Origin: Dehalobacterium formicoaceticum
Lineage (GTDB): Bacteria; Bacillota; Dehalobacteriia; Dehalobacteriales; Dehalobacteriaceae
DNA length: 64,000 nt
Assembly: GCF_002224645.1 (NCBI RefSeq)
Contig: NZ_CP022121.1
Location: 1,928,501 to 1,992,500, forward strand
Direction: 5' to 3'
Below the pieces are notes generated by a model. It was not told the origin of the DNA and ran no database searches. It saw nothing but the letters and a program-made list of their open reading frames with translations. Below are positions 1-64,000 of the stretch, piece after piece; position 1 is the first letter of the stretch, and each line of letters starts with the position of its first letter. The translations under genes and the position numbers were made by a program.

Positions 1-700
1 GGCAAGGAATATCAAAGCCGGTGTGATCGTGAATGAATGGGGACAAGTAGGTATTGACGGCAGTTTGTTTCATGACCATGGCTTCGAAATTCAGGAATTG
101 AATAACGGGCAGATCTTTTGCAGTTGTTTGGCCGGTAATTTTGTGGATGCCCTGGTCCGGTTTGCCGATTATCCTTTGGACTACCTTTTGGTGGAAACCT
201 CCGGGATGGCCAATCCCCAGCCGATCCGTCAGATGCTGAAGGAAATCAGGAGCCAGACGGGAGAGCGCTATGATTATCGGGGTACCTTGAACCCCAATGC
301 ACCTATCGTTGAAACCAGTTTTACTAAAGTGGAAGGACTTTTGGATCTTGATCTTATGAATCAGGAAAGGAGCCTGGCGGTGCGGCGCAGCGTGAAGACT
401 CCTTATAAAAGACCGGTTCATTATGTGGTATCTACGAAAGAGAATGTTGACCCGGCACAAGCAGCAGAATTTGCCAAAAGGCTTTTAAATCATGCCTTTC
501 GCATCAAAGGTTTTATTCATAACGGGGGGGAAGGCTGGTTCTATTTGGATGCAGTGAATGACCAGGTGGAAATCAAGCCGGTTCAGGCCAAAGGCAATGA
601 AACAAAAATAGTCGTTATTTCCAAGGTATGGGAAGAAATTTTGCCCCAAATTGAGTCGGCGTGGCAGGAAACATGCGGGGTGCCTTTTGAAATTAAATAA
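1..700 (+). CDS. CobW/HypB/UreG-family GTP-binding protein, 5' end outside window
   Basis: The reading frame is open to the window edge, so the N-terminus with the P-loop is missing. What remains starts with R-N-I-K-A-G-V and contains NEWGQVGIDG, a C-S-C metal-site remnant followed by LAGNFVDAL, and ETSGMANP, which matches the Walker B-like ETSGLADP of CobW GTPases. CobW-family proteins are metallochaperones or cofactor-insertion GTPases, and versions of this type often sit beside corrinoid methyltransferase genes. The next genes are an MtaA-like methyltransferase and a corrinoid protein, so a role in corrinoid or metal delivery to that system is a reasonable inference. The C-terminal half (from about residue 130 of the visible part) is less conserved. 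Family assignment is fairly sure; the metal or cofactor is not known. Confidence 0.8.
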   Translation, partial: ARNIKAGVIVNEWGQVGIDGSLFHDHGFEIQELNNGQIFCSCLAGNFVDALVRFADYPLDYLLVETSGMANPQPIRQMLKEIRSQTGERYDYRGTLNPNAPIVETSFTKVEGLLDLDLMNQERSLAVRRSVKTPYKRPVHYVVSTKENVDPAQAAEFAKRLLNHAFRIKGFIHNGGEGWFYLDAVNDQVEIKPVQAKGNETKIVVISKVWEEILPQIESAWQETCGVPFEIK

Positions 701-743
701 TTTTACAGCTGCTTTTTATATATAAAATAAGACAAATTATTGA

Positions 744-777
744 GTGAGATGGGTTTATATAGCTATATCCATCTCAC
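744..777 (+). terminator. Hairpin after the CobW-like gene
   Basis: A 9-bp perfect stem (GTGAGATGG / CCATCTCAC) encloses an A/T-rich loop that is itself partly self-complementary. It lies between the CobW-like stop and the next gene. There is only a weak T-rich tail, so it may be a terminator or an mRNA-stabilising hairpin. Confidence 0.5.
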
Positions 778-824
778 TTGTATCATAGCAAGAAAAATTC
801 TAATACAAAGGGAGAGATTATTTA

Positions 825-1877
825 ATGAAAGAAATGACACCAACGGAGAGAATGATTGCAACCTTAGAACACAAACCGGTGGACCGTGTCCCGGTAATGA
901 TTCTTCTGGGAACTACCTGGACGATTAACAGAGCAGGAATTTCTTATGATGATTATTACGGGATGGAAGATTTAGGCGTAGAAATGACGGTTAAGGCTTT
1001 TGATGATATAAAAAGCGAAACAGTTTCCGTGGGTAATTGGACGGGATGGCTGAAAGCATTCGGCTGCCCCACGATCACGTCACAACCGTGTAAAGACGTG
1101 ACTGTTGAAGAGGCCTTTACCGATGTTAAAACTGAAATACCAAAGTTAGACAAATCTAAAATCAGACAACAATTAGAAGAATGCGAACTGATTCAAAAAA
1201 TATTACAGCAAGCAGCGGGTGTTAAAAAAGCCGTAGGCGACAGGAAATTTTTGTCTGCTGCCATTACAGGTCCTTTTACAGCCGCCGGTTTATTGGTGGG
1301 CATCAAGGATTTAATGAAATTAGTTGGCAAAAAAAATCCCTTGGCTGATGAGCTCTTAGATTATATGTCAACTGCTTGTGCGGAATATGCCAATATGCTG
1401 ATTGAAAACGGTGTTGATATCATTTTTATCTGTGATCCGTCGTCCAGTGGTGATATGATTGGTCCCAAGCAATTTGATGCTTATTCTGTACCGGCGATGA
1501 AACAGTTTAATGACCAATTACGTAACTGTAAATATTTCTTCCTGCATATGTGCGGCAAAACAGATATGAGAATTCCCGAAGTAAAGAAATTGGGCTTTGT
1601 CGATGCTTACTCCATTGATTCTCCGGTAGATTTGAAATATGCTCTGGAGGTGGCAGGGGATGAGTTGACAATCATGGGGAATATGAATACGGTAGACGAT
1701 ATGTTATTTGGCACCCCGGAACGTTGCTATGATGAAGCTTATAAAAGAATTGAACTGGCTGGATTAAATGGGGGCTATATCTTAATGCCCGGATGCGATA
1801 TTCCGGCCAAAACTACCATCGAGAATCTTCTTGCCATGACCAGGGCATCTGAAGATTACGCAGCCAAGCACAAGTAA
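825..1877 (+). CDS. Uroporphyrinogen decarboxylase-like corrinoid methyltransferase (MtaA/MtbA type)
   Basis: This 350-residue protein belongs to the UroD superfamily, in the branch that moves methyl groups between a methyl-corrinoid protein and a second acceptor. It opens with PTERMIATLEHKPVDRVPV, typical of the family, and keeps a zinc-binding pattern H-x-C (H241, C243 in LHMCGKT) plus a distal Cys (C324 in MPGCDIP), as in MtaA-type enzymes where zinc activates the thiol acceptor. In bacteria the acceptor may be tetrahydrofolate rather than coenzyme M; the sequence does not decide this. The gene precedes a corrinoid protein and an MttB-type methyltransferase, with which it would form a three-part methyl-transfer system. 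The ATG follows the AGGGAGAG ribosome binding site. Length is normal for the family. Confidence 0.85.
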   Translation: MKEMTPTERMIATLEHKPVDRVPVMILLGTTWTINRAGISYDDYYGMEDLGVEMTVKAFDDIKSETVSVGNWTGWLKAFGCPTITSQPCKDVTVEEAFTDVKTEIPKLDKSKIRQQLEECELIQKILQQAAGVKKAVGDRKFLSAAITGPFTAAGLLVGIKDLMKLVGKKNPLADELLDYMSTACAEYANMLIENGVDIIFICDPSSSGDMIGPKQFDAYSVPAMKQFNDQLRNCKYFFLHMCGKTDMRIPEVKKLGFVDAYSIDSPVDLKYALEVAGDELTIMGNMNTVDDMLFGTPERCYDEAYKRIELAGLNGGYILMPGCDIPAKTTIENLLAMTRASEDYAAKHK

Positions 1878-1900
1878 TACTTGTTTAATGCTCATATTTT

Positions 1901-1960
1901 AATGGCATCATATTTTCCATTTTTCTTCATGCAAAAATACGGAAACTGTGATGCCATTTT
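1901..1960 (+). terminator. Probable intrinsic terminator after the MtaA-like gene
   Basis: Ten bases (AATGGCATCA) pair perfectly with TGATGCCATT about 40 bases later. Partly pairing TTTTCC/GGAAA arms lie inside, and TTTT follows. This separates the MtaA-like gene from the sigma-54-controlled unit downstream. Confidence 0.6.
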
Positions 1961-2063
1961 ACTATCTATAAGGGATATTGATCACAAACAACCTATTCAA
2001 TGCTTAGTGTATAACTAGGAATGTCATAATATAAAACACCATTTTTGATTAGAAGAATAGATT

Positions 2064-2101
2064 TGTTCCATTTTAAAACACGAATGTTGCAAAACAGGAC
2101 A
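2064..2101 (+). promoter_or_regulatory. Paired TGT-N11-ACA palindromes, putative enhancer-binding protein sites
   Basis: Two 17-base sites of the form TGT-N11-ACA lie at 2064-2080 and 2085-2101. Their centres are 21 bp apart, two helical turns, so they face the same side of the DNA. They stand about 240 bp upstream of a near-consensus sigma-54 promoter, the usual distance for NifA/NtrC-type activators. The same motif is found twice upstream of the HesB/GRE2 promoters. The activator itself is not in this window. Confidence 0.55.
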
Positions 2102-2322
2102 AGATTATAAACTAAATGGTAATTTTATCAAAATAATTGCTAAGATGGTTACATAAATAGGAATAGATAACGGTAAATGGCAATATGAAAAAGTTTTGAT
2201 TTAATTCAAAAAGCAAATTATAAAAAAACATTTAAGCAATTAAAGCAATAAAGCTTTAGTTTCCATAAGTAATTACGTTTGCATCAAATAAAAAAACAAT
2301 TATCAAAGGGAAATGTGCAATC

Positions 2323-2339
2323 TTGGCACAAGGTTTGCA
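2323..2339 (+). promoter_or_regulatory. Sigma-54 (-24/-12) promoter for the corrinoid/MttB unit
   Basis: The sequence TTGGCAC-N5-TTGCA matches the sigma-54 consensus very closely, with the invariant GG and GC exactly 12 bases apart. Transcription would start near 2352, giving a leader of about 260 nt before the corrinoid protein gene. Confidence 0.8.
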
Positions 2340-2351
2340 ATTGATTATAGG

Positions 2352-2610
2352 TATAATAAGCGTCAAGTTTCACATGGCGAGAAACCGTTTTGAAAGTTCC
2401 GGTAATGAGGAACGGGATTGATGATCATTCAACACAAAGCGGGGATGGCATTCTTCGGGGAAAAGCTGAAAAATTGGCTAAGGGGGGGAGGCGGAACAGG
2501 TTTTAGATAATATTTATTATTAGGCTTGATAGCTTTCCTAAAGGTGAAGAGTGCTCGGCAAACAATAATACAAAGATTAATATTAAAAGTCAATTTAAGG
2601 AGGATATAAA
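2352..2610 (+). other. Long untranslated leader between the sigma-54 promoter and the corrinoid protein gene
   Basis: About 260 bases without an ORF lie downstream of the promoter. Short hairpins can be drawn (for example GTTCC with GGAAC near 2395-2420), and there is a G-rich run near 2480-2490. It did not match any riboswitch consensus I know, including cobalamin and glycine. Its length for a sigma-54 transcript suggests a possible RNA-level control element. Confidence 0.3.
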
Positions 2611-3246
2611 ATGGCATTTGACAATTTGAAACAAGCGTTATTGGACCAAGATGAGGAATTAACCGTACAACTGGTGAATGAAGAATTAGCTAAGGGCTCC
2701 GCAGCCAGAGATCTATTTGATGCTTTAAGCGAAGCGATGACAGAAGTTGGTGAAAAGTTTGCCAATATGGAATTCTTCTTACCGGAAGTTATGTTGGCTT
2801 CTGATGCGATGAAGGCTGCTTCTGATATATTAATTCCTGAAATGGCTAAAACGAATAGCCAAGCTGAATCACTTGGTACTGTAGTTATTGGAACCGTACA
2901 AGGTGACGTTCATACTGTTGGTAAAGACATGGTGGTTGGAACCTTGGCTACCGGCGGCTTCGAAGTAATTGACCTTGGAAAAGACGTAGCTCCTGAAGTA
3001 TTTATCGAAGCTGCAGAAAAAAATAACGCCTCAATTATTGCTTTGTCTGCTTTGATGACAGCTACTATGCCCAGCCAGGGTGATGTAATTAATTTCTTGA
3101 ATTCCAAAGGTATTCGGGATAAATATAAGGTATTAGTAGGCGGCGGTGTTGTACATCAAGATTTCGCAGATAAAATCGGTGCTGATGGATATGCCAAAGA
3201 TGCCATTGACGCAGTAGTTGAAGCTAAGAGAATCATCGGGAAATAA
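2611..3246 (+). CDS. Corrinoid-binding methyltransferase subunit (MttC/MtbC-like)
   Basis: This 211-residue protein has an N-terminal helical cap (about residues 1-85, B12-binding-2 type) and a Rossmann-like cobalamin-binding domain with the D-x-H-x-x-G signature (D99, H101, G104 in GDVHTVGKD). In this signature His provides the lower axial ligand to cobalt. The C-terminal GGGVV segment fits the nucleotide-tail pocket. It carries the methyl group from the MttB-like enzyme just downstream to an acceptor methyltransferase such as the MtaA-like protein upstream. A strong AAGGAGG site precedes the ATG. Transcription probably starts from the sigma-54 promoter at 2323-2339. The RACE-type protein at 9486 is the likely reductive reactivator. 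Confidence 0.93.
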   Translation: MAFDNLKQALLDQDEELTVQLVNEELAKGSAARDLFDALSEAMTEVGEKFANMEFFLPEVMLASDAMKAASDILIPEMAKTNSQAESLGTVVIGTVQGDVHTVGKDMVVGTLATGGFEVIDLGKDVAPEVFIEAAEKNNASIIALSALMTATMPSQGDVINFLNSKGIRDKYKVLVGGGVVHQDFADKIGADGYAKDAIDAVVEAKRIIGK

Positions 3247-3324
3247 TGCTTTTAAATTTAAATAGATACGGAAATTGATTTTTAATATTTGCCATAATCT
3301 AACATAAAAAATGGAGGGATTTGA

Positions 3325-4719
3325 GTGAAAGGTAAGCTCTTTAATTATTGGAATCGTGCTGAAGAAGGCCCTATGATGACAGAAAAGGAATTTGATTTAA
3401 AGGTATATTGGCCGGCATTAAAAAGACTGATCAAAAAATATGATATTAAATATAAACCGGATGAAATCGTTCCTCAGGACATTGAAGAAATCAACAATAT
3501 TTATAAAGCTGCCAAAGAACTTTTTGTCGAAGTCGGTGTTTATAATGTAACCACTAACAGAGTTATTAAATGGACGGAAGAAGAAGTTGACGCTATTATG
3601 AAGGTCTTCCCCTCCTCCTCCACCATTGGGGAAGGCAGAGATGCTACCACCATGGTGAAACGAACCCTTCATGACAAAAGACCTACTGGAAATGTTTTAG
3701 CCCGTGTCTTGGGCAGCCAGGATCCTGCTTTGATTGACCGCGTCTTTTATGCTTATGCCCAAGAAGAAAGAATTGACCATTGCTGCTTCCAGGGCATTAT
3801 CCCCCATATTGGCGGTGCTGATGTCAGACCTTGGAGCCCCGCTGAAATGACCAGTGAATTGAAAAGGGTTGCTGCTGTGGAATGGGCCAGAAAAGCTGCC
3901 GGTCGTCCCGGTTTAGCTGACTGCTCCAGTGCACCTGTGTCCTTACAGGCTGCCATGGCTGCCATGAACTCTGATTCCGGGATGCGCAAAGGTGACGTGC
4001 GTCACGTTTATATCATGCCCCATCTGAAAACCAGTTATGAACAATTCACCAGAACCGTGTCCACCTTCGCTTTCGGACATCATCAATGGGGTATCGGCCA
4101 AGCTTATGTAGGCGGACTTTCAGGTTCACCCAATATGGCTGCCGTTGTTACCACTGCTGAATTGTTTGCTTATTGCATGCTGTACAATCCTTCCTACCTG
4201 GGATTATGGAGTGCTGACGGTATGTACTTCGCCACCACCAGCCGTACCGCATTATGGACCAATTTCCATGCCGGTGCTGCCTGGACCAATAACACCAATA
4301 CCTTCTCCGTGGCCGGTGCTCCTTGGGGCGTTGTGGTTTCCGGTCCTTGCACAGAGTCCTATTTCTGGGAGCATGCTGCCGGTGCTATCGGCTGTGCTGT
4401 TACCGGTATGTTCTCCGCCGGCGGTACAGGTTGGCAGAGCGGCGGCCATATGGGCGCAACTCCTATCGGTGCTCGTTTCGCCAGTGAAGTATGCGACGCT
4501 GTCTGTGAAGCTCAAATCGGATTTGCCGAAGCCAACAGACTGGTTAAATATTGCTTAGCAAAATATGAAGAGAGAATGCTTGCTCGTACGTTGCATGAAG
4601 GCGGCAAACCTTTCGATCAATGCTATGATATCGAATCATGTACGCCATTGCCTGAATTCACTGATCTTTACGAAAAGGTTAAAGCTGAATTAAGAGAACA
4701 AGGATTGAAAAATCTTTAA
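3325..4719 (+). CDS. MttB-superfamily corrinoid-dependent methyltransferase (non-pyrrolysine)
   Basis: The 464-residue product resembles the trimethylamine methyltransferase superfamily, but the frame contains no in-frame TAG, so it is a non-pyrrolysine member. Characterised members of this branch demethylate quaternary amines such as glycine betaine (MtgB), proline betaine (MtpB) and carnitine (MtcB). The substrate here cannot be read from sequence. Glycine/serine-rich stretches such as GGLSGSPNM and GGTGWQSGGHMG, and the C-terminal EERMLARTLHEGGKPFDQ region, are features I associate with the family. The start is GTG behind GGAGGG. The gene lies 78 bp after its corrinoid partner and should be co-transcribed from the sigma-54 promoter. 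The following membrane protein may import the substrate. Confidence 0.88.
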   Translation: MKGKLFNYWNRAEEGPMMTEKEFDLKVYWPALKRLIKKYDIKYKPDEIVPQDIEEINNIYKAAKELFVEVGVYNVTTNRVIKWTEEEVDAIMKVFPSSSTIGEGRDATTMVKRTLHDKRPTGNVLARVLGSQDPALIDRVFYAYAQEERIDHCCFQGIIPHIGGADVRPWSPAEMTSELKRVAAVEWARKAAGRPGLADCSSAPVSLQAAMAAMNSDSGMRKGDVRHVYIMPHLKTSYEQFTRTVSTFAFGHHQWGIGQAYVGGLSGSPNMAAVVTTAELFAYCMLYNPSYLGLWSADGMYFATTSRTALWTNFHAGAAWTNNTNTFSVAGAPWGVVVSGPCTESYFWEHAAGAIGCAVTGMFSAGGTGWQSGGHMGATPIGARFASEVCDAVCEAQIGFAEANRLVKYCLAKYEERMLARTLHEGGKPFDQCYDIESCTPLPEFTDLYEKVKAELREQGLKNL

Positions 4720-4783
4720 TCCTAAAGTCAATAATAGTGCATTGTTTCTAAAGCAACTGTACAAATAAATAAAGGTCAAAGTT

Positions 4784-4822
4784 CAGCTATATGTAACGTC
4801 TTTTTGACGTTACATATAGCTG
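4784..4822 (+). terminator. Perfect 17-bp hairpin between the MttB-like gene and the membrane protein
   Basis: A perfect 17-bp inverted repeat (5' arm 4784-4800, 3' arm 4806-4822) surrounds a TTTTT loop. There is only a weak T-rich tail (TCTTCT), so it may be a partial terminator or an mRNA-processing or stability hairpin that sets expression differences within the operon. Confidence 0.6.
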
Positions 4823-4865
4823 TCTTCTGATAAAAGTGTAAGTGGGTAAAGGAGATGAAAAAAAG

Positions 4866-5915
4866 ATGAATCAAACGAGTGTCCAGATACCTACCTCGCG
4901 TTCCTTCCTTGTAGCTCTTCCCTGGGTCATCATGATTTTGGTGTTCGCTTTCTTATCTTGGTTGTTTTGGGAACCATTTCTCAGCATGTTTATGGATGCA
5001 GAATCTGCTCAATATGCTTCCATTGGCATATCAACAATGGGTGCCTATTTAGTCAGTATCTTTGGCATCGCCGGGCAATGGCCTTTTCAAAAGGTTGAAA
5101 ACAGATGGGTTAAGGGGATTTTGTTGATTTTGTTGGCAAAGGTTATTGCTGCCGCATTCTGGATCGTACTGGTACGTTTCCTGCATGTCAATATTGTGAT
5201 GTGGGCCTTTCCTATTATATCTAATTCCTGGTTGATTCTTGCAGCTACCAGCTTTATCGGCGGAGATGCGCACCTGCCAAATATTCCGCCTGTCAGAAAA
5301 ATGTTTCTTAATTTACTCATTGCTGTAGGTGGTACTATCGTTCTTTTACGTACTATTGTGATTTTTCCCTCTACCTGGTTTGCCATGCTGCAGCCCATTA
5401 TTATAACCGGGGGCTTAGCATATCTGTTTCGGCGTGTTAAACAACCCACCTTTAGTATCCTCTCCTGGTCTTTATTGTTAGGATTAATGTGGATCTTTGT
5501 TTCAGTGGCATCATGGCTTGGTCATTTTACGATTGATCATAATGCGCCTCAGTTCTGGACTTGGAATTTAGGTGCCGGTTCTGCGGAATTTAATTTATTT
5601 TTTGCCTTTACCTGTGGCTTGAATTTTGCCGTCTTTGCTTGCACCCAAGCTTGGCCCTTTTGCCGAATCAGACAACCATGGGGCACAACGATCGCACTTT
5701 TATCAGTTTTAACCTGGTGTTATCTAATCACCCTTGCCATCATACCATTATTTAATACCCTCGTTCCCGGCGATACTTCCCTCTGGCAGGCTCAGGTCTT
5801 TGCTTGGCATACTGTGTTCTGGGGATTTTCCTGGGTGTATTGTTTCGGGATCGGCCAACAGCCGTATCTCTGGAAAGGACAAAAGACACCGGGCACCTGG
5901 GACGATGTGGATTGA
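4866..5915 (+). CDS. Unknown polytopic membrane protein in the methyltransferase operon
   Basis: The protein of about 349 residues is very hydrophobic, with roughly nine or ten membrane spans and few charged loops. The ATG at 4866 is preferred because GGAG lies 11 bases upstream; a GTG eight codons earlier has no good site. I do not recognise the family. Aromatic residues are abundant, such as SWLFWEPFLSMF and several W residues in the last spans. That would suit a cation-pi pocket for a quaternary amine, but this is only a thought. The position directly after the MttB-like methyltransferase makes a transport role for the methylated substrate the simplest guess. The last codons overlap no other gene. 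Confidence 0.6.
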   Translation: MNQTSVQIPTSRSFLVALPWVIMILVFAFLSWLFWEPFLSMFMDAESAQYASIGISTMGAYLVSIFGIAGQWPFQKVENRWVKGILLILLAKVIAAAFWIVLVRFLHVNIVMWAFPIISNSWLILAATSFIGGDAHLPNIPPVRKMFLNLLIAVGGTIVLLRTIVIFPSTWFAMLQPIIITGGLAYLFRRVKQPTFSILSWSLLLGLMWIFVSVASWLGHFTIDHNAPQFWTWNLGAGSAEFNLFFAFTCGLNFAVFACTQAWPFCRIRQPWGTTIALLSVLTWCYLITLAIIPLFNTLVPGDTSLWQAQVFAWHTVFWGFSWVYCFGIGQQPYLWKGQKTPGTWDDVD

Positions 5916-5952
5916 AAACAGCCATCTCAAGCTCAAGGTGGATGGTTTTAAG

Positions 5953-6021
5953 ATGTTGGAAGTAACCGACAAAGCTTTGCTTAAGCTGATGGAATGCATG
6001 GAAAAAGGTAACAAAAGGTAA
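5953..6021 (+). pseudogene. Short HesB-like N-terminal remnant
   Basis: Twenty-two codons (MLEVTDKALLKLMECMEKG, then NKR and stop) closely match the beginning of the HesB-like gene at 15381, including the E-V-T-D start. It stops where the rest of the HesB domain should begin. It lies immediately upstream of GRE1, just as the complete HesB-like gene lies upstream of GRE2. The rest of the gene is absent, and the sequence changes abruptly to high-GC GRE1. It looks like the stump of a second HesB-like gene cut off by an insertion or deletion. Confidence 0.55.
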
Positions 6022-6053
6022 GGATTAAAACCATTATCTAAAGGAGAATGATC

Positions 6054-8501
6054 ATGGAAAAAGGAAAAATCAAAAACGCGCGGGTTCAGCGTCGACTTGA
6101 CCGTTGGTTCGAAACTCCGTGGCGTATCAACATTGAACGCACCAAGGCCTACACGGAAGGTTTCGCCAACGCCGAAGGCGAAAACATCATGATACGCCGC
6201 GCAAAGGCATTCGCCAACTGCTGCAATAAAATGCCGGTCATTATCCATCCGGAAGACTACCTGGTCGGTTATCGCGACTGCGACGTGAAATGCGCCGGCG
6301 TATTTCCCGATTGGAACGGCCCCCAATTCCTTGACGACATCGAGGCCTGCAAGTCACGTAAGTATGAACATTTTGATCTGAGCCCCGAAGACGAAAAAAC
6401 CCTTATTGAAGATATCTTCCCCTATTGGCGGGGCACCGGCGACTGGTCCCGCACCATGGTTTACCATCTTGTAAACAACATGCCGGAAAATTTGAAAAAC
6501 ACCAACTTCGCCGATGCGAGCTGCTTCCCGCCTATGCCGGCCAACATTTGCGGGCATGACCATCGCCGCGACACCGACGTGGGCCATTTCGACTTCCCGT
6601 GGCGCCGTTACCTTTATATGGGCGCGGAAGGCGTGAAGAAGCAGGCCGAAGAAAAGCTGGCCAATGTCGACACGACCGATCTCAATCAGGTGAAAGCCAT
6701 TCCATTCTGGCAAGCCACCATTATCGCCATGGACGGGGCCATTGCCTACGGAAACCGCTTTGCCGACGAAGCCGAACGTCAGGCCAAAGAGTGCGCTGAC
6801 CCGGTGCGCAAAAAGGAACTCATGGAAATCGCGGATACTTGCCGCCAGGTTCCCGCTAAGCCGTCCCGCAGCATGCATGACGCCCTGCAAGCCTATGTCT
6901 TTTTCAAAACCTTGACCCGCATGGAATCCACCGACCACGCCAATGGTCCCGGCCTTGTCGACCGCTGGCTGCTGCCGTATTATGAAAGGGATCTAAAAGA
7001 AGGCCGCATCACCAAAGACGACGCCCTGGCCATGCTGGAAGAGTTCAGCATCTGGTTCGCCGAATCGGCCCACTATTTCACTACCAACGTGTTATCCTGG
7101 TACTCCGGGGCGGGCTCCTTCCACAATATGACTGTGGGCGGCATCGGCGAGAACGGCTTTGACATGACCAACGAGCTGACCTACATGATTCTTGATGCCT
7201 ATATCCACACCAACCTGTTCCAGCCCTCCATGTCGGTGCGCGTGCACAGTCAGAGCCCCCAGGCGCTATTGGAAAAGATTGGTGAGGTAGTGGCCTTAGG
7301 CGGCGGGCAGCCCTCCATCGTGAACGACGATGTCGTCATTCCCGGCATGCTGGCCATGCCCCGCGGTCTGAACGATCCCGATCTCACATATGAAATGGTC
7401 AGAAATTACTACCCCACCGGCTGCGTCGAGCACACGGGCCCGTTCCACTACGGCTCGCCCATGCATAGCTACATCAACTACGGCGCCCTCATCGAACTTG
7501 CCCTGAACAAGGGAGAGAGCCATCTCTACGAGCGCCGGATGATTCCTACGGCCATTCCCGACGCCCGCAACTTTACCAGCATGGACGAAGTGGTAGGCGC
7601 CCTGGAAACGGTCTTCAAAGACATCATGGATGTGGACGAAGGCTTGGTAATGTGCCAGGAAACCATAGAAAGCGAGTACTTCCCCACCATCTGGCAGTCT
7701 GCTTTCATGGAAGACTGCGTTGAACGCGGCCTGCCCAAGGAACGGGGCGGCGCCCGCTACAACTTCGGCGGCCCGGGCACTTGCGTGGGCTATGCTGATG
7801 CCGGCGACTCCCTGGCCGCCATCGAAAAGGTCATCTTCATCGACAAGAAATATAGCATGAAAGACCTATGCGATGCCCTTGACGCTAATTTCGAGGGCTA
7901 CGACGAACTGCGCAAAGCCTTGCAGGAAGCGCCTAAGTTCGGCAATGACAACGATTTCGCCGACAGATGGTGCAACTATGTGCATGACCTGTACAGCAAC
8001 TCTGTGATCAAGCTCAGAAACGCCCGCGGTGGTTGCCTGAAGCCCGGCGGCGTGTCCATGTCCGTATTCGTGCCCCACGGCGCGGTTTGCGGTGCCCTGC
8101 CCACCGGCCGTAAGGCCGGCGAGCCTCTGGCCAACGGCGTCGGCGCCAGCTTGGGCTCCGAATCTAACGGATTGGTTGGCGTTTTTAACTCCCAGGGCAA
8201 GATCAATTCATACGGTGATCATGACACCATCTGGAATGTGCGCATCTATGGCGGTTCCTGCGACACCTCTGAGGGGCGCAGGGACTTCGCCGGATTGGTT
8301 CGTACATTCGTTGACAAGAAGATCGCCCAGATGCAGGTGAACTGCCTGTCCACCGGGGTGATGCGCAAGGCGCAGAAAGAGCCGAAGAAGTACCAGGATC
8401 TGGTTGTCCGCGTTGTCGGCTACAGCGCCAACTTCGTCACCCTGCCGCCCACCGTACAGGATCTGGTTCTTCAGCGGGAAGAGCATTCCCTTCACTCTTA
8501 A
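6054..8501 (+). CDS. Glycyl radical enzyme (GRE1), eliminase/dehydratase-type
   Basis: About 815 residues. The PFL-like N-terminal domain is followed by the thiyl-radical Cys loop GCVEHTG (C457, with general-base Glu at 459) and the C-terminal glycyl radical motif RVVGYSANF (G789). The C-V-E pattern places it with eliminases such as glycerol dehydratase, choline TMA-lyase (CutC), hydroxyproline dehydratase and isethionate sulfite-lyase. The residue 13 positions after the Cys is Met, where choline TMA-lyase has Thr, so CutC is unlikely. The substrate is open. The ATG at 6054 has AGGAG at ideal distance. GC content and codon use are clearly higher than in neighbours, suggesting recent transfer together with its activase. 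A strong terminator separates the two genes. Confidence 0.88.
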   Translation: MEKGKIKNARVQRRLDRWFETPWRINIERTKAYTEGFANAEGENIMIRRAKAFANCCNKMPVIIHPEDYLVGYRDCDVKCAGVFPDWNGPQFLDDIEACKSRKYEHFDLSPEDEKTLIEDIFPYWRGTGDWSRTMVYHLVNNMPENLKNTNFADASCFPPMPANICGHDHRRDTDVGHFDFPWRRYLYMGAEGVKKQAEEKLANVDTTDLNQVKAIPFWQATIIAMDGAIAYGNRFADEAERQAKECADPVRKKELMEIADTCRQVPAKPSRSMHDALQAYVFFKTLTRMESTDHANGPGLVDRWLLPYYERDLKEGRITKDDALAMLEEFSIWFAESAHYFTTNVLSWYSGAGSFHNMTVGGIGENGFDMTNELTYMILDAYIHTNLFQPSMSVRVHSQSPQALLEKIGEVVALGGGQPSIVNDDVVIPGMLAMPRGLNDPDLTYEMVRNYYPTGCVEHTGPFHYGSPMHSYINYGALIELALNKGESHLYERRMIPTAIPDARNFTSMDEVVGALETVFKDIMDVDEGLVMCQETIESEYFPTIWQSAFMEDCVERGLPKERGGARYNFGGPGTCVGYADAGDSLAAIEKVIFIDKKYSMKDLCDALDANFEGYDELRKALQEAPKFGNDNDFADRWCNYVHDLYSNSVIKLRNARGGCLKPGGVSMSVFVPHGAVCGALPTGRKAGEPLANGVGASLGSESNGLVGVFNSQGKINSYGDHDTIWNVRIYGGSCDTSEGRRDFAGLVRTFVDKKIAQMQVNCLSTGVMRKAQKEPKKYQDLVVRVVGYSANFVTLPPTVQDLVLQREEHSLHS

Positions 8502-8514
8502 CTCTTAATCTAGT

Positions 8515-8546
8515 GCCAGCCCGGGTTGCCCCGGGCCGGCCTTTTT
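8515..8546 (+). terminator. Terminator between GRE1 and its activase
   Basis: A GC-rich hairpin (GCCAGCCCGGG with CCCGGGCCGGC) is followed by CTTTTT. Partial termination here would let GRE1 be made in large excess over its activase, as GRE enzymes need. An equivalent terminator sits between GRE2 and its activase. Confidence 0.8.
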
Positions 8547-8563
8547 GAAATGAGGTGGTAAAG

Positions 8564-9460
8564 ATGGATGGGGTTGTGCTCAAGATAGACAGGGGTTCGA
8601 AGCACGACGGACCAGGCCTGCGCACGGTCGTGTTCCTGAAAGGATGTCCTTTGCGTTGTAAGTGGTGTTCCACGCCGGAATCCCAGCAGAAAGATCCAAT
8701 ATTGCTGCATATGGAGACGCTTTGCGTCCGTTGCGGACGCTGCGTGGCCGCCTGCCCCGAAAAGGCGTTGTGGCTTGAAAAAATAGTTATTATTGATCGG
8801 CAGCGCTGCAAGCATTGCGGGAAGTGCAAGGATGCCTGTCTCAATAACGCCCTGCGTTTTTCCGGAATGATTATGAGCCTGGATGAAGTCTACAACGTGA
8901 TCGAACGTTCCCGTTCTTTCTGGAACAGAATGCCGGGCGGGCTGACGATCAGCGGCGGTGAAGTGTTTTTACAGTTCGAGTTTTCCAAGGCCCTCCTGAA
9001 AAAATGTCATGAAGCCGGAATCAACACCAATATCGAAACCAGTTGCTTCGCCCCCATGGAAAAGGTGCAGGAGCTTCTGCCTTATCTGGACCATGTCTGC
9101 TGCGATGTGAAACACATGGATGACGAGAGGCATAGGGAACTCACCGGGGTCTCCAACCGGCAGATTCTGGAGAACATTCAAATGATCAGCCATGAGAAGG
9201 ATCTGATCCTACGCTATCCGGTTATTCCGACCTACAACGATTCAGAAGAAAACATCGACGCGACCTGTGATTTTATCAAAACCCTGGGTGACAAATTCAA
9301 CCGAGTCGACCTCTTGGCCTATCATGAGATGGGCACCATCACCTACCGCCGGCTTGGGCTCGAATATGCCCTTGAGGGCGTTCCCGCTCTGTCCAAGGAG
9401 AGGTTGATACTTGTGCGTGACCGCATGGTAGCCCGCGGCGTCAGGGCCGTTTTGGCGTAA
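8564..9460 (+). CDS. Glycyl radical enzyme activating enzyme for GRE1 (radical SAM)
   Basis: The 298-residue radical SAM protein has the C-x3-C-x2-C cluster motif in GCPLRCKWC and two extra ferredoxin-type clusters (CVRCGRCVAACP and CKHCGKCKDAC), as in the activases of the non-PFL glycyl radical enzymes. It would abstract the hydrogen from G789 of GRE1 using S-adenosylmethionine. GGEVF is the variant GGE SAM-binding motif (usually GGEP). ATG at 8564 is chosen over GTG at 8555 because TGAGGTGG lies just upstream at proper distance. It shares the elevated GC of GRE1, so the two genes probably moved together. Confidence 0.92.
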   Translation: MDGVVLKIDRGSKHDGPGLRTVVFLKGCPLRCKWCSTPESQQKDPILLHMETLCVRCGRCVAACPEKALWLEKIVIIDRQRCKHCGKCKDACLNNALRFSGMIMSLDEVYNVIERSRSFWNRMPGGLTISGGEVFLQFEFSKALLKKCHEAGINTNIETSCFAPMEKVQELLPYLDHVCCDVKHMDDERHRELTGVSNRQILENIQMISHEKDLILRYPVIPTYNDSEENIDATCDFIKTLGDKFNRVDLLAYHEMGTITYRRLGLEYALEGVPALSKERLILVRDRMVARGVRAVLA

Positions 9461-9485
9461 ATAAAAATATGAAGGAATGAAAAAA

Positions 9486-11366
9486 ATGCAAGTAGAAATT
9501 ATCAGAAATCAAAAAACCGAGCGTCACCAGGCCGAGCCAAACAGCAATCTTATGGATTTTTTGGTGCACCATGGTATCTTGTTAAACAGTGATTGCGCAG
9601 GCAGAGGCACTTGCGGCAAATGCGGCGTCAAGATCTTGTCCGGACAGCTTTCGACCGTCACAGCCGTGGAGTTAAAGCATTTTTCCCAGGAAGAGTTGGA
9701 CGAGGGGTGGGTCCTTTCCTGCCAGCGCTTGATTAAAGAAGATATCGTGCTTGAGATTCCCAAGATTGAAGATGCCGTGAACAGAAAGATCGAATTGCAG
9801 AATTTTAGTCAGGAGCGTTTTACTGATCCCAATCTGGAAAAGTTCTTTGTTACTCTAAAGAAACCTGATCTTCATGATCAGCTGCCTGATTTGGAACGGT
9901 TGCTCCAGCAGGTGGAGGATATTAAAAAGACAGGGGTAAAGAGAGAGGCGCCTCTGGGGGTTTTAAATAAATTGCCGGAGTTGCTCAGATCATCTTCTTA
10001 TGAAGTGACGGCAGTTTTAATGGATAATGCTTTAATAGCAGTGGAACCTGGCGATACCAGGGAAAGTCAATACGGCTTTGTCTTTGATATCGGGACGACC
10101 ACCATTGCCGTTTATTTGGTTTGTTTAAAAACCGGCAAAGTAATTAGTGCCGGTGGGGAGACAAATCCCCAAGCCTCCTTCGGCGCAGATGTGGTGACCC
10201 GCATCAGTGTCGTGTCTGAAGATTTTAATAATTTAAAAAAGTTAAACGACCTGGTTGTAGAAACCATGGCCAATTTAATGAAAGAATTACTCCATGAAAA
10301 CTCCATAGAAGAAAAATATGTTTATCATATAGCTGTTGTGGGCAATACAACCATGAGTCATTTGTTTTTGCAAGCTGATCCCAGGAATCTGGTTAAAGCA
10401 CCTTTTATCCCCTGTTTTAAAGGCCGGATGACGGTGCAAGGCAAAGAAATGGGCTTCCCCATGCATCCGGAGGGAGAAATTGTTGTCCTGCCTAACATTG
10501 CCGGCTATGTTGGTTCTGATACCATGGGTGTGATGCTGGCGACGAAAATTTATGATCAGGAAGGGTATAGTCTGGCGGTTGATATCGGCACCAACGGTGA
10601 GATCGTTTTAGCCGGTGACGGTAAGATCCTCACCTGTTCCACTGCCGCGGGCCCGGCTTTTGAAGGGGCACAAATACATGATGGGATGCGTGCCGGGGAT
10701 GGAGCCATTGAAAAAGTGAGCATTAAAAACGGCAAGGTTCAACTAAAGGTCATTGGCGATATGGCGCCGAAAGGGATCTGCGGTTCCGGTATCATTGATG
10801 CCATTGCCGCATTATATAAAGCGAACCTAATGAATTTTAAGGGGCAGCTTCTTGACAGCAGCAAATTGGAAGGGTCGGTAGATGAAAACCTGAAACAACG
10901 CATGCGCCGCAATGATAATATCTGGGAGTTCGTGCTGGCCTTTAAAGGTGAATACGGCAATGAACGAGATATTATTATTTCCCAAAAGGATATTCGGGAA
11001 CTGCAGCTGGCTAAGGGAGCTATTGCTGCGGGCATTAAAGTTTTGGCAGAAGACCTGGGCATCTCCACTGCTCAGATCGACCGGGTATTTTTAGCGGGTG
11101 CTTTTGGCAACTACATCGACCAAAAAAATGCCGTGCTCCTGGGTATGTTTCCGGGCATCGACGTGCAGAAAATCATACCTGTGGGAAATGCCGCAGGGGA
11201 AGGGGCTAAGATGGCACTCTTGTCCAAAAAACAAAGAGAGTTGGCTGATCATCTCTCCGATAATGTGCACCATGTTGAGCTTTCATCCAGTGATGCCTTT
11301 TATACCAGCTTTATGAAGGAAATGATTTTTCCCAAAAAGGAGGTTGGGCAAGAGGTGGTTAAATAA
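9486..11366 (+). CDS. RACE-type reductive activator of corrinoid proteins (DUF4445 ASKHA ATPase with 2Fe-2S)
   Basis: About 626 residues. The N-terminus is a plant-type [2Fe-2S] ferredoxin domain (CAGRGTCGKC, then a distal Cys in SCQ). It is followed by a linker and a C-terminal ASKHA-fold ATPase with DIGTTTIAVYLV, GNTTMSHL and VDIGTNGEIVL. Such proteins use ATP to drive reduction of inactive Co(II) corrinoid to Co(I), reactivating methyl-transfer corrinoid proteins. The substrate here is probably the corrinoid protein at 2611. ATG at 9486 has AAGGA nine bases upstream; an ATG at 9477 directly abuts the same site and is less likely. Base composition returns to the local average, unlike the two genes before it. 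A terminator follows at 11459. Confidence 0.92.
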   Translation: MQVEIIRNQKTERHQAEPNSNLMDFLVHHGILLNSDCAGRGTCGKCGVKILSGQLSTVTAVELKHFSQEELDEGWVLSCQRLIKEDIVLEIPKIEDAVNRKIELQNFSQERFTDPNLEKFFVTLKKPDLHDQLPDLERLLQQVEDIKKTGVKREAPLGVLNKLPELLRSSSYEVTAVLMDNALIAVEPGDTRESQYGFVFDIGTTTIAVYLVCLKTGKVISAGGETNPQASFGADVVTRISVVSEDFNNLKKLNDLVVETMANLMKELLHENSIEEKYVYHIAVVGNTTMSHLFLQADPRNLVKAPFIPCFKGRMTVQGKEMGFPMHPEGEIVVLPNIAGYVGSDTMGVMLATKIYDQEGYSLAVDIGTNGEIVLAGDGKILTCSTAAGPAFEGAQIHDGMRAGDGAIEKVSIKNGKVQLKVIGDMAPKGICGSGIIDAIAALYKANLMNFKGQLLDSSKLEGSVDENLKQRMRRNDNIWEFVLAFKGEYGNERDIIISQKDIRELQLAKGAIAAGIKVLAEDLGISTAQIDRVFLAGAFGNYIDQKNAVLLGMFPGIDVQKIIPVGNAAGEGAKMALLSKKQRELADHLSDNVHHVELSSSDAFYTSFMKEMIFPKKEVGQEVVK

Positions 11367-11458
11367 ATAAGGAAAGCAGGGGGTTTAATAGTCTTAGGGT
11401 TTGTTTTATTGGTTGCTTGTGCATTGGAATCATATCTTATCGTATAGATTAGGACTAT

Positions 11459-11487
11459 AAAAAAACGGTTTATTTAACCGTTTTTTT
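11459..11487 (+). terminator. Intrinsic terminator after the RACE-type gene
   Basis: A hairpin with AAAAACGGTT pairing with AACCGTTTTT is followed by a run of seven T. It ends the long methyltransferase/GRE1/RACE unit. The remaining roughly 180 bases to the next gene hold only a possible sigma-70 promoter. Confidence 0.85.
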
Positions 11488-11523
11488 AAAAAAATTAAAT
11501 TTTTGAGGATGGAAAATAAAGAT

Positions 11524-11551
11524 TTGATTTGAACACCGACATGTTATAATT
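11524..11551 (+). promoter_or_regulatory. Possible sigma-70 promoter for the molybdopterin oxidoreductase
   Basis: A TTTGAT element is followed about 16 bases later by a perfect TATAAT (near 11545). No sigma-54 element is seen here, in contrast with the two neighbouring units. Confidence 0.4.
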
Positions 11552-11672
11552 AATTAAGAAAATTTTTATGGTTTGCATGAATGAATCAGTTTCTTTATTT
11601 TCTGCGTTCCATTCGATTATTTATTTTAAATGAACGAAGTGTCTGCTTTATGGGGGAAGAGGGGGCTAGAAT

Positions 11673-13895
11673 ATGACTTCAGAAAAGACGGGAGCATGGC
11701 CTTTAAAAGAAGATTTGGATAAATATGCTGTTGCAACACAGGTTCCCGTCTGGGTAGGCGGAGAAAAAGTGCTTGCCGACAGGGTTGTCAAAACGGCTTG
11801 TCCCCACAATTGTTATGATACCTGCGGTATGTTGGTTTATGTTAAGGATGAGAAAGTCATCAAAATCGAAGGTGATCCGGATCATCCTATAACCAGGGGA
11901 CATCTTTGTCTTAAGGGGTATGCTAATGTACAAAAAATCAACAGTCCGGATCGGGTTAAATATCCTTTAATGCGGGTGGGTAACCGAGGCGAGGGGAAAT
12001 TTAAACGCATCAGCTGGGATGAAGCTTTCGCTTATATTGTAGAAAAACTGGAAGATATCAAAGAAAAGTATGGGGGCGAAGCCCTGGCCGAATATGCTTA
12101 TTCCGGTAATCGGGAGCATATGGCCAAGGCTGTGAGCAAACGTTTTTTAAATCTTTACGGGGCCAGCCAAACAGTGGGCAGTTTTTGTGTGCTTTCCGGT
12201 GTTGCCGGGTCTTATCACACCTTAGGTTTTCAGCATACCATGTCACCGGAGATTTGGTCCGAGCATACCGAATTGATCATGCTGGTCGGTCGTAACCCTT
12301 CGGCGACCAACCCCCACCTCTATCCTTTCTTATATCATGCCATGGAGCGGGGGGCCAAGCTGATTGTTGTTGATCCTTATGTTACGGCAGTGGCATCCAA
12401 GGCCGATGTGCATTTGCGTCCGCGTCCGGGCACAGACGGGGCCATGGCCTTGGGCATGATCCGTCACATCATTGAAAATGATCTGCATAACATGGATTTT
12501 ATCGCTAAATATACCCATGGATTTGAGGATCTGGTAAAACTGGTTCAGGAATGGACTCTGGATAAAACAGCAGAAGTAACGGGAATTCCGGCGGATCAAA
12601 TAAAATTGGCGGCCGAAATGTATGCCACCCATGATTCTCATATGGAGTGCGGTTATGGGCAGCAAAGATATAGCAACGGTCATCAGACCCAGAGAGCATT
12701 AGCCTGTTTGGCAGCCGTTTGCGGTCATATCGGCAAAAAGAGTGCCAATTATAATTTTATGGATGCCATGGGGTTTCCTTCCTTATCTGGTTTTGTTGCC
12801 TGTTCCAAGGTTTCCAATCCCGAGGGTGCTTTCCTCCGTAAAACCCGGATGATCAACATTGCCGCTTTTGCCAAAGCGATGCGTGCAGCAGAGGACCCTC
12901 CTCTGAAAGCGGTTATTTCCTGGCGGGGCGGCTTGGTTTCTCAGCAGCCCTATGTGGATTACACCATTGAAGCCTTGAAGGCACTGGACCTCTTTGTGGT
13001 CATCGAACAATTTATGACCGATGATACCGATTGGGCGGATATTGTTTTGCCCGCCTGCCATTTCCTGGAACAGTATGGGTTACATCCTTCCTATTGGCAT
13101 CATTACAACCAGATTGTGGTACCGGTATGCCAGCCATACTATGAGGCGGTGCCGGATATTGAGATCTGGTCGGAATTGGCTCGGCGTATGGGTTATGAAG
13201 AATATTTTCCCCGTGATATTACCGGTTTGGATTGGATTCGTGTCTTAATTGAATACGAATGTAATGTGGATGAAATGGTCTCACCCAAAGGACCAGCCCT
13301 GTTGCCGGAAAGCTGGTGTCCCACTGTTCCTTATCATGATTATCAGTTTACCACCCCCACCGGGAAGATTGAACTCTACTCTGTGGGCATGGAACAAAGA
13401 GGTAAAGAAGTTACGGGTGATTTTGAACCGGTGCCCCATTTTGTCGAGCCGGACGAAAGCCCGATGGCTACCCCCGAACTTGCTGCCAAATATCCCTTAA
13501 CTATTATTTCCCAGCACCCGGCTTTTCGCACTCACTCCCAATTTTACAACCTGCCCTGGATTAAAGAAATCGAAGGTCCGGCGAAAGTGTTTATCAATAA
13601 AAAGGATGCCTTGGACAGAGGGATACAAGACGGGGATCAGGTGGCTGTTTTTAATGACCGGGGCAGATTGGAAAACATTTTGGCCAAGGTTAGTAATCGG
13701 GTCCAAGCCGGGGTGGTGGAATTAAGCAGCGGCATGTGGGTGAAACTTGGCTGGAGCGTGAACAAATTGACTGCTTTAAGTTATGGAGGACCCAGGGAAT
13801 TTCCTGATGGGATTATGCATGAATACCAGCCTTTTGTGGATGGTAATACCACTGCCTATTTTAACACCTTGGCGGATATTGAAAAAATGCAGTAA
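11673..13895 (+). CDS. Molybdopterin-dependent oxidoreductase catalytic subunit (DMSO reductase superfamily)
   Basis: The 740-residue protein has an N-terminal [4Fe-4S] motif (C43, C47, C51, C79 in CPHNCYDTC and HLCLKG), the molybdopterin oxidoreductase core, and a C-terminal dinucleotide-binding domain (from about residue 600, FRTHSQF and similar). There is no Tat signal peptide, so it should be cytoplasmic. The next gene encodes a four-cluster ferredoxin subunit, but no membrane anchor follows, unlike DmsABC or Psr systems. The family covers formate, polysulfide, DMSO and thiosulfate enzymes and non-redox members such as acetylene hydratase and transhydroxylase; the substrate cannot be told. 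The start ATG lies 11 bases after a GGGGGAAGAGGGGGC stretch. Confidence 0.85.
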   Translation: MTSEKTGAWPLKEDLDKYAVATQVPVWVGGEKVLADRVVKTACPHNCYDTCGMLVYVKDEKVIKIEGDPDHPITRGHLCLKGYANVQKINSPDRVKYPLMRVGNRGEGKFKRISWDEAFAYIVEKLEDIKEKYGGEALAEYAYSGNREHMAKAVSKRFLNLYGASQTVGSFCVLSGVAGSYHTLGFQHTMSPEIWSEHTELIMLVGRNPSATNPHLYPFLYHAMERGAKLIVVDPYVTAVASKADVHLRPRPGTDGAMALGMIRHIIENDLHNMDFIAKYTHGFEDLVKLVQEWTLDKTAEVTGIPADQIKLAAEMYATHDSHMECGYGQQRYSNGHQTQRALACLAAVCGHIGKKSANYNFMDAMGFPSLSGFVACSKVSNPEGAFLRKTRMINIAAFAKAMRAAEDPPLKAVISWRGGLVSQQPYVDYTIEALKALDLFVVIEQFMTDDTDWADIVLPACHFLEQYGLHPSYWHHYNQIVVPVCQPYYEAVPDIEIWSELARRMGYEEYFPRDITGLDWIRVLIEYECNVDEMVSPKGPALLPESWCPTVPYHDYQFTTPTGKIELYSVGMEQRGKEVTGDFEPVPHFVEPDESPMATPELAAKYPLTIISQHPAFRTHSQFYNLPWIKEIEGPAKVFINKKDALDRGIQDGDQVAVFNDRGRLENILAKVSNRVQAGVVELSSGMWVKLGWSVNKLTALSYGGPREFPDGIMHEYQPFVDGNTTAYFNTLADIEKMQ

Positions 13896-13910
13896 GGTGA
13901 GTGATCACAG

Positions 13911-14441
13911 ATGAAAAATAACCAGAAGATATTCTATGTGGATACGGACCGCTGTATGAATTGCCGTGCTTGTGAAGTTGCCTGCAAAATGGAACAGAAT
14001 TTGCCGGCAGGTCCCAGATATTTGGTTGTTACCGAGACAGAAGTAACAAGGGAAGACAGAGATCATTGTGAGTTCTTCCCCATGAACTGTATGCATTGCG
14101 GTAATCCCCCCTGTGCCAAGGTTTGTCCTGTCAATGCCATCACCAAGCGGATGGAAGATGGGGTGGTGGTAGTGGATCAAAGTAAATGTATCGGCTGCCG
14201 GGTATGTCTTTGGGCCTGTCCTTTTGGAGCACCTCAGGTTGGTATCAACGGAAAAATGGAAAAATGCAATCTGTGCCTCCATTCTCTGGTAGAAGGAGCA
14301 CTCCCTGCTTGTGCCCGGGCTTGTTGCGGTGAAGCAATTAAAGTGGGTACCATGGAGGAAATAATAGCTTATGTACGTGAAAAATATGCCCAGTCCTGCC
14401 AAAAAAAATTATCCTATATCAGAGATGTTTTTTCGGATTGA
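13911..14441 (+). CDS. Four-cluster 4Fe-4S ferredoxin subunit (DmsB/HybA-like)
   Basis: The 176-residue protein has four cysteine groups: CMNCRACEVAC, CMHCGNPPCAKVCP, CIGCRVCLWACP and CNLCLHSLVEG with a distal CARACC. This is the pattern of electron-transfer subunits of molybdopterin oxidoreductases. It starts 15 bases after the catalytic subunit and would shuttle electrons to or from it. Without a membrane partner nearby, the electron acceptor or donor is probably a soluble ferredoxin or flavoprotein. The terminator at 14586 closes this two-gene unit. Confidence 0.9.
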   Translation: MKNNQKIFYVDTDRCMNCRACEVACKMEQNLPAGPRYLVVTETEVTREDRDHCEFFPMNCMHCGNPPCAKVCPVNAITKRMEDGVVVVDQSKCIGCRVCLWACPFGAPQVGINGKMEKCNLCLHSLVEGALPACARACCGEAIKVGTMEEIIAYVREKYAQSCQKKLSYIRDVFSD

Positions 14442-14585
14442 AGAGAAGAAGATTCCGGCATGCGGTGTACAGGATACTCTCAGGGTGCTTCCTTGCTTGA
14501 TCGGGGGCAGGAATGGCCCGGAATGGACATCTGCCGGCAGTGTTCCATGTTACGATTGAAGGATGCCGAATAATTTCCCGTGATT

Positions 14586-14622
14586 GAAGAAGCCCCTGCC
14601 GTCAAGCTGCAGGGGTTTCTTC
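14586..14622 (+). terminator. Intrinsic terminator after the ferredoxin subunit
   Basis: A 14-bp stem (GAAGAAGCCCCTGC with GCAGGGGTTTCTTC, one G-T pair) has a 9-base loop. The 3' arm contains the T-rich stretch. Confidence 0.75.
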
Positions 14623-14650
14623 ATGGCCAATTTTTTCGTTGTTAATCAAA

Positions 14651-14755
14651 TTCCAAGACTCCCACTTCTATAAGTGGGAGCTCCTATTTTCACTTCTGGT
14701 GGGGTAGATTCCCCATCTGAAGCCCCGATGTTCAGCTTTAGCTGAACGAGTTCAC
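14651..14755 (-). repeat. Orphan ~105-bp element resembling an IS200/IS605 end (copy 1)
   Basis: A related copy in the opposite orientation lies at 53198-53300. Read on the minus strand, both begin GTGAACTCGTTCAGC, form a GTTCAGC/GCTGAA hairpin, carry a GCTTCAGAT segment, and end with a CTCCCACTT-type hairpin and AGTCTTGGAA. The palindromic tail with upstream structured RNA resembles the right end/omega-RNA region of TnpB-carrying IS200/IS605 elements. No transposase or tnpB is present, so this is a solo end or small palindrome-associated element. Confidence 0.6.
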
Positions 14756-14782
14756 TGGGAAGACCCTTAAAAAATGGTTTCT

Positions 14783-14871
14783 TGTTGCAGAATAAAACAA
14801 AAAAATTCCTCTAATGGATAAATATCATGAATATGATTTGAAATAAAACACTTATGTATCGTTTTAAGACA
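14783..14871 (+). promoter_or_regulatory. Two TGT-N11-ACA palindromes upstream of the HesB/GRE2 promoters
   Basis: Sites at 14783-14799 and 14855-14871 have the same TGT-N11-ACA form as the pair at 2064-2101. TGTTGCA is shared exactly between 14783 and 2085. They lie about 270 and 190 bp upstream of the first sigma-54 promoter, suitable for an enhancer-binding activator. Confidence 0.5.
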
Positions 14872-15048
14872 GTTTTGTTTTAAAATTAGAAAAAACCAGG
14901 CAATGCACCACGATCAAACAACCATTTTCACAAAAATTATTAGGCCAATTTGTTCTTAAATTCACGACCAAAAGCGGGAAAAGAGGGGCCATAAAAGCAA
15001 AAACCCTTGCAAGGAAAGGGTTTTGGAATATATTACATCCGGCTTATG

Positions 15049-15065
15049 TTGGCATCGAATTTGCA
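15049..15065 (+). promoter_or_regulatory. Sigma-54 promoter, distal, upstream of HesB/GRE2
   Basis: TTGGCAT-N5-TTGCA has GG and GC 12 bases apart. It is 160 bp upstream of a second, nearly identical promoter. An AAAACCC/GGGTTTT hairpin lies just before it, around 14999-15032. Confidence 0.65.
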
Positions 15066-15208
15066 ATATAGATTAAGGTAAAGCTAAGTTTCTTTTAACA
15101 GAGAAAATATAATTTGCCGGAAAAATTTATTAAAAAACCCTTGATCAACACGGGTTAGGGGAGTTTCGGATCATTTAAAATCAAAAATAAGAACTATTAC
15201 TGACAAAG

Positions 15209-15225
15209 TTGGCATGGGTTTTGCA
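15209..15225 (+). promoter_or_regulatory. Sigma-54 promoter, proximal, upstream of HesB/GRE2
   Basis: TTGGCAT-N5-TTGCA has perfect GG/GC spacing. Transcription would start near 15237, giving a leader of about 145 nt that begins with a GAGCAT/ATGCTC hairpin. The 930 bases between the ferredoxin and HesB genes contain only these regulatory elements and the IS200/IS605-like repeat. Confidence 0.75.
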
Positions 15226-15380
15226 ATAATATAAGAGCATACAGATTAAAAACATCATGAATTGACTTTTAAGATGCTCGTGATCATTGGAACGAAGTAT
15301 TAGGGTAAAATGCGGATATATTTCTCTGGAACCGGACGATTCCATCAACACCGGGATAAAGATGCAAGGGGGTGGTAAAT

Positions 15381-15659
15381 ATCATTGAGGTAACTGATAT
15401 TGCCTTAAAAAAACTGACAGAGCTGATGAGCAGCAAAAAGCAGCCGGTGCGGCTGGAATTAATTGAGGATGGGTGTGGATGAGCCAGAACCCCGGAGGTC
15501 AGTCTGACGTTAGGTGAAATAAATCAAGATGATGAAGTAATTGAGATTGGCGGGATCGAATTTATCTTTGCTAAGGATCTCAAGGAGAAGGTAACACCGG
15601 TTAAGATTGATTATAACATGAAACCATGGGAAAGAGGTTTTGTGGTAACCTCAGCTTAG
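15381..15659 (+). CDS. HesB-like selenoprotein with in-frame TGA (Sec34)
   Basis: Reading 93 codons from 15381 through one TGA at 15480-15482 gives a complete small HesB/IscA-type protein: IIEVTDIALKKLTEL, then DGCG-Sec-ARTPEVSLTLGE, ending at TAG. Coding similarity continues well past the TGA, and the TGA sits where HesB proteins have their conserved Cys. HesB-related selenoproteins are known (TIGR01911). Small hairpins follow the TGA (15485-15506, or 15498-15508), possible SECIS parts. The start is unusual: AAGGGGGTG lies at ideal distance from ATC (15381), which aligns with the ATG of the remnant at 5953; the alternative is GTG at 15372. It probably serves iron-sulfur chemistry for the adjacent GRE2 system, an inference. 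Selenocysteine insertion genes are not in this window. Confidence 0.7.
15485..15508 (+). promoter_or_regulatory. Candidate SECIS hairpin after the TGA codon
   Basis: Two alternative small stems can be drawn: CAGA-ACC with GGT-(CAG)-TCTG around a CCGGA loop, and GTCA-GTC-TGAC. The second presents GGTC near the loop about 16-20 bases after the TGA, reminiscent of bacterial SECIS elements. Neither is strong by eye. Confidence 0.35.
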
Positions 15660-15736
15660 GTAATAAGCCCTGAAGAAGGGCAATAAATATTAGTTAAAAA
15701 ATAAATTAAAGGTAAAAACAAGGAGGCAATTAAAAA

Positions 15737-18133
15737 ATGGCTGTTGAAACAAAGGCTCGTAAGTACAGTGATGAAAGAGTTCACAATTTAAAAGCAATTT
15801 TACTGGATGCTCCCCAAAAGCTGGATAACGAACGTCTGGAATTATTAAATGAAATTTATCCTTTAACAGATGGCGAGCCGCAGATCCTCAGAAGAGCAAA
15901 ATTACTTGCCCATATTTTAGAAAATAAAACTTTGTATATTGATGACAGCATCTTTGCCGGCAGCTTGACCCAATATGTTTGCGGCGTTTATGCTTTCCCG
16001 GAATGGAACTGCGACTGGATGAAAAACAATGAAGGTACCATTATCAGCCACTTGGGCGAAGTAGAAGTTACGGAAGCAGACCGTGCCACCTTCGGTGATA
16101 TTGTTAACTATTGGGGCACCCGCAACTGTTACGACAATGCCAACAAAATGTTTGAAGAAGTTTATGGCTACAGCTCCATGCCTGCACAGGAAACCGGTGT
16201 TTTCTATGACGGCAACTCTTGGCCGGCCGGCGGCGGAACCATGAACTATGAAAGATTTATTAACCAGGGCGCTGCTAACATTAAAAAAGAAGCCCAGGAA
16301 CGTATGCATGAATTGGTAGTATCCAGTGAAAACAGAGAAAAATTCCATTTCTATCAAGCAGTAATTATCGTCATGGATGCCATGATTACCTGGGCACATC
16401 GTTATGCGGCATTAGCTCGGGAAATGGCTGCCCAAGAACAAAATTACGAACGCAAGATGGAATTATTGGAAATGGCTGAAACCTGTGAATGGGTTCCGGA
16501 AAATCCTGCTCGTACCTTGAAAGAAGCAATGCAGAGTTTCCTCTTTGTTCATCTGGCTCTGGAAATCGAAGTTACCGGTTGCGGTTACTCCTTAGGGTAT
16601 TGGGGACAATACATGCAGCCTTTCTATGAAAAGGATATTGCCGAAGGCAGAATCACCAGAGATGATGCTCTCACCATGACCAAATTAGCCTTCATTAAAT
16701 TACAGGAAATCGGTTACTATCATGGACCTAAATTTGCTAAAGCTTGGTCCTCCCACGTGGGGCAGACCTTGTGTATCGGCGGCTTGACCAGAGAAGGCCA
16801 GGATGCTACCTGCGAAATGGACTATATCTGCTGTGATGCCCATATCGACTTAAAGAATATTCAGCCCCCATTGGCTCTGTTCTGGCATCCGATGATGCAA
16901 GAAGATTTCCTCTTTAGATGTGTAGAAGTAATAAAAACCGGTGTTGGTCATCCCCAGATTATGAACACCCCGGTAGCTATTACCAGAATGATGGATATGT
17001 TCCATGAAGAAGGCGTTAGCTTAGAAGATGCAAGACGTGTAGCCATCTTTGGTTGTGTTGGTACTGACATTGCCAACAAAACCTCCCACCCGGTAGAAGG
17101 TGAAGTTTGTATCGGCAAAGCTTTTGAATTGGCTTTCAATAACGGTGTAGATCCTCTGACCGGTATCGAAGTTGGACCTAAGACCGGCGACCCGGTTGAC
17201 TTCAAGACCTTTGATGAAATGTTTGAAGCTTACCGTGAACAGGCTGATTGGGCAGTAGCAACCATGCGCCGCCATGGTCGTGTCGGTAACGATCATCAGG
17301 CTACCAATCTACCCTTAACTCTGCGTTCCGTGATGACCGATGGCTGCATGGAAAGCGGTAAGGACTGCTGGAATGATGGCGCACAATATACAGCTGAGCT
17401 GATGATTAACGTGGGTACTGTTGATGCTGCCAACTCCATGCTGGCCATTAAAGACCTGGTATTTGATCAAAAGAAATTGACCATGGCACAATTGAAAGAA
17501 GCTGTGCTGGCTAACTTTGAAGGATATGAAGACATCCAAAAGATGTGCTTGGATGCTCCTAAACATGGTAACGACATCAAAGAAGTTAACGAGTTTGTAC
17601 GTAAATGCTACGATGTAGTTTGGGAAGCTTATTATAAAGCCGGCCGTAACTACTGCGGCAAATTGGGCAAACCGGATGCATACTCCAACAGCTTGCACAA
17701 CCTGTTTGGTGCGGTTATGGGTGCTTTACCCAACGGCCGACCTGCTTATCGTGCCCTGACTGACGGCAGTGTTTCCGCTACACCTGGTACCGACCATGAA
17801 GGACCGACCGCTCTGATTAACTCAGCAGCCTATGCCCTTGATACCGTTAAATTTAACTCCAATCACTTTAATGTGAAATTTAATCCTTCGGCAGTGGAAA
17901 CTCCTCGGGGCATGAGAAACCTGCTGAGCCTGGTTAAAACCTATATGGATCAAGGCGGTTCGCACATTCAGTTTAACATCGTGAGCAGCAAAACCTTGCA
18001 GAATGCGAAACTGCAACCGGAAAAATATAAAGACTTAGTCGTTCGGGTTGCCGGATTCAGCGCCTACTTCACCAGACTGGATCCAGGGGTTCAAGATGAA
18101 ATCATCAAGAGAACCGAATTAACCTTCAAATAA
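15737..18133 (+). CDS. Glycyl radical enzyme (GRE2) lacking the usual active-site glutamate
   Basis: The 798-residue protein has the full glycyl radical enzyme layout: thiyl Cys loop FGCVGTD (C440), then VGPKTGDPVDF, and a C-terminal radical motif RVAGFSAYF (G773). Eliminase-type members have C-V-E, with Glu as general base two residues after Cys; here that position is Gly442. PFL has C-C, and fumarate-adding benzylsuccinate synthases have a different loop, so the reaction class is uncertain. Base composition matches the neighbours, unlike GRE1. ATG follows an AAGGAGG site. It lies 77 bp after the HesB-like selenoprotein gene, behind tandem sigma-54 promoters that match the one for the MttB/corrinoid genes, which suggests the same inducing substrate. 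Confidence 0.88.
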   Translation: MAVETKARKYSDERVHNLKAILLDAPQKLDNERLELLNEIYPLTDGEPQILRRAKLLAHILENKTLYIDDSIFAGSLTQYVCGVYAFPEWNCDWMKNNEGTIISHLGEVEVTEADRATFGDIVNYWGTRNCYDNANKMFEEVYGYSSMPAQETGVFYDGNSWPAGGGTMNYERFINQGAANIKKEAQERMHELVVSSENREKFHFYQAVIIVMDAMITWAHRYAALAREMAAQEQNYERKMELLEMAETCEWVPENPARTLKEAMQSFLFVHLALEIEVTGCGYSLGYWGQYMQPFYEKDIAEGRITRDDALTMTKLAFIKLQEIGYYHGPKFAKAWSSHVGQTLCIGGLTREGQDATCEMDYICCDAHIDLKNIQPPLALFWHPMMQEDFLFRCVEVIKTGVGHPQIMNTPVAITRMMDMFHEEGVSLEDARRVAIFGCVGTDIANKTSHPVEGEVCIGKAFELAFNNGVDPLTGIEVGPKTGDPVDFKTFDEMFEAYREQADWAVATMRRHGRVGNDHQATNLPLTLRSVMTDGCMESGKDCWNDGAQYTAELMINVGTVDAANSMLAIKDLVFDQKKLTMAQLKEAVLANFEGYEDIQKMCLDAPKHGNDIKEVNEFVRKCYDVVWEAYYKAGRNYCGKLGKPDAYSNSLHNLFGAVMGALPNGRPAYRALTDGSVSATPGTDHEGPTALINSAAYALDTVKFNSNHFNVKFNPSAVETPRGMRNLLSLVKTYMDQGGSHIQFNIVSSKTLQNAKLQPEKYKDLVVRVAGFSAYFTRLDPGVQDEIIKRTELTFK

Positions 18134-18156
18134 AAATTAAACTAAACTAGGCAATT

Positions 18157-18196
18157 AAAAAGCCTCCCGCCTGGAAAAGAGCGGGAGGCTTTTTTT
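18157..18196 (+). terminator. Terminator between GRE2 and its activase
   Basis: A perfect hairpin (AGCCTCCCGC with GCGGGAGGCT) is followed by TTTTTT. It probably lowers activase expression relative to GRE2. The activase ribosome binding site follows within 20 bases, so read-through transcription must supply the activase. Confidence 0.9.
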
Positions 18197-18218
18197 AAAA
18201 AAAAAGGAGGACGGGAAA

Positions 18219-19145
18219 ATGACCCAACAAGATGCGTCTTCAGAAGTCAAAGGACTTATTTATAATATCCAAAGATATTCCACGGAAGACGGACCCGGAC
18301 TACGCACCACTGTTTTTTTTAAAGGCTGCCCCCTCAGATGCCTTTGGTGCAGCAACCCGGAGTCCATCTCTCATAAACCCCAAATGATGTTTTTCCCCCA
18401 AACATGTGTCCAGTGTTACGCTTGTCTGGAGGCATGTCCCAAGGGTGCTAATAAAAAGATGGAAGACGGTTCTGTAGTTGTTGACCGGACAATTTGTCAA
18501 AATTGCGGCGCCTGCATCGATGTTTGCCCGGCTAATGCCAGACAGATGTCAGGTAAATGGATGACAGCGGACGAAGTTTTCGAGGTCATCAAAAAAGATT
18601 CTGTTTATTATACCAATTCCGATGGGGGGGTAACCTTCAGCGGCGGGGAGTGTACTGCCCAGGCGGATTTTCTGATCGAGCTGATCGACAAGTGTTACAA
18701 TATGGGATTTCATACCTGTGTTGATACCTGTGGCTTTGCCTCTTGGGAAGTATTGGAGAAGGTTTTATCAAAGGTGGATATGGTGCTCTTTGATATCAAA
18801 CACATGGATCCCGAGAAGCACAAAGAAATCACCGGCGTTGACAATCAGCTGATCTTGGAAAATGCCGGTAAAATTAAAAATATGGGTATTGAGATGCATA
18901 TCAGGTTCCCGATGATTCCCGGGTACAATGATGATGAAAAAAACCTGAAAGCTTTGGGTCGTTTTATGAAATTATGGGGCCTGGACAAGATCGACATTCT
19001 GCCTTATCACCGCATGGGGTCCAATAAATATGAGGCATTGGGCCAAAGATATTTTCTGGGAGACTTACCTTCCCTGGAGAGAGAGAATGTAAAAAAAGCC
19101 GTTAATATCCTGGAGTCCTATGATTTGGAAGTTGATGTAGTTTAA
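18219..19145 (+). CDS. Glycyl radical enzyme activating enzyme for GRE2 (radical SAM)
   Basis: The 308-residue radical SAM protein has cluster motif GCPLRCLWC, two ferredoxin-type clusters (CVQCYACLEACP and CQNCGACIDVCP) and SGGECTAQ, the SAM-binding GGE motif. It should install the glycyl radical on G773 of GRE2. It is clearly related to, but diverged from, the activase at 8564, and its base composition is local. The ATG is preceded by AAAGGAGGACGGG. A terminator follows at 19149. Confidence 0.93.
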   Translation: MTQQDASSEVKGLIYNIQRYSTEDGPGLRTTVFFKGCPLRCLWCSNPESISHKPQMMFFPQTCVQCYACLEACPKGANKKMEDGSVVVDRTICQNCGACIDVCPANARQMSGKWMTADEVFEVIKKDSVYYTNSDGGVTFSGGECTAQADFLIELIDKCYNMGFHTCVDTCGFASWEVLEKVLSKVDMVLFDIKHMDPEKHKEITGVDNQLILENAGKIKNMGIEMHIRFPMIPGYNDDEKNLKALGRFMKLWGLDKIDILPYHRMGSNKYEALGQRYFLGDLPSLERENVKKAVNILESYDLEVDVV

Positions 19146-19148
19146 TTA

Positions 19149-19184
19149 AAAAACGGTTTCCGCCGGCAAGGTCGAAGCCGTTTT
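19149..19184 (+). terminator. Intrinsic terminator after the GRE2 activase
   Basis: AAAACGGTTTC pairs with GAAGCCGTTTT around a GC-rich loop, with a short T-run. Confidence 0.7.
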
Positions 19185-19294
19185 AATTATAATTATGATC
19201 ATAATTGCAACTGTTAACTTCTATCAGTATGCTGACCTAAACATGCTTAGTTCAAGGTTTCACATTTTAAATCATAAAGGAGGTTGTTCAGAAC

Positions 19295-19981
19295 GTGGAA
19301 ACATTGGTAAAAAATGCAGTCTGTGAAATTGACCGTGCCTACCTGTTTAATCATATACATCTGAAAGAGACTGCTTCCTATGCCAAAAAGGTTGATAAAT
19401 TAATTGAAGAGGCCCTGGCGATCGGAAAACCCCAAATTGCCTATAAGCTGGCCTATGTGGACGAAAAGGGTGATGATTATGTCGTTATTGACGGCATTAA
19501 ATTTACCAGTAAAATTCTGCCGATTAATTTGGCCGACAGCAATAGGGTGGCAGCTTTTGTAGTGACCAGCGGCACGGAGCTGGAAGAATGGTCCAAAGCT
19601 TTTGACGATGCCTTTGGTAAGCTGGTGGCTGATGGCATCAAAGAAGAAATACTGCGCAGCGCAACCCTCAAACTTTTCCCTGACATCTCAGAAGAATTTG
19701 ATTTCGGCAAAACAGCAATGATGAACCCCGGATCTTTGCCGGAATGGCCTTTGGAAGAGCAAAAACCCTTATTTAAATTGCTGGGAGATGTGAAAGGTTT
19801 AATTGGTGTAGAGTTATCGGAGAGCTGTTTAATGGAACCCATCAAATCAGAATCCGGTTTTTATTTTCCCACGGAATCCAATTATGCCAACTGTCAGCTC
19901 TGTCTCCATGAAAAGTGTCCCGACAGAAAAGCACCCTTTGACAAAGATCTTTATGAGAACAAATATCAGCTTTCAAAATAA
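19295..19981 (+). CDS. Cobalamin-dependent methionine synthase activation domain-like protein
   Basis: The 228-residue protein resembles the S-adenosylmethionine-binding activation domain of MetH as a free-standing unit, with MNPGSLPEWPLEEQKPLF in the C-terminal half. It ends with a cysteine cluster CQLCLHEKC that could hold an iron-sulfur centre. Stand-alone versions are common in anaerobes with many corrinoid methyltransferases and may help reductive remethylation or activation of corrinoid. It starts with GTG behind a strong AAAGGAGG. Its place between the GRE2 operon and a UroD-like gene supports a link to the methyl-transfer system of this block. A terminator follows at 20042. Confidence 0.75.
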   Translation: METLVKNAVCEIDRAYLFNHIHLKETASYAKKVDKLIEEALAIGKPQIAYKLAYVDEKGDDYVVIDGIKFTSKILPINLADSNRVAAFVVTSGTELEEWSKAFDDAFGKLVADGIKEEILRSATLKLFPDISEEFDFGKTAMMNPGSLPEWPLEEQKPLFKLLGDVKGLIGVELSESCLMEPIKSESGFYFPTESNYANCQLCLHEKCPDRKAPFDKDLYENKYQLSK

Positions 19982-20041
19982 GAAAGGATAAGAAAGGATT
20001 TAAGAAATTTCTTCTACACCCTGTTTTTTTCTGCTATAATA

Positions 20042-20068
20042 AACCTAGTCAACAAGACTGGGTTTTTT
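20042..20068 (+). terminator. Intrinsic terminator after the MetH-activation-like gene
   Basis: AACCTAGTC pairs with GACTGGGTT (one wobble pair) and is followed by TTTTT. Confidence 0.8.
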
Positions 20069-20190
20069 CATATCAGCATGTCGTCCTGTTAATATAGATT
20101 TGATCAGATATTAAGGATTTGGCCGGGATTCCAGCTTGACGTGGGCTGAGTTTTTAATGCATTATTATAGATGGAGGGGAGTAGGTTTCT

Positions 20191-21024
20191 TTGAATGGTC
20201 GGGATAGAGTATGGCAGGCAATATCGGGTCAAGGGGCGGATCGCCCGCCCAAGGGAGAGATGTTTATTGCACCGGGGATGATGAAATTATTTCAGCAAAA
20301 GGATTTACCTTCTCTTTTGCAGTATCTTAATGCTGATTTAGTGACCTTTGAAATGTGGCAGCCGGAAATTCCCTGGAATTCCTGGCGTCAGGAAGGCTAC
20401 TTTACCATGGGCCTTTATCAGGGGCCGCTTACGATGTTAATTAAACAAACTGATTTTACTCAGATGTGTTATCTGGTTGTGCGGGAGCCGAAGGAAGCAG
20501 CCAAAACCATGAAAGCCATCATTCAGGATACGAGGGGTCAAATTGACCGTGCCCTGAAGGAAGGCTGCGAAGGGGTTTTATTGGCGGATGACCTGGCGGG
20601 AACTGATGGTTTAATGGTTTCACCTCGGTTCTTGCAGGAATATTATTTTCCTCTGCTAGCAGATTTGATTGCTGAATACGGGAAGGATCAAGTCCCTTTC
20701 CTTTTTCATTCGGACGGCCAGGTTCTGGATCTGGTGCCTATGCTGAAAAATACCGGGTTTCGGGGCATCCAGTGTCTCCAGCCTTCTTGCGGCATTGGTC
20801 CGCATAATTTTGATTTTAAGGAATACGACGATTGGGTTTTTTGGGGTAATTTTGAATACGAAGACGGTCCGGACATTAAGTCTCTGGAACGGGTTAAAGA
20901 GGAAATTCCTCTGTTATTAAAAAAATGGCAGCATCATCCCCGGTATATCTTTGGGTCTTCCGGCGGACTGTATGAGGATTTATCACCTGAAATCATTAAA
21001 GCGGCCTATGATCTGGTGCGTTAA
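20191..21024 (+). CDS. UroD-superfamily protein without the zinc ligands of MtaA
   Basis: The 277-residue protein has the UroD-fold opening NGRDRVWQAISGQGADRPP and EGVLLADDLAGTDG. At the place where MtaA-type methyltransferases have H-x-C, it has FHSDG, and the late Cys is missing too (GSSGGLYEDL). It may therefore not activate a thiol with zinc, and its reaction is unknown. It is about 70 residues shorter than the UroD-like protein at 825. The TTG start lies 11 bases after GGAGGGG. Its position beside corrinoid-related genes suggests a role in methyl-group metabolism, but the family has many uncharacterised members. Confidence 0.7.
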   Translation: MNGRDRVWQAISGQGADRPPKGEMFIAPGMMKLFQQKDLPSLLQYLNADLVTFEMWQPEIPWNSWRQEGYFTMGLYQGPLTMLIKQTDFTQMCYLVVREPKEAAKTMKAIIQDTRGQIDRALKEGCEGVLLADDLAGTDGLMVSPRFLQEYYFPLLADLIAEYGKDQVPFLFHSDGQVLDLVPMLKNTGFRGIQCLQPSCGIGPHNFDFKEYDDWVFWGNFEYEDGPDIKSLERVKEEIPLLLKKWQHHPRYIFGSSGGLYEDLSPEIIKAAYDLVR

Positions 21025-21044
21025 TGGCTGAAAATTTTCCGATA

Positions 21045-21074
21045 AATAGCATTCTGAAAGGGATGCTATTTTTT
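21045..21074 (+). terminator. Intrinsic terminator before priA
   Basis: AATAGCAT pairs with ATGCTATT and is followed by TTTT. This marks the boundary between the accessory block and the housekeeping operon. Confidence 0.8.
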
Positions 21075-21112
21075 CATCCCGGGAGGATATCTTTTTTCAC
21101 CGCCATTTTTCT

Positions 21113-21121
21113 GGTATAATG
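21113..21121 (+). promoter_or_regulatory. Extended -10 promoter of the priA operon
   Basis: TGGTATAAT is a perfect extended -10 element, with a weak TTTTTC-type -35 about 16 bases upstream. It lies about 30 bases before the priA start. Confidence 0.6.
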
Positions 21122-21153
21122 GTAAAGTAGGGCAGTATATAGGAGGGAAGAAA

Positions 21154-23400
21154 TTGCCGGTTAAACCCCAGTTTGCGGAAGTCATTGTGAATAAAGCAGT
21201 CCAGGCAGTTGACCGGATATTTCATTACCAAATACCGGATAGATTAGCAGCTCAAATCGAGGTTGGTTCCATCGTGATAGTTCCTTTTGGCAGACAGAAA
21301 CTGGAAGGAATTGTCGTGGGCTTTGTTGCGGAACCGGAGGTGGCCCAGGTCAAGGAAATTGATGAACTGGTATTTCCCTTCCCCCTTTTAAGCAAAGCAT
21401 TAATTGATCTGGCTTATTGGATGGCGGATTATTATCTTTGCCCCAAGGTTTCGGCTCTGCAGTCGATGCTGCCGGGAGGCTTAAAATTTCTCCCCACCGG
21501 GCTCAAAGGGAAGAATACTGAATTTGCTTTTTTGGTGCAACCATCCGGTGGCCTGGGGCAAGAAGGCAAACCTCCGGGGAGAATCGGACCAAAACAGCAG
21601 CAGATTTTGGCATACCTGGGGGAACATCCCGGCAGCCCTGTCACTCAGATGCTTGCTGCAACCGGTGCTTCCCGTTCCTCTCTTAAATCCCTTCTGGAAA
21701 AAGGGCTGGTTGAGGTGACGCGGGAGGAGGTCTATCGGGATCCTTACGGCCAAAGAAAATTACCTAAGGCCGATCAGCATCAGCTTACAGAGGAACAAAT
21801 TAATGTATTGAAATCCATCGAAACTGAATATGCATTAAATAACCGACCAATACTGTTGCATGGGGTCACGGGCAGCGGTAAAACAGAAATCTATCTGCGT
21901 TTGATTGAGCGGATGCTCACGGATGGGAAAGAATCAATTATTTTGGTGCCGGAAATTTCTCTGACCCCCCAGCTGGTATCGGTTTTTAAGTCCCGCTTAG
22001 GTGAAAAAGTGGCGGTCTTACACAGCGGTTTGAGCTGGGGTGAACGGAGGGATGCCTGGGTCAATATTGCCCGAGGTGTGGTCAAGGTGGTGGTGGGCGC
22101 CCGGTCCGCGGTTTTTGCTCCCTGTTTTCATTTAGGGTTAATTGTGATGGATGAAGAACATGAGCAAAGCTATAAGCAGGATAATGTGCCCCGCTTTCAT
22201 GCCCGGGAGGTGGCCCTGGAAAGATGCCGTCTGCAAAAGGCCTCTTTTCTTATGGGCAGTGCCACACCCAGTGTGGAAACCTATTATTGGGCATTAGAGG
22301 GCAGATACCGTTTAATCACTTTAAAGTACAGGATTTATCAAAGGCCAATGCCCACGGTAAAAATTGTGGATATGAGGCAGGAATTAAAGGAAGGCAATCG
22401 TTCTATTTTCAGTCGCCTGCTGCAGGAAAAATTAAGAGAGCGTTTTTCCCGGGGCGAGCAATCCCTGCTCTTCTTAAATCGACGGGGTTATCACACCTTC
22501 GTTTCCTGCCGCACCTGCGGCATGGTGCTGAAATGCGCTCATTGCAATATTTCCCTCACTTCCCATGGGGGGAACCGCCGTTTAAGCTGCCATTATTGCG
22601 GTTATAGTATTCCTGTACCGAAGACCTGCCCTCAGTGCGGGTCCCTGGCCATCCGTCATTTTGGCACCGGTACGGAGCGAGTGGCGGAAGAGGTAAAAAA
22701 GCTTTTGCCTGAGGCCCGGGTGGCCCGGGCGGACGGGGACACCACTGCCCGGAAAGGCGCCTATGACGAAATTTATTTTGGTGTCAAAAGCGGGGCGGTT
22801 GATGTTTTGGTAGGAACTCAGATGATCGCCAAAGGTCTGGATTTTCCTTTAGTGACTCTGGTGGGAGTAATATCTGCCGATATGGCCTTGCATCTGCCGG
22901 AAATGCGGGCCGGAGAGCGGGCATTTCAGTTGATTACTCAGGTTTCCGGACGGGCGGGAAGAGGTGCTCTCCCGGGAGAAGTGGTGCTGCAAACCTATAA
23001 CCCGGAGGATCCTACTTTGCTCGCTGCGGCCAGACAGGATTACAGCACCTATTATCAGGGAGAAATCGAGAGGAGAAGGATCTCAGGTTATCCCCCTTTT
23101 GGCTCTGTGATTCGGATTTTATTTTCCGGGGAAGATTACGGCCATCTGCAAAGAGATGCTCTGATCATCGCCCGTTTCGTACAGGCAGAGTTAAATGAAG
23201 AAAGTGAAATATTAGGACCGGCGCCGGCGCCTTTAGAGAAGATCAAGGATCGTTTCCGGATTCAAATGATGATCAAGACGAGGAATTTAGCCGAGACCAG
23301 GCTGGACCTGGTACGGGGATTAGATTTGGCACGGGGGGAAGGTTATCCCCATAAAAATATTCTGGTGGCGGTTGACGTTGAACCGCTGAATATGATGTAA
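21154..23400 (+). CDS. priA: Primosomal protein N' (replication restart helicase PriA)
   Basis: The 748-residue superfamily 2 DNA helicase restarts stalled replication forks. The N-terminal 3' DNA-binding domain ([12 protein letters not shown]) is followed by a winged-helix region, the helicase core with Walker [12 protein letters not shown] and DEEH box [10 protein letters not shown], and an inserted zinc-binding region with CRTCG, CAHC, CHYCG and CPQCG. Length is usual. It starts with TTG 11 bases after GGAGGGAAG. It heads the conserved order priA-def-fmt found in many Firmicutes. Confidence 0.97.
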
Positions 23401-23414
23401 AGGAGGGGCTGAAA

Positions 23415-23855
23415 ACGGCTGTTTATGAAATTGTTAAAATAGGTGATCCTCTTTTAAGAGAAAAGGCAAAAAAGGTACCCAAGGTTAATGCCAACATTGA
23501 AAAGCTTTTGGACAATATGGCGGATACCATGCGGGCGGCTGACGGCGTAGGCCTGGCGGCACCCCAAATTGGTATTTCCAAGTGTGTCGTGGTTATTGAC
23601 GTGGGAGAGGGCTTGATCGAACTGATCAATCCGGAAATTATCGCCCAGGAGGGGCACGAATTGGATGCGGAAGGCTGCCTCAGTGTCCCTGATATGCAGG
23701 GCAAAGTGATGCGCGCCCTTAAGGTTACGGTCAAGGGGCTGGATCGAAGAGGGCAGGATGTCCATATCACAGGAGAGGGACTTCTGGCCCGAGCCCTGCA
23801 GCATGAAATCGATCATTTGCATGGTGTGCTTTTTGTTGATAGAATGGTAAAATAA
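23415..23855 (+). CDS. def: Peptide deformylase with an apparent ACG start codon
   Basis: Peptide deformylase removes the formyl group from nascent protein N-termini. All three metal/catalytic motifs are present: [17 protein letters not shown] and QHEIDHLHG. The family N-terminus ([16 protein letters not shown]) is fully encoded. But the codon where family members have ATG is ACG at 23415, eight bases after AGGAGG. CTG at 23409 is only two bases from that site. The first conventional start, TTG at 23508, would delete the first 31 residues. Either translation begins at a rare ACG, or there is a base error here. The gene begins 14 bp after priA and precedes fmt, its functional partner. Confidence 0.93.
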
Positions 23856-23891
23856 GAGCAGTCAATTAAGTTTTTAAAGAAGTGGTGAATT

Positions 23892-24824
23892 ATGCGCGTA
23901 ATATTTATGGGCAGTCCCGATTATGCCCTGCCCAGTTTGAATCAGCTGCTGTCATCTCCTCATCAGGTGGTGGCAGTTGTGACCCAGCCGGACAGGCCCA
24001 AGGGCAGAGGGCAGCAAATGGCCTTTACTCCGGTAAAGGAACGGGCTTTAGCCAAAGGAATCCCGGTTTTGCAACCGCAAAAAATCAACGAGGGAGGTTT
24101 TATTGCTCAGCTTAAAGACCTTGCTCCCGATGTGTTGGTGGTGGTCGCTTACGGTCAGCTTTTAAATGAAGCATTGTTAACCATGCCTCCTAAGGGCTGT
24201 ATTAATGTCCATGCCTCCCTTTTGCCCAAATATCGGGGCGCGGCGCCGATTCATTGGTCCATCATCCAAGGGGAGGATGAGACGGGTGTCACCACCATGC
24301 TCATGGATCGGGGTATGGATACCGGGGCGATGCTGCTCAAAAAAAAGGTACCTATCGAAAAGCAGGATACCGTGGGCAGTCTCCATGATAAATTAGCTGA
24401 GACAGGCGGGGAATTGCTCATGGAAACTCTGGCTTTACTGGACAATGATCAGATCAGGCCGGTTCCGCAAAGCCATGAGGAAGCTTCCTATGCTTCCCTT
24501 TTGGAGAGAGAGCATGAACAAATTATTTGGCAGAAAAATGCCCGGGAGGTGCACAATCAGGTGCGGGGTTTAAATCCCTGGCCGGGGGCTTACACCCTTT
24601 TTGGGGGCAAAACGATTAAAATTTGGGAAACCCAGGTGGAGGATGAAGGGGTTCAGGAACGTCCCGGACTGGTGCTTGATATCAGGAACGGTCAGGGTAT
24701 TCTGGTGGCCTGTGGTCGTGGCAGCCTTTGGCTGCGTCTCCTTCAGCCTCAGGGGAAACGCCCCATGCCCGGTGAGGATTGGGCTCGCGGTGTGCGCCTC
24801 GAGAAGGGCAGTGTTTTAGGATGA
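23892..24824 (+). CDS. fmt: Methionyl-tRNA formyltransferase
   Basis: The 310-residue enzyme formylates initiator Met-tRNA using 10-formyl-tetrahydrofolate. Motifs include MRVIFMGSPDYALPSL at the start, the catalytic region INVHASLLPKYRGAAPI (the conserved Asn-His-SLLPxYRG block), and the C-terminal OB-like domain with NPWPGAYT. Length is normal. It follows def in the usual pairing. Its TGA overlaps the ATG of the next gene, implying translational coupling. Confidence 0.97.
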   Translation: MRVIFMGSPDYALPSLNQLLSSPHQVVAVVTQPDRPKGRGQQMAFTPVKERALAKGIPVLQPQKINEGGFIAQLKDLAPDVLVVVAYGQLLNEALLTMPPKGCINVHASLLPKYRGAAPIHWSIIQGEDETGVTTMLMDRGMDTGAMLLKKKVPIEKQDTVGSLHDKLAETGGELLMETLALLDNDQIRPVPQSHEEASYASLLEREHEQIIWQKNAREVHNQVRGLNPWPGAYTLFGGKTIKIWETQVEDEGVQERPGLVLDIRNGQGILVACGRGSLWLRLLQPQGKRPMPGEDWARGVRLEKGSVLG

Positions 24825-25647
24825 AGGTTCAAACAATAAAAGATCAACCACAAGTAAGAAAAAGACTTTTTATCGGGCTCCTGCTCATCAGTTTATGTCT
24901 CATGGTTGGTTCGGTGGTTTTGATCTGGTTTCTCGCCATTCATCGGGAACTCATGTTTTACCGGGTGCTGCTGGTGCTTTTTGCCGCCATGCTCCTGGGT
25001 GTGATTCTATTAATCGGCTTGGGGATTATGGGCATGGTGCTCACCATCTACCAATCGAAAGCGTTTCCTTCTATGGAGGGGATGATGCGCATTGCCATTA
25101 ATCTGATGTTTCCTGTGGCTCTTGGGGTGGGTCATGTGTTCGGACTGAACAAAGAACTGATTAAACGTTCCTTTATTGAGGTCAATAACCAGATGGTTTA
25201 TTCCCATCAGTTTTATTTACAGCCGAATCAGATCATGATTCTGGCGCCCCATTGTCTCCAAAGGCATACCTGTCCCTATAAGATTACTATGGATGTGAGA
25301 AACTGCCAAAGGTGCGGAGCCTGTGTGGTCAATGATCTCCTGGACTTAACGGATTATTATGGGGTAGCTTTGGTGGTCGCCACCGGGGGACCCTGGCCAG
25401 AAAATTTATTGAGAAGTATCGTCCCCAGGGCATTGTAGCCATTGCCTGTGAGCGGGATTTAACCAGCGGCATTATTGATGTTAATCCCCTGCCGGTTTTA
25501 GGGATTTTGAATATCCGGCCGGAAGGGCCCTGCCTGAATACCACCGTCTCATTGGAACAGGTAGAGGATGGGATCCGCTATTTTTTACCGGTAGGAGCTA
25601 AGGAAATGCACAAGTTTGGAAAAGTGAAAATCGCTGAGGAGGTTTAA
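24821..25647 (+). pseudogene. DUF116 membrane protein, interrupted by a one-base frameshift
   Basis: From ATG 24821, overlapping the fmt stop, the frame encodes two or three membrane spans and a DUF116 domain with CLQRHTCPYK and CQRCGACVV. At the run of five G (25385-25389) the frame departs and stops at 25438. One added G would restore TGGTLARKFIEKYRP, then AIACERDLTSGI, GPCLNTTV and a proper stop at 25647. Either a one-base deletion has inactivated the gene, or a homopolymer base was lost in sequencing. DUF116 genes commonly sit between fmt and rsmB in Clostridia; function is unknown. Confidence 0.8.
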
Positions 25648-25652
25648 TTATA

Positions 25653-26342
25653 ATGTTTTTTTGGGATCCGACTTTTATTTTATTGATTCCCGGGATCATT
25701 CTTGCGGGCTGGGCCCAGTTAAAGGTCACATCAACCTTTGATAAGTTTAACCGGGTCAGATCATTAAACGGCATCACCGCCGCTCAGGCGGCCCGTCAAA
25801 TATTAAATCAACAAGGCCTGGAAGCGGTTGGGGTGGAAATGGTTCCCGGGAAGTTATCTGATCATTACGACCCCAGGGATAGGACATTGCGTTTGTCACA
25901 GGAAGTTTACGGCAGTACTTCCCTGGCCGCCATTGGTGTTGCCGCCCACGAGGCGGGGCACGCCGTTCAGCATGATGTTAATTATGCGCCCATGGCCATT
26001 CGCTCTTCTTTGGTGCCTGTGGCCCAATTTGGCAGCAATGCAGCCTGGATTTTGCTCTTAATCGGGCTGTTAATGGGGATACCCAGCCTGGCTCGCATTG
26101 GTGTCTATGCCTTTGCCGCCGTGGTTTTATTCCAGCTGGTGACCTTGCCTGTGGAATTTAATGCCTCCAGCCGGGCCTTGGCTCTTTTGGAAGGGGGAGG
26201 TTATTTAACCAGGGAAGAGATTCCGCAAACGAAAAAAGTGCTGGATGCGGCTGCTCTGACCTATGTCGCCGCCGCCCTGATGGGCATTTTACAATTAATC
26301 CGTTTGATTATCATTTCCGGCATGGGGAGAAGTGATGACTAA
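25653..26342 (+). CDS. Zinc-dependent membrane protease, YugP-like
   Basis: The 229-residue protein begins with a membrane span and contains the zinc protease motif HEAGH in GVAAHEAGHAVQH. Two or three spans follow in the second half. It belongs to the putative neutral zinc metallopeptidase family represented by B. subtilis YugP. The substrate is unknown; membrane protein quality control is a reasonable guess. The gene starts five bases after the restored DUF116 stop and overlaps rsmB by a few bases, as in related genomes. Confidence 0.88.
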   Translation: MFFWDPTFILLIPGIILAGWAQLKVTSTFDKFNRVRSLNGITAAQAARQILNQQGLEAVGVEMVPGKLSDHYDPRDRTLRLSQEVYGSTSLAAIGVAAHEAGHAVQHDVNYAPMAIRSSLVPVAQFGSNAAWILLLIGLLMGIPSLARIGVYAFAAVVLFQLVTLPVEFNASSRALALLEGGGYLTREEIPQTKKVLDAAALTYVAAALMGILQLIRLIIISGMGRSDD

Positions 26343-27723
26343 AACCGAAAAAACAGGGCCGTCTCCCCGGGAGACTGCCCTCCTCATTCTTTACCAGGTG
26401 GCGGAAAAAGGTGCTTTTGCCAATCTGGAACTGAACAAGGTCCTGAACCGGGGCACTTACCGGGGGCTGGATCGTTCTTTTATTACCGAACTGGTCTACG
26501 GCACCATCCGGATGCAGGGACGGATCGATTATATTTTAGGTCTGTTTATTAAGAAACCCTTAAATACCCTGCCCCTGTGGATCCTATTGATTTTACGTTT
26601 GGGTGTTTATCAAATTATGTTTCTCGATAAGGTGCCGGAACGGGCTGCAGTTAATGAGTCTGTTAAGCTGGCGAAAAAGTACGGTCATGCCGGTACGGTG
26701 AAGCTTGTGAACGGGGTGCTGAGAAATATCACTCGTCAAAAAGATCAAATCGTATATCCTTCCCTGGAACAGGATCCGGTGAATCATATTGCTCTTCTCT
26801 ATTCCCATCCCCAGTGGATGGTAGAGGGCTGGCTGGAGCAATTCGGCCGGGAGGAAACCCTGGAGCTATGTGCCTGGAATAATACCTCCCCCCAGGTGAC
26901 CCTGCGCACCAACACCTTAAAAACGACCCGGGAAGGTCTCTTATTACGCTTGAAAGAGGAGGGGGTGGCAAGCCGCCCGGGGAGGTTTGTCCCGGAGAGC
27001 ATCATCCTGGAAGAAGTGACCGCCATTGCCTCTTTACCATCTTATCAGGAAGGCTTATTTCAGGTGCAGGATGAGGGATCCATGCTGGTGGCCCATGTTT
27101 TACAGCCATCACCGGGCAGCCGCATGCTGGATCTCTGTGCCGCTCCGGGAGGGAAAACCACCCATGTTGCCCAGCTGATGAAAAACCAGGGGGAGATCAA
27201 GGCCTTTGATCTCTATCCCCATAAATTATCCTTAATCGACGAAAGCTGTAAGAGGCTGGGCATCACCATCGTGGAAACAGCGGTCCAGGATGGTACCCAA
27301 TTACCGGATTCTCTCACCCACTGGGCGGATTATTGTTTGGTGGATGCCCCCTGTTCCGGCTTAGGGGTGCTAAGAAGACGGCCTGACGCCAGATGGAATA
27401 AGGAAAAGGGAGATATCGGCGCCTTGGCCGCCATCCAAAAAAAGCTGCTCTCTGCTGCCGCCAAGACCGTAAAACCCGGGGGGATTCTCGTTTATTCCAC
27501 CTGCACCATTACCCCGGAAGAAAACGAAGCATTGGTGTGCTGGTTTTTAAGGGAGCATGAGGATTTTGCCCTGGATCCCATTGATCAGATTTTGGGTTTC
27601 CCTTTAGGAGATTTAGGAGATCATGAAAAGCCGTCCCAGGGAATGTTGCAGCTTTATCCCCATCGCCATGGCACCGACGGCTTGTTTATGGCCCGCATGA
27701 AAAAAAGGCACGAGGTTAAGTAA
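26335..27723 (+). CDS. rsmB: 16S rRNA m5C967 methyltransferase
   Basis: The roughly 462-residue enzyme uses SAM to methylate C967 of 16S rRNA. An N-terminal NusB-like RNA-binding domain (residues 1-140, ALLILYQVAEKGAFAN) precedes a Rossmann methyltransferase domain with DLCAAPGGKTTH, DAPCSGLGVLRRRPDARW (catalytic Cys in PCSG) and YSTCTITPEENE (second Cys). ATG at 26335 is preferred over the GTG one codon earlier. It overlaps the upstream protease gene. It is separated by one base from rlmN. Confidence 0.95.
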   Translation: MTKTEKTGPSPRETALLILYQVAEKGAFANLELNKVLNRGTYRGLDRSFITELVYGTIRMQGRIDYILGLFIKKPLNTLPLWILLILRLGVYQIMFLDKVPERAAVNESVKLAKKYGHAGTVKLVNGVLRNITRQKDQIVYPSLEQDPVNHIALLYSHPQWMVEGWLEQFGREETLELCAWNNTSPQVTLRTNTLKTTREGLLLRLKEEGVASRPGRFVPESIILEEVTAIASLPSYQEGLFQVQDEGSMLVAHVLQPSPGSRMLDLCAAPGGKTTHVAQLMKNQGEIKAFDLYPHKLSLIDESCKRLGITIVETAVQDGTQLPDSLTHWADYCLVDAPCSGLGVLRRRPDARWNKEKGDIGALAAIQKKLLSAAAKTVKPGGILVYSTCTITPEENEALVCWFLREHEDFALDPIDQILGFPLGDLGDHEKPSQGMLQLYPHRHGTDGLFMARMKKRHEVK

Positions 27724-27724
27724 A

Positions 27725-28780
27725 ATGTTGGATTTATTAGGCGCAGATCTTGCCGATCTGGAAAACTTGACAAATGAATTAAATCTTCCCCGATTTCGAG
27801 CCAAACAGCTCTTTCATTGGGTTCATCGGCAGGGAGTCACGGCCATTGGTGAGATGAGTAATATTCCCGGGAAGCTTCAGGAAATACTAAGTGAAAAAGC
27901 TTTTATTACCCGGCCTAAGCTGATTACAACTTCCAAGTCAAAAAAGGGAGATACCATTAAATTTCTTTTAAAATTCTCCGACGGGGTGATGGTAGAAACC
28001 GTGCTTATGACCTATGAACGAACCGCAAGCCGGGACCGCAATACCGTTTGTGTCAGTACACAGGCGGGATGTGCCATGGGTTGTGTCTTTTGCGCCACGG
28101 GCATGGATCGGATGGAAAGAAATCTCACGGCAGGAGAAATTATGGCTCAGGTCTGGACGGCCCAAAGGTATTGCCGGGAATATAAACTGGACCAGGTGAC
28201 TAATGTGGTGTATATGGGTATGGGTGAGCCTTTGGCCAACTTACCGGTGGTATTAAAGAGCATTCATCTTTTAAACCATCCGGAAGGATTGGGGATTGGG
28301 ATGCGCCGGATGACTATTTCTACCTGCGGCCTGGTACCTCAGATTTATCAGTTAGCCGACGCAGCATTGCCCGTCACCCTGGCGGTGTCCCTGCATGCAC
28401 CGGATAATGAAGGCCGGAGCTCCTTGATGCCTATTAATAAAAAATACCCCTTGGAGGAAGTTTTAAAAGCAGCGGATTATTATGCAGAAAAAACAGGCCG
28501 CCGGGTAACCTATGAATACGCACTTTTTCGCGGTGTCAATGACAGTGAGGAAGATGGAGCAAAACTATGCCGTTTAATGCACAATCGTTTGGCTAATGTC
28601 AATATTATTCCTTCCAATGAGGTGCCGGAGAGCGGTTTTCAATCGCCGGAACCGGAAGTTTTGGCCAAATTTGTACAAAAACTGGCTGCATGCGGGGTGA
28701 ATGCTGTGGTCAGAGAAGAAAAAGGCGGGGATATCAATGCTGCCTGCGGACAATTAAGAAGAAGAATAAGAGGCAAATAA
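27725..28780 (+). CDS. rlmN: Dual-specificity 23S rRNA/tRNA adenine C2 methyltransferase
   Basis: The 351-residue radical SAM enzyme makes m2A2503 in 23S rRNA and m2A37 in tRNAs. The cluster motif C-x3-C-x2-C is in AGCAMGCVFC. CVSTQ, GMGEPLAN, VSLHAPDNEGRSSLMPINKK and the C-terminal catalytic Cys segment (NAACGQL) are all present, matching RlmN/Cfr, with RlmN favoured by length and context. Translation is probably coupled to rsmB, whose stop lies one base upstream. Confidence 0.97.
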   Translation: MLDLLGADLADLENLTNELNLPRFRAKQLFHWVHRQGVTAIGEMSNIPGKLQEILSEKAFITRPKLITTSKSKKGDTIKFLLKFSDGVMVETVLMTYERTASRDRNTVCVSTQAGCAMGCVFCATGMDRMERNLTAGEIMAQVWTAQRYCREYKLDQVTNVVYMGMGEPLANLPVVLKSIHLLNHPEGLGIGMRRMTISTCGLVPQIYQLADAALPVTLAVSLHAPDNEGRSSLMPINKKYPLEEVLKAADYYAEKTGRRVTYEYALFRGVNDSEEDGAKLCRLMHNRLANVNIIPSNEVPESGFQSPEPEVLAKFVQKLAACGVNAVVREEKGGDINAACGQLRRRIRGK

Positions 28781-28839
28781 GAGTAATCTGCCCAACAGAT
28801 AGTTTTACACAGACTTGATGATGATAAAGAGGTGTAAGC

Positions 28840-29559
28840 ATGTACGCAGAAGTGGTATCGGATGTGGGTTTGGTACGAAAAAATAATGAGGATTCCCTGT
28901 GGTGTGATTTGGAACAGCAGCTTTTTGCTGTGGCAGATGGCATGGGCGGCAGTTTGGCAGGAGAGGTGGCCAGCAAGATGGCCATTGAAACTGTAGCCCA
29001 GATGGTTGCTCTTCCCTCCAATGATCCGCCCGGGGAGATTCTGCGTCATTCATTTTATCAGGCTAACAACAGTATTTTTCAGCAATCCCGTGAGCACAAG
29101 GAGTATTCCGGCATGGGCACCACTATGTCCGCCCTTTGGATTGTGGACGGGAAAGCTTATTTTTGTCATGTGGGGGACAGCCGGATTTATTTGATCAGAG
29201 AAGGAAAAATCCGTCTTCTGACCCAGGATCATTCCCTGGTGGGGGAATTGATGCGCGGGGGCGGACTTACGGAAGTAGAAGCCATGACCCATCCCCAAAA
29301 GAATGTGCTCACCCGCGCTTTGGGTGTTAATGCCCATGTGGAAGTGGACACCATGGAACTGGATACATATGGAGGAGATTATTTTATTCTGTGCACCGAT
29401 GGATTGTCAAATCTCATCCGTTCTGAAGAAATGATTGCTCTTTTGACCCCGGGAAAAAGGTTGAGAGCAGCTGCTGATGAACTGCTTAAGCTGGCATTGG
29501 CACGGGGCGGTTCTGATAATATTACCGCCATTTTGATTTATCGCGTGAGCGTTTCTTAA
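28840..29559 (+). CDS. prpC: PP2C-family serine/threonine phosphatase (PrpC/Stp)
   Basis: The 239-residue metal-dependent phosphatase has the PP2C motifs SDVGLVRKNNEDS (phosphate-binding R, metal-binding D), VADGMGG (metal-binding D and G), MGTTM, HVGDSRIY, and the late D in SDNITAILI. It counteracts the PASTA kinase encoded just downstream, as in B. subtilis prpC-prkC. The start follows AGAGGTG. No signal peptide or membrane span; cytoplasmic. Confidence 0.96.
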   Translation: MYAEVVSDVGLVRKNNEDSLWCDLEQQLFAVADGMGGSLAGEVASKMAIETVAQMVALPSNDPPGEILRHSFYQANNSIFQQSREHKEYSGMGTTMSALWIVDGKAYFCHVGDSRIYLIREGKIRLLTQDHSLVGELMRGGGLTEVEAMTHPQKNVLTRALGVNAHVEVDTMELDTYGGDYFILCTDGLSNLIRSEEMIALLTPGKRLRAAADELLKLALARGGSDNITAILIYRVSVS

Positions 29560-29601
29560 ACCAATTTTAGTGCATTAGATGCCTTGAAAAGCGAGGTGAA
29601 C

Positions 29602-31503
29602 ATGATGATCGGAAAGAAGTTTGGCAACCGTTATGAAATTATCGAAAAATTAGGTTCCGGCGGTATGTCCATTGTTTATAAGGGGTTAGATACCCTTTTA
29701 AACAGATGGGTAACCATCAAAGTGTTACGGGAACAGTTTGCCAGTGATGAAGATTTTGTTAGACGATTTCACCGGGAGGCTCAATCTGTTGCCAGTCTTT
29801 CCCATATTAATATTGTCAGCATCTATGATGTGGGCTTTGAGTTGGACCTGCATTACCTGGTGATGGAATATGTGGAAGGCCGGAATCTAAAAGAGTATAT
29901 TCGTGAGCAAGGGAAATTAACGCCTGAGGAAGCGGTTCCCATTGCCATCCAAATTCTTCATGCCTTGGAACACGCACATGAACATCATGTGGTGCATAGG
30001 GATATTAAGCCCCATAATATCCTGTTAACGATGGACGGCCGGGTGAAGGTCACTGATTTTGGCATTGCCCGGGTCGCCAATGAAGCGACCATGACATATT
30101 CCGGTACCATGGTGGGTTCCGTGCAGTATATTTCCCCGGAACAGGCCAAAGGACTGTCCGTAGGACCGAAATCGGATTTATACTCGGCCGGGGTGGTCTT
30201 GTACGAAATGCTTACCGGACATCTGCCTTTTGAAGGGGAAAGTCCCATCGCTGTTGCCTTGCAGCACATTCAGGAGGAACCCCCTTCCCCCAGTGCCTTG
30301 GTTGAGGATATTCCTATGGAGCTGTCCCATGTGATTCTCAAGGCCATGGAAAAAAATCCGGATTTGCGCTATGCTTCAGCTGACGCCATGGCTTTTGATT
30401 TAGAAAAAATATATACGGGCAAGAGTCACGAAATTAATATGATCAAGGAAAAGCAAAACCTAAGCGAGGATACGGTGGAAATTCCTGCGGTCAGATCCGG
30501 CAACGGATCTCCGGAAGGAAAAAAGATTCCTGAAGAGGAAAAAACTCCGCCCCCTAAGAAGAAAAAATTAAAACCCCAGGCGACTTGGGGGATTATCGGC
30601 GCTGCAGTCTTGATCTTTTTATTGCTGGGCTGGGGTGCCTATGCTCTGCTTACCGGCTTTTTCAACGTTGGGGAAGCGAGAATGCCTGATATGAGGGGAA
30701 AATCCCTGATTGAAGCCAAGGCCGAATTAAAAGAGGCCGGTTTAGAACATACCTTGACGTATAGTTTCCATGATACGATAAAAAAGGATCATGTTATATC
30801 TCAGACTATTGAGCCTAATCAAATGGTTAAAAAAACCAATGTAGTGGGCTTGGTGATCAGTAATGGGCCGAAAACTACCCGGGTACCCAATGTGGTGGGT
30901 AAAACACAACGGGAAGCCGTTGTTGAGCTGAACAACAGAAACCTGCAGGGTGATTTCAGTGAAGCCTTTGATGATCGGGTGCCTGCCGGGACGGTGATTT
31001 CTCAGCAGCCGGAAGCCGGCGTGGATGTTCCGGAAAAAACCATGGTGACGGTAGTGGTGAGTAAAGGCAAAGAACTCAAATACCTGCCTATGCCCGATTT
31101 ATTAAATAAATATCTGGATGAAGCCGAGAAAATCCTGAAAGACTTAGGGTTATCCATTGGTAAAGCGGAAGAGCGGGAAAGCAATGAATATTTCCCTTCC
31201 CAGATCATGAGCCAGGAGATCAAGGCTGGAGATATGGTGCTGGAGGGGGATAAAGTAAATGTTCAGGTCAGCAGCGGGCCTGGTCCTATGGCACAGATGG
31301 CTCGGGTGACTTATGATATCCCCCCTGATGGTGAGACTCATCGTTTGAGAATTATCGTTTCTGATCTCAAGGGGGAGCGTACCGAATATGATCGGGTACA
31401 CCAGCCGGGAGATTTTATCGATCAGCAGGTGCCCTTTTTCGGCAAAGGGAAAATCGATGTTTATGTGGATGATGAATTAGGAATAAGTGAAAACGTGCCA
31501 TAA
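29602..31503 (+). CDS. prkC: Membrane serine/threonine kinase with three PASTA domains (PrkC)
   Basis: About 633 residues. The cytoplasmic kinase domain (roughly 10-270) has GSGGMSIVYKG, the Lys in VTIKVL, HRDIKPHN and DFGIAR. A charged linker follows (KKIPEEEKTPPPKKKK), then one membrane span (WGIIGAAVLIFLLLGWGAY) and three extracellular PASTA repeats beginning MPDMRGKSL, VPNVVGKTQ and MPDLLNKYL. PASTA domains sense muropeptides or lipid II, linking cell-wall state to spore germination or division. ATG at 29602 follows GCGAGGTGAAC; the TTG at 29584 lacks a site. It pairs with the upstream phosphatase. Confidence 0.96.
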   Translation: MMIGKKFGNRYEIIEKLGSGGMSIVYKGLDTLLNRWVTIKVLREQFASDEDFVRRFHREAQSVASLSHINIVSIYDVGFELDLHYLVMEYVEGRNLKEYIREQGKLTPEEAVPIAIQILHALEHAHEHHVVHRDIKPHNILLTMDGRVKVTDFGIARVANEATMTYSGTMVGSVQYISPEQAKGLSVGPKSDLYSAGVVLYEMLTGHLPFEGESPIAVALQHIQEEPPSPSALVEDIPMELSHVILKAMEKNPDLRYASADAMAFDLEKIYTGKSHEINMIKEKQNLSEDTVEIPAVRSGNGSPEGKKIPEEEKTPPPKKKKLKPQATWGIIGAAVLIFLLLGWGAYALLTGFFNVGEARMPDMRGKSLIEAKAELKEAGLEHTLTYSFHDTIKKDHVISQTIEPNQMVKKTNVVGLVISNGPKTTRVPNVVGKTQREAVVELNNRNLQGDFSEAFDDRVPAGTVISQQPEAGVDVPEKTMVTVVVSKGKELKYLPMPDLLNKYLDEAEKILKDLGLSIGKAEERESNEYFPSQIMSQEIKAGDMVLEGDKVNVQVSSGPGPMAQMARVTYDIPPDGETHRLRIIVSDLKGERTEYDRVHQPGDFIDQQVPFFGKGKIDVYVDDELGISENVP

Positions 31504-31521
31504 TGTGATAAAGGAGGCTTC

Positions 31522-32397
31522 ATGGAAGAAGGCATTTTAATTAAGTTTTACGGCGGATTTTACTACGTAAAAGCAGGAGATCAATTATGGGAATGCTCCC
31601 TTAGGGGCAGATTTCGTAACCAAAAGCAAAATATACTGGCGGGGGATCGGGTCTTGATCACTTTTCGGGACGAAAAAACGGGGGTGATTGAAAAAATCCT
31701 GCCCCGTACCAGTGAATTAAACCGGCCTTCCGTGGCCAATGTGGAGCAGGTGTTGATTGTTTTTGCCCTGAAAAATCCCGACCCGGACTTTCTCTTGCTG
31801 GATCGTTTGCTTCTTATCAGCCGTCAGAAAAACCTGCCGGCTGCGGTGATCTTTAATAAGGCGGATTTGGCAACTAATGATGTAGCTACGGAAATCCTTC
31901 AAACCTATCAAAAAGCCGAATATGAAACGATCCTATGCAGCACCAAAACGGGACTGGGACTGGCAGATGTGGGTGCTGTTTTAAAGGATAAGATTTCGGT
32001 TTTTACCGGCCCTTCCGGGGCAGGGAAATCCAGCCTTTTAAACGCGGTCAGCTCCGGTTTAGCATTAAAAACCGGGGAGGTCAGCCAAAAAATCGGCCGG
32101 GGGAAGCATACCACCAGGCATGTGGAGCTTCTTCCCCTTGATTTTGGCGGATGGGTTGCCGATACCCCGGGTTTTTCCGTTTTGGAAACGCCGAGCATCT
32201 CCCGGGAAGAGTTGGATGACTTTTTCCCGGAGATCGGTGCCTACAGGGGCGGCTGCCGTTTCACCTCCTGCGTCCATCATAAAGAACCTGATTGTGCCGT
32301 GAAAGATGCTGTGGCAGCGGGAACAATTGATCCGGGCCGCTATCAAAGATATTTGCATTTTTTGCAGGAAGTGACTGAACAGGAAAGGAGATATTAG
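31522..32397 (+). CDS. rsgA: Ribosome small-subunit maturation GTPase RsgA
   Basis: The 291-residue, circularly permuted GTPase assists late 30S assembly. Motifs appear in permuted order: FNKAD (G4), GPSGAGKSSLLN (G1, Walker A), the GRGKHTTRHVELL switch and DTPG (G3). They are followed by a C-terminal zinc domain with C-x-C/H pattern CRFTSCVHHKEPDC. An N-terminal OB fold (residues 1-65) precedes. The start ATG follows AAAGGAGG. It sits between prkC and rpe as in other Firmicutes. Confidence 0.97.
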   Translation: MEEGILIKFYGGFYYVKAGDQLWECSLRGRFRNQKQNILAGDRVLITFRDEKTGVIEKILPRTSELNRPSVANVEQVLIVFALKNPDPDFLLLDRLLLISRQKNLPAAVIFNKADLATNDVATEILQTYQKAEYETILCSTKTGLGLADVGAVLKDKISVFTGPSGAGKSSLLNAVSSGLALKTGEVSQKIGRGKHTTRHVELLPLDFGGWVADTPGFSVLETPSISREELDDFFPEIGAYRGGCRFTSCVHHKEPDCAVKDAVAAGTIDPGRYQRYLHFLQEVTEQERRY

Positions 32398-32398
32398 C

Positions 32399-33115
32399 AT
32401 GATTAAATTGGCCCCCTCCCTTTTAGCGGCAGACTTCAGCCGGTTGGGGGAAGAGATTAAAATAATTGAGGAGGCCGGCGCAGATTATCTCCATCTAGAC
32501 GTGATGGACGGTCATTTTGTGCCCAATCTTACCTTTGGCTCAGGTCTGGTCAAAGATTTGCGGCCTCATTCCAACTTGTTTTTCGATGTGCACCTGATGA
32601 TTGAAAATCCCGATCAATTCGCGGAGGCCTTTGTGGTGGCGGGGGCCGATTTGCTTTGTGTACATCAGGAAACATGTCCCCATTTACATCGCACCATTCA
32701 AAATATCAAGGAATTAGGCGTTAAAGCAGCGGTGTCTCTCAATCCGGCCTCATCCTTATGCGGGATTGAGGAAATTTTGCCGGAGCTGGATATGGTACTT
32801 TTAATGAGTGTCAATCCGGGTTTTGGAGGACAAAAATTTATTCCTTCCGTGCTAAAAAAAATTGAAAGCTTGCACAAGATGATCCGGGAACGTGAATTGG
32901 ATATTGATATTCAGGTGGACGGGGGGATTTGTTTAAGTAATGTGGGCGATGTGGTCACAGCCGGTGCTAATGTGCTGGTGGCCGGTTCGGCGGTGTTTGG
33001 TGCCCCGGATATTAAAAAAGCGGTGATAGATTTAAAGGAAGCGGCGGAAAAATCCTATCAGGCATATTGGCAGGAAGAACTGAAAAAAGTGGTCCAGCCT
33101 TTGGGTGAATCATAA
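32399..33115 (+). CDS. rpe: Ribulose-phosphate 3-epimerase
   Basis: The 238-residue TIM-barrel enzyme interconverts ribulose 5-phosphate and xylulose 5-phosphate. Motifs: APSLLAADF, HLDVMDGHFVPNLTFG (metal-binding H and catalytic D), DVHLMIENP, MSVNPGFGGQ, and VDGGI near the end. The ATG lies just beyond the rsgA stop, so translation is coupled. Ribulose 5-phosphate is also the substrate of RibBA encoded downstream. Confidence 0.97.
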   Translation: MIKLAPSLLAADFSRLGEEIKIIEEAGADYLHLDVMDGHFVPNLTFGSGLVKDLRPHSNLFFDVHLMIENPDQFAEAFVVAGADLLCVHQETCPHLHRTIQNIKELGVKAAVSLNPASSLCGIEEILPELDMVLLMSVNPGFGGQKFIPSVLKKIESLHKMIRERELDIDIQVDGGICLSNVGDVVTAGANVLVAGSAVFGAPDIKKAVIDLKEAAEKSYQAYWQEELKKVVQPLGES

Positions 33116-33226
33116 AGTTCAATTTCATACAATCCTGTTCTCAAGGTGTGGTCTTTAACTTCAGCAGGTGTGTCCCCTGACGGGTAATGTGGGGATCTTA
33201 CGGACTGAAATTACGGACTAAAAATC

Positions 33227-33255
33227 TTGCAATCATCCTTCAAATTGTGTATAAT
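33227..33255 (+). promoter_or_regulatory. Sigma-70 promoter of the riboflavin operon
   Basis: TTGCAA and TATAAT are separated by exactly 17 bases. Transcription would start near 33262, about 30 bases before the FMN riboswitch. Confidence 0.8.
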
Positions 33256-33291
33256 GTGTATCATAAACGTCAAAGAAAATCAAATTATATA

Positions 33292-33412
33292 TATCCTTGG
33301 GGGATCGGTGAAATTCCGTATCGGCGGTAAAAACCCGCGAGCCAATTGGCTGATCCGGTGCAATTCCGGAGTCGACAGTTATAGTCTGGATGGGAAAGGA
33401 TGTTAATCTGTG
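33292..33412 (+). promoter_or_regulatory. FMN riboswitch (RFN element)
   Basis: The conserved core is present in order: GGGGATCGGTGAAATTCC, TATCGGCGGTAAA, ACCCGCGAGCC, GATCCGGTGCAATTCCGGAG, GACAGTTATAGTCTGGATG and GGGAAAGGATG. FMN binding should favour the terminator at 33456. It controls ribD-ribE-ribBA-ribH. A 260-base leader separates it from ribD. Confidence 0.95.
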
Positions 33413-33455
33413 TTCTTGGACATAGATTCATATGTATTTGTCAAGCAATCCAATC

Positions 33456-33486
33456 ATCCCTGGGGAAAACACCCGGGGATTTTTAT
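33456..33486 (+). terminator. FMN-riboswitch-controlled terminator
   Basis: ATCCC(T)GGGG pairs with CCCGGGGAT and is followed by TTTTATTTTA. It lies 44 bases after the riboswitch core, where an attenuator is expected. Confidence 0.8.
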
Positions 33487-33497
33487 TTTATTTCAGG

Positions 33498-33531
33498 AAA
33501 GCATAAATTTTAAAGGTTGAAAGCATAGGTG
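33498..33531 (+). repeat. Riboflavin-operon direct repeat, copy 1
   Basis: The segment AAAGCATAAATTTTAAAGG and the following TTGAAAGCATAGGTG recur, with few changes, at 35560-35592 upstream of ribBA. It is followed at about 33556-33585 by a small ATCCT/AGGAT hairpin (TATCCTAAGCGCAGCGAAGG), similar to a short repeat seen in many bacterial genomes. Confidence 0.5.
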
Positions 33532-33671
33532 AAAGCGGTATCTTGCAGCACCTAAGGTTGTTATCCTAAGCGCAGCGAAGGATCTTGCCTTTTAAGATTT
33601 TCCCCTGCATTCAGGATAAGAAGTGAAGTAAAAAAAACAGTTATGTGGTTAACAGGAAGAAGGGGAAGCAA

Positions 33672-34895
33672 GTGAAAGTGACAGACGAACAATGGATGCA
33701 GCGGGCCATCAATCTGGCGCGAAAAGGAGAGGGCTGGACCTCTCCCAATCCCATGGTCGGAGCCGTCATTGTCCGGGAAGGACAAGTAGTGGGGGAAGGG
33801 TATCATCAAAAGGCGGGTACACCCCATGCCGAGATCCATGCCTTACAGATGGCGGGGACCAAGGCATTGGGCGGGACCATGTATGTCACTTTGGAACCTT
33901 GCTGTCACCATGGGCGAACTCCTCCTTGTACCGATGCCTTAATCAAGGCAGGTCTTAAGAAAGTGGTGGTGGCCATGGTGGATCCCAATCCTCAGGTAGC
34001 GGGGGGTGGTATCGCAAAGCTTCGGGCTGCCGGCATGGAAGTAGTTACCGGAGTTTTGGAAGATGAGGCCCGGGTTTTAAATGAAGTTTTTATTAAACAG
34101 ATCACATCTCAGAGGCCATTTATTGCCTTTAAATCTGCGGTAACCTTAGACGGGAAAACATCTTCCTATACCGGAAGCTCCAAGTGGATTACGGGGGAGG
34201 AAGCCCGGATGGTTGGGCGTCAATTAAGGCATCGTTATGATGCTATCCTCACGGGAATTGGCACTGTGCTCGCTGATGATCCCCTGCTCACCACCCGGGT
34301 GCCGGGATTAAAAGATCCCCAGCGGGTGATTCTGGATTCTCGGTTGCGCATCCCAATGGAGGCTCAAGTGCTGGATACGAAAAGTGCGCCTACGCTGGTC
34401 TTCACAGGTGAAATTGCCGATGGCGAACCAAAAGCTGCTTTACTGGCGGAAAAAGGGGTGGAGGTAATTTCCTGCCCGGGATCAGAGGGTCAGGTGGATA
34501 TTTTTTCTGTTTTGAAGATTTTATCCGAAAAAGGGATCACCAGTATTTTGATCGAGGGCGGGGCTCAAATTCAGGGTGCCTTCTTTGACCGAGAGCTGGT
34601 GGATAAGCTCTATGTTTTTATCGCTCCCAAACTTATCGGCGGTCACCATGCCCCCGGTATGCTGGGGGGCATGGGCATTGCGGAAATGGGCCATGCGGTT
34701 AGGGTTTATGATTTAAAGATGGATCAGATCGGAACAGATTTTCTCTTGACCGGCTATCCAGAATTCGGGGGTGATTGCAATGTTTACCGGATTGGTAGAA
34801 GAATTAGGCCGGGTGATCGGTCTGAAAAAAGGGCAAAATTCAGCCCGCATTATCCTCTCCGCCCAAAAGGTCTTGAAGGGGACAGTGATCGGTGA
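33672..34895 (+). CDS. ribD: Bifunctional riboflavin deaminase/reductase RibD, stop codon apparently lost
   Basis: RibD performs two early riboflavin steps: deamination (N-terminal zinc domain with HAEIHAL and PCCHHGRTPPC) and reduction (C-terminal DHFR-like domain, VTLDGKTSSYTGSSKWITG). GTG at 33672 follows AAGGGG at proper spacing; an earlier GTG at 33645 has none. The family end is reached at about 34768 (TGYPEF), but the frame runs 41 further codons, mostly into ribE. One more G in the run of five G there would give an immediate TGA. This suggests a base deletion or sequencing loss; function need not be affected. Confidence 0.93.
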   Translation: MKVTDEQWMQRAINLARKGEGWTSPNPMVGAVIVREGQVVGEGYHQKAGTPHAEIHALQMAGTKALGGTMYVTLEPCCHHGRTPPCTDALIKAGLKKVVVAMVDPNPQVAGGGIAKLRAAGMEVVTGVLEDEARVLNEVFIKQITSQRPFIAFKSAVTLDGKTSSYTGSSKWITGEEARMVGRQLRHRYDAILTGIGTVLADDPLLTTRVPGLKDPQRVILDSRLRIPMEAQVLDTKSAPTLVFTGEIADGEPKAALLAEKGVEVISCPGSEGQVDIFSVLKILSEKGITSILIEGGAQIQGAFFDRELVDKLYVFIAPKLIGGHHAPGMLGGMGIAEMGHAVRVYDLKMDQIGTDFLLTGYPEFGGDCNVYRIGRRIRPGDRSEKRAKFSPHYPLRPKGLEGDSDR

Positions 34896-35436
34896 CAGTA
34901 TTGCTGTGAACGGGGTCTGCCTAACGGTAGTTGAGATCGGCCGTGATTATTTCCAGGCGGATGTGATGATGGAGACCCTTGGGAAAAGCAGCTTAGGGGA
35001 TTTAAAATCCGGGGATCGCGTCAATTTGGAACGGGCCGTGCGTTTGGGCGACCGCTTAGGCGGACATATGGTCAGCGGTCATATTGATGGGGTGGGTACC
35101 GTAGGCCGCCAGGAAAAGCTGGATATTGCCCTGCTGACAGAAATTATGGCACCCGCCGGTGTCTTGAAATATATGATTCCTAAAGGTTCCATTGCTATAG
35201 ATGGGGTTAGTTTGACTATCGTGGATGTGAAAAAGGACCGTTTTACCGTTTCTTTAATTCCTCATTCCGCCAAAATGACCACCTTGGGCTATAAAAAGAG
35301 CGGGGACACGGTAAATCTGGAAGGAGATATGATCGGGAAATATGTGGAGCGCCTGATGTTTTTCCAGGAAAACGAGCGGCAAGTAAAAAAATCATCGATT
35401 TCCTTGGAATATTTAGCGGAACATGGCTTTAGTTAG
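34780..35436 (+). CDS. ribE: Riboflavin synthase alpha chain
   Basis: The roughly 218-residue enzyme joins two lumazine molecules into riboflavin and a pyrimidine. It starts MFTGLVEELG, as in all family members. It shows the two tandem lumazine-binding repeats: first with AVNGVCLTV and ADVMMETLG, second with AIDGVSLTIVDV and SLIPHSAKMT. ATG at 34780 is chosen over the GTG at 34771. Its start overlaps the run-on end of ribD. The coding end runs into a TTAGT-rich repeat. Confidence 0.95.
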   Translation: MFTGLVEELGRVIGLKKGQNSARIILSAQKVLKGTVIGDSIAVNGVCLTVVEIGRDYFQADVMMETLGKSSLGDLKSGDRVNLERAVRLGDRLGGHMVSGHIDGVGTVGRQEKLDIALLTEIMAPAGVLKYMIPKGSIAIDGVSLTIVDVKKDRFTVSLIPHSAKMTTLGYKKSGDTVNLEGDMIGKYVERLMFFQENERQVKKSSISLEYLAEHGFS

Positions 35437-35475
35437 TGGTTAGTGATTAGTATTTAGTAGTTAGTAATTAGTGAA
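35434..35475 (+). repeat. TTAGT-type simple repeat after ribE
   Basis: A low-complexity stretch of about 40 bases is built from TTAGT units with one to four bases between them. It includes the ribE stop codon. Another tetranucleotide tract lies at 38187-38219. Confidence 0.8.
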
Positions 35476-35559
35476 TGGGAATTAGCATTAAAGAGCGGAT
35501 ATGTTGGCATCTATGATCCGTGGGTTTAAATATATTTATTTCATGCTTTTATACTTTTT

Positions 35560-35592
35560 AAAAGTATAAATTTTAGGTTGAAAGTATAAGTG
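35560..35592 (+). repeat. Riboflavin-operon direct repeat, copy 2
   Basis: AAAGTATAAATTTTAGGTTG and AAAGTATAAGTG match copy 1 at 33498 with few differences. Here the preceding ATACTTTTT can pair with AAAAGTAT to form a hairpin. It sits in the ribE-ribBA gap and may be a second leader element. Confidence 0.5.
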
Positions 35593-35678
35593 CAACCTGG
35601 GCTTCCGTCGGTACCAGAGGTTTGACGTAAGCCAAGTTTTATCTATTTATTTGGTCAATAACAGAGGGAGGAAGAAAA

Positions 35679-36884
35679 ATGAAATTAAATACCATCGAAG
35701 AAGCCATTGAGGAAATAAAAGCAGGAAAAATGGTCATTGTAGTAGACGATGAAGATCGGGAAAATGAAGGAGATCTGGTCATGGCGGCGGAAAAAGCCAC
35801 GCCGGAGGCCATTAATTTCATGGCATCCCATGCCCGGGGTCTGGTATGTATGCCCCTGACTGCCGAAAGAATTAATGAGCTTAAGCTCGCACCCATGGTG
35901 GAGCATAATACGGATAATCATGAAACCGCCTTTACCATCTCTGTGGACGGACCAAAGTCCACCACCGGGATTTCCGCCTTTGAAAGATCCGACACGGTGC
36001 AGGCTATTCTTAACCCGAAATTACTGCCGGATGACTTAAAAAAACCGGGACATATTTTTCCCTTACGGGCCAAAGAAGGCGGGGTCTTAAAAAGAACAGG
36101 CCACACGGAAGCAGCGGTGGATTTGGCTAGATTAGCCGGCTTGTATCCGGCAGGGGTGATCTGCGAAGTGATGAACGAAGACGGCACCATGGCGCGTCTC
36201 CCCCAATTAATGGAGTTTGCAGAAAAATATCAACTAAAAATCATCACCATCGCCGACCTCATTCAATACCGCCGCAAAACGGAAAAGCTGGTGCACCGGG
36301 AGGTGACTACAAAACTGCCAACTCATTATGGGGATTTTACGGCGGTGGGCTATTCCAATGATATTGACCCTCATACCCATATCGCCTTGGTGAAAGGAGA
36401 AATCTCCCCGGATCGGCCGGTTTTGGTGCGGGTTCATTCAGAATGTCTCACCGGGGATGTTTTTGGATCTGCCCGCTGTGATTGCGGGGATCAATTGGCG
36501 ACGGCTATGAGCATGATTGAAGCAGAGGGAGCAGGGATCCTGCTTTATATGCGCCAGGAAGGACGAGGCATAGGACTCTTAAACAAATTAAAAGCTTATC
36601 ATCTTCAGGATGAGGGCAAGGATACGGTAGAAGCCAATTTGGCACTTGGATTTCCAGCTGATTTAAGAAACTATGGCATCGGAGCCCAGATCTTGGCGGA
36701 TTTGGGGGTCAAGAAAATCCGCTTGATCACTAATAACCCACGAAAAATTAAAGGTTTGGAAGGCTATGGACTGGAAGTGGTTGAGCGGGTACCATGCGAA
36801 ATTTGCCCCAATAGCAATAATTCCTTTTATTTACACACCAAAAAAGAAAAATTGGGACATCTTCTCCATGAGGCGAGCAATTAA
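35679..36884 (+). CDS. ribBA: Bifunctional DHBP synthase / GTP cyclohydrolase II
   Basis: The 401-residue fusion makes both riboflavin precursors. The N-terminal half (residues 1-200) is 3,4-dihydroxy-2-butanone-4-phosphate synthase with [11 protein letters not shown] and [16 protein letters not shown]. The C-terminal half is GTP cyclohydrolase II with zinc cysteines in [16 protein letters not shown] and RQEGRGIGL. Length is normal. ATG follows AGAGGGAGGAAG. A 240-base gap with repeats precedes it, so it might also have its own leader control. Confidence 0.97.
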
Positions 36885-36995
36885 CCTGGATACCCATACG
36901 CCGGGAAAGAGAGAATCAGGTTACAGTATGGAAAAGGATAAGAAATATTATAAAACGACATTTCAGATGCATTTAATTTATGAGGAGGAATATTC

Positions 36996-37457
36996 ATGGC
37001 AAAGATCTTCGAAGGAAATTTAATTGGAGAAGGATTAAAATTTGGTATTGTGGCCGCCAGATTTAACGAATTTATCACCGGGAAACTGGTATCAGGCGCT
37101 CTGGATGCCTTGACACGACACGGGGTCAACCCGGATGATATTGAAATTGCCTGGGTGCCGGGAGCTTTTGAAATCCCTCTGGCAGCCAAGAAAATGGCAC
37201 GCCGCAACTATGATGGGGTGCTTTGCCTGGGAGCGGTGATTCGGGGTGCCACGCCCCATTTTGACTATGTGGCCTCAGAGGTAGCCAAGGGAGTGGCTCA
37301 TGTGGGATTGGAACAGGATAAACCGGTAATTTTTGGTGTGATTACAGCGGATACCATTGAGCAGGCCATTGAAAGAGCCGGAACCAAAGCGGGCAATAAA
37401 GGCTGGGATGCCGCCATGGCTGCCTTGGAGATGGCCAACCTGCTGAAAGAAATTTAA
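36996..37457 (+). CDS. ribH: 6,7-dimethyl-8-ribityllumazine synthase
   Basis: The 153-residue enzyme forms the icosahedral lumazine synthase shell. Motifs: [43 protein letters not shown] (catalytic His) and [16 protein letters not shown]. It completes the riboflavin set. The 110-base gap from ribBA contains no clear gene. ATG follows GAGGAGGAA. Confidence 0.97.
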
Positions 37458-37467
37458 CGAGGAAAAG

Positions 37468-38184
37468 GTGTGGCTGCGCTTGTCTGACCGAAATATAAAG
37501 CGATGCGTGCTGATTGCCCACGGCGATATGCAAGATCATTTCTGGCACAAGGCCCAAATACAGGAATCAGATTTTATTGTCTGCGCTGACGGAGGTACCA
37601 GATATGCCCTTTTAATGGGGATTGTCCCGGATATCGTCCTGGGAGATTTTGATTCTCTTACCCCGGATGTGAAAGCTGTTTTGGAGGGTACGGATTGTCA
37701 AATCAGTTCTTTCCCCAAAGAAAAGGATATGACGGATACTGAGCTGGCCCTGCAATGCTGTTTGGATCAGCATCCGGAGGAGATTGTTTTGATGGGGACT
37801 TTAGGCACCCGGATTGATCACAGCCTGTCCAATATTTTATTACTCTTCGGGGTTCCCGATGGGGTGCGGGTGAAAGTGATCAATGAGCAAAATGAAATCA
37901 TGCTCTTAAAAAAGAAACTTACTTTTTCCGGAGCACCTGGAGACCTGGTTTCCATTATCCCCCTCTCCTATGAACTGAAAGGGGTCTCTACCCGGGGTTT
38001 GAAGTATATGCTGCGTGATGATACCATTTTTTTAGGAACCTCCCGGGGGGTGTCCAATGAAATGGCGGATAGTGAAGCGATGATTGAAATCAAGGAAGGG
38101 ATTGCCCTGGTGATTAAAGCCTGGGAGAAACCGAGAGTCTTGGAATTTGATCAATGGGATCTGAACGGAATGGAAAAATCATGA
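37468..38184 (+). CDS. thiN: Thiamine pyrophosphokinase
   Basis: The 238-residue enzyme transfers pyrophosphate from ATP to thiamine. Motifs: VCADGGTRYAL, PDIVLGDFDS, FPKEKDMTDTELAL and GTRIDHSLSNILLL. GTG is the start, behind GAGGAAAAG. In many Firmicutes thiN directly follows rpe. Here the riboflavin operon sits between them, starting with its own promoter and riboswitch. thiN lies only ten bases after ribH, so it is now probably also under FMN control. Confidence 0.93.
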   Translation: MWLRLSDRNIKRCVLIAHGDMQDHFWHKAQIQESDFIVCADGGTRYALLMGIVPDIVLGDFDSLTPDVKAVLEGTDCQISSFPKEKDMTDTELALQCCLDQHPEEIVLMGTLGTRIDHSLSNILLLFGVPDGVRVKVINEQNEIMLLKKKLTFSGAPGDLVSIIPLSYELKGVSTRGLKYMLRDDTIFLGTSRGVSNEMADSEAMIEIKEGIALVIKAWEKPRVLEFDQWDLNGMEKS

Positions 38185-38186
38185 CC

Positions 38187-38219
38187 AACTAACTAACCAA
38201 CCAACCAACTAACCAACCT
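38187..38219 (+). repeat. AACC/AACT tetranucleotide tract
   Basis: About eight imperfect tetranucleotide units (CCAACTAACTAACCAACC and similar) follow the thiN stop. Such tracts can change length by slippage; no reading frame is affected here. Confidence 0.8.
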
Positions 38220-38235
38220 ATTTTATGAATATTAC

Positions 38236-38274
38236 AAAAATACTATTCTTTTTGATTGAGGATAGTATTTTTTT
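38236..38274 (+). terminator. Intrinsic terminator after thiN
   Basis: AAAAATACTAT pairs with ATAGTATTTTT around a 15-base loop, followed by a T-run. It ends the housekeeping/riboflavin block. Confidence 0.8.
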
Positions 38275-38400
38275 GTTTAGAAAGAAAATTCCGGTTCATC
38301 CCACTCCAAAGTTTGATCCAAGCTGAGGATTCTCATATAGATTAGAAAGAGGAATTGGGAAATCCAACAAATCGTTAATCAGAATAAAAGAAAATTTTTA

Positions 38401-38440
38401 CATTATGATACATGTATATTTGACTGCATTAGTTTAAACT
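38401..38440 (+). promoter_or_regulatory. Activator-type promoter of the amidohydrolase/symporter unit
   Basis: A block CATTATGATACATGTATA lies exactly 30 bases before AGTTTAAACT, whose TAAACT serves as -10. The same two blocks at the same spacing lie before pntA, xsc and (more loosely) the APC permease. The -35 (ATGTAT) is weak, so an activator is expected. The farther TGACATTTTGT block of the other members is not seen here. Confidence 0.45.
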
Positions 38441-38625
38441 CCAATATAGATAAGTATTTAATGATGAAAGAAATAAGACAACTGGAAGCTATAAGTTATG
38501 GCAAATGATTAAATGTTGGCAGGTGAATTGGTCCATACAAACTTCCGGTTTTGAAGAAAGGGGCCGTTTATTTCAGAATTGGATTGGAGAAAACCTGGGA
38601 TAATCATGAATTGGAGGAGGGACGC

Positions 38626-39471
38626 GTGCCAAAAAGATATGCTGATAAAATTTATCTCAATGGAACCGTTATCACTGTAGACAAGATGGATCGAATTGTT
38701 CAGGGATTGGCCCTTAAAGATGATAAAATTTTAGCAGTGGGTGACAATAAGGAAATTATAGCTTTATCAGGACTGGAAACAATAATTGTCGATTTGGCGG
38801 GCAAGACCATGATTCCGGGATTTTATGATGCTCATGGACATTTTAGTTTTGCCTCTGAACAATTGCTCAAGGTGAATCTCTCAAGTCCGCCGGTGGGGGA
38901 AAAGGTCAGCATCGATGACTATATCGCCGCATTAAAAGAAAAAGCTGCACAAACACCCTCTGGTGATTGGATCTATGGCACGGGATATGATGATACTTTG
39001 ATTCATGAGATGCGTCATCTCACTAGAGATGATTTTGACAAGGTATCAACGGAGCATCCGATCTGGATCAGTCATGTATCTTTTCATATGGGGGTTGGGA
39101 ACAGCAGAGCTTTAGCAATTAAGGGGATCACCAAGGATACTCCTAACCCGGAAGGGGGCGTGATTGTCAGAGATTCTGTGACTGGTGTACCCACAGGTTT
39201 GATGGAGGAAACAGCTATGAACCTGGTGCAAGGTTCCTTCAACATGGATCTTTCCCAGGATCAAAGAATGGCCGCTTTTAACAGGGCCGCACAGGTTTAC
39301 GCCCAAGCAGGTGTTACCACTGCTTCAGATGGTTTGGTGCAATCATTAAAATTAATTGAATCATATCAACAAGGAGTAAGGGATCGTCATCTGAAGATTC
39401 GGGTAGCCCTGAATCCCGCCTTTGAAACCATTGTTGGTGGTAAAACAGTTTATCCTGATAACATTAACTAA
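38626..39471 (+). pseudogene. YtcJ-like amidohydrolase, C-terminal half missing
   Basis: From the GTG at 38626 (behind GGAGGAGG), the protein begins as the YtcJ/Amidohydrolase_3 family does: LNGTVITVDKMDRIVQGLALKDDKILAVG, with the metal-binding H-x-H in YDAHGHF. It ends after about 281 residues, whereas the family has about 530-550. The later metal ligands and catalytic Asp are therefore absent. The stop is directly followed by the symporter's ribosome binding site, so this is a deletion of the 3' half rather than a frameshift. It is probably non-functional. Confidence 0.75.
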
Positions 39472-39492
39472 TAACAAAATGAGGTGAAATAT

Positions 39493-40926
39493 ATGCAGAT
39501 TGTATTAGGCTGTATTATTGGTTATCTTATCTTAACAAATATCATTGGACTTGCTGTGGGGCGGCGGGTAAAATCCACTCCGGATTTTCTGGTCGCCAGC
39601 AGTAATTTTGGTTGGGTTTTTTTGGTGGCTATTCTTTGCGGTGCCTGGGAAGGTTCCGGAGCTTCCATCGGTATTACCCAGCAAGCTTATGATAAAGGGA
39701 TCTACCCTGGTTTTTATACCGGCTTTTTCACCATTGGGTTAGTGCTGGCGGCGCTTTTTTTTGTGCCGATTTTGCGTAAATTAAAAATTCTCACCTTACC
39801 GGAATTTATCGGTGAGATGTACGGCGAAGCGGGACGTAAGATTACGGCGGTTTTGTGGCTGGCCCAGGATTTGATCGTTCTTGCCATGCAGTTTTTAGGA
39901 GCTGCCGGGATTTTTTCCGGATTATTCGGGATTCCCATGCACTGGGGTATGTTGATTACTTTGATCAGCGTGGGTGCTTACATGGTCATGGGGGGTATGG
40001 TTGCTGCCGCATGGACAAATATGCTGCACACCCTTGTCATGCTTTTATCCGCAGTCATTGCTGTTCCTTTGGCCATGAATTTTGGCAGCGGCTTCCAGAC
40101 TGTTGTTGATACTCTCCCCCAATCCTATTTCCATGTACAAGGCATGGGTATGTCTACCTTGATGGGTTGGTTTCTGGCGGTAGCAGCCGGGCCTATTATC
40201 CACCAGATCACTTTCAGTACGGCTGCCAGTGCCAAAAACGACAAAGAAGCCAAAAATAGTTTCTTTATTTCCGCATCCATTATTGCTCTTTATTCCGTGC
40301 CCTTTGCAATTTTGGGCGTTGTTGCCAAAACTTATTTGCCGGAAGGCACCAGCCTTACTGCTCTGCCTATGATTGCGATGGAGATCAGCCCTTGGTTTGC
40401 CGGTTTCTTATTGTCCGCAGTTATGGCAGCCATTCTTTCCACCTTAGCACCGATGCTGTTTTCTGCTCCAACCATTTTCATTAATGATATTTACAAACCA
40501 ATGAAGAAAAATACCACTGAAAAAGAACTGCTCATGGTGTCCAGAATCAGTTCGCTCGTAACTCTGCTCATCGGCTTGGGATTGGCAATGCTGGTGAAAT
40601 CCATTGTCGCGGCCACCGTATTTGCCTTTACCTTCCGATTGGTGCTTCTTTTAGGAGTGGTTATTCCTTTGATGTTCGCCTCTCTGAAATTTATCACCGT
40701 ACCAGGAGGCCTTTTAGGGATTGCCCTGGGCGCAATCGCACCTACCTTATCTCAATTTGTTTTCCAATCCTCTATTCCCGGCATGTATTGGTCTGTGCTT
40801 GGGATGGTGGTAGGGATTATTGTAGGGAGTCTTTTCACCCGCGGCAAAGGCCGATATATCAAGACGATCTGGGATTATATCAAGGATCGGCAAATGATGG
40901 AACATAAGGACAATATTTTAGGTTGA
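39493..40926 (+). CDS. Sodium:solute symporter family transporter
   Basis: The roughly 477-residue membrane protein has about 13 membrane spans and SSS-family features such as LVASSNFGWVFLVAILCGAWEGSGASIGITQQAYDKG near the N-terminus. Relatives carry proline, pantothenate, sugars or carboxylates with sodium. The substrate is unknown; linkage to xsc, an M20 hydrolase and an amidohydrolase suggests an acylated amine or sulfonate. ATG at 39493 follows GAGGTG. The gene after it encodes a small membrane protein that probably belongs to it. Confidence 0.88.
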   Translation: MQIVLGCIIGYLILTNIIGLAVGRRVKSTPDFLVASSNFGWVFLVAILCGAWEGSGASIGITQQAYDKGIYPGFYTGFFTIGLVLAALFFVPILRKLKILTLPEFIGEMYGEAGRKITAVLWLAQDLIVLAMQFLGAAGIFSGLFGIPMHWGMLITLISVGAYMVMGGMVAAAWTNMLHTLVMLLSAVIAVPLAMNFGSGFQTVVDTLPQSYFHVQGMGMSTLMGWFLAVAAGPIIHQITFSTAASAKNDKEAKNSFFISASIIALYSVPFAILGVVAKTYLPEGTSLTALPMIAMEISPWFAGFLLSAVMAAILSTLAPMLFSAPTIFINDIYKPMKKNTTEKELLMVSRISSLVTLLIGLGLAMLVKSIVAATVFAFTFRLVLLLGVVIPLMFASLKFITVPGGLLGIALGAIAPTLSQFVFQSSIPGMYWSVLGMVVGIIVGSLFTRGKGRYIKTIWDYIKDRQMMEHKDNILG

Positions 40927-40944
40927 TAAAGGAGGTAGAATTTT

Positions 40945-41196
40945 ATGTGGCCGCTTACAGAAGTGCATACAACAGCTGCAGTTTGGACCGGTTTTTTTAC
41001 CCTCTGGGCGATGGTGATTCTCGGGCCTATTGTGATTGCCGGGATCATTAACAAAGTTTGGTGGAAGGGTCATTTTAATTTGAAGGTCGCCGAAATTGAA
41101 CAAGAGATACAAGCAAAAAAGAAGTCGGACAAAATTGTTTCCAACGGACAGGGTAAAGGAAAAATCAAAGGTAAGCACACCAATCAAACCATGTAA
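40945..41196 (+). CDS. Small single-span membrane protein accompanying the symporter
   Basis: The 83-residue protein has one strong membrane segment (about 14-37, WTGFFTLWAMVILGPIVIAG), a helix rich in E and K, and a basic tail (KGKGKIKGKH). A strong AAAGGAGG site and a 19-base gap from the symporter mark it as a real gene in the same unit. Several symporter families use small accessory subunits, so this may be one. I do not recognise a named family. Confidence 0.7.
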   Translation: MWPLTEVHTTAAVWTGFFTLWAMVILGPIVIAGIINKVWWKGHFNLKVAEIEQEIQAKKKSDKIVSNGQGKGKIKGKHTNQTM

Positions 41197-41272
41197 TAAT
41201 CAAGAAGAGACAGTTTCTGAAGGCATCAGATCTAATAACGGTTAAATATGGGGATACTGTCGGGTTAGTAAA

Positions 41273-41324
41273 GAAATTGCCATCAGAGACTTATCTTTGG
41301 ATGGCAATTTCAATTTTATTTTAA
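41273..41324 (+). terminator. Intrinsic terminator after the small membrane protein
   Basis: A perfect 12-bp stem (GAAATTGCCATC with GATGGCAATTTC) has a 15-base loop and is followed by AATTTTATTTT. Confidence 0.85.
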
Positions 41325-41396
41325 ATGCCGGAAGTTCGACTTGCTTGGTTAAATGCCGGACAAAACTTATATTTAAAAAAGGAGAGTGTCGATACC

Positions 41397-42572
41397 ATGA
41401 ATGTTTATCCCTGGCAAGATCTTTTAAGTAAAATAAATCCGGATGAAGTTGTAAAAGTGGTACAAGATATGGTACGTTTGAAAAGCATCAATCCTCCTGG
41501 ACTGGAAAAGGGAATGTCGGAGTATGTTAAAAACTATATGATTTCAAAAAACATTCCTACGGAAACACTGGAATTTGCAACTGATCGTTATAATGTGATT
41601 TCCCGCTTGAAAGGAAAAGGAGAAGAGAATCCCATTATTTTTACCGGACATATGGATGTTGTACCTGTTAGTAAGGATGAAGAGAAGCGTTGGCAGACCG
41701 ACCCTTTTGGCGGGGAAATCTTCGATGGTAATTTGCACGGACGGGGTTCTTCCGATATGAAAGCCGGTTTAGGAGCGGCGATGGTAGCTATGGGTTATTT
41801 GGCGGAAAACGGTATTGTGCCTCCGGGAGATATTATTCTGGTGGCTACTGTGGATGAGGAAGCTTTAATGGGGGGTGCCAAATCCATCATTAAAACCGAT
41901 GTGGTTGCCGATGCTAAAAATGTGGTTGTTTGCGAACCCACCGGTATGGAGCTGGTGACCTGCTGCCGGGGGCGAACCTGGGCGGATATTACGGTGAAAG
42001 GACTGACCGCGCATGCCTCCCAAAAAGGAGCCGGGATCAATGCTATTGACCGCACATTGATGCTGATGAACAAAATGGCGGGTTATGAGATTCCCCATCA
42101 GGAACATCCTTATCTGGGCACCTCCTTTTGGCAGATCACTGTAATTAAGGGAGGTGTCGAACCGGCGATTGTTCCGGACAGATGTACGATCACGGTGGAT
42201 GCCAGATTGGTGCCGGGACAAATGCCCCAGGATATTTGGAATTTGATGGAGCAGCTGATTGCTGAAATCAAGGAAGAGGTGCCGGATTTCGAGGCAGAAA
42301 TTGAAATATTGGATCAGCGGGAACCTTGGGTAACCCCGGCAGATGACCCGATGATCCAAAAAATCAAGGGAGCATATGAAGTGTTATCCATGCCTTACCG
42401 GGAAAACGGTTTCTCGGGCACTACCGACGGGACAATTTTTCGCCGCATCGGGATGGAGGCTGTGATTATCGGACCGGGGGATCTGGCTTGTGTTCACAAG
42501 GAAAATGAAAAGGTATCTTTGGAGCAATTAGCTCAGGCAGTTCAATTGTATCTGATAACCATGCTGATTTAG
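41397..42572 (+). CDS. M20-family metallohydrolase (ArgE/DapE/ACY1 type)
   Basis: The roughly 391-residue enzyme has zinc-site motifs GHMDVVP (His, Asp), GRGSSDMKAG (bridging Asp), DEEALMGG (catalytic Glu, zinc Glu), and a late His in VHKENE. The middle part is the dimerisation domain. Family members remove acyl groups from amino acids or hydrolyse dipeptides. Next to xsc and transporters, deacylation of an N-acyl amino acid or N-acyl taurine-like substrate is possible, as a guess. ATG at 41397 has GGAGAG ten bases upstream. A direct TAAATGCCGGA repeat lies in the leader. Confidence 0.88.
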   Translation: MNVYPWQDLLSKINPDEVVKVVQDMVRLKSINPPGLEKGMSEYVKNYMISKNIPTETLEFATDRYNVISRLKGKGEENPIIFTGHMDVVPVSKDEEKRWQTDPFGGEIFDGNLHGRGSSDMKAGLGAAMVAMGYLAENGIVPPGDIILVATVDEEALMGGAKSIIKTDVVADAKNVVVCEPTGMELVTCCRGRTWADITVKGLTAHASQKGAGINAIDRTLMLMNKMAGYEIPHQEHPYLGTSFWQITVIKGGVEPAIVPDRCTITVDARLVPGQMPQDIWNLMEQLIAEIKEEVPDFEAEIEILDQREPWVTPADDPMIQKIKGAYEVLSMPYRENGFSGTTDGTIFRRIGMEAVIIGPGDLACVHKENEKVSLEQLAQAVQLYLITMLI

Positions 42573-42676
42573 TAGATTTAGAAGGGTATGCCGAGCTCAA
42601 GTCCGGTGTAATATTCTCAGGATCAGGCGGAGGATAACCTCCCTCTAATCACATATTGGGAAACTTATCAGACACA

Positions 42677-42752
42677 TGACATTTTGTATAATGAGATAGT
42701 ATAGGGAATTGACAATGTGCGCAATGCAATCTTCATATGATTAGTGTAAACT
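42677..42752 (+). promoter_or_regulatory. Activator-type promoter of the transhydrogenase operon
   Basis: Three blocks match the xsc promoter at identical spacing: TGACATTTTGTA (42677), CAATGTGCGCAATGCAATCT (42713) and AGTGTAAACT (42743, with TAAACT as -10). The sequence at -35 (ATGCAA) is weak. The block at 42677 is probably an activator site. Confidence 0.6.
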
Positions 42753-42857
42753 CAAGATATGGTTATGAGTGTAATATGTTTTCGGTAATAAGTTAACATT
42801 TTTTGTTCTGTACAGGCAGTATTTTAAAAATGAATTATATTAAGGGAGGAATAAATA

Positions 42858-44030
42858 ATGAAGTTTCAAGGATTAACACTGGGAGTACCTACCGAGATCA
42901 TGCCCGGCGAAAGACGTGTGGCAGCGATTCCCGAAACGGTAAAGAAAATGGTGGCGGAAGGCGCCAAGGTTATCGTGGAAAAAGGAGCCGGAGATGGTTC
43001 GTATTTTGCTGATGCAGATTACCAGGCCGCCGGTGCAGTTTTAGTCGACAAAGCCCAAGCTGTTTATGACCAATCCGATATCATCCTGAAAGTAAAAGAA
43101 CCCTTGATGAATAATAATACCGGTAAGCATGAAATTGAAATGATGAAAAAGGGTCAGGTGCTGGTCACCTTTATTCATCCCGCCTCCCCTGTCAACCATG
43201 AAATGGTCAAGGCCATGTCTGCCAAAGGAATTGTTGCCTTTACTTTAGACGGCGTACCCCGTATTTCCCGGGCACAAAACATGGACGCCTTAACTTCCAT
43301 GAGCACCGTTGCCGGCTATAAAGCAGTATTATTGGCTGCTAACAGACTGTCGAAATTTATGCCCATGGTAGGGACTGCCGTAGGCATGATTAAACCGGCC
43401 AATGTTTTAGTAATCGGTACCGGTGTTGCCGGTCTGCAGGCTGTTGCTACTGCCAAGAGAATGGGCGCTGTGGTCACGGCTGCCGATATTCGCCCGGCTG
43501 CTCGGGAACAAGCCCAAAGCTTGGGTGCTAAGATTTTAGACCTGGGAATTCCGGATGAATTGGCCGTCGCTGAAGGCGGATATGCCAACAGACTTTCTGA
43601 TGAATGGTTAGTTAAAGAGCGAGAAGCATTGAAAGCAGCGGTTGCCGATTCCGACATCCTTGTTTTGACCGCTTTGATCCCAGGGAAAATCGCTCCGATC
43701 TTAATCACTGAGGATATGGTAAAATCCATGCGCCCCGGTTCCGCGATTGTGGACGTATCCATTGACCAAGGCGGTAACTGCGAAATGACTGATCCCGGAA
43801 AGGTATTCGAACTAGGCGGCATCAATATTGACGGCACCAAAAATATTCCCGGGATGATGCCCACCAGTTCCACCTGGATGTTCTCCCATAACATTTACAA
43901 TTATGTGGCCAATCTTTGTCAGGACGGCAAAGTTAATATCAACCTGGAAGATGAAATTCTGGCACAATCCCTGGTCTGCAAGGACTGCAAGCTAGTCCAT
44001 GCCGGAACTTTGGAAGCAATGAATATGTAA
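42858..44030 (+). CDS. pntAA: Proton-translocating transhydrogenase, alpha-1 subunit (NAD(H)-binding domain I)
   Basis: The 390-residue soluble subunit binds NAD(H). It begins LGVPTEIMPGERRVAAIPETV, and has the transhydrogenase R-Q-D-type region near RISRAQNMDALTSMS, the nucleotide-binding VLVIGTGVAGLQAVATAKRMGA and the mobile-loop area. Its length suits the three-gene form of the enzyme, with separate alpha-1, alpha-2 and beta genes, as in Rhodospirillum. It resembles alanine dehydrogenase in fold but the gene context decides. A strong AGGGAGG precedes the start. A hairpin terminator separates it from pntAB. Confidence 0.95.
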   Translation: MKFQGLTLGVPTEIMPGERRVAAIPETVKKMVAEGAKVIVEKGAGDGSYFADADYQAAGAVLVDKAQAVYDQSDIILKVKEPLMNNNTGKHEIEMMKKGQVLVTFIHPASPVNHEMVKAMSAKGIVAFTLDGVPRISRAQNMDALTSMSTVAGYKAVLLAANRLSKFMPMVGTAVGMIKPANVLVIGTGVAGLQAVATAKRMGAVVTAADIRPAAREQAQSLGAKILDLGIPDELAVAEGGYANRLSDEWLVKEREALKAAVADSDILVLTALIPGKIAPILITEDMVKSMRPGSAIVDVSIDQGGNCEMTDPGKVFELGGINIDGTKNIPGMMPTSSTWMFSHNIYNYVANLCQDGKVNINLEDEILAQSLVCKDCKLVHAGTLEAMNM

Positions 44031-44046
44031 TTGAAATGATTAAAGG

Positions 44047-44077
44047 GGTCTCAGGTTAAGCCTGAGACCTAATTTTT
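44047..44077 (+). terminator. Intercistronic terminator-like hairpin in the pnt operon
   Basis: A perfect 9-bp stem GGTCTCAGG/CCTGAGACC with a 5-base loop is followed by TAATTTTT. Placed between pntAA and pntAB, it may reduce expression of the membrane subunits relative to the soluble one. Confidence 0.75.
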
Positions 44078-44113
44078 AGATCAAGAGAATGTAATTAAAA
44101 GGGAGGAAAAATA

Positions 44114-44392
44114 ATGGATGCTTTAGTATTAGTAGTGCTCTTTGTTGTAGCCACTATTGCCGGATACAAAGTTATCAGCAATGTACCCAGCCTGCTCCAT
44201 ACGCCGTTAATGTCCGGTATGAATGCCCTTTCCGGGGTTACAGTACTGGGCGGCTTGGTAGCTACAGCCTTAGCTTTGGTTGACGGGCTTAAATTGATAG
44301 GCTCAATTTCTATCGTATTGGCCACTATTAACACTGTTGGGGGGTTTTATGTCACCCATAGAATACTGAAAATGTTCAAGGGAAGGGGTTGA
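44114..44392 (+). CDS. pntAB: Transhydrogenase alpha-2 subunit (membrane part)
   Basis: This 92-residue protein has three membrane spans (LVVLFVVATIAGYKVIS; NALSGVTVLGGLVATALAL; and IGSISIVLATINTVGGFYVT). It corresponds to the C-terminal membrane segment of PntA. It forms the proton channel together with the membrane part of PntB. Only one base lies between its stop and the pntB start, so the subunits are translated together. Confidence 0.93.
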   Translation: MDALVLVVLFVVATIAGYKVISNVPSLLHTPLMSGMNALSGVTVLGGLVATALALVDGLKLIGSISIVLATINTVGGFYVTHRILKMFKGRG

Positions 44393-44393
44393 G

Positions 44394-47300
44394 ATGATGA
44401 GTGTAATAATGTATTTTATCATATCTGTTATTTTAGCGCTTTTTATTCTTTATGATTTATTCTTGATGAGTTCTCCTAAAACAGCAGTTAAAGGAAATAT
44501 TATCGGGGCAGGGGCCATATTTATAGCTATTATCGTTACCCTTTATTATTATCAAATAATTGGGTTAGGTATTTTATGGATTTGCCTTTTAATCGGCGGG
44601 GCAATTGGATTATATCTGGGCGGAAGAGTCAAAATGATCCAAATGCCGGAAATGGTAGCATTTCTCCATGGCTTAGGCGGCTTAGCAGCAGTACTCTTGT
44701 CTATTACCGTGTTAACGAATCCTGTGGAAATCACCACCTTTACCTTGACAACAGGAATGCTGGCTTTGGTGGTAGGGGGTCTTACCTTTAGCGGCAGTAT
44801 GGTGGCAGCATCAAAATTGCACGGGGTTATCTCTTCTAAACCGGTGGTTTTCCCCGGACATAATACCATCAGCATCATCACAATATTCGTGATGTTACTC
44901 TCCGTATTATTATCGGTAATTTGGCCTCATTATTTGATTCCCATCTTAGCCTTTAGTTTAATCGTCTCCTTGTTTTTCGGCTATTTGTTTACCATTCGGG
45001 TGGGCGGAGCGGATATGCCTATTACGATCTCCTTGCTCAACTCTTGTTCCGGGGTTACGGGAGCGATGGTAGGTATGGCCACCTATGATCCTTTGCTTGT
45101 AGCCGGAGGAGGTATTGTAGCTTCTGCCGGTTATCTTTTAACGGAAATCATGTGCCGGGCTATGAACCGGAGCTTATTAGATGTACTGGCAGGGAAAACT
45201 ACCCTCAGCGGGAAAAGCGGCGGTGCTAAAGGCGGTGGGTTGCCTAAAAAAGAAGAATCAGCAGTAAAGCAGGAAAAGGCTGCGATTGCGCAGAAAAAGA
45301 CACCCCAACAAATACTGGGCGAAGCAAAAAGTGTGATTCTGGTACCGGGTTACGGCGTGGCTTTGGCTCAAGCCCAATTTGAAGTTAAGAAGCTGGCGGA
45401 TAAGCTGGAGAAACAGGGGAAAGTAGTGAAATTTGCCATTCATCCAGTGGCGGGCCGCATGCCGGGGCATATGAATGTACTTTTGGCGGAAGTGGACGTA
45501 CCTTATGATCAGCTCTATGAAATGGATGCCATCAATCCGGAATTTGCCGCAACCGATGTGGTGATCGTTGTGGGGGCCAATGACGTCGTGAACCCGGCCG
45601 CCAACACAGCGGAAGGCTCACCGATCTACGGCATGCCGATTCTAAACGTGGATCAGGCCAAGCATGTGATTGTGTGCAATTATGATACCAAGCCCGGATA
45701 TGCCGGAGTGGATAATCCTCTCTACAGCAACGATGAAAATGTGACTTTAATTCTGGGGGATGCCAAAGCAACGATTGGGCAGCTGAACGACTCCTTAGAT
45801 GGAAAAAACCCTCAGCAAGCAGGATCTCAGTCCCAAGGCGGACAGGATCAATATCAGGCTCTGCGCGATGCAAAACGGATCATCATTGTGCCCGGTTATG
45901 GTATGGCTTTGGCTCAAGCTCAATTTGAAGTGAAAAAGCTGGCGGATAAGCTGGAGAAACAGGGTAAAGATGTGAAATTTGCTATCCATCCCGTGGCGGG
46001 CCGCATGCCGGGGCATATGAATGTGCTTTTGGCGGAAGTGGATGTACCTTATGATCAGCTTTATGAAATGGATGCCATCAATCCGGAATTTGCCTCAACC
46101 GATGTGGTGATCGTTGTGGGGGCCAATGACGTAGTGAACCCGGCCGCCAATACGGCGGAAGGCTCACCGATCTACGGCATGCCGATTTTAAATGTGGATC
46201 AGTCCAAGCACGTGTTCATCTGCAATTTTGACACCAAGCCCGGTTATGCCGGAGTGGATAATCCTCTTTACAGCAACCAGGACAAAGTAACACTGCTCCT
46301 GGGGGATGCCAAGGATACGGTGGCAAAACTGGACATTGCTCTGGATGCCCAGGAAACACCCGATGAAGCCACCCCGATGACCAAACAGGACCAATATCAA
46401 GCTCTGCGCGATGCGAAACGAATCATTATTGTGCCCGGCTATGGTATGGCTTTGGCTCAAGCTCAATTTGAAGTCAAGAAGCTGGCGGATAAGCTGGAGA
46501 AACAGGGTAAAGATGTGAAATTTGCCATCCATCCTGTGGCGGGCCGCATGCCGGGGCATATGAATGTGCTTTTGGCGGAAGTGGATGTACCTTATGATCA
46601 GCTCTATGAAATGGATGCCATCAATCCGGAATTTGCCTCAACTGATGTGGTGATCGTTGTGGGAGCCAATGACGTGGTGAACCCGGCTGCCAATACGGCG
46701 GAAGGCTCGCCGATTTACGGTATGCCGATTTTAAATGTGGATCAGGCCAAGCACGTGATCATCTGCAATTTTGACACCAAGCCCGGTTATGCCGGAGTGG
46801 ATAATCCTCTTTACAGCAACCAGGACAAAGTAACACTGCTCCTGGGGGATGCCAAGGATACGGTGGCAAAACTGGACATTGCTCTGGATGCCCAGGAAAC
46901 ACCCGATGAAGCCACCCCGATGACCAAACAGGACCAATATCAAGCTCTGCGCGATGCGAAACGAATCATTATTGTACCCGGGTATGGGATGGCTTTGGCT
47001 CAAGCCCAGTTTGAAGTCAAGAAGCTGGCGGATAAGCTGGAGAAACAGGGTAAAGAAGTGAAATTTGCCATCCATCCTGTGGCGGGCCGCATGCCGGGGC
47101 ATATGAATGTGCTTTTGGCGGAAGTGGATGTACCTTATGATCAGCTCTATGAAATGGATGCCATCAATCCGGAATTCGCCGCAACCGATGTGGTGATCGT
47201 TGTGGGAGCCAATGACGTGGTGAATCCGGCCGCCAACACGGCGGAAGGCTCACCGATCTACGGCATGCCGATTCTAAACGTGGATCAGGCCAAGCACGTG

Positions 47301-47435
47301 ATCATCTGCAATTTTGATACCAAGCCCGGTTATGCCGGGGTGGATAATCCTCTTTACAGTAACCAGGACAAAGTAACACTGCTCCTGGGGGACGCCAAGG
47401 AAACCGTGGCCCAATTAGATTCTGAGATCAACTAA
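44394..47435 (+). CDS. pntB: Transhydrogenase beta subunit with four tandem NADP(H)-binding domains
   Basis: PntB is usually about 460 residues; this one has 1013. The N-terminal 265 residues form the ordinary membrane domain (8-9 spans, GHNTISI, RVGGADMPITISLLNSCSG). A lysine/glutamine-rich linker follows, then four copies of domain III instead of one, about 181 residues each. Every copy has the NADP fingerprint VPGYGxALAQAQ, HPVAGRMPGHMNVLLAE, VVGANDVVNPAANTAEGSP and DTKPGYAGVDNPLY. Copies 2-4 repeat at exactly 543 bases and are nearly identical; copy 1 is 546 bases before copy 2 and has diverged most. Linkers between copies contain QETPDEATPMTKQDQYQ. All copies look competent to bind NADP(H). 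Confidence 0.95.
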   Translation: MMSVIMYFIISVILALFILYDLFLMSSPKTAVKGNIIGAGAIFIAIIVTLYYYQIIGLGILWICLLIGGAIGLYLGGRVKMIQMPEMVAFLHGLGGLAAVLLSITVLTNPVEITTFTLTTGMLALVVGGLTFSGSMVAASKLHGVISSKPVVFPGHNTISIITIFVMLLSVLLSVIWPHYLIPILAFSLIVSLFFGYLFTIRVGGADMPITISLLNSCSGVTGAMVGMATYDPLLVAGGGIVASAGYLLTEIMCRAMNRSLLDVLAGKTTLSGKSGGAKGGGLPKKEESAVKQEKAAIAQKKTPQQILGEAKSVILVPGYGVALAQAQFEVKKLADKLEKQGKVVKFAIHPVAGRMPGHMNVLLAEVDVPYDQLYEMDAINPEFAATDVVIVVGANDVVNPAANTAEGSPIYGMPILNVDQAKHVIVCNYDTKPGYAGVDNPLYSNDENVTLILGDAKATIGQLNDSLDGKNPQQAGSQSQGGQDQYQALRDAKRIIIVPGYGMALAQAQFEVKKLADKLEKQGKDVKFAIHPVAGRMPGHMNVLLAEVDVPYDQLYEMDAINPEFASTDVVIVVGANDVVNPAANTAEGSPIYGMPILNVDQSKHVFICNFDTKPGYAGVDNPLYSNQDKVTLLLGDAKDTVAKLDIALDAQETPDEATPMTKQDQYQALRDAKRIIIVPGYGMALAQAQFEVKKLADKLEKQGKDVKFAIHPVAGRMPGHMNVLLAEVDVPYDQLYEMDAINPEFASTDVVIVVGANDVVNPAANTAEGSPIYGMPILNVDQAKHVIICNFDTKPGYAGVDNPLYSNQDKVTLLLGDAKDTVAKLDIALDAQETPDEATPMTKQDQYQALRDAKRIIIVPGYGMALAQAQFEVKKLADKLEKQGKEVKFAIHPVAGRMPGHMNVLLAEVDVPYDQLYEMDAINPEFAATDVVIVVGANDVVNPAANTAEGSPIYGMPILNVDQAKHVIICNFDTKPGYAGVDNPLYSNQDKVTLLLGDAKETVAQLDSEIN
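45303..47435 (+). repeat. Four tandem domain III repeats inside pntB
   Basis: Approximate units: 45303-45810, 45847-46350, 46390-46893 and 46933-47435. Equivalent VPGYG codons fall at 45342, 45888, 46431 and 46974, giving spacings of 546, 543 and 543. Units differ mainly at silent positions, indicating recent duplication or gene conversion. Confidence 0.95.
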
Positions 47436-47478
47436 TCATGGGCTTTGTGATCTTGACAATATTGATAAAAACAACAGG

Positions 47479-47554
47479 TGACATTTTGTAAAATCAAAAG
47501 TTCAATCCCTTAAACATTGTGGTCAATGCATCTTTGATCAAAATGGTGTACACT
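47479..47554 (+). promoter_or_regulatory. Activator-type promoter of xsc
   Basis: TGACATTTTGTA (47479), CATTGTGGTCAATGCATCTT (47515) and GGTGTACACT (47545, TACACT as -10) align base for base in spacing with the pntAA promoter. The -35 region (ATGCAT) is poor. Confidence 0.6.
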
Positions 47555-47634
47555 TATGACTAAGGAAAGAAGAAGATTATAAATTCAGAAACAACAAATT
47601 TATAAAATAATAACTTCAAGGAGGTTTTTAAAAA

Positions 47635-49377
47635 ATGGCAAAAGTTAGAATGACACCCAGTGAAGCAATGACAGAAGTGCTCTTGCAAGAAGGCGTCGAT
47701 CACGTAACAGGGATTGTAGGATCTGCATTTATGGATATGTTGGATCTATGGCCCACAGCAGGTATTAAATTCTATCCCGTGCGGCACGAACAAACTGCCG
47801 CTCATATGGAAGACGCTTATGGCCGCATTACCGGTAAAGCCGGTGTTTGTATCGGACAAAATGGACCTGGGATGACCAACATGGTGACCTCAGTAGCTGC
47901 TGCTAATATGGCTCATACCCCCATGGTTGTAATCGGCCCTTCCGCCGGTTCCTCCACTGTAGGCTGGGACGGTTTCCAGGAATGTAATCAAGTACAGGTA
48001 TTTAAAGCGGTCACCAAAGCGGTTTTACAGGTTACTCATCCCAGCAGAGCTGGAGATGTCATGAGAACAGCCTTCCGTACCGCTTATGCAGAACGTGGCC
48101 CGGTATATGTGGATGTACCCCGTGACTTTTTCTACGGAGAAGTAAATGAAGAAATTCTGCCCCCATATCGCTATCGTGCATTGAATACCCGAGGCGCCGG
48201 GGATCCGGTGGAATTGGCTCGAGCCGCTGAAATCCTGGCCAACGCCAAGAATCCGGTGATCATTTCCGGTCGTGGTGCGGTAGACTCAGAAGCCTTTGAT
48301 GAAATTAAAGCATTGGCAGAACATTTATCTGCTCCGGTAGCAGTTAGCTATCTCCATAATGATGCTTTCCCGGCAGATCATCCCCTGTGGGTAGGACCTA
48401 TTGGTTATATGGGTTCCAAAGCAGCCATGTATGCTGTGAAGGATGCGGATGTGATTTTGGCTGTAGGTTGCAGACTATCCGTTTTTGGTACTCTGCCTCA
48501 GTATGATATCAACTATTTCCCGGAAGATGCCAAGATCATCCAAATTGATGTTAATCCCAAACAGATCGGCCGCCGTCATCCCGTGGAAGTTCCCATTGTG
48601 GGCGATGCTAAACTTGCTGCCAGTGAACTATACAAACAATTAAAGGCTAAGGGTGATCGTCAGCCGGATGCCGGAAGATTGGCTAAAGTTAAAGAATTAC
48701 AGAATAACTGGAATCAGGAACTTAAAGATTTGGCCATGGAACCGGGAACACCCATGAATCCTCGCCGAGTGCTCTATGAAATAAGCGGCATGATGCCTGG
48801 AAACGGTATTCTTTGCACCGACATTGGGAACGTTTCCTCCACTGCCAACAGCTACTTTAAATTTACCCAATCCAGGAGACATATTGCTGCTTTGACCTTT
48901 GGTAACACCGGTTTTGCTTATCCCGCAGGCCTGGGTGCCCAATTGGCTGATCCGGAAAGCCCGGTTGTATGTATCATCGGTGACGGTGCCTGGGGCATGA
49001 GCTTGCACGAAATCAGCACTGCTGTTGAGCACAATCTGCCGGTTATCGCCTGTGTATTCAGAAATATGGGCTGGTGTGCAGAAAAGAAAAACCAAATCGA
49101 CTTCTACAACAACCGTTTCGTCGGCGTTGATATCCCCAATCCTATCAGCTTCGTGCCGGTAGCTCAGGCATTAGGTGCTGAGGGAGTCAGAATTGAAAAA
49201 GAAGATCAGATTCAGGGCGCATTTGAGCAAGCCTTGGCTTCCAGAAAGCCCACCGTGCTGGAATTCTGTGTGGATGGAACGCAGTTGGCACCTCCCTTCA
49301 GAAAGGATGCTTTGGCATTACCGACCCGTCATTTAGAAAAATATGCTCACTTGGATTACAGAAACTGGGATAAATAA
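47635..49377 (+). CDS. xsc: Sulfoacetaldehyde acetyltransferase (thiamine diphosphate enzyme)
   Basis: The 580-residue enzyme converts sulfoacetaldehyde and phosphate into acetyl phosphate and sulfite. The N-terminus [29 protein letters not shown] and the [15 protein letters not shown] region (ThDP-activating Glu in HEQ) match Xsc proteins better than acetolactate synthases. The C-terminal ThDP-magnesium motif is [19 protein letters not shown]. It is the key step of taurine, isethionate and related sulfonate breakdown. The enzyme producing sulfoacetaldehyde (such as taurine-pyruvate aminotransferase) is not in this window. ATG follows CAAGGAGG. A clear terminator follows the gene. Confidence 0.87.
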
Positions 49378-49413
49378 AAAAACAAATAGATTCTTATTTT
49401 AGAAACTACTTTT

Positions 49414-49472
49414 ATGGCTTTCTGGGCATGATGATTTTAAATCATCTTTGCCCATGAAAGCCATTTTATTTT
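49414..49472 (+). terminator. Intrinsic terminator after xsc
   Basis: ATGGCTTTC...GGGCA pairs with GCCC..GAAAGCCAT in a long, slightly bulged hairpin followed by TTTTATTTT. The rest of the 360-base gap to the PucR gene is A/T-rich with no gene. Confidence 0.8.
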
Positions 49473-49737
49473 GCATTATGTGTTTAGTCTGGATTTCTTA
49501 CAGCTAAGTGACAGGTAATTAATTTGCTAATTTTAAAGGAAATGTGTTATATTGTGTCGAAATGTATATTGTCATAATGTAAATAATAATTGCCTGCTGA
49601 TCAAACTAAATTATAATTTCCCACATAACATGAAGAATCAATCTTTCATGGCAGTGAGAGGAATTAGAAGAACCGGACTGTAAGAAAATTTTTAGATTTT
49701 CTTTTTTTTGATGATTTTTAAGAATGGGGTACTAAAC

Positions 49738-51327
49738 ATGGAAAAGGACTTTATCTTGACAATTGAGCACGTTTTGAATTCTCCTCATTTTAAAAAAGGA
49801 GAAATTATCGCCGGTACGGCAGGAATTAAGCGCAGGATTAAGTGGGTGCATATCTTGGACTCCCAATTATATGATAGCCTTACAGGCAATGAATTTATTC
49901 TTTCCACCGGACGTGTTTTTACTGATTTGGAGACCGGTCTTTCCTTTTTACAGAATCTGATTAAGAGGAATGTTTCCGGCCTATGTGTAGAATTGGTTTC
50001 CCATATTACTTCTATTCCTGATGAGTTGATTAAATTGGCGGATGAACACGATTTTCCCTTGGTGGTATTTCGTGATACCGTAAATTTCATCGATGTCACC
50101 CGGGATCTGCACACGATGATCATTACCAAAGATTCCATTACCTTTTCTCGGATGGAGGAGTTTTCCGCAAAGCTAAACGAGATCCTCCTGGCTTCTCATG
50201 ATATGGAAGATATTTTAGCAGTGGTACATCAGTTTACGGGGCAAAATGTGGTTTATGTGCCGGCCCAGGGAGAAGCTGTTTTTGTGCCTTCTATACCCAT
50301 GGCAGAACGGAAGGGTTTTCTTAAATTTGCTGCCCAAGGTCTGATCAGAGACCTCAACCTTTCTTTTGTCAGCAGACCCATTAACGTCCTAAACCGAAAA
50401 TGGGCGGATGTGTTTCTTTTTTCCGGGCAGCACGAATTGCAGGATATTGAAATTTTAATTTTGGATCGGGTGGTTGTGGCCCTAGCTCAGGAGCTGCTGC
50501 GGGAATTATCCGGGCAGGAGAAAAGAAACCATGAGGAGAACCTTTGGATTATGGGCTGGCTCAAGGGGCGTCTTCCCGAATACGAAGTAACCCATAAATT
50601 GAGTCAATCTGTGCTGAAGACGGATGTTTCCGGCTATCTGGTTTGCGTCCTAAGGTTGAATAACCCATCCAGACAAGATAAGCATTTAAATAAATTTATG
50701 ACTCATACCATGATTGTGGCACGCTCCCTCTTTGAGGAAGAAGGATTCTATTTATTAGGCACATGTGAAGCCGATCAATTAGTTTTTGTGCTCTTGGATT
50801 ATAATTCAGGGAGCGCTTGGAAAAAGAAGCTGCCCAAAATTATTGATCAGCTGCAATTGAGGAATCATTCTCTGCCCAAAGGTGTTCAAGCCTTTTACGG
50901 GGTAGGAAAAAGAGTTACCCTGGTAAACGAGGTAAAGCTCAGCTATGAGACAGCTTTGGATGCCATTGCTATTCAAAAAAGAACCGGGAAAAATGAGCCT
51001 ATTTATGATGACTTACACATTTATCGCATTATTTCTTTATTGGATCGGGTCAGTAATTTGGATAATATGATTGATGAATACCTGACACCAGTCATTAAAT
51101 ATGATCAAGAGCACCACACGGAATTGATGAAAACCCTGGAGGTTTATTTAAGCTCCAATGGATCGAAACAGCAAACAGCGGAGCTGCTCTTCATTGTACG
51201 CCAAACCCTCTATCTGCGCATCCAAAAGCTGGAGCATCTTTTGGGTGAGGATTTTATGAAGGCGGAAAAACGTTTAGCCATCGAACTGGCTCTTTGTGCT
51301 TATAATTACAAAAGAACGGTTTCTTGA
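49738..51327 (+). CDS. PucR-family transcriptional regulator
   Basis: About 529 residues. The N-terminal PucR domain (residues 1-120, FILTIEHVLNSPHFKKGEIIAG) is followed by a GGDEF-like CdaR middle domain (YGVGKRVTLVNEVKLSYETALDAI) and a C-terminal helix-turn-helix of the HTH_30 type (LEVYLSSNGSKQQTAELLFIVRQTLYLRIQKLE). PucR proteins activate catabolic genes on sensing a substrate. It is the only regulator in this block and is the obvious candidate for the shared promoter blocks upstream of pntAA, xsc and others. ATG at 49738 lies after AATGGGG. A strong terminator follows. Confidence 0.9.
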   Translation: MEKDFILTIEHVLNSPHFKKGEIIAGTAGIKRRIKWVHILDSQLYDSLTGNEFILSTGRVFTDLETGLSFLQNLIKRNVSGLCVELVSHITSIPDELIKLADEHDFPLVVFRDTVNFIDVTRDLHTMIITKDSITFSRMEEFSAKLNEILLASHDMEDILAVVHQFTGQNVVYVPAQGEAVFVPSIPMAERKGFLKFAAQGLIRDLNLSFVSRPINVLNRKWADVFLFSGQHELQDIEILILDRVVVALAQELLRELSGQEKRNHEENLWIMGWLKGRLPEYEVTHKLSQSVLKTDVSGYLVCVLRLNNPSRQDKHLNKFMTHTMIVARSLFEEEGFYLLGTCEADQLVFVLLDYNSGSAWKKKLPKIIDQLQLRNHSLPKGVQAFYGVGKRVTLVNEVKLSYETALDAIAIQKRTGKNEPIYDDLHIYRIISLLDRVSNLDNMIDEYLTPVIKYDQEHHTELMKTLEVYLSSNGSKQQTAELLFIVRQTLYLRIQKLEHLLGEDFMKAEKRLAIELALCAYNYKRTVS

Positions 51328-51347
51328 TTTATGATTACCGCAGATCG

Positions 51348-51390
51348 GCCGGATGGACTAATTCCTTTAATTACCATCCGGCTTTTTTTT
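51348..51390 (+). terminator. Intrinsic terminator after the PucR gene
   Basis: GCCGGATGG pairs perfectly with CCATCCGGC and is followed by TTTTTTTT. Confidence 0.9.
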
Positions 51391-51600
51391 ACTGTCAGGA
51401 TCTGCCAGTTCCTAAGGATTGAAGGTATTAGTACAATCAGAGGTTTTGACGCCATAACAACTAAAGATTTTAATTATAATATTCACGATATCATAATAAA
51501 ACACTTAGTTGTGATCAGTGTTTTTATTAAGTAAAATTATTATTAACATAATGTAAAATATATTTTAAGAACACATTTACGAAATGAGTGCTGCCTATAA

Positions 51601-51607
51601 GTATTAA
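51601..51607 (+). repeat. 7-bp target duplication, left copy
   Basis: GTATTAA directly before the left inverted repeat is repeated directly after the right one at 53132-53138. Confidence 0.85.
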
Positions 51608-53131
51608 CTCAACTTTCGCAGAAAGAAACAGCCAGTCGTTCCTTGAAAAACGAGGGTAAATTGCTGATTAAGAAGTCAATCAGTTTGCGGATTTCTGCCT
51701 CTGCCAGTTGTAGTTGCTCTTGTAAAAATTGTTCCATTAGGAAGAAGATTCTCTGTAGCGCCTCCACTAAGCTGATATCCTGTAACTCGTCGCAACAGAT
51801 GTAGAAAAGGTTGCCAATGGTTCTCGGGTCTTCACCGTTTCGGCTCTCCAAAGCCAGCATGATGTATCGGATAAACACGATGGTAACGTGCGCCACCATG
51901 GAATCATAAGAACGTCCCTGAAACTCTTTGGACAACCCGAGATAGGACTTGGACATCTTGAAGAAAACCTCGATGTTCCAACGCTTCCCATAAATGCGGA
52001 TGACCTCTTCATCCGGAAGTTCAGTATCGGTGGTGAGGAGCGCTAGCCATTTCTTCTTGGCTCTTCTGTCCCTGACAAATACGATCTTAGCTTGTACTGG
52101 TTCGCCGCTTGACATCTGGCCAATTTCTACAATGATAGAGGCAAGGACTTTGGCCCGACCCCGTTTCTTTTTGACTGCGGCATACAGCTTGTTCAGGGTG
52201 AGATTTTGTCCCTGGTATTCATATTTGACTGTGGGCATCGACTTAAGCATACAGATGGTGTGAAGTTGCTGTTCCAATACCTTTCTGATCACGACGGGAA
52301 AGGAAAACCAACTGTCAAACAGGAGGTAGCTGGCCGGAACCATGTACGCCTTGGCTTGTTTTAGCAGTTCCAACAACACTTCAGTGCTCTTGTGGATAGC
52401 CTCTTTACGTCTCTTATAGCCGTTTGTCCGTTTGTCCATAGCATTCATGCCTTGTAGTCGGTTCGATTCCTTCTCTGAGCTAAGCAGGGAGAAGGCTAGA
52501 GGCAAAAAGGTGTTGCCGTCTGACCAACCCAAGGTTAGCATTCGGAAGCCTCGGACGTATTTGTGTTCCACATGGTCGTAGACCCTAGCCAGAAGTTCTA
52601 CTGCCTTGCTTCGGGATCGACTGAAAAGGGAGTCATCGATGATAAAGACATTGACTCGCTTCTCGTCAGTGAGCGGTACGATGTGGTTTTGAATGATCTG
52701 GGAGCTGAGCAGCAGCAAGAACTTACGCCAGTTGTAGTAGCAGTTGTTCAGAAATCGGTAGACAGCATCTTTTTGAAATGGGGCGTTGTTGGCATCGGTG
52801 TTCAGATAGCGCCATAGGTTTTTGCCCATAAAGATCAGCGTCACGAGAAACTGTAGTAGGTCTTTGCAAGGAAAGCCCTTCTGTTTAAAAAAGTTCGACT
52901 GCTTTAATGTTTGGCCAATTTTATGTTCCTTGAAAAAGTTTGCAACGTAATTGGCTGACTCCTTTTCAGAAGCTATTTTTTTTGGTAATATAGAAGTCAC
53001 AAGAACACCCTTCTTTCTATGGAATAATTGGGTTTTGTCACTTCAATTTTACCATATCGAGGGGGTGTTTTTGTTGTTAAATTTCATATTTACCAAGGGT
53101 TTGAGGACATTTTTCTAGTGCGAAAGTTGAG
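51608..53131 (-). mobile_element. Complete IS4-family insertion sequence, about 1.52 kb
   Basis: Ends are 13-bp perfect inverted repeats (CTCAACTTTCGCA at 51608-51620 and its complement at 53119-53131). They are flanked by the 7-bp direct duplication GTATTAA. One intact transposase gene fills the element. The perfect duplication and intact gene suggest recent insertion. It separates the PucR gene from the ABC transporter genes. Confidence 0.95.
51609..53000 (-). CDS. IS4-family DDE transposase
   Basis: The 463-residue transposase has the DDE catalytic residues in VFIIDDSLFS and LLFDSWFS, and a Glu in the IS4 signature Y-(2)-R-(3)-E-(6)-K, seen as YGKRWNIEVFFKMSK. The stop codon lies inside the left inverted repeat, as is common in compact elements. 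No frameshift or internal stop is seen, so it may be active. Confidence 0.95.
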   Translation of the reverse strand: MTSILPKKIASEKESANYVANFFKEHKIGQTLKQSNFFKQKGFPCKDLLQFLVTLIFMGKNLWRYLNTDANNAPFQKDAVYRFLNNCYYNWRKFLLLLSSQIIQNHIVPLTDEKRVNVFIIDDSLFSRSRSKAVELLARVYDHVEHKYVRGFRMLTLGWSDGNTFLPLAFSLLSSEKESNRLQGMNAMDKRTNGYKRRKEAIHKSTEVLLELLKQAKAYMVPASYLLFDSWFSFPVVIRKVLEQQLHTICMLKSMPTVKYEYQGQNLTLNKLYAAVKKKRGRAKVLASIIVEIGQMSSGEPVQAKIVFVRDRRAKKKWLALLTTDTELPDEEVIRIYGKRWNIEVFFKMSKSYLGLSKEFQGRSYDSMVAHVTIVFIRYIMLALESRNGEDPRTIGNLFYICCDELQDISLVEALQRIFFLMEQFLQEQLQLAEAEIRKLIDFLISNLPSFFKERLAVSFCES

Positions 53132-53197
53132 GTATTAATTATTGTATGCTAATGATAATATAAACAGAAGACTAATCATGCTTTTGGCAGTACGATA

Positions 53198-53300
53198 GTG
53201 AACTCGTTCAGCGTAAGCTGAATACCGGTGCTTCAGATTGTGAACGATCTCACCTGGGTAAAAACAGGAAATCCCACTCATAGAAGCGGGAGTCTTGGAA
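53198..53300 (+). repeat. Orphan ~105-bp element resembling an IS200/IS605 end (copy 2)
   Basis: This copy has the same architecture as the element at 14651-14755 but lies on the other strand: GTGAACTCGTTCAGC, a hairpin with GCTGAA, then GCTTCAGATTG, and a final CCCACTCATAGAAGCGGGAG hairpin with AGTCTTGGAA. It lies between the IS4 element and the ABC transporter genes, about 45 bases before the first ATPase, so it may influence transcription of the ABC operon. Confidence 0.6.
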
Positions 53301-53343
53301 TTCGATCAAGGATCATATAACGTACAGAGTTGGGAGTGATAAA

Positions 53344-54096
53344 ATGTCTGTAACAAAAAGAGAAGCCAAGGTAAGCGTAAACAATTTAACGAAAAGCTTT
53401 GGCGATCTGTTGGTCTTAAATGACATTAATTTCACCGTGGGTAAAGGTGAATTTCTTGTGATTGTGGGACCGACAGGATGTGGCAAGACCACCTTTTTAA
53501 ATGTGCTTTCCACCCTTTATCCTGCCACCAAAGGGAATATTTTAATTGACGGGGAACCGGCTGATCCCAAGAAACACAATATTTCCTTCGTTTTTCAGGA
53601 GCCATCCTGTCTGCCTTGGCGCACCGTGCGGGATAACATCGCCTACGGCATGGAAGTAAAGAAATTTCCCCCCGATAAACTAAAAAAAGAATTGGATAAA
53701 GTGATGGAAGTGGTAGGACTGACAGAATGTGCCGATCTTTATCCCAACCAGATTTCTTCCAGTATGGAACAAAGGGTGGCCATTGCCAGGGCCTTTTCCG
53801 TCAATCCGGACCTGCTCCTGATGGACGAGCCGTATGGACAACTGGATGTGAAGCTGCGCTTCTATCTGGAGGATGAACTGATCCGTATCTGGAAGGAATT
53901 TGGAAATACCGTACTTTTTGTCACCCATAATATTGAAGAAGCTGTTTATGTGGCGGAAAGAATCTTAATCCTCAGCAATAAACCGACAACGATCAAGGCC
54001 GAGGTCCATGTGGATTTACCAAGACCTCGTAATTATCTTGATCCGGAATTTATTCGGATCAGAAAAGAAGTTACTGAATTAATAAGGTGGTGGTGA
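53344..54096 (+). CDS. ABC transporter ATPase 1 (NitT/TauT type) with degenerate signature motif
   Basis: This 250-residue importer ATPase has Walker A GPTGCGKTT, Walker B LLLMDEPYGQLD and an intact H-loop (VTHNIEEA). The signature usually reads LSGGMxQR; here it is ISSSMEQRVAIARA, with both glycines gone. In a heterodimer with ATPase 2 (57022), its own nucleotide site would be completed by the intact signature of the partner, while its bad signature faces the partner's site. It heads the group ATPase 1-binding protein-permease 1-permease 2-ATPase 2. The start ATG follows GGGAGTG. Confidence 0.9.
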   Translation: MSVTKREAKVSVNNLTKSFGDLLVLNDINFTVGKGEFLVIVGPTGCGKTTFLNVLSTLYPATKGNILIDGEPADPKKHNISFVFQEPSCLPWRTVRDNIAYGMEVKKFPPDKLKKELDKVMEVVGLTECADLYPNQISSSMEQRVAIARAFSVNPDLLLMDEPYGQLDVKLRFYLEDELIRIWKEFGNTVLFVTHNIEEAVYVAERILILSNKPTTIKAEVHVDLPRPRNYLDPEFIRIRKEVTELIRWW

Positions 54097-54205
54097 TTAT
54101 TGGGTTCAGTGAGATAGAATAACTTATGGTTTTTTTGTTTCAAGGATCAAGATTTTGGCGCTGATTTTTCTTATGATTTTCCAAAAGAAAATGGAGGTAA
54201 GAAAC

Positions 54206-55306
54206 ATGAAAAAATGCTCTTCTTTTAAGTTATTGGCAGTTTTCCTCGGCTTGATTTTGTTTTCTTTTGCGTTAACCGCGTGCGGCGGCTCTAATGGCAC
54301 AGATTCAGGAGATGGGGATAAAGTTACTAAATTAAATGCAGCCTTTTTAGGTCAAATTGATGCCTGGCCCATCTATACCGCAACTATGGACGGTACTGAT
54401 GAAAAATATGGCTTGGATATCGAAATGATGTTTTTTGACTCCGGGATGCCCATGATTGAAACCTTGCCGGCAAAACAATGGCAGATCGCGGATGCCGGTA
54501 GTGTGCCTTCTCTGATGGCCAGCTTAAGGTATGATGTGGAAATGGTCGGTATCGCTTCCGATGAATCCCCGGCCAATGCGGTTATGGCCAGAGCAGACAA
54601 TGCGGTCTTTAAAACCCAAGGTTCCAATCCTGATTTTCCGAAAGCTTTTGGCAGCGCGGATGACGTGCGGGGCAAAACCTTCCTGGTAACCACCGTATCC
54701 AGCGGCCATTACACCTTATCAAAATATTTGGAAGCCCTGGGATTGACTGAAAAAGATGTTGTCATTAACAACCTGGAACAAGCTCAGGCGATCAAAGCCT
54801 TTGAAAGCGGCGAGGGAGATTTCCTGGTATTATGGACGCCCTATATGTATCGTGCCTTTGAAAAAGGTTGGAAAACAGTAGCAGATGCTTCGCAGGTTGG
54901 TGCTACCACATTGATGATGTTCCTGGCTGAAAAAGATTTTGCCGCAGAACATCCTGAATTAGTCGCTCAGTTCCTGGCAGCCAATAACGAAAAAACTAAA
55001 AGATATCTTAGTGAAGGGGTAGCCTTAGTCCCGGAAATTCAAACCTATTACAAGGATTGGGCAGCTATGGATATTTCGGAGTCAGATGTTAAACTGGATA
55101 TCGAAACCCATAAACTATATACCATTGAAGAGCAAATTGCGATGATGGAAAGCGGCGAATTAGAAGCTTCCCTCACGGATGCCGCCAACTTCTTTGTTAA
55201 CCAAAACAAATTTAAACCGGAAGAATTTGATCAATTAAAAGCAAAGAAATTTGGGATTAACCCGGCTTACTTAAAAGCAGCTTTAGAAGTAAAACCTGCT
55301 GAATAA
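54206..55306 (+). CDS. ABC transporter substrate-binding lipoprotein (TauA/NMT1-like)
   Basis: The roughly 366-residue lipoprotein has a signal peptide (basic MKKCSSFK, then a hydrophobic stretch) and lipobox LTACGG, so it is anchored outside the cytoplasmic membrane. The mature part resembles the taurine/nitrate/thiamine-precursor binding family (PF09084-like). ATG at 54206 follows GGAGG; an earlier ATG at 54155 would put extra residues before the signal peptide. The gene closes with a strong terminator, perhaps making the binding protein the most abundant component. Linkage to xsc favours a sulfonate such as taurine. Confidence 0.88.
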   Translation: MKKCSSFKLLAVFLGLILFSFALTACGGSNGTDSGDGDKVTKLNAAFLGQIDAWPIYTATMDGTDEKYGLDIEMMFFDSGMPMIETLPAKQWQIADAGSVPSLMASLRYDVEMVGIASDESPANAVMARADNAVFKTQGSNPDFPKAFGSADDVRGKTFLVTTVSSGHYTLSKYLEALGLTEKDVVINNLEQAQAIKAFESGEGDFLVLWTPYMYRAFEKGWKTVADASQVGATTLMMFLAEKDFAAEHPELVAQFLAANNEKTKRYLSEGVALVPEIQTYYKDWAAMDISESDVKLDIETHKLYTIEEQIAMMESGELEASLTDAANFFVNQNKFKPEEFDQLKAKKFGINPAYLKAALEVKPAE

Positions 55307-55318
55307 TGATGTACTTCT

Positions 55319-55353
55319 CGGAGGTAGAAGGTGTTGCCTTCTACCTCCGTTTT
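55319..55353 (+). terminator. Terminator after the binding protein gene
   Basis: A perfect 13-bp stem (CGGAGGTAGAAGG/CCTTCTACCTCCG) with a 5-base loop is followed by TTTT. Partial read-through would supply the two permeases and ATPase 2. Confidence 0.85.
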
Positions 55354-55407
55354 AACAAGTCATTGCTGCACCTTTAGTTCAGATGTCATCAATTTGGGAG
55401 TGATAAA

Positions 55408-56199
55408 ATGGAGGTCAAAAATAGCGGCAATAGTTTATTTTTGCGAGTGTTGCCTTTAATCACCATCGTCTTATTCTTTGTTTTTTGGGAACTGATTGTT
55501 GTGTTTGGTGTAGTGCCGAACCAGTTATTGGCGTCCCCTACCCAGGTGGTTGCCCTGTTTATTGATAAGCTGACCAATGTTAATCCCGACGGTGCTCTTC
55601 TTTGGGATCATGCGAAAGTCAGTTTGATGGAGGGGCTTACCGGGTATATTTTGGCTTTGGTTATTGGTATTCCCCTTGGTTTGGCCATGGGATGGTTTAA
55701 AACCCTGGACGGTTTGGTTCGTCCCATCTTTGAGATTGTTCGTCCGATTCCGTCAGTTGCCTGGATTCCTTTATGCATCATCTGGTTTGGTACGGGACTG
55801 GCCAGTAAAGCCTTCATCATTTTCGTCGGCGGCTTGGTGCCCTGTGTCATCAATTCTTACGCCGGTGTACAAATGACCAATCCCACCTTTATTCGTATGG
55901 CTCGAACCTATGGGGCGAATAATTGGGAAATATTTAAAAATATTTGTGTACCGTCGGCTTTACCAATGGTATTTGGCGGCTTACAGGTGGCGCTGGCGGC
56001 TTGCTGGACCTGTTTGGTTGCCGCAGAATTGGTTGGGGCTGATGCCGGTCTGGGATTTTTGATCACTATGGGCAGACGGTTGCTCATGCCTGATATGATT
56101 ATCTTAGGTATGGTCATGGTTGCTCTCACCGGGGTTATTATGGCGATTATTATTGACAAGGTAGAGAAACGCCTCGTAAAAGGGCTAAGAAGGGGGTAA
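55408..56199 (+). CDS. ABC transporter permease 1 (TauC/SsuC type)
   Basis: The 263-residue membrane protein has about six spans and the cytoplasmic coupling motif around residues 160-185 (ARTYGANNWEIFKNICVPSALP; the EAA loop that docks to the ATPase). It belongs to the binding-protein-dependent inner-membrane permeases for nitrate, sulfonates and taurine. It pairs with permease 2, encoded four bases after it, to form a heterodimeric channel. Confidence 0.92.
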   Translation: MEVKNSGNSLFLRVLPLITIVLFFVFWELIVVFGVVPNQLLASPTQVVALFIDKLTNVNPDGALLWDHAKVSLMEGLTGYILALVIGIPLGLAMGWFKTLDGLVRPIFEIVRPIPSVAWIPLCIIWFGTGLASKAFIIFVGGLVPCVINSYAGVQMTNPTFIRMARTYGANNWEIFKNICVPSALPMVFGGLQVALAACWTCLVAAELVGADAGLGFLITMGRRLLMPDMIILGMVMVALTGVIMAIIIDKVEKRLVKGLRRG

Positions 56200-56203
56200 A
56201 AAA

Positions 56204-57043
56204 GTGAGCAAACAAGCATTAGAAGCAAGCTGCCCGGCCGATGCCAATGTCAACAAAGGACCGAATCAGCTATTAAACCTTCTGCGCAATAAGCGTGTTT
56301 TAAATCTAATCTCCATCCTTTCCTTTTTAGGCATCTGGGATTTGCTGGTGCTTTACGGATTCGCCCCATTAATGCCCAGGCCCATTGAAGTTGTTCAGTC
56401 TTTATATCAGATGCTTATAGAACCACTGGCAGGAAAAACGATCATTGGTCACGTCTGGATCAGTTTTCGCCGGGTAATTATTGCCTTTTTCATTGCTGCC
56501 GGAATCGGGATTCCCATTGGGGTCCTGATGGGATTTAATAAATATGCCTATGCCATAATTAAACCCATTTTTGAATTTTTCAAACCCATGCCTCCTATTG
56601 CCTGGATTTCATTATCCATTTTATGGTTTGGGATCGGAGAAACCTCTAAGATATTTATTATTCTTATTGGAGCCGTGGTTCCTGTGATCATTAACTCCTT
56701 TAACGGAATTCGTTTAGTGGAGCCGGAACTGTATGATTGTATCAGAAATCTGGGTGCCAATTATCGGCAGGAACATATACAGGTGACCTTTCCTGCCTCT
56801 TATCCGGCAATTTTTGCCGGATTGCAAGTAGCCCTCAGTACCTCATGGACCTGCGTCGTAGCTGCTGAACTGGTGGGAGCGAGAGAAGGGGTAGGCTTTA
56901 TTATCGTTCAAGGTATGAATGTGGATAATACGGCGATGATTATTGCCGGGATGTTAGTCATCTGTCTCGTATCTTTTCTTAGTTCGCTCGCCATAAACTA
57001 TGTGGAAAGGTGGCTTTGTCCATGGAAAAGAACGCTGGATTAA
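56204..57043 (+). CDS. ABC transporter permease 2 (TauC/SsuC type)
   Basis: The 279-residue membrane protein has about six spans, with an EAA loop near IRNLGANYRQEHIQVTFPASYP. It is related to permease 1 but clearly diverged (both have ALxxxWTCxVAAELVGA). Having two different permease genes is unusual in this family, which normally uses a homodimer, and fits the two different ATPases. It begins just after permease 1 and overlaps the start of ATPase 2. Confidence 0.92.
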   Translation: MSKQALEASCPADANVNKGPNQLLNLLRNKRVLNLISILSFLGIWDLLVLYGFAPLMPRPIEVVQSLYQMLIEPLAGKTIIGHVWISFRRVIIAFFIAAGIGIPIGVLMGFNKYAYAIIKPIFEFFKPMPPIAWISLSILWFGIGETSKIFIILIGAVVPVIINSFNGIRLVEPELYDCIRNLGANYRQEHIQVTFPASYPAIFAGLQVALSTSWTCVVAAELVGAREGVGFIIVQGMNVDNTAMIIAGMLVICLVSFLSSLAINYVERWLCPWKRTLD

Positions 57044-57819
57044 AGAAGACGCAAAAGAAATCGACGGCTCCGGAAGGGAAAAAGATGATCGAATTCGTCG
57101 GCACGACCAAGAATTTTGATGAGAAAAAAGTCTTGAGCGAAATGGACTTTTCCGTATATGAAAACGAATTTGTTGTCATCCTGGGACCGGGGCAGTCGGG
57201 GAAAAGCACCCTATTCCGCATGATTGCCGGGTTTGAACAACCGACGACCGGAAAGGTCTATGTGGATGGTAAGGAAGTAGACGGACCGGGACCTTCCGTA
57301 GGTTTCGTTTTCCAAAGATACACCCTTTTCCCTTGGCAAACCGTGTTGGGAAATGTGGAAATGGGTCCGAAACTACGTGGCGTGCCCAAAAAAGAAAGAA
57401 GAGAACGGGCGGCCCATTATATTAAATTAGTTGGCCTTGAAGGATTTGAAGATCGTTATCCCCATCAGCTGAGCGGGGGTATGAAGCAGCGGGTAGGGAT
57501 TGCCCGAGCCTATGTAAATGAGCCGAAGCTGCTTCTTTTGGATGAACCTTTCGGCCAATTAGATGCACAGACCAGAATTTTAATGGAACAGGAAATCAGT
57601 CGGATCTGGGAAGCAGACAAAAGGACGATTTGTTTTGTCACCAATAATATTGATGAAGCGATTTTCCTGGCGGATCGCATCATCACTTTAGACGGCAAGC
57701 TGCCTGGTCGTATGAACAGAAGTTACGATGTCAATTTGCCCCGGCCCAGGGAATTTACCGACCTGGAATTTTTGAAATTACGACAGCAAATAACGGATGA
57801 AACCGAATTAGTATTATAG
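57022..57819 (+). CDS. ABC transporter ATPase 2 (NitT/TauT type) with altered H-loop
   Basis: The roughly 265-residue ATPase has intact Walker A (GPGQSGKST), signature LSGGMKQRVGIARA and Walker B LLLLDEPFGQLD, but the H-loop His is replaced by Asn (FVTNNIDEA instead of VTHDIDEA). ATPase 1 has the complementary defect in its signature. Together they predict one normal and one degenerate ATP site, as in heterodimeric ABC proteins. The ATG at 57022, inside the last codons of permease 2, implies translational coupling; the ORF is open further upstream. Confidence 0.9.
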   Translation: MEKNAGLKKTQKKSTAPEGKKMIEFVGTTKNFDEKKVLSEMDFSVYENEFVVILGPGQSGKSTLFRMIAGFEQPTTGKVYVDGKEVDGPGPSVGFVFQRYTLFPWQTVLGNVEMGPKLRGVPKKERRERAAHYIKLVGLEGFEDRYPHQLSGGMKQRVGIARAYVNEPKLLLLDEPFGQLDAQTRILMEQEISRIWEADKRTICFVTNNIDEAIFLADRIITLDGKLPGRMNRSYDVNLPRPREFTDLEFLKLRQQITDETELVL

Positions 57820-57943
57820 AATGTGCAAGATGTATGATGGCAGGATGGGGAATAATCAAAATAGCAATCTGACAGCAGGGCTGATTTTTTTCATCTGTTG
57901 ATATTAATATGATTCCAAGGATAAACTTAGTTTCTTTATTTTG

Positions 57944-57972
57944 AAGGCGCGCCTGATGGGCGTCTTTTTTTT
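57944..57972 (+). terminator. Intrinsic terminator after ATPase 2
   Basis: AAGGCGC pairs with GGCGTCTT (with one mismatch) and is followed by a run of eight T. Confidence 0.65.
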
Positions 57973-58004
57973 ACTTTAAAAATTATAAATTTACATAAAT
58001 TAAC

Positions 58005-58080
58005 TGACACTTTGTCTATTTCATCTTATTAACATCTTAACAGAGTGCTTAATGAAAGGAAATTTCAATTATCGTATAAT
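58005..58080 (+). promoter_or_regulatory. Activator-type promoter of the APC permease
   Basis: TGACACTTTGTC at 58005 and CAGAGTGCTTAATG at 58041 are related to the pnt and xsc blocks. A perfect TATAAT at 58075-58080 falls exactly 70 bases after the first block, as the -10 does in the other members. The middle block is less conserved here. Confidence 0.45.
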
Positions 58081-58168
58081 TATGATAACGAAAATCAAAA
58101 TATTTAAAGGAGGGAATAAGGAGAAAGCTATAGTTTACGAAACTTATAAAATTTGGGAGGGGTTTTTT

Positions 58169-59659
58169 TTGCAAGAAAAGGCGCAATTAGAACGAAATTT
58201 AAAACCGTCCAATGTTTGGGCGCTGGCTCTGGGCAGTATTATAGGCTTTGGTTGTTTTGTTTTACCAGGTGATTGGATGAGAATCGCGGGTCCCTTAGGG
58301 GCAGCCATCGGTTTGGCTTTAGGGGGTCTTTTGATGATGGTTATTGGCAACAGCTATGGTTTTATGGTTAAAACCATTCCTGTGGCCGGGGGCGAGTTTG
58401 CTTATTCCTACAGTACTTTTGGCAGATATCATGCCTATTTTTGCGGTTGGCTATTATCTTTAGGTTATTTTTCCATCGTTCCTATTAATGCAACGGCGAT
58501 CCCCATTTTAGGGCAGTTTATCTTACCGGATATTTTCAGCCAGTATTATTTATATACCATTGCCGGCTGGGATGTTCATTTAGCCGATGTCGTTGTGGCA
58601 AGTGTGGCAATTCTGTTCTTCGGCTATATGAATTATCGCGGTGCTGATGTGGTGGGGCAATTCCAATTATTGATGGTCGTGATCTTAGTGGGCTCGGTCT
58701 TTTTATTAGCCGGCGGGGCCGTAATCTCTCCTGGGGCAACCTTCAGCAATTGGCAGCCACTTTTTGCTCCGGGAAACAGCGCTATTGCAGGAATTCTGGC
58801 GATCGTTGCCATTTCCCCCTGGTTATTCGTGGGCTTTGATACCATTCCTCAGGCGGCAGAAGAATTTAATTTCTCACCCAAACAAGGCCGCAATCTGATT
58901 TTTTTAGCCATCTTTTTTGGCGCTATTATGTATGTCCTGGTAACCTTATCTACCGCTATTGCCCATCCCTGGCAGGAATTGCTGGGTGCCAGCCCCATTT
59001 GGGCTACCGGTCAGGCCATGACCGATATGTTAGGACCCATTGGATTGGCAATTTTGGTCGCGGGAGTATTAATGGGGATTTTTACAGGAATTAACGGATT
59101 TTACATGGCGTCCAGCAGATTGTTGTTCGGGATGTCACGGGCAAAAATTTTGCCGGAATGGTTTTCCAAAATTCATCCCAAGCATAATACCCCTTCCAAT
59201 GCAGTACTCTTTGTGATGGTGATCGCCTTAATTGCACCCTGGTTTGGCCGGGCGGTAATTTCCTGGATCGTGGATATGTGTGCGGTAGGTACAGCGGTTG
59301 GTTACGGTTACACTGCTTTTTCTGCTTATATCCTAAGCGGTAAAGCCGGTAATGAAGAGGATAGAAAAGGACGTGCTTTCCATCTGTTTGGTTCCTTGGC
59401 TTCCTTGACATTTCTCGTCTTATTGTTGGTACCGGGCATGCCGGCCTTTTTATCCATCCCCTCCTGGGTGGCTTTGGGAGTATGGCTGGGACTGGGAGCG
59501 ATCTTTTACCTGGTTAAAGTAGGTGAATACAAGAAAATTCCCGATAATGAATTGGATCAACTGATTCTCGGCGAAAATGCCCAGGCGATTCGTAAAAATT
59601 TCAACGGGAAAGCTAATGCAAAGATCAGCGTAGCCCCAAAGCAGGGCCGGACCAGATAG
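58169..59659 (+). CDS. APC-superfamily amino acid/amine permease
   Basis: The roughly 496-residue membrane protein has about 12 spans. The first contains the APC helix-1 signature GSIIGFGCFVLPGDW. TTG at 58169 is chosen because GGGAGGGG lies six bases upstream; an ATG at 58052 would add 39 poorly conserved hydrophilic residues with no good site. The substrate is unknown: an amine, amino acid or amino-sulfonate (taurine-like) is possible from context. Transcription probably shares the activator of the xsc block. Confidence 0.88.
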   Translation: MQEKAQLERNLKPSNVWALALGSIIGFGCFVLPGDWMRIAGPLGAAIGLALGGLLMMVIGNSYGFMVKTIPVAGGEFAYSYSTFGRYHAYFCGWLLSLGYFSIVPINATAIPILGQFILPDIFSQYYLYTIAGWDVHLADVVVASVAILFFGYMNYRGADVVGQFQLLMVVILVGSVFLLAGGAVISPGATFSNWQPLFAPGNSAIAGILAIVAISPWLFVGFDTIPQAAEEFNFSPKQGRNLIFLAIFFGAIMYVLVTLSTAIAHPWQELLGASPIWATGQAMTDMLGPIGLAILVAGVLMGIFTGINGFYMASSRLLFGMSRAKILPEWFSKIHPKHNTPSNAVLFVMVIALIAPWFGRAVISWIVDMCAVGTAVGYGYTAFSAYILSGKAGNEEDRKGRAFHLFGSLASLTFLVLLLVPGMPAFLSIPSWVALGVWLGLGAIFYLVKVGEYKKIPDNELDQLILGENAQAIRKNFNGKANAKISVAPKQGRTR

Positions 59660-59907
59660 AGTGAATCTTCTATCAGTGGGGGTTTTTCGGACAAGCAGGG
59701 CGTGATCAATAATTTGCATATTATCAGGTAGATTTTTAATCCGCGGGAAGCTGGGAAACTCATTAAGGAACTAGTTACCACTATATCCAACCATTAACAG
59801 GATGGGGGGATTAGTGGTAATTAGTTTTTAGGAAAAAGAGACTTAAAAACAAGGATTTAATAAAATTATATCGAAACTATTTATGTTAGTAATAAGGAGG
59901 GAGTAAT

Positions 59908-61431
59908 TTGGATTATACTAAAGACTATATCAAGGTGCGAAATTTTATTAATGGTGCATGGATTGAAGAAGCGGCCTGTGATCAGCTGACTATCTATAAC
60001 CCATCTACCGGAGAGGCAATTGGAGAAGTTCCCTGTACCGGTCAGGAAAGGGTACAGGAAGCCATTGATGCTGCCCATACCGCCTATCAAACCTGGCGTA
60101 AGGAATCCGTCCACAAGCGGGTTTCCTATCTGTTTGAGCTGCGTAATAAGATGAAGGAATATGTGGAGGAATTGGCTTCGATCATTGCCGTTGACCAAGC
60201 GAAGCATATTGAGGATGCCCGGGGCGAGGTAAATCGAGTGATTCAGATTGTGGAGACGGCCTGTGCCATCCCCATGCTGACCCGGGGGGAAAAAATCGAA
60301 ATCGGGGGCGGTATGGAGGGACAAATAGTGCGTAAGCCCTTAGGGGTGATCGCCGGGATTTCGCCCCATAACTTCCCCGCTTTGATTTTTGGCTGGTTCA
60401 TTCCTTATGCTATTGGTACCGGGAATACCATTGTCTATAAAGCCAGCGAGCAATCTCCTTTATTTATGCAAAGAATGATGGAAATATTTCAAGAAATTGG
60501 ACTGCCCCCGGGAGTGGTCAACCTGGTAAACGGAGATTATAATGTAGGAGAAAGCCTGATGGCCAGTCCTAAGGTGCGGGGGGTTTGTTTTGTCGGCTCC
60601 ACCCCGGTGGGCAAGCATATTTCAGAGGTATGCGGTCGCGAAGGAAAGAGGGCCATGGTTTTGGCCGGGGCCAAAAATTCTCTGCTGGTGATGGAAGACG
60701 TGAAAATGGAGGGCTTTATCGGTCAATATCTTAATTCCTGCTATGGTGCCGCGGGGCAAAGATGTATGGCCGGCTCCGTAATTGCCGCTGTACCGGAAAT
60801 TTATGACCAGGTCAAGACAGCCATGATCGAGGCAGCTCAAAAACTGAAGGTGGGGGACGCCACCGATCCCAGCGTTTTTGTAGGGCCGGTGATCTCTCAG
60901 AAACATTTGGACCGGGTTCTGGAATATGTGGAGCTTGGTCTAAAAGAAGGGGCTAATTTGGCTTTGGATGGCAGAAATCCACAGCTTCCGGAAAAAAATC
61001 AAGAAGGATATTTTATCGGTCCCACGATTTTATCGGAGGTTACACCGGAAATGCGGGTAGCTCAGGAGGAGATTTTCGGTCCTGTGGTTTCCCTGATGAA
61101 GGTGGACAATCTGGATCATGCCCTGGAAGTCATGAACAGCTCTCAATTTGGCAATGGGGGGGCCATTTTCACCCAAAACGGCTATTATACCCAAAAGTTC
61201 CTGGATGAGATTGAAGTAGGGATGGCCGGTGTCAATGTTGGGGTGCCTGCTCCTGTGCCCTATCTGCCCTTTGGCGGGACCAAGAACTCCATTTTCGGCA
61301 GCGGTATTAAAGCCCAGGGACAAGACGGTGTAGAGTTCTTCACCCAACGGAAGGTAGCCACCATTAAATATTTCCCGGAGGAGACTCATCAGGCGACACC
61401 AAAGGAAGAAGCGAGTAAAAGTGCATTTTAA
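59908..61431 (+). CDS. CoA-acylating aldehyde dehydrogenase (methylmalonate-semialdehyde dehydrogenase type)
   Basis: This 507-residue NAD-dependent dehydrogenase has the substrate-binding segment ISPHNFPALIFGWFIPYAIG, AGAKNSLLVMEDV and the catalytic Cys in GAAGQRCMAGS (C286). In the CoA-dependent MmsA/IolA family the Cys is likewise in the GQRCM context. The reaction is semialdehyde + CoA + NAD to acyl-CoA + NADH (+ CO2). The physiological aldehyde is open: malonate or methylmalonate semialdehyde, or another aldehyde from the sulfonate/amine pathway of this block. TTG is the start behind AAGGAGGGAG. It abuts yraN, with which it may be co-transcribed. Confidence 0.88.
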   Translation: MDYTKDYIKVRNFINGAWIEEAACDQLTIYNPSTGEAIGEVPCTGQERVQEAIDAAHTAYQTWRKESVHKRVSYLFELRNKMKEYVEELASIIAVDQAKHIEDARGEVNRVIQIVETACAIPMLTRGEKIEIGGGMEGQIVRKPLGVIAGISPHNFPALIFGWFIPYAIGTGNTIVYKASEQSPLFMQRMMEIFQEIGLPPGVVNLVNGDYNVGESLMASPKVRGVCFVGSTPVGKHISEVCGREGKRAMVLAGAKNSLLVMEDVKMEGFIGQYLNSCYGAAGQRCMAGSVIAAVPEIYDQVKTAMIEAAQKLKVGDATDPSVFVGPVISQKHLDRVLEYVELGLKEGANLALDGRNPQLPEKNQEGYFIGPTILSEVTPEMRVAQEEIFGPVVSLMKVDNLDHALEVMNSSQFGNGGAIFTQNGYYTQKFLDEIEVGMAGVNVGVPAPVPYLPFGGTKNSIFGSGIKAQGQDGVEFFTQRKVATIKYFPEETHQATPKEEASKSAF

Positions 61432-61448
61432 CCAGGGAGGTGTTGCTA

Positions 61449-61811
61449 TTGACCTATACCAGACTGGCCACGGGTAAGCTCGGTGAAGATATGGCGGCAG
61501 CGGAGCTAAAGCAGCGGGGCTATCGCATTGTTTCCCGTAATTTCCGCTGTCGTCTGGGGGAAATCGACATCATTGGAGAACTGGATGGTCGACTCATTTT
61601 CATCGAGGTAAAGACCCGCACTTCGTTAGCTTTTGGCCTGCCCCAGGAAACGGTGCATTATCGCAAGCAGGAAAAAATCAAAAAGGTCGCCCAATTTTAT
61701 CTTGCCGCAACCGGGCAATTTCAACGGGATATTGGTTTTTGTGTGGTGGCAGTGCAATTGGATCAGGAGGGAAAAGTCAAAAAAATCGAAGTTATCGAGG
61801 ATGCCTTCTAA
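61449..61811 (+). CDS. yraN: YraN/UPF0102 family endonuclease-like protein
   Basis: The roughly 120-residue protein has the UPF0102 fold with GKLGEDMAAAELKQRGYRIVSRNFR and the nuclease-type core GEIDIIGELDGRLIFIEVKTR. It is related to restriction endonuclease-like proteins; the role is unknown, possibly DNA processing or repair. TTG at 61449 follows GGGAGG. Usually in a housekeeping neighbourhood (with rnhB), but here it stands after an accessory dehydrogenase, and the rest of that block may lie beyond the window. Confidence 0.92.
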   Translation: MTYTRLATGKLGEDMAAAELKQRGYRIVSRNFRCRLGEIDIIGELDGRLIFIEVKTRTSLAFGLPQETVHYRKQEKIKKVAQFYLAATGQFQRDIGFCVVAVQLDQEGKVKKIEVIEDAF

Positions 61812-61960
61812 TCCTAAAGTATTTTAAAGTATTTCTATATGCTGTTCATAACTCAATCACGATCAATTATAGAATAATAAAGTTATTTGAAGGATTCTTA
61901 CCCCAAAAGAGAGAATTAACAATATAGAAAGAATTCACACAAGTAATGGAGGAAAGAGAC

Positions 61961-63349
61961 ATGGAACATTCCTTAGGTACAGTTTTACCCTTATATTCAG
62001 CGATTCCTTTTGTTTGCATGTTATTATCTATTGCCCTGGGGCCCGTCCTGATCCCCAATATCTGGCATCACCATTTTGGAAAGATCTCGGCAGGTTGGGC
62101 CGCTTTGATTGCCATTCCTTTGCTTATTTTTTATCAAAAAGAAGGTCTGGATGAATTACTCTTTGTCATGATTGCCGATTACATTCCCTTTATCGTGCTT
62201 TTAGGCGCCCTCTTTACCGTGGGGGGAGGCATTCTGGTGCGTACTTCCCTCAAAGGAACCACCGCCGTCAATGCCGGTTTTCTTACCATAGGTGCCCTGC
62301 TGGCCTCCTGGATGGGAACCACGGGTGCTGCCATGCTGCTGATTCGTCCTTTTCTCCGGGTGAACAAGCATCGTAAATACAAAGCTTTTATGGTCGTCTT
62401 CTTTATTTTCATGGTCGCCAATGTGGGAGGAGCCTTAACCCCCTTGGGAGATCCCCCCTTATTTCTGGGCTTCCTGCATGGGGTGCCCTTCTTTTGGACT
62501 TTGCGTTTGATCAGCCCTATGTTGGTGGTACTTGCTGCCTTACTGGTCATTTACATTGCCTTTGATAAGTTTTATCTCGGGAAAGAAGCCAAGGAAAACA
62601 CCGGGCTTAAGATTCAACAGGGTTCTGATGGCGATTGTGCCGTCGCACCATCCAACGGGAAAAAATTAGAAATCCTTGGTACCCAGAATTTTATTCTTCT
62701 GGCTGCTGTGATCGGCATCATTATCTTTAGCGGCAGTGTGAAAATGAGTGAAGTTTCCGTATTGGGCGTCCATCGCGGTTTACAGGATATCATTCGGGAT
62801 TTGGTCCTGGTTGCCATTATGGTGATCTCCATGAAAATCACACCGAAAGCACTGCGCACCGAAAACGAGTTCTCCTGGGGACCGATTCAGGAAGTCGCTT
62901 ATCTTTTCTTCGGGATCTTTATTACCATGGCTCCGGTCTTAGCGATTTTAAAAGCAGGAGAAGCCGGTGCCCTCAGTTTCGTCACCGCTGCCGTGAAGGA
63001 ACCGGCCCAATATTTTTGGATTGCAGGAGTTCTTTCCAGTTTTCTGGATAATGCGCCCACTTATCTGACCTTCTTCAGCACAGCCTTAGGCCAATTCTAT
63101 CCAGGTATGGCGGAAGCTCCGGCAGTGGCTCTGCTTCTCACGGAACATCCTACTCATTTGATGGCCATTTCTGCCGGATCGGTATTTTTTGGGGCAGTTA
63201 CCTACATTGGTAATGCGCCCAACTTTATGGTACGCTCCATTTCAGAGCAGTGCGGGGTAAAGATGCCCAGCTTCTTCGGCTATATGGCCTATAGTGTCTG
63301 CATCCTGCTGCCGTTATTTGCTTTGGTTACCCTGATATTCTTTCTTTAA
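61961..63349 (+). CDS. Ion transporter of the sodium:proton antiporter / CitMHS-like family
   Basis: The roughly 462-residue membrane protein has 11-12 spans. Motifs include VGGALTPLGDPPLFLGFL and the pseudo-symmetric SSFLDNAPTYLTFFS, which resemble the NhaD/ArsB-type (IT superfamily) transporters, with transport residues in the GDPPL and DNAP segments. It may exchange sodium for protons or export an anion. In this region, removal of a product such as sulfite or a carboxylate is conceivable, but the sequence does not say. ATG at 61961 follows GGAGG. A terminator follows at 63383. Confidence 0.83.
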   Translation: MEHSLGTVLPLYSAIPFVCMLLSIALGPVLIPNIWHHHFGKISAGWAALIAIPLLIFYQKEGLDELLFVMIADYIPFIVLLGALFTVGGGILVRTSLKGTTAVNAGFLTIGALLASWMGTTGAAMLLIRPFLRVNKHRKYKAFMVVFFIFMVANVGGALTPLGDPPLFLGFLHGVPFFWTLRLISPMLVVLAALLVIYIAFDKFYLGKEAKENTGLKIQQGSDGDCAVAPSNGKKLEILGTQNFILLAAVIGIIIFSGSVKMSEVSVLGVHRGLQDIIRDLVLVAIMVISMKITPKALRTENEFSWGPIQEVAYLFFGIFITMAPVLAILKAGEAGALSFVTAAVKEPAQYFWIAGVLSSFLDNAPTYLTFFSTALGQFYPGMAEAPAVALLLTEHPTHLMAISAGSVFFGAVTYIGNAPNFMVRSISEQCGVKMPSFFGYMAYSVCILLPLFALVTLIFFL

Positions 63350-63382
63350 ATGCAGCTAGATCTTAATCATTCATGTTATGCT

Positions 63383-63416
63383 AAAAAAGCTCGGACACTA
63401 GTCCGGGCTTTTTTTT
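63383..63416 (+). terminator. Intrinsic terminator after the ion transporter
   Basis: AAAAGCTCGGAC pairs with GTCCGGGCTTTT (one mismatch) around ACTA, with a run of eight T. The following roughly 230 bases have no gene that I can see. Confidence 0.85.
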
Positions 63417-63649
63417 CGCGAATTATGGGGAAGGTTCAGTTGCTTCCATCCCTGTTAAAAGCAGATAGACAAAACTATTAATAGAACAAACTCGCATAAT
63501 AACAAGGAAGCAAAAATACCGTCTCTGTGCTCCCTATGCTCCAGGCAACATTAAAAGAACTGGTACATAAGATACAATTGAAATAGCCTGAATTTTGGGG
63601 TGCTGAAGTTTGTCAGTAAAGAAAGAAGAAAGGAGGAAGGATCAGTATT

Positions 63650-64000
63650 ATGAAATTTTATCTGGTGCAACCCGGTGATACACTAAATAAAATTGCCTCC
63701 CTTTATGGTGTCGCCGAGGAGGAAATTCTGCAAGCCAATGATCTGGAAAAGCCGGATTTGATTCAAGCGCATCAAATGATCTTAATACCTAAGTCTGCAA
63801 AAAACTGCCCTTTTCTTCAGCAAAAAATGGTGGTGGAAATTGAGAGAGATGGAGTCATTGCTACGGATAAATGCGTGCGTTCCCCAAACGGCACCTATAC
63901 CTACACGGTGCAAAGGGGTGACACCCTCTATAAAATTGCTCAGCGATTTGGTACTACTGTTGCAACCCTTGCGGCCTTAAATTATATTGCCAATCCTAAC
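63650..64000 (+). CDS. LysM-domain protein, 3' end outside window
   Basis: An ATG 16 bases after AGGAGGA starts a frame that is open for 117 codons to the window edge. It encodes two LysM repeats: YLVQPGDTLNKIASLYGV at the N-terminus and YTVQRGDTLYKIAQRFGT about 90 residues later, separated by a short linker with cysteines. LysM binds peptidoglycan or chitin-like glycans. No signal peptide is present, similar to spore-coat proteins such as SafA of spore-forming Firmicutes, so a spore or cell-wall role is likely. Confidence 0.85.
   Translation, partial: MKFYLVQPGDTLNKIASLYGVAEEEILQANDLEKPDLIQAHQMILIPKSAKNCPFLQQKMVVEIERDGVIATDKCVRSPNGTYTYTVQRGDTLYKIAQRFGTTVATLAALNYIANPN

Follow-up and report, generated by a model that had tools for sequence, protein, structure and literature searches.

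The alkanesulfonate importers TauABC and SsuABC each have a single permease gene and a single ATPase gene, whose product, TauB or SsuB, works as a homodimer. In the 64,000 bp stretch of the Dehalobacterium formicoaceticum chromosome analysed here (the window), an operon encodes an importer whose subunits come from the same protein families, with a SsuA/TauA-type binding protein, and which likewise is set among genes of taurine/sulfonate catabolism. Unlike TauABC and SsuABC, it has two ATPases, two permeases and one altered ATP site. The question raised by this locus is what kind of transport machine two ATPases with different motif losses can form. The reading favoured here, with a probability of roughly three in four, is that of an obligate heteromer with one consensus and one degenerate ATP site, formed by complementary sister ATPases and likely importing taurine or a C2 sulfonate.

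The importer locus

Domain matches to PF00005, PF00528 and PF13379/PF09084, all above cut-off in a single operon, place the system in the type I taurine/nitrate/sulfonate class (Table 1). The translated binding protein carries a lipobox, LTACGG, and matches TIGR01728 (1.7e-25) and TIGR01729 (9.6e-24), both under the curated cut-offs. The ATPases are 250 and about 266 amino acids long; the start of ATPase2 is placed at the ATG at 57022, with a GTG at 57010 as an alternative. Single-chain models of both are confident (mean pLDDT 90.4 for ATPase1 and 90.1 for ATPase2), and thus neither resembles the product of a decaying gene. The best PDB matches of the ATPase1 model are CmpD and NrtD.

Table 1. 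Features of the importer operon and its upstream neighbourhood (window positions)
Feature	Positions	Strand	Basis or remark
Xsc, sulfoacetaldehyde acetyltransferase	47635..49377	+	TIGR03457, 881 bits (cut-off 676)
PucR/CdaR-like regulator	49708..51327	+	Weak NCBIfam matches to AdeR, PmfR and CdaR only, under cut-offs
IS4-family insertion element	51605..53131	-	NF049925, 616.6 bits; outside the importer
Importer operon, five genes	53344-57819	+	ATPase1, binding protein, permease 1, permease 2, ATPase2
ATPase1	53344..54096	+	ORF, translation, PF00005; degenerate signature, canonical Walker A/B, H-loop His
ATPase1 Walker A, GPTGCGKTT	53467..53493	+	Canonical; part of the predicted normal site
ATPase1 signature, ISSSMEQR	53752..53775	+	LSGG without its two Gly; first Ser retained
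ATPase1 H-loop His195, THN	53926..53928	+	
Substrate-binding lipoprotein, SsuA/TauA (NMT1-like) type	54206..55306	+	ATG start; PF13379 and PF09084 above cut-off
Permease 1, TauC/SsuC type	55408..56199	+	BPD_transp_1 domain match
Permease 2, TauC/SsuC type	56204..57043	+	BPD_transp_1; 3' end overlaps ATPase2 start
ATPase2	57022..57819	+	PF00005 domain search, ORF; canonical signature, H-loop Asn, Walker A Gln
ATPase2 Walker A, GPGQSGKST	57184..57210	+	Fourth residue Gly to Gln (codon 57193-57195)
ATPase2 signature, LSGGMKQR	57469..57492	+	Canonical
ATPase2 H-loop, TNN	57643..57645	+	Asn for His

Conservation of the motif pair

A first-pass annotation of this DNA had described ATPase1 as lacking the signature glycines while keeping the H-loop histidine, and ATPase2 as combining a perfect signature with an H-loop asparagine; both descriptions hold. 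A third departure, the glutamine in the ATPase2 Walker A, was absent from that annotation. The ATPase1 translation also contains LLLMDEP, and the catalytic glutamate, the Walker A lysine and the Q-loop glutamine are kept in both ATPases.

The same states are found in relatives. The sample comprises 61 distinct ATPase1 orthologues from several phyla (38 clusters at 80% identity) and 59 ATPase2 orthologues (39 clusters at 80% identity), 58 of which have a readable Walker A. No ATPase1 orthologue has LSGG, and the second signature glycine is serine in 60 of 61. The H-loop histidine is present in all 61, as are an intact Walker A, Q-loop and Walker B glutamate, and Walker A residue 4 is glycine in 60/60. 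ATPase2 orthologues have SGG without exception (59/59) and an H-loop residue that is never histidine (58 Asn, 1 Ser); their fourth Walker A residue is glutamine in 55 of 58 and histidine, leucine or glutamate in one each, never glycine. The first-pass annotation had proposed a search for paired variants in other genomes, and at each of the 56 loci with a classifiable ATPase2 the complementary pair is found, with an LSGG partner devoid of the histidine (55 Asn, 1 Ser). In 71 control ATPases, related proteins outside the importer family, SGG, the H-loop histidine and the Walker A glycine are all present (71/71). Relatives were also sought on plasmids, and none were found there.

Median pairwise identity is 60% among ATPase1 and 56% among ATPase2 sequences, and conservation of the motif pair despite such divergence points to selection. 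Absence of the substitutions in relatives, which had been named as an outcome that would overturn the original proposal, was not encountered. A sequencing error or local degeneration in a single genome has next to no probability, given that 38 clusters of ATPase1 and 39 of ATPase2, drawn from several phyla, share identical states, and the 61 and 59 orthologues rule out a local accident.

The one ATPase1 with a second signature glycine, at locus L181, reads LSAG, and its unclassified partner also has SGG and the asparagine. The LSAG and Asn combination might represent an intermediate. In a segment-by-segment comparison the partner is ATPase1-like around residues 51-100 and ATPase2-like at 101-175, a profile that is suggestive, not decisive, and its assignment as a clean chimera was not adopted.

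Subunit phylogeny

ATPase1 and ATPase2 form separate sister clades in the tree (support 100/99 for ATPase2 and 95/85 for the two together against the others), and the two permeases form separate clades as well. From these sequences, the conserved importer is predicted to have four different core subunits. The operons come in two arrangements. Type A opens with the ATPase1 gene and has ATPase2 at a distance from it; type B has the ATPase genes side by side.

Composite ATP sites and proposed mechanism

With the composition of composite ATP sites taken from published work (PMC7756269), the changes in the ATPase1 signature, the ATPase2 H-loop and the ATPase2 Walker A would all share one site of an ATPase1:ATPase2 heterodimer, and the other site would be fully canonical. 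This mapping agrees with the original suggestion that the defects meet at one nucleotide site and leave the other normal, the heterodimer itself being deduced from sequence. A homodimer of either ATPase would have no fully canonical site: ATPase1 would bring two bad signatures, and ATPase2 two altered H-loops and two altered Walker A motifs. Both were judged less coherent than the heterodimer.

It is very improbable that ATPase1 is a regulatory or pseudo-ATPase with no role in transport and that ATPase2 works as a homodimer. The non-consensus signature of ATPase1 and its position as first gene, distant from ATPase2 in type A operons, are compatible with such a role; however, its other motifs, H-loop histidine included, are intact throughout the family, the genes are adjacent in type B, and an ATPase2 homodimer would be left with no histidine at either site.

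In the favoured heteromer, the binding protein, both permeases and both ATPases would together constitute the importer, with the ATPases having arisen by an ancient duplication followed by complementary specialisation. The consensus site, formed by the Walker A/B and H-loop histidine of ATPase1 with the LSGG of ATPase2, would hydrolyse ATP. The degenerate site, formed by the Walker A glutamine and H-loop asparagine of ATPase2 with the SxS signature of ATPase1, probably binds ATP, may be impaired in hydrolysis and would act as the static or slow-turnover half of the dimer. The transport cycle would then draw mainly on ATP hydrolysed at a single site.

An H-loop asparagine does not by itself prove that a site is dead, because a His-to-Asn mutant of MRP1 NBS2 retained wild-type-like transport (PMC7756269); as the catalytic glutamate is also intact at both sites, the degenerate site may still hydrolyse ATP. 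A real heterodimer might therefore hydrolyse at both sites, with SxS, Gln and Asn as tolerated, co-varying changes that adjust rate or coupling without disabling a site. The Walker A lysine and Q-loop glutamine kept in both subunits are in line with this, as is DppDF, a non-identical pair in which hydrolysis is possible in both subunits (PMC12136057). This is an unlikely though not negligible alternative: every family member departs from consensus in three independent motifs of one site, and a signature plus H-loop change at one site is a known degenerate-site pattern of characterised exporters (PMC7756269).

Substrate and gene neighbourhood

Taurine, or a similar sulfur compound such as a related C2 sulfonate feeding Xsc, is the most likely substrate, as inferred from the neighbourhood only. 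The xsc gene lies ∼4 kb upstream of the importer, separated from it by the regulator gene and the IS4 element; Xsc is the probable downstream enzyme for the imported compound, and from its position the PucR/CdaR-like gene possibly regulates both xsc and the importer. The IS4 element is present in three identical copies in the genome, with terminal inverted repeats CTCAACTTTCGC. Neither ald nor tpa adjoins the importer in the window; a Tpa homologue (62% identity) is encoded elsewhere in the genome.

Orthologous type A operons adjoin the taurine dissimilation genes ald, tpa and xsc. The ald-tpa(-xsc) genes are next to the importer at loci L113, L114 and L115, with xsc also adjoining the operon in L114 and L115. 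Together with xsc in the window, this genomic association supports taurine import. A published taurine pathway is that of Desulfotomaculum ruminis, Desru_0588-0590 (PMC3569383).

Type B loci adjoin sulfatases, radical SAM proteins and TauE-type exporters, and other loci adjoin transketolase or LarA-like genes. These neighbours, and a binding protein that scores below every taurine-model cut-off, would fit importers of other organosulfur anions (sulfate esters, sulfosugar products or other sulfonates) in types A and B, with taurine not the main substrate here. That this is so appears somewhat unlikely, as some of the closest relatives of the window importer (76-81% identity) are type A loci with ald, tpa and xsc immediately alongside.

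Comparison with known systems

The importer is not a TauABC equivalog: scores are 186.8 and 215.6 with the TauB model (cut-off 357), 84.3 with TauA TIGR01729 (304) and 151 and 154 with TauC (342). Scores with the SsuB model likewise fall far short of its cut-off. Nor is it a Sao system (NF040729/NF040733), with SaoA scores of 213 and 227 (cut-off 360) and SaoP scores of 154 and 164 (295).

The cyanobacterial NrtBCD/CmpBCD importers (8w9m, 8wm7, 9u9z) provide the best fold matches and are among the best sequence matches. Their ATPases, NrtC/NrtD and CmpC/CmpD, are non-identical pairs like that of the window importer, and the earlier remark that identical ATPases are the norm in nitrate-type importers does not hold generally. 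However, CmpC, CmpD and NrtD, the three that were read, keep SGG and the H-loop histidine. NrtBCD and CmpBCD have one permease gene, B. Membership was rejected on the two permease genes here and on size, CmpC/NrtC being 665-690 amino acids with a regulatory C-terminal domain.

The LivF/LivG branched-chain amino acid importers, and with them UrtD/UrtE, offer another comparison. LivG/LivF-type pairs encoded in the D. formicoaceticum genome follow the same complementary logic, the LivG type having LPYG(D/Q)QRR and the histidine and the LivF type LSGG and an H-loop glutamine. LivFG belongs to another ABC family and differs in having LPYG and Gln in place of SxS and Asn, and a changed D-loop with an unchanged Walker A. 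Membership in LivFG (LPYG/EQN motifs) was also rejected: among the 25 best NCBIfam matches listed for P0001/P0002 there is no LivF/G, the best being SaoA, NtrCD, TauB and similar models. RbsA/NupO are published importers with one degenerate ATP site, but are type II, carry both nucleotide-binding domains on one chain and have lost the second Walker A lysine (PMC11466899). In the exporters TM287/288, BmrCD, TAP, MRP1 and Pdr5, as here, the signature of one domain and motifs of its partner are altered at one site (PMC7756269); these have the exporter fold and often a changed Walker B glutamate, which the window importer keeps. The earlier view of this asymmetric importer as notable needs the qualification that its complementary logic is not unique, having precedents in LivG/LivF-type pairs and RbsA/NupO.

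Significance

The importer family is apparently undescribed so far, and no paper describing an ATPase pair of this ISSS/NN type was found in the open-access literature. The need of ABC transporters for two ATP sites and the role of a degenerate one are long-standing problems, investigated for the most part in exporters. This conserved importer family would place all the asymmetry at one site and on separate small subunits, so that one half can be mutated or exchanged without touching the other; near relatives with intact motifs (CmpCD, NrtD and TauB-like proteins) provide natural controls. It might be speculated, at somewhat less than even odds, that organosulfur-anion importers of anaerobes include a widespread undescribed type I clade with a one-active-site engine that arose, separately from LivFG, RbsA and the exporters, through complementary decay of duplicates and that gives a lower ATP cost per imported molecule or one-directional coupling. 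The motif pair also offers a two-motif marker for a transporter linked to taurine/sulfate-ester use in anaerobes, among them gut-associated Clostridia and spirochaetes.

ATP-site motifs of the two ATPases

The importer is encoded by a five-gene operon lying between an IS4-type element and an APC-type amino acid permease (table). ATPase1 displays, in order, the motifs GPTGCGKTT, ISSSMEQR, LLLMDEPYGQLD and THNIEEA, and ATPase2 displays GPGQSGKST, LSGGMKQR, LLLLDEPFGQLD and TNNIDEA. The first-pass annotation described ATPase1 as lacking the signature glycines while keeping the H-loop His, and ATPase2 as having a perfect signature but Asn for that His; both descriptions are exact by translation. 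A third departure, absent from that annotation, lies in the Walker A of ATPase2, where position four is Gln. The Walker A Lys, Q-loop Gln and catalytic Glu are intact in both proteins, and both nucleotide-binding domains (NBDs) have confident predicted folds.

Features of the importer region and of other loci discussed; window positions (window, G000:C1:1928501-1992500 of a single-contig genome of 3,766,545 bases) unless marked G000:C1
Feature	Position	Strand	Remark
Glycyl radical enzyme-like ORF	6048-8501		from translation only
Apparent radical SAM activase	8555-9460		from translation only
Glycyl radical enzyme-like ORF	15737-18133		from translation only
Apparent radical SAM activase	18219-19145		from translation only
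NAD(P) transhydrogenase beta-subunit ORF	44394-47435	+	1013 aa
xsc	47635-49377		881 bits, cut-off 676
IS4-family element	51605-53131		inverted terminal repeats
ATPase1	53344-54096	+	operon gene 1
SsuA/TauA-type binding lipoprotein	54206-55306	+	operon gene 2
Permease 1	55408-56199	+	operon gene 3
Permease 2	56204-57043	+	operon gene 4
ATPase2	57022-57819	+	operon gene 5; start overlaps permease 2 end
APC-type amino acid permease	58052-59659		directly 3′ of importer
APC-type permease and MMSDH-type dehydrogenase	58052-61431		
LivG/LivF-type pair L206	G000:C1 ~1001200-1002730		
LivG/LivF-type pair L208	G000:C1 ~724460-725940		

Given pairing, the Walker and His motifs of ATPase1 with the ATPase2 LSGG would form a canonical composite site, and the Walker Gln and Asn of ATPase2 with the ATPase1 SSS a triply altered one. 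The proposal that a heterodimer places the defects on one nucleotide site and leaves the other normal thus follows from the motifs, with the pairing itself inferred. ATPase1 and ATPase2 probably form an obligate heterodimer, and hydrolysis is proposed, with moderate support, to take place mainly at the ATPase1-Walker/ATPase2-signature site. Confinement of hydrolysis calls for caution, as the catalytic glutamate is kept in both subunits and one characterised transporter at least, MRP1, works with Asn in the H-loop (PMC7756269).

Comparison with known systems

The nearest solved relatives, CmpC, CmpD and NrtD, are subunits of heterodimeric importers, but all three keep SGG and His, whereas ATPase1 has SSS and ATPase2 has Asn. 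Among further ABC domains surveyed in the same genome, neither the Asn H-loop nor the Walker A Gln is found outside ATPase2, and the SSS signature is confined to ATPase1. Two LivG/LivF-type pairs of this genome (matched best by the LivG and LivF models of NCBIfam, with scores under the equivalog cut-offs) combine LPYG(D/Q)QRR and His in one subunit with LSGG and a Gln H-loop in the other, where the D-loop Asp is also lost; the complementary logic is the same but the residues differ. RbsA/NupO importers have one degenerate site (PMC11466899), and DppD and DppF are both able to hydrolyse ATP (PMC12136057). Given the LivG/LivF-type pairs and RbsA/NupO, the one-degenerate-site principle is already known; what appears new is that it occurs in the taurine/nitrate class, how strictly it is kept and that it takes a three-motif form. 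No paper describing an asymmetric importer of this type was found in the open-access literature searched.

Conservation in relatives

Orthologues were gathered from sampled whole genomes and from GTDB contigs scanned with conserved peptides, and the set is a sample giving minimum values, not a census. After removal of identical sequences there are at least 61 ATPase1 and 59 ATPase2 sequences (grouping at 80% identity gives at least 38 and 39 clusters). Among their sources are Clostridia (Faecalicatena, Caproiciproducens, Oscillospiraceae, Peptococcaceae), Desulfovibrio, Desulfobacteraceae, Treponema, Brachyspira and MAGs labelled Planctomycetota and Deltaproteobacteria.

The first-pass annotation named absence of the substitutions in relatives as a ground for refutation; instead, LSGG occurs in 0/61 ATPase1 and an H-loop His in 0/59 ATPase2 sequences. 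Apart from two exceptions (LLASM in locus L047, LSAGM in L181), the ATPase1 signatures follow the pattern [LVIM]-S-[ASVTI]-S, and all 61 sequences have the H-loop His. ATPase2 has SGG throughout (59/59), with an H-loop Asn in 58 and Ser in one; its fourth Walker A residue is Gln in 55 of 58 readable sequences and His, Leu or Glu in one each. Paired variants, which the annotation proposed to look for, are present on the same strand in 56/56 loci with a classifiable ATPase2 on the same fragment. The ATPase2 gene is either adjacent (order ATPase2-ATPase1) or ~2-4.5 kb downstream, across the SBP and permease genes. SGG, His and Gly are present in every one of the 71 other same-class ATPases in the alignment. 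The asymmetric importers form a genuine family, conserved and well defined, that occurs in a few percent of the genomes sampled: 12/297, 11/198, 7/398 and 1/199 in the phyla of the L032, Brachyspira, Faecalicatena and Planctomycetota MAG genomes, respectively.

Evolution

ATPase1 and ATPase2 form two clades (ATPase2 support 100/99) that together are separate from other ATPases (95/85): the product of an old duplication followed by complementary specialisation. Permeases 1 and 2 also form two clades, so the complex is predicted to have four different core subunits. At L181 (3352-4874, minus strand), ATPase1 retains one Gly, and its partner, which combines ISGGM and TNN with a canonical Walker A, takes a basal position in the ATPase1 clade. 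Three explanations are possible for this locus: an evolutionary intermediate, a second origin, or gene conversion, for which identity comparisons are suggestive only.

Neighbouring features

The IS4-family element sits between a regulator and the importer. Its three genome copies are identical, which suggests recent activity. The transhydrogenase beta-subunit has an unusual architecture of four tandem NADP-binding (dIII) domains, not one, spaced ~181-182 aa apart with 84-96% DNA identity over a 450-base stretch. An apparent activase follows each glycyl radical enzyme-like ORF. Downstream of the APC-type permease comes an aldehyde dehydrogenase of the acylating MMSDH type, which scores above the TIGR01722 cut-off; both are possibly linked to the same catabolism as the importer.

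Substrate and significance

The nearest operons (L113, L114, L115) adjoin alanine dehydrogenase, taurine-pyruvate-type aminotransferase and/or Xsc; the taurine pathway of Desulfotomaculum ruminis is Desru_0588-0590 (PMC3569383). The window itself has xsc, and a homologue of the L113 aminotransferase (62% identity) lies elsewhere in the D. formicoaceticum genome. Judged from gene neighbourhood, taurine is the best guess for the substrate of the importer in the window. Other operons, termed type B, have sulfatases downstream (L016, L043, L045, L050, L055 and L117 among them), and their surroundings also hold genes for radical SAM proteins and TauE-type exporters; this suggests sulfate esters or other organosulfur anions as substrates. 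In gut Clostridia and spirochaetes, type B might serve as a module that imports and desulfates sulfate esters, and the asymmetric importer family is unusually easy to test.
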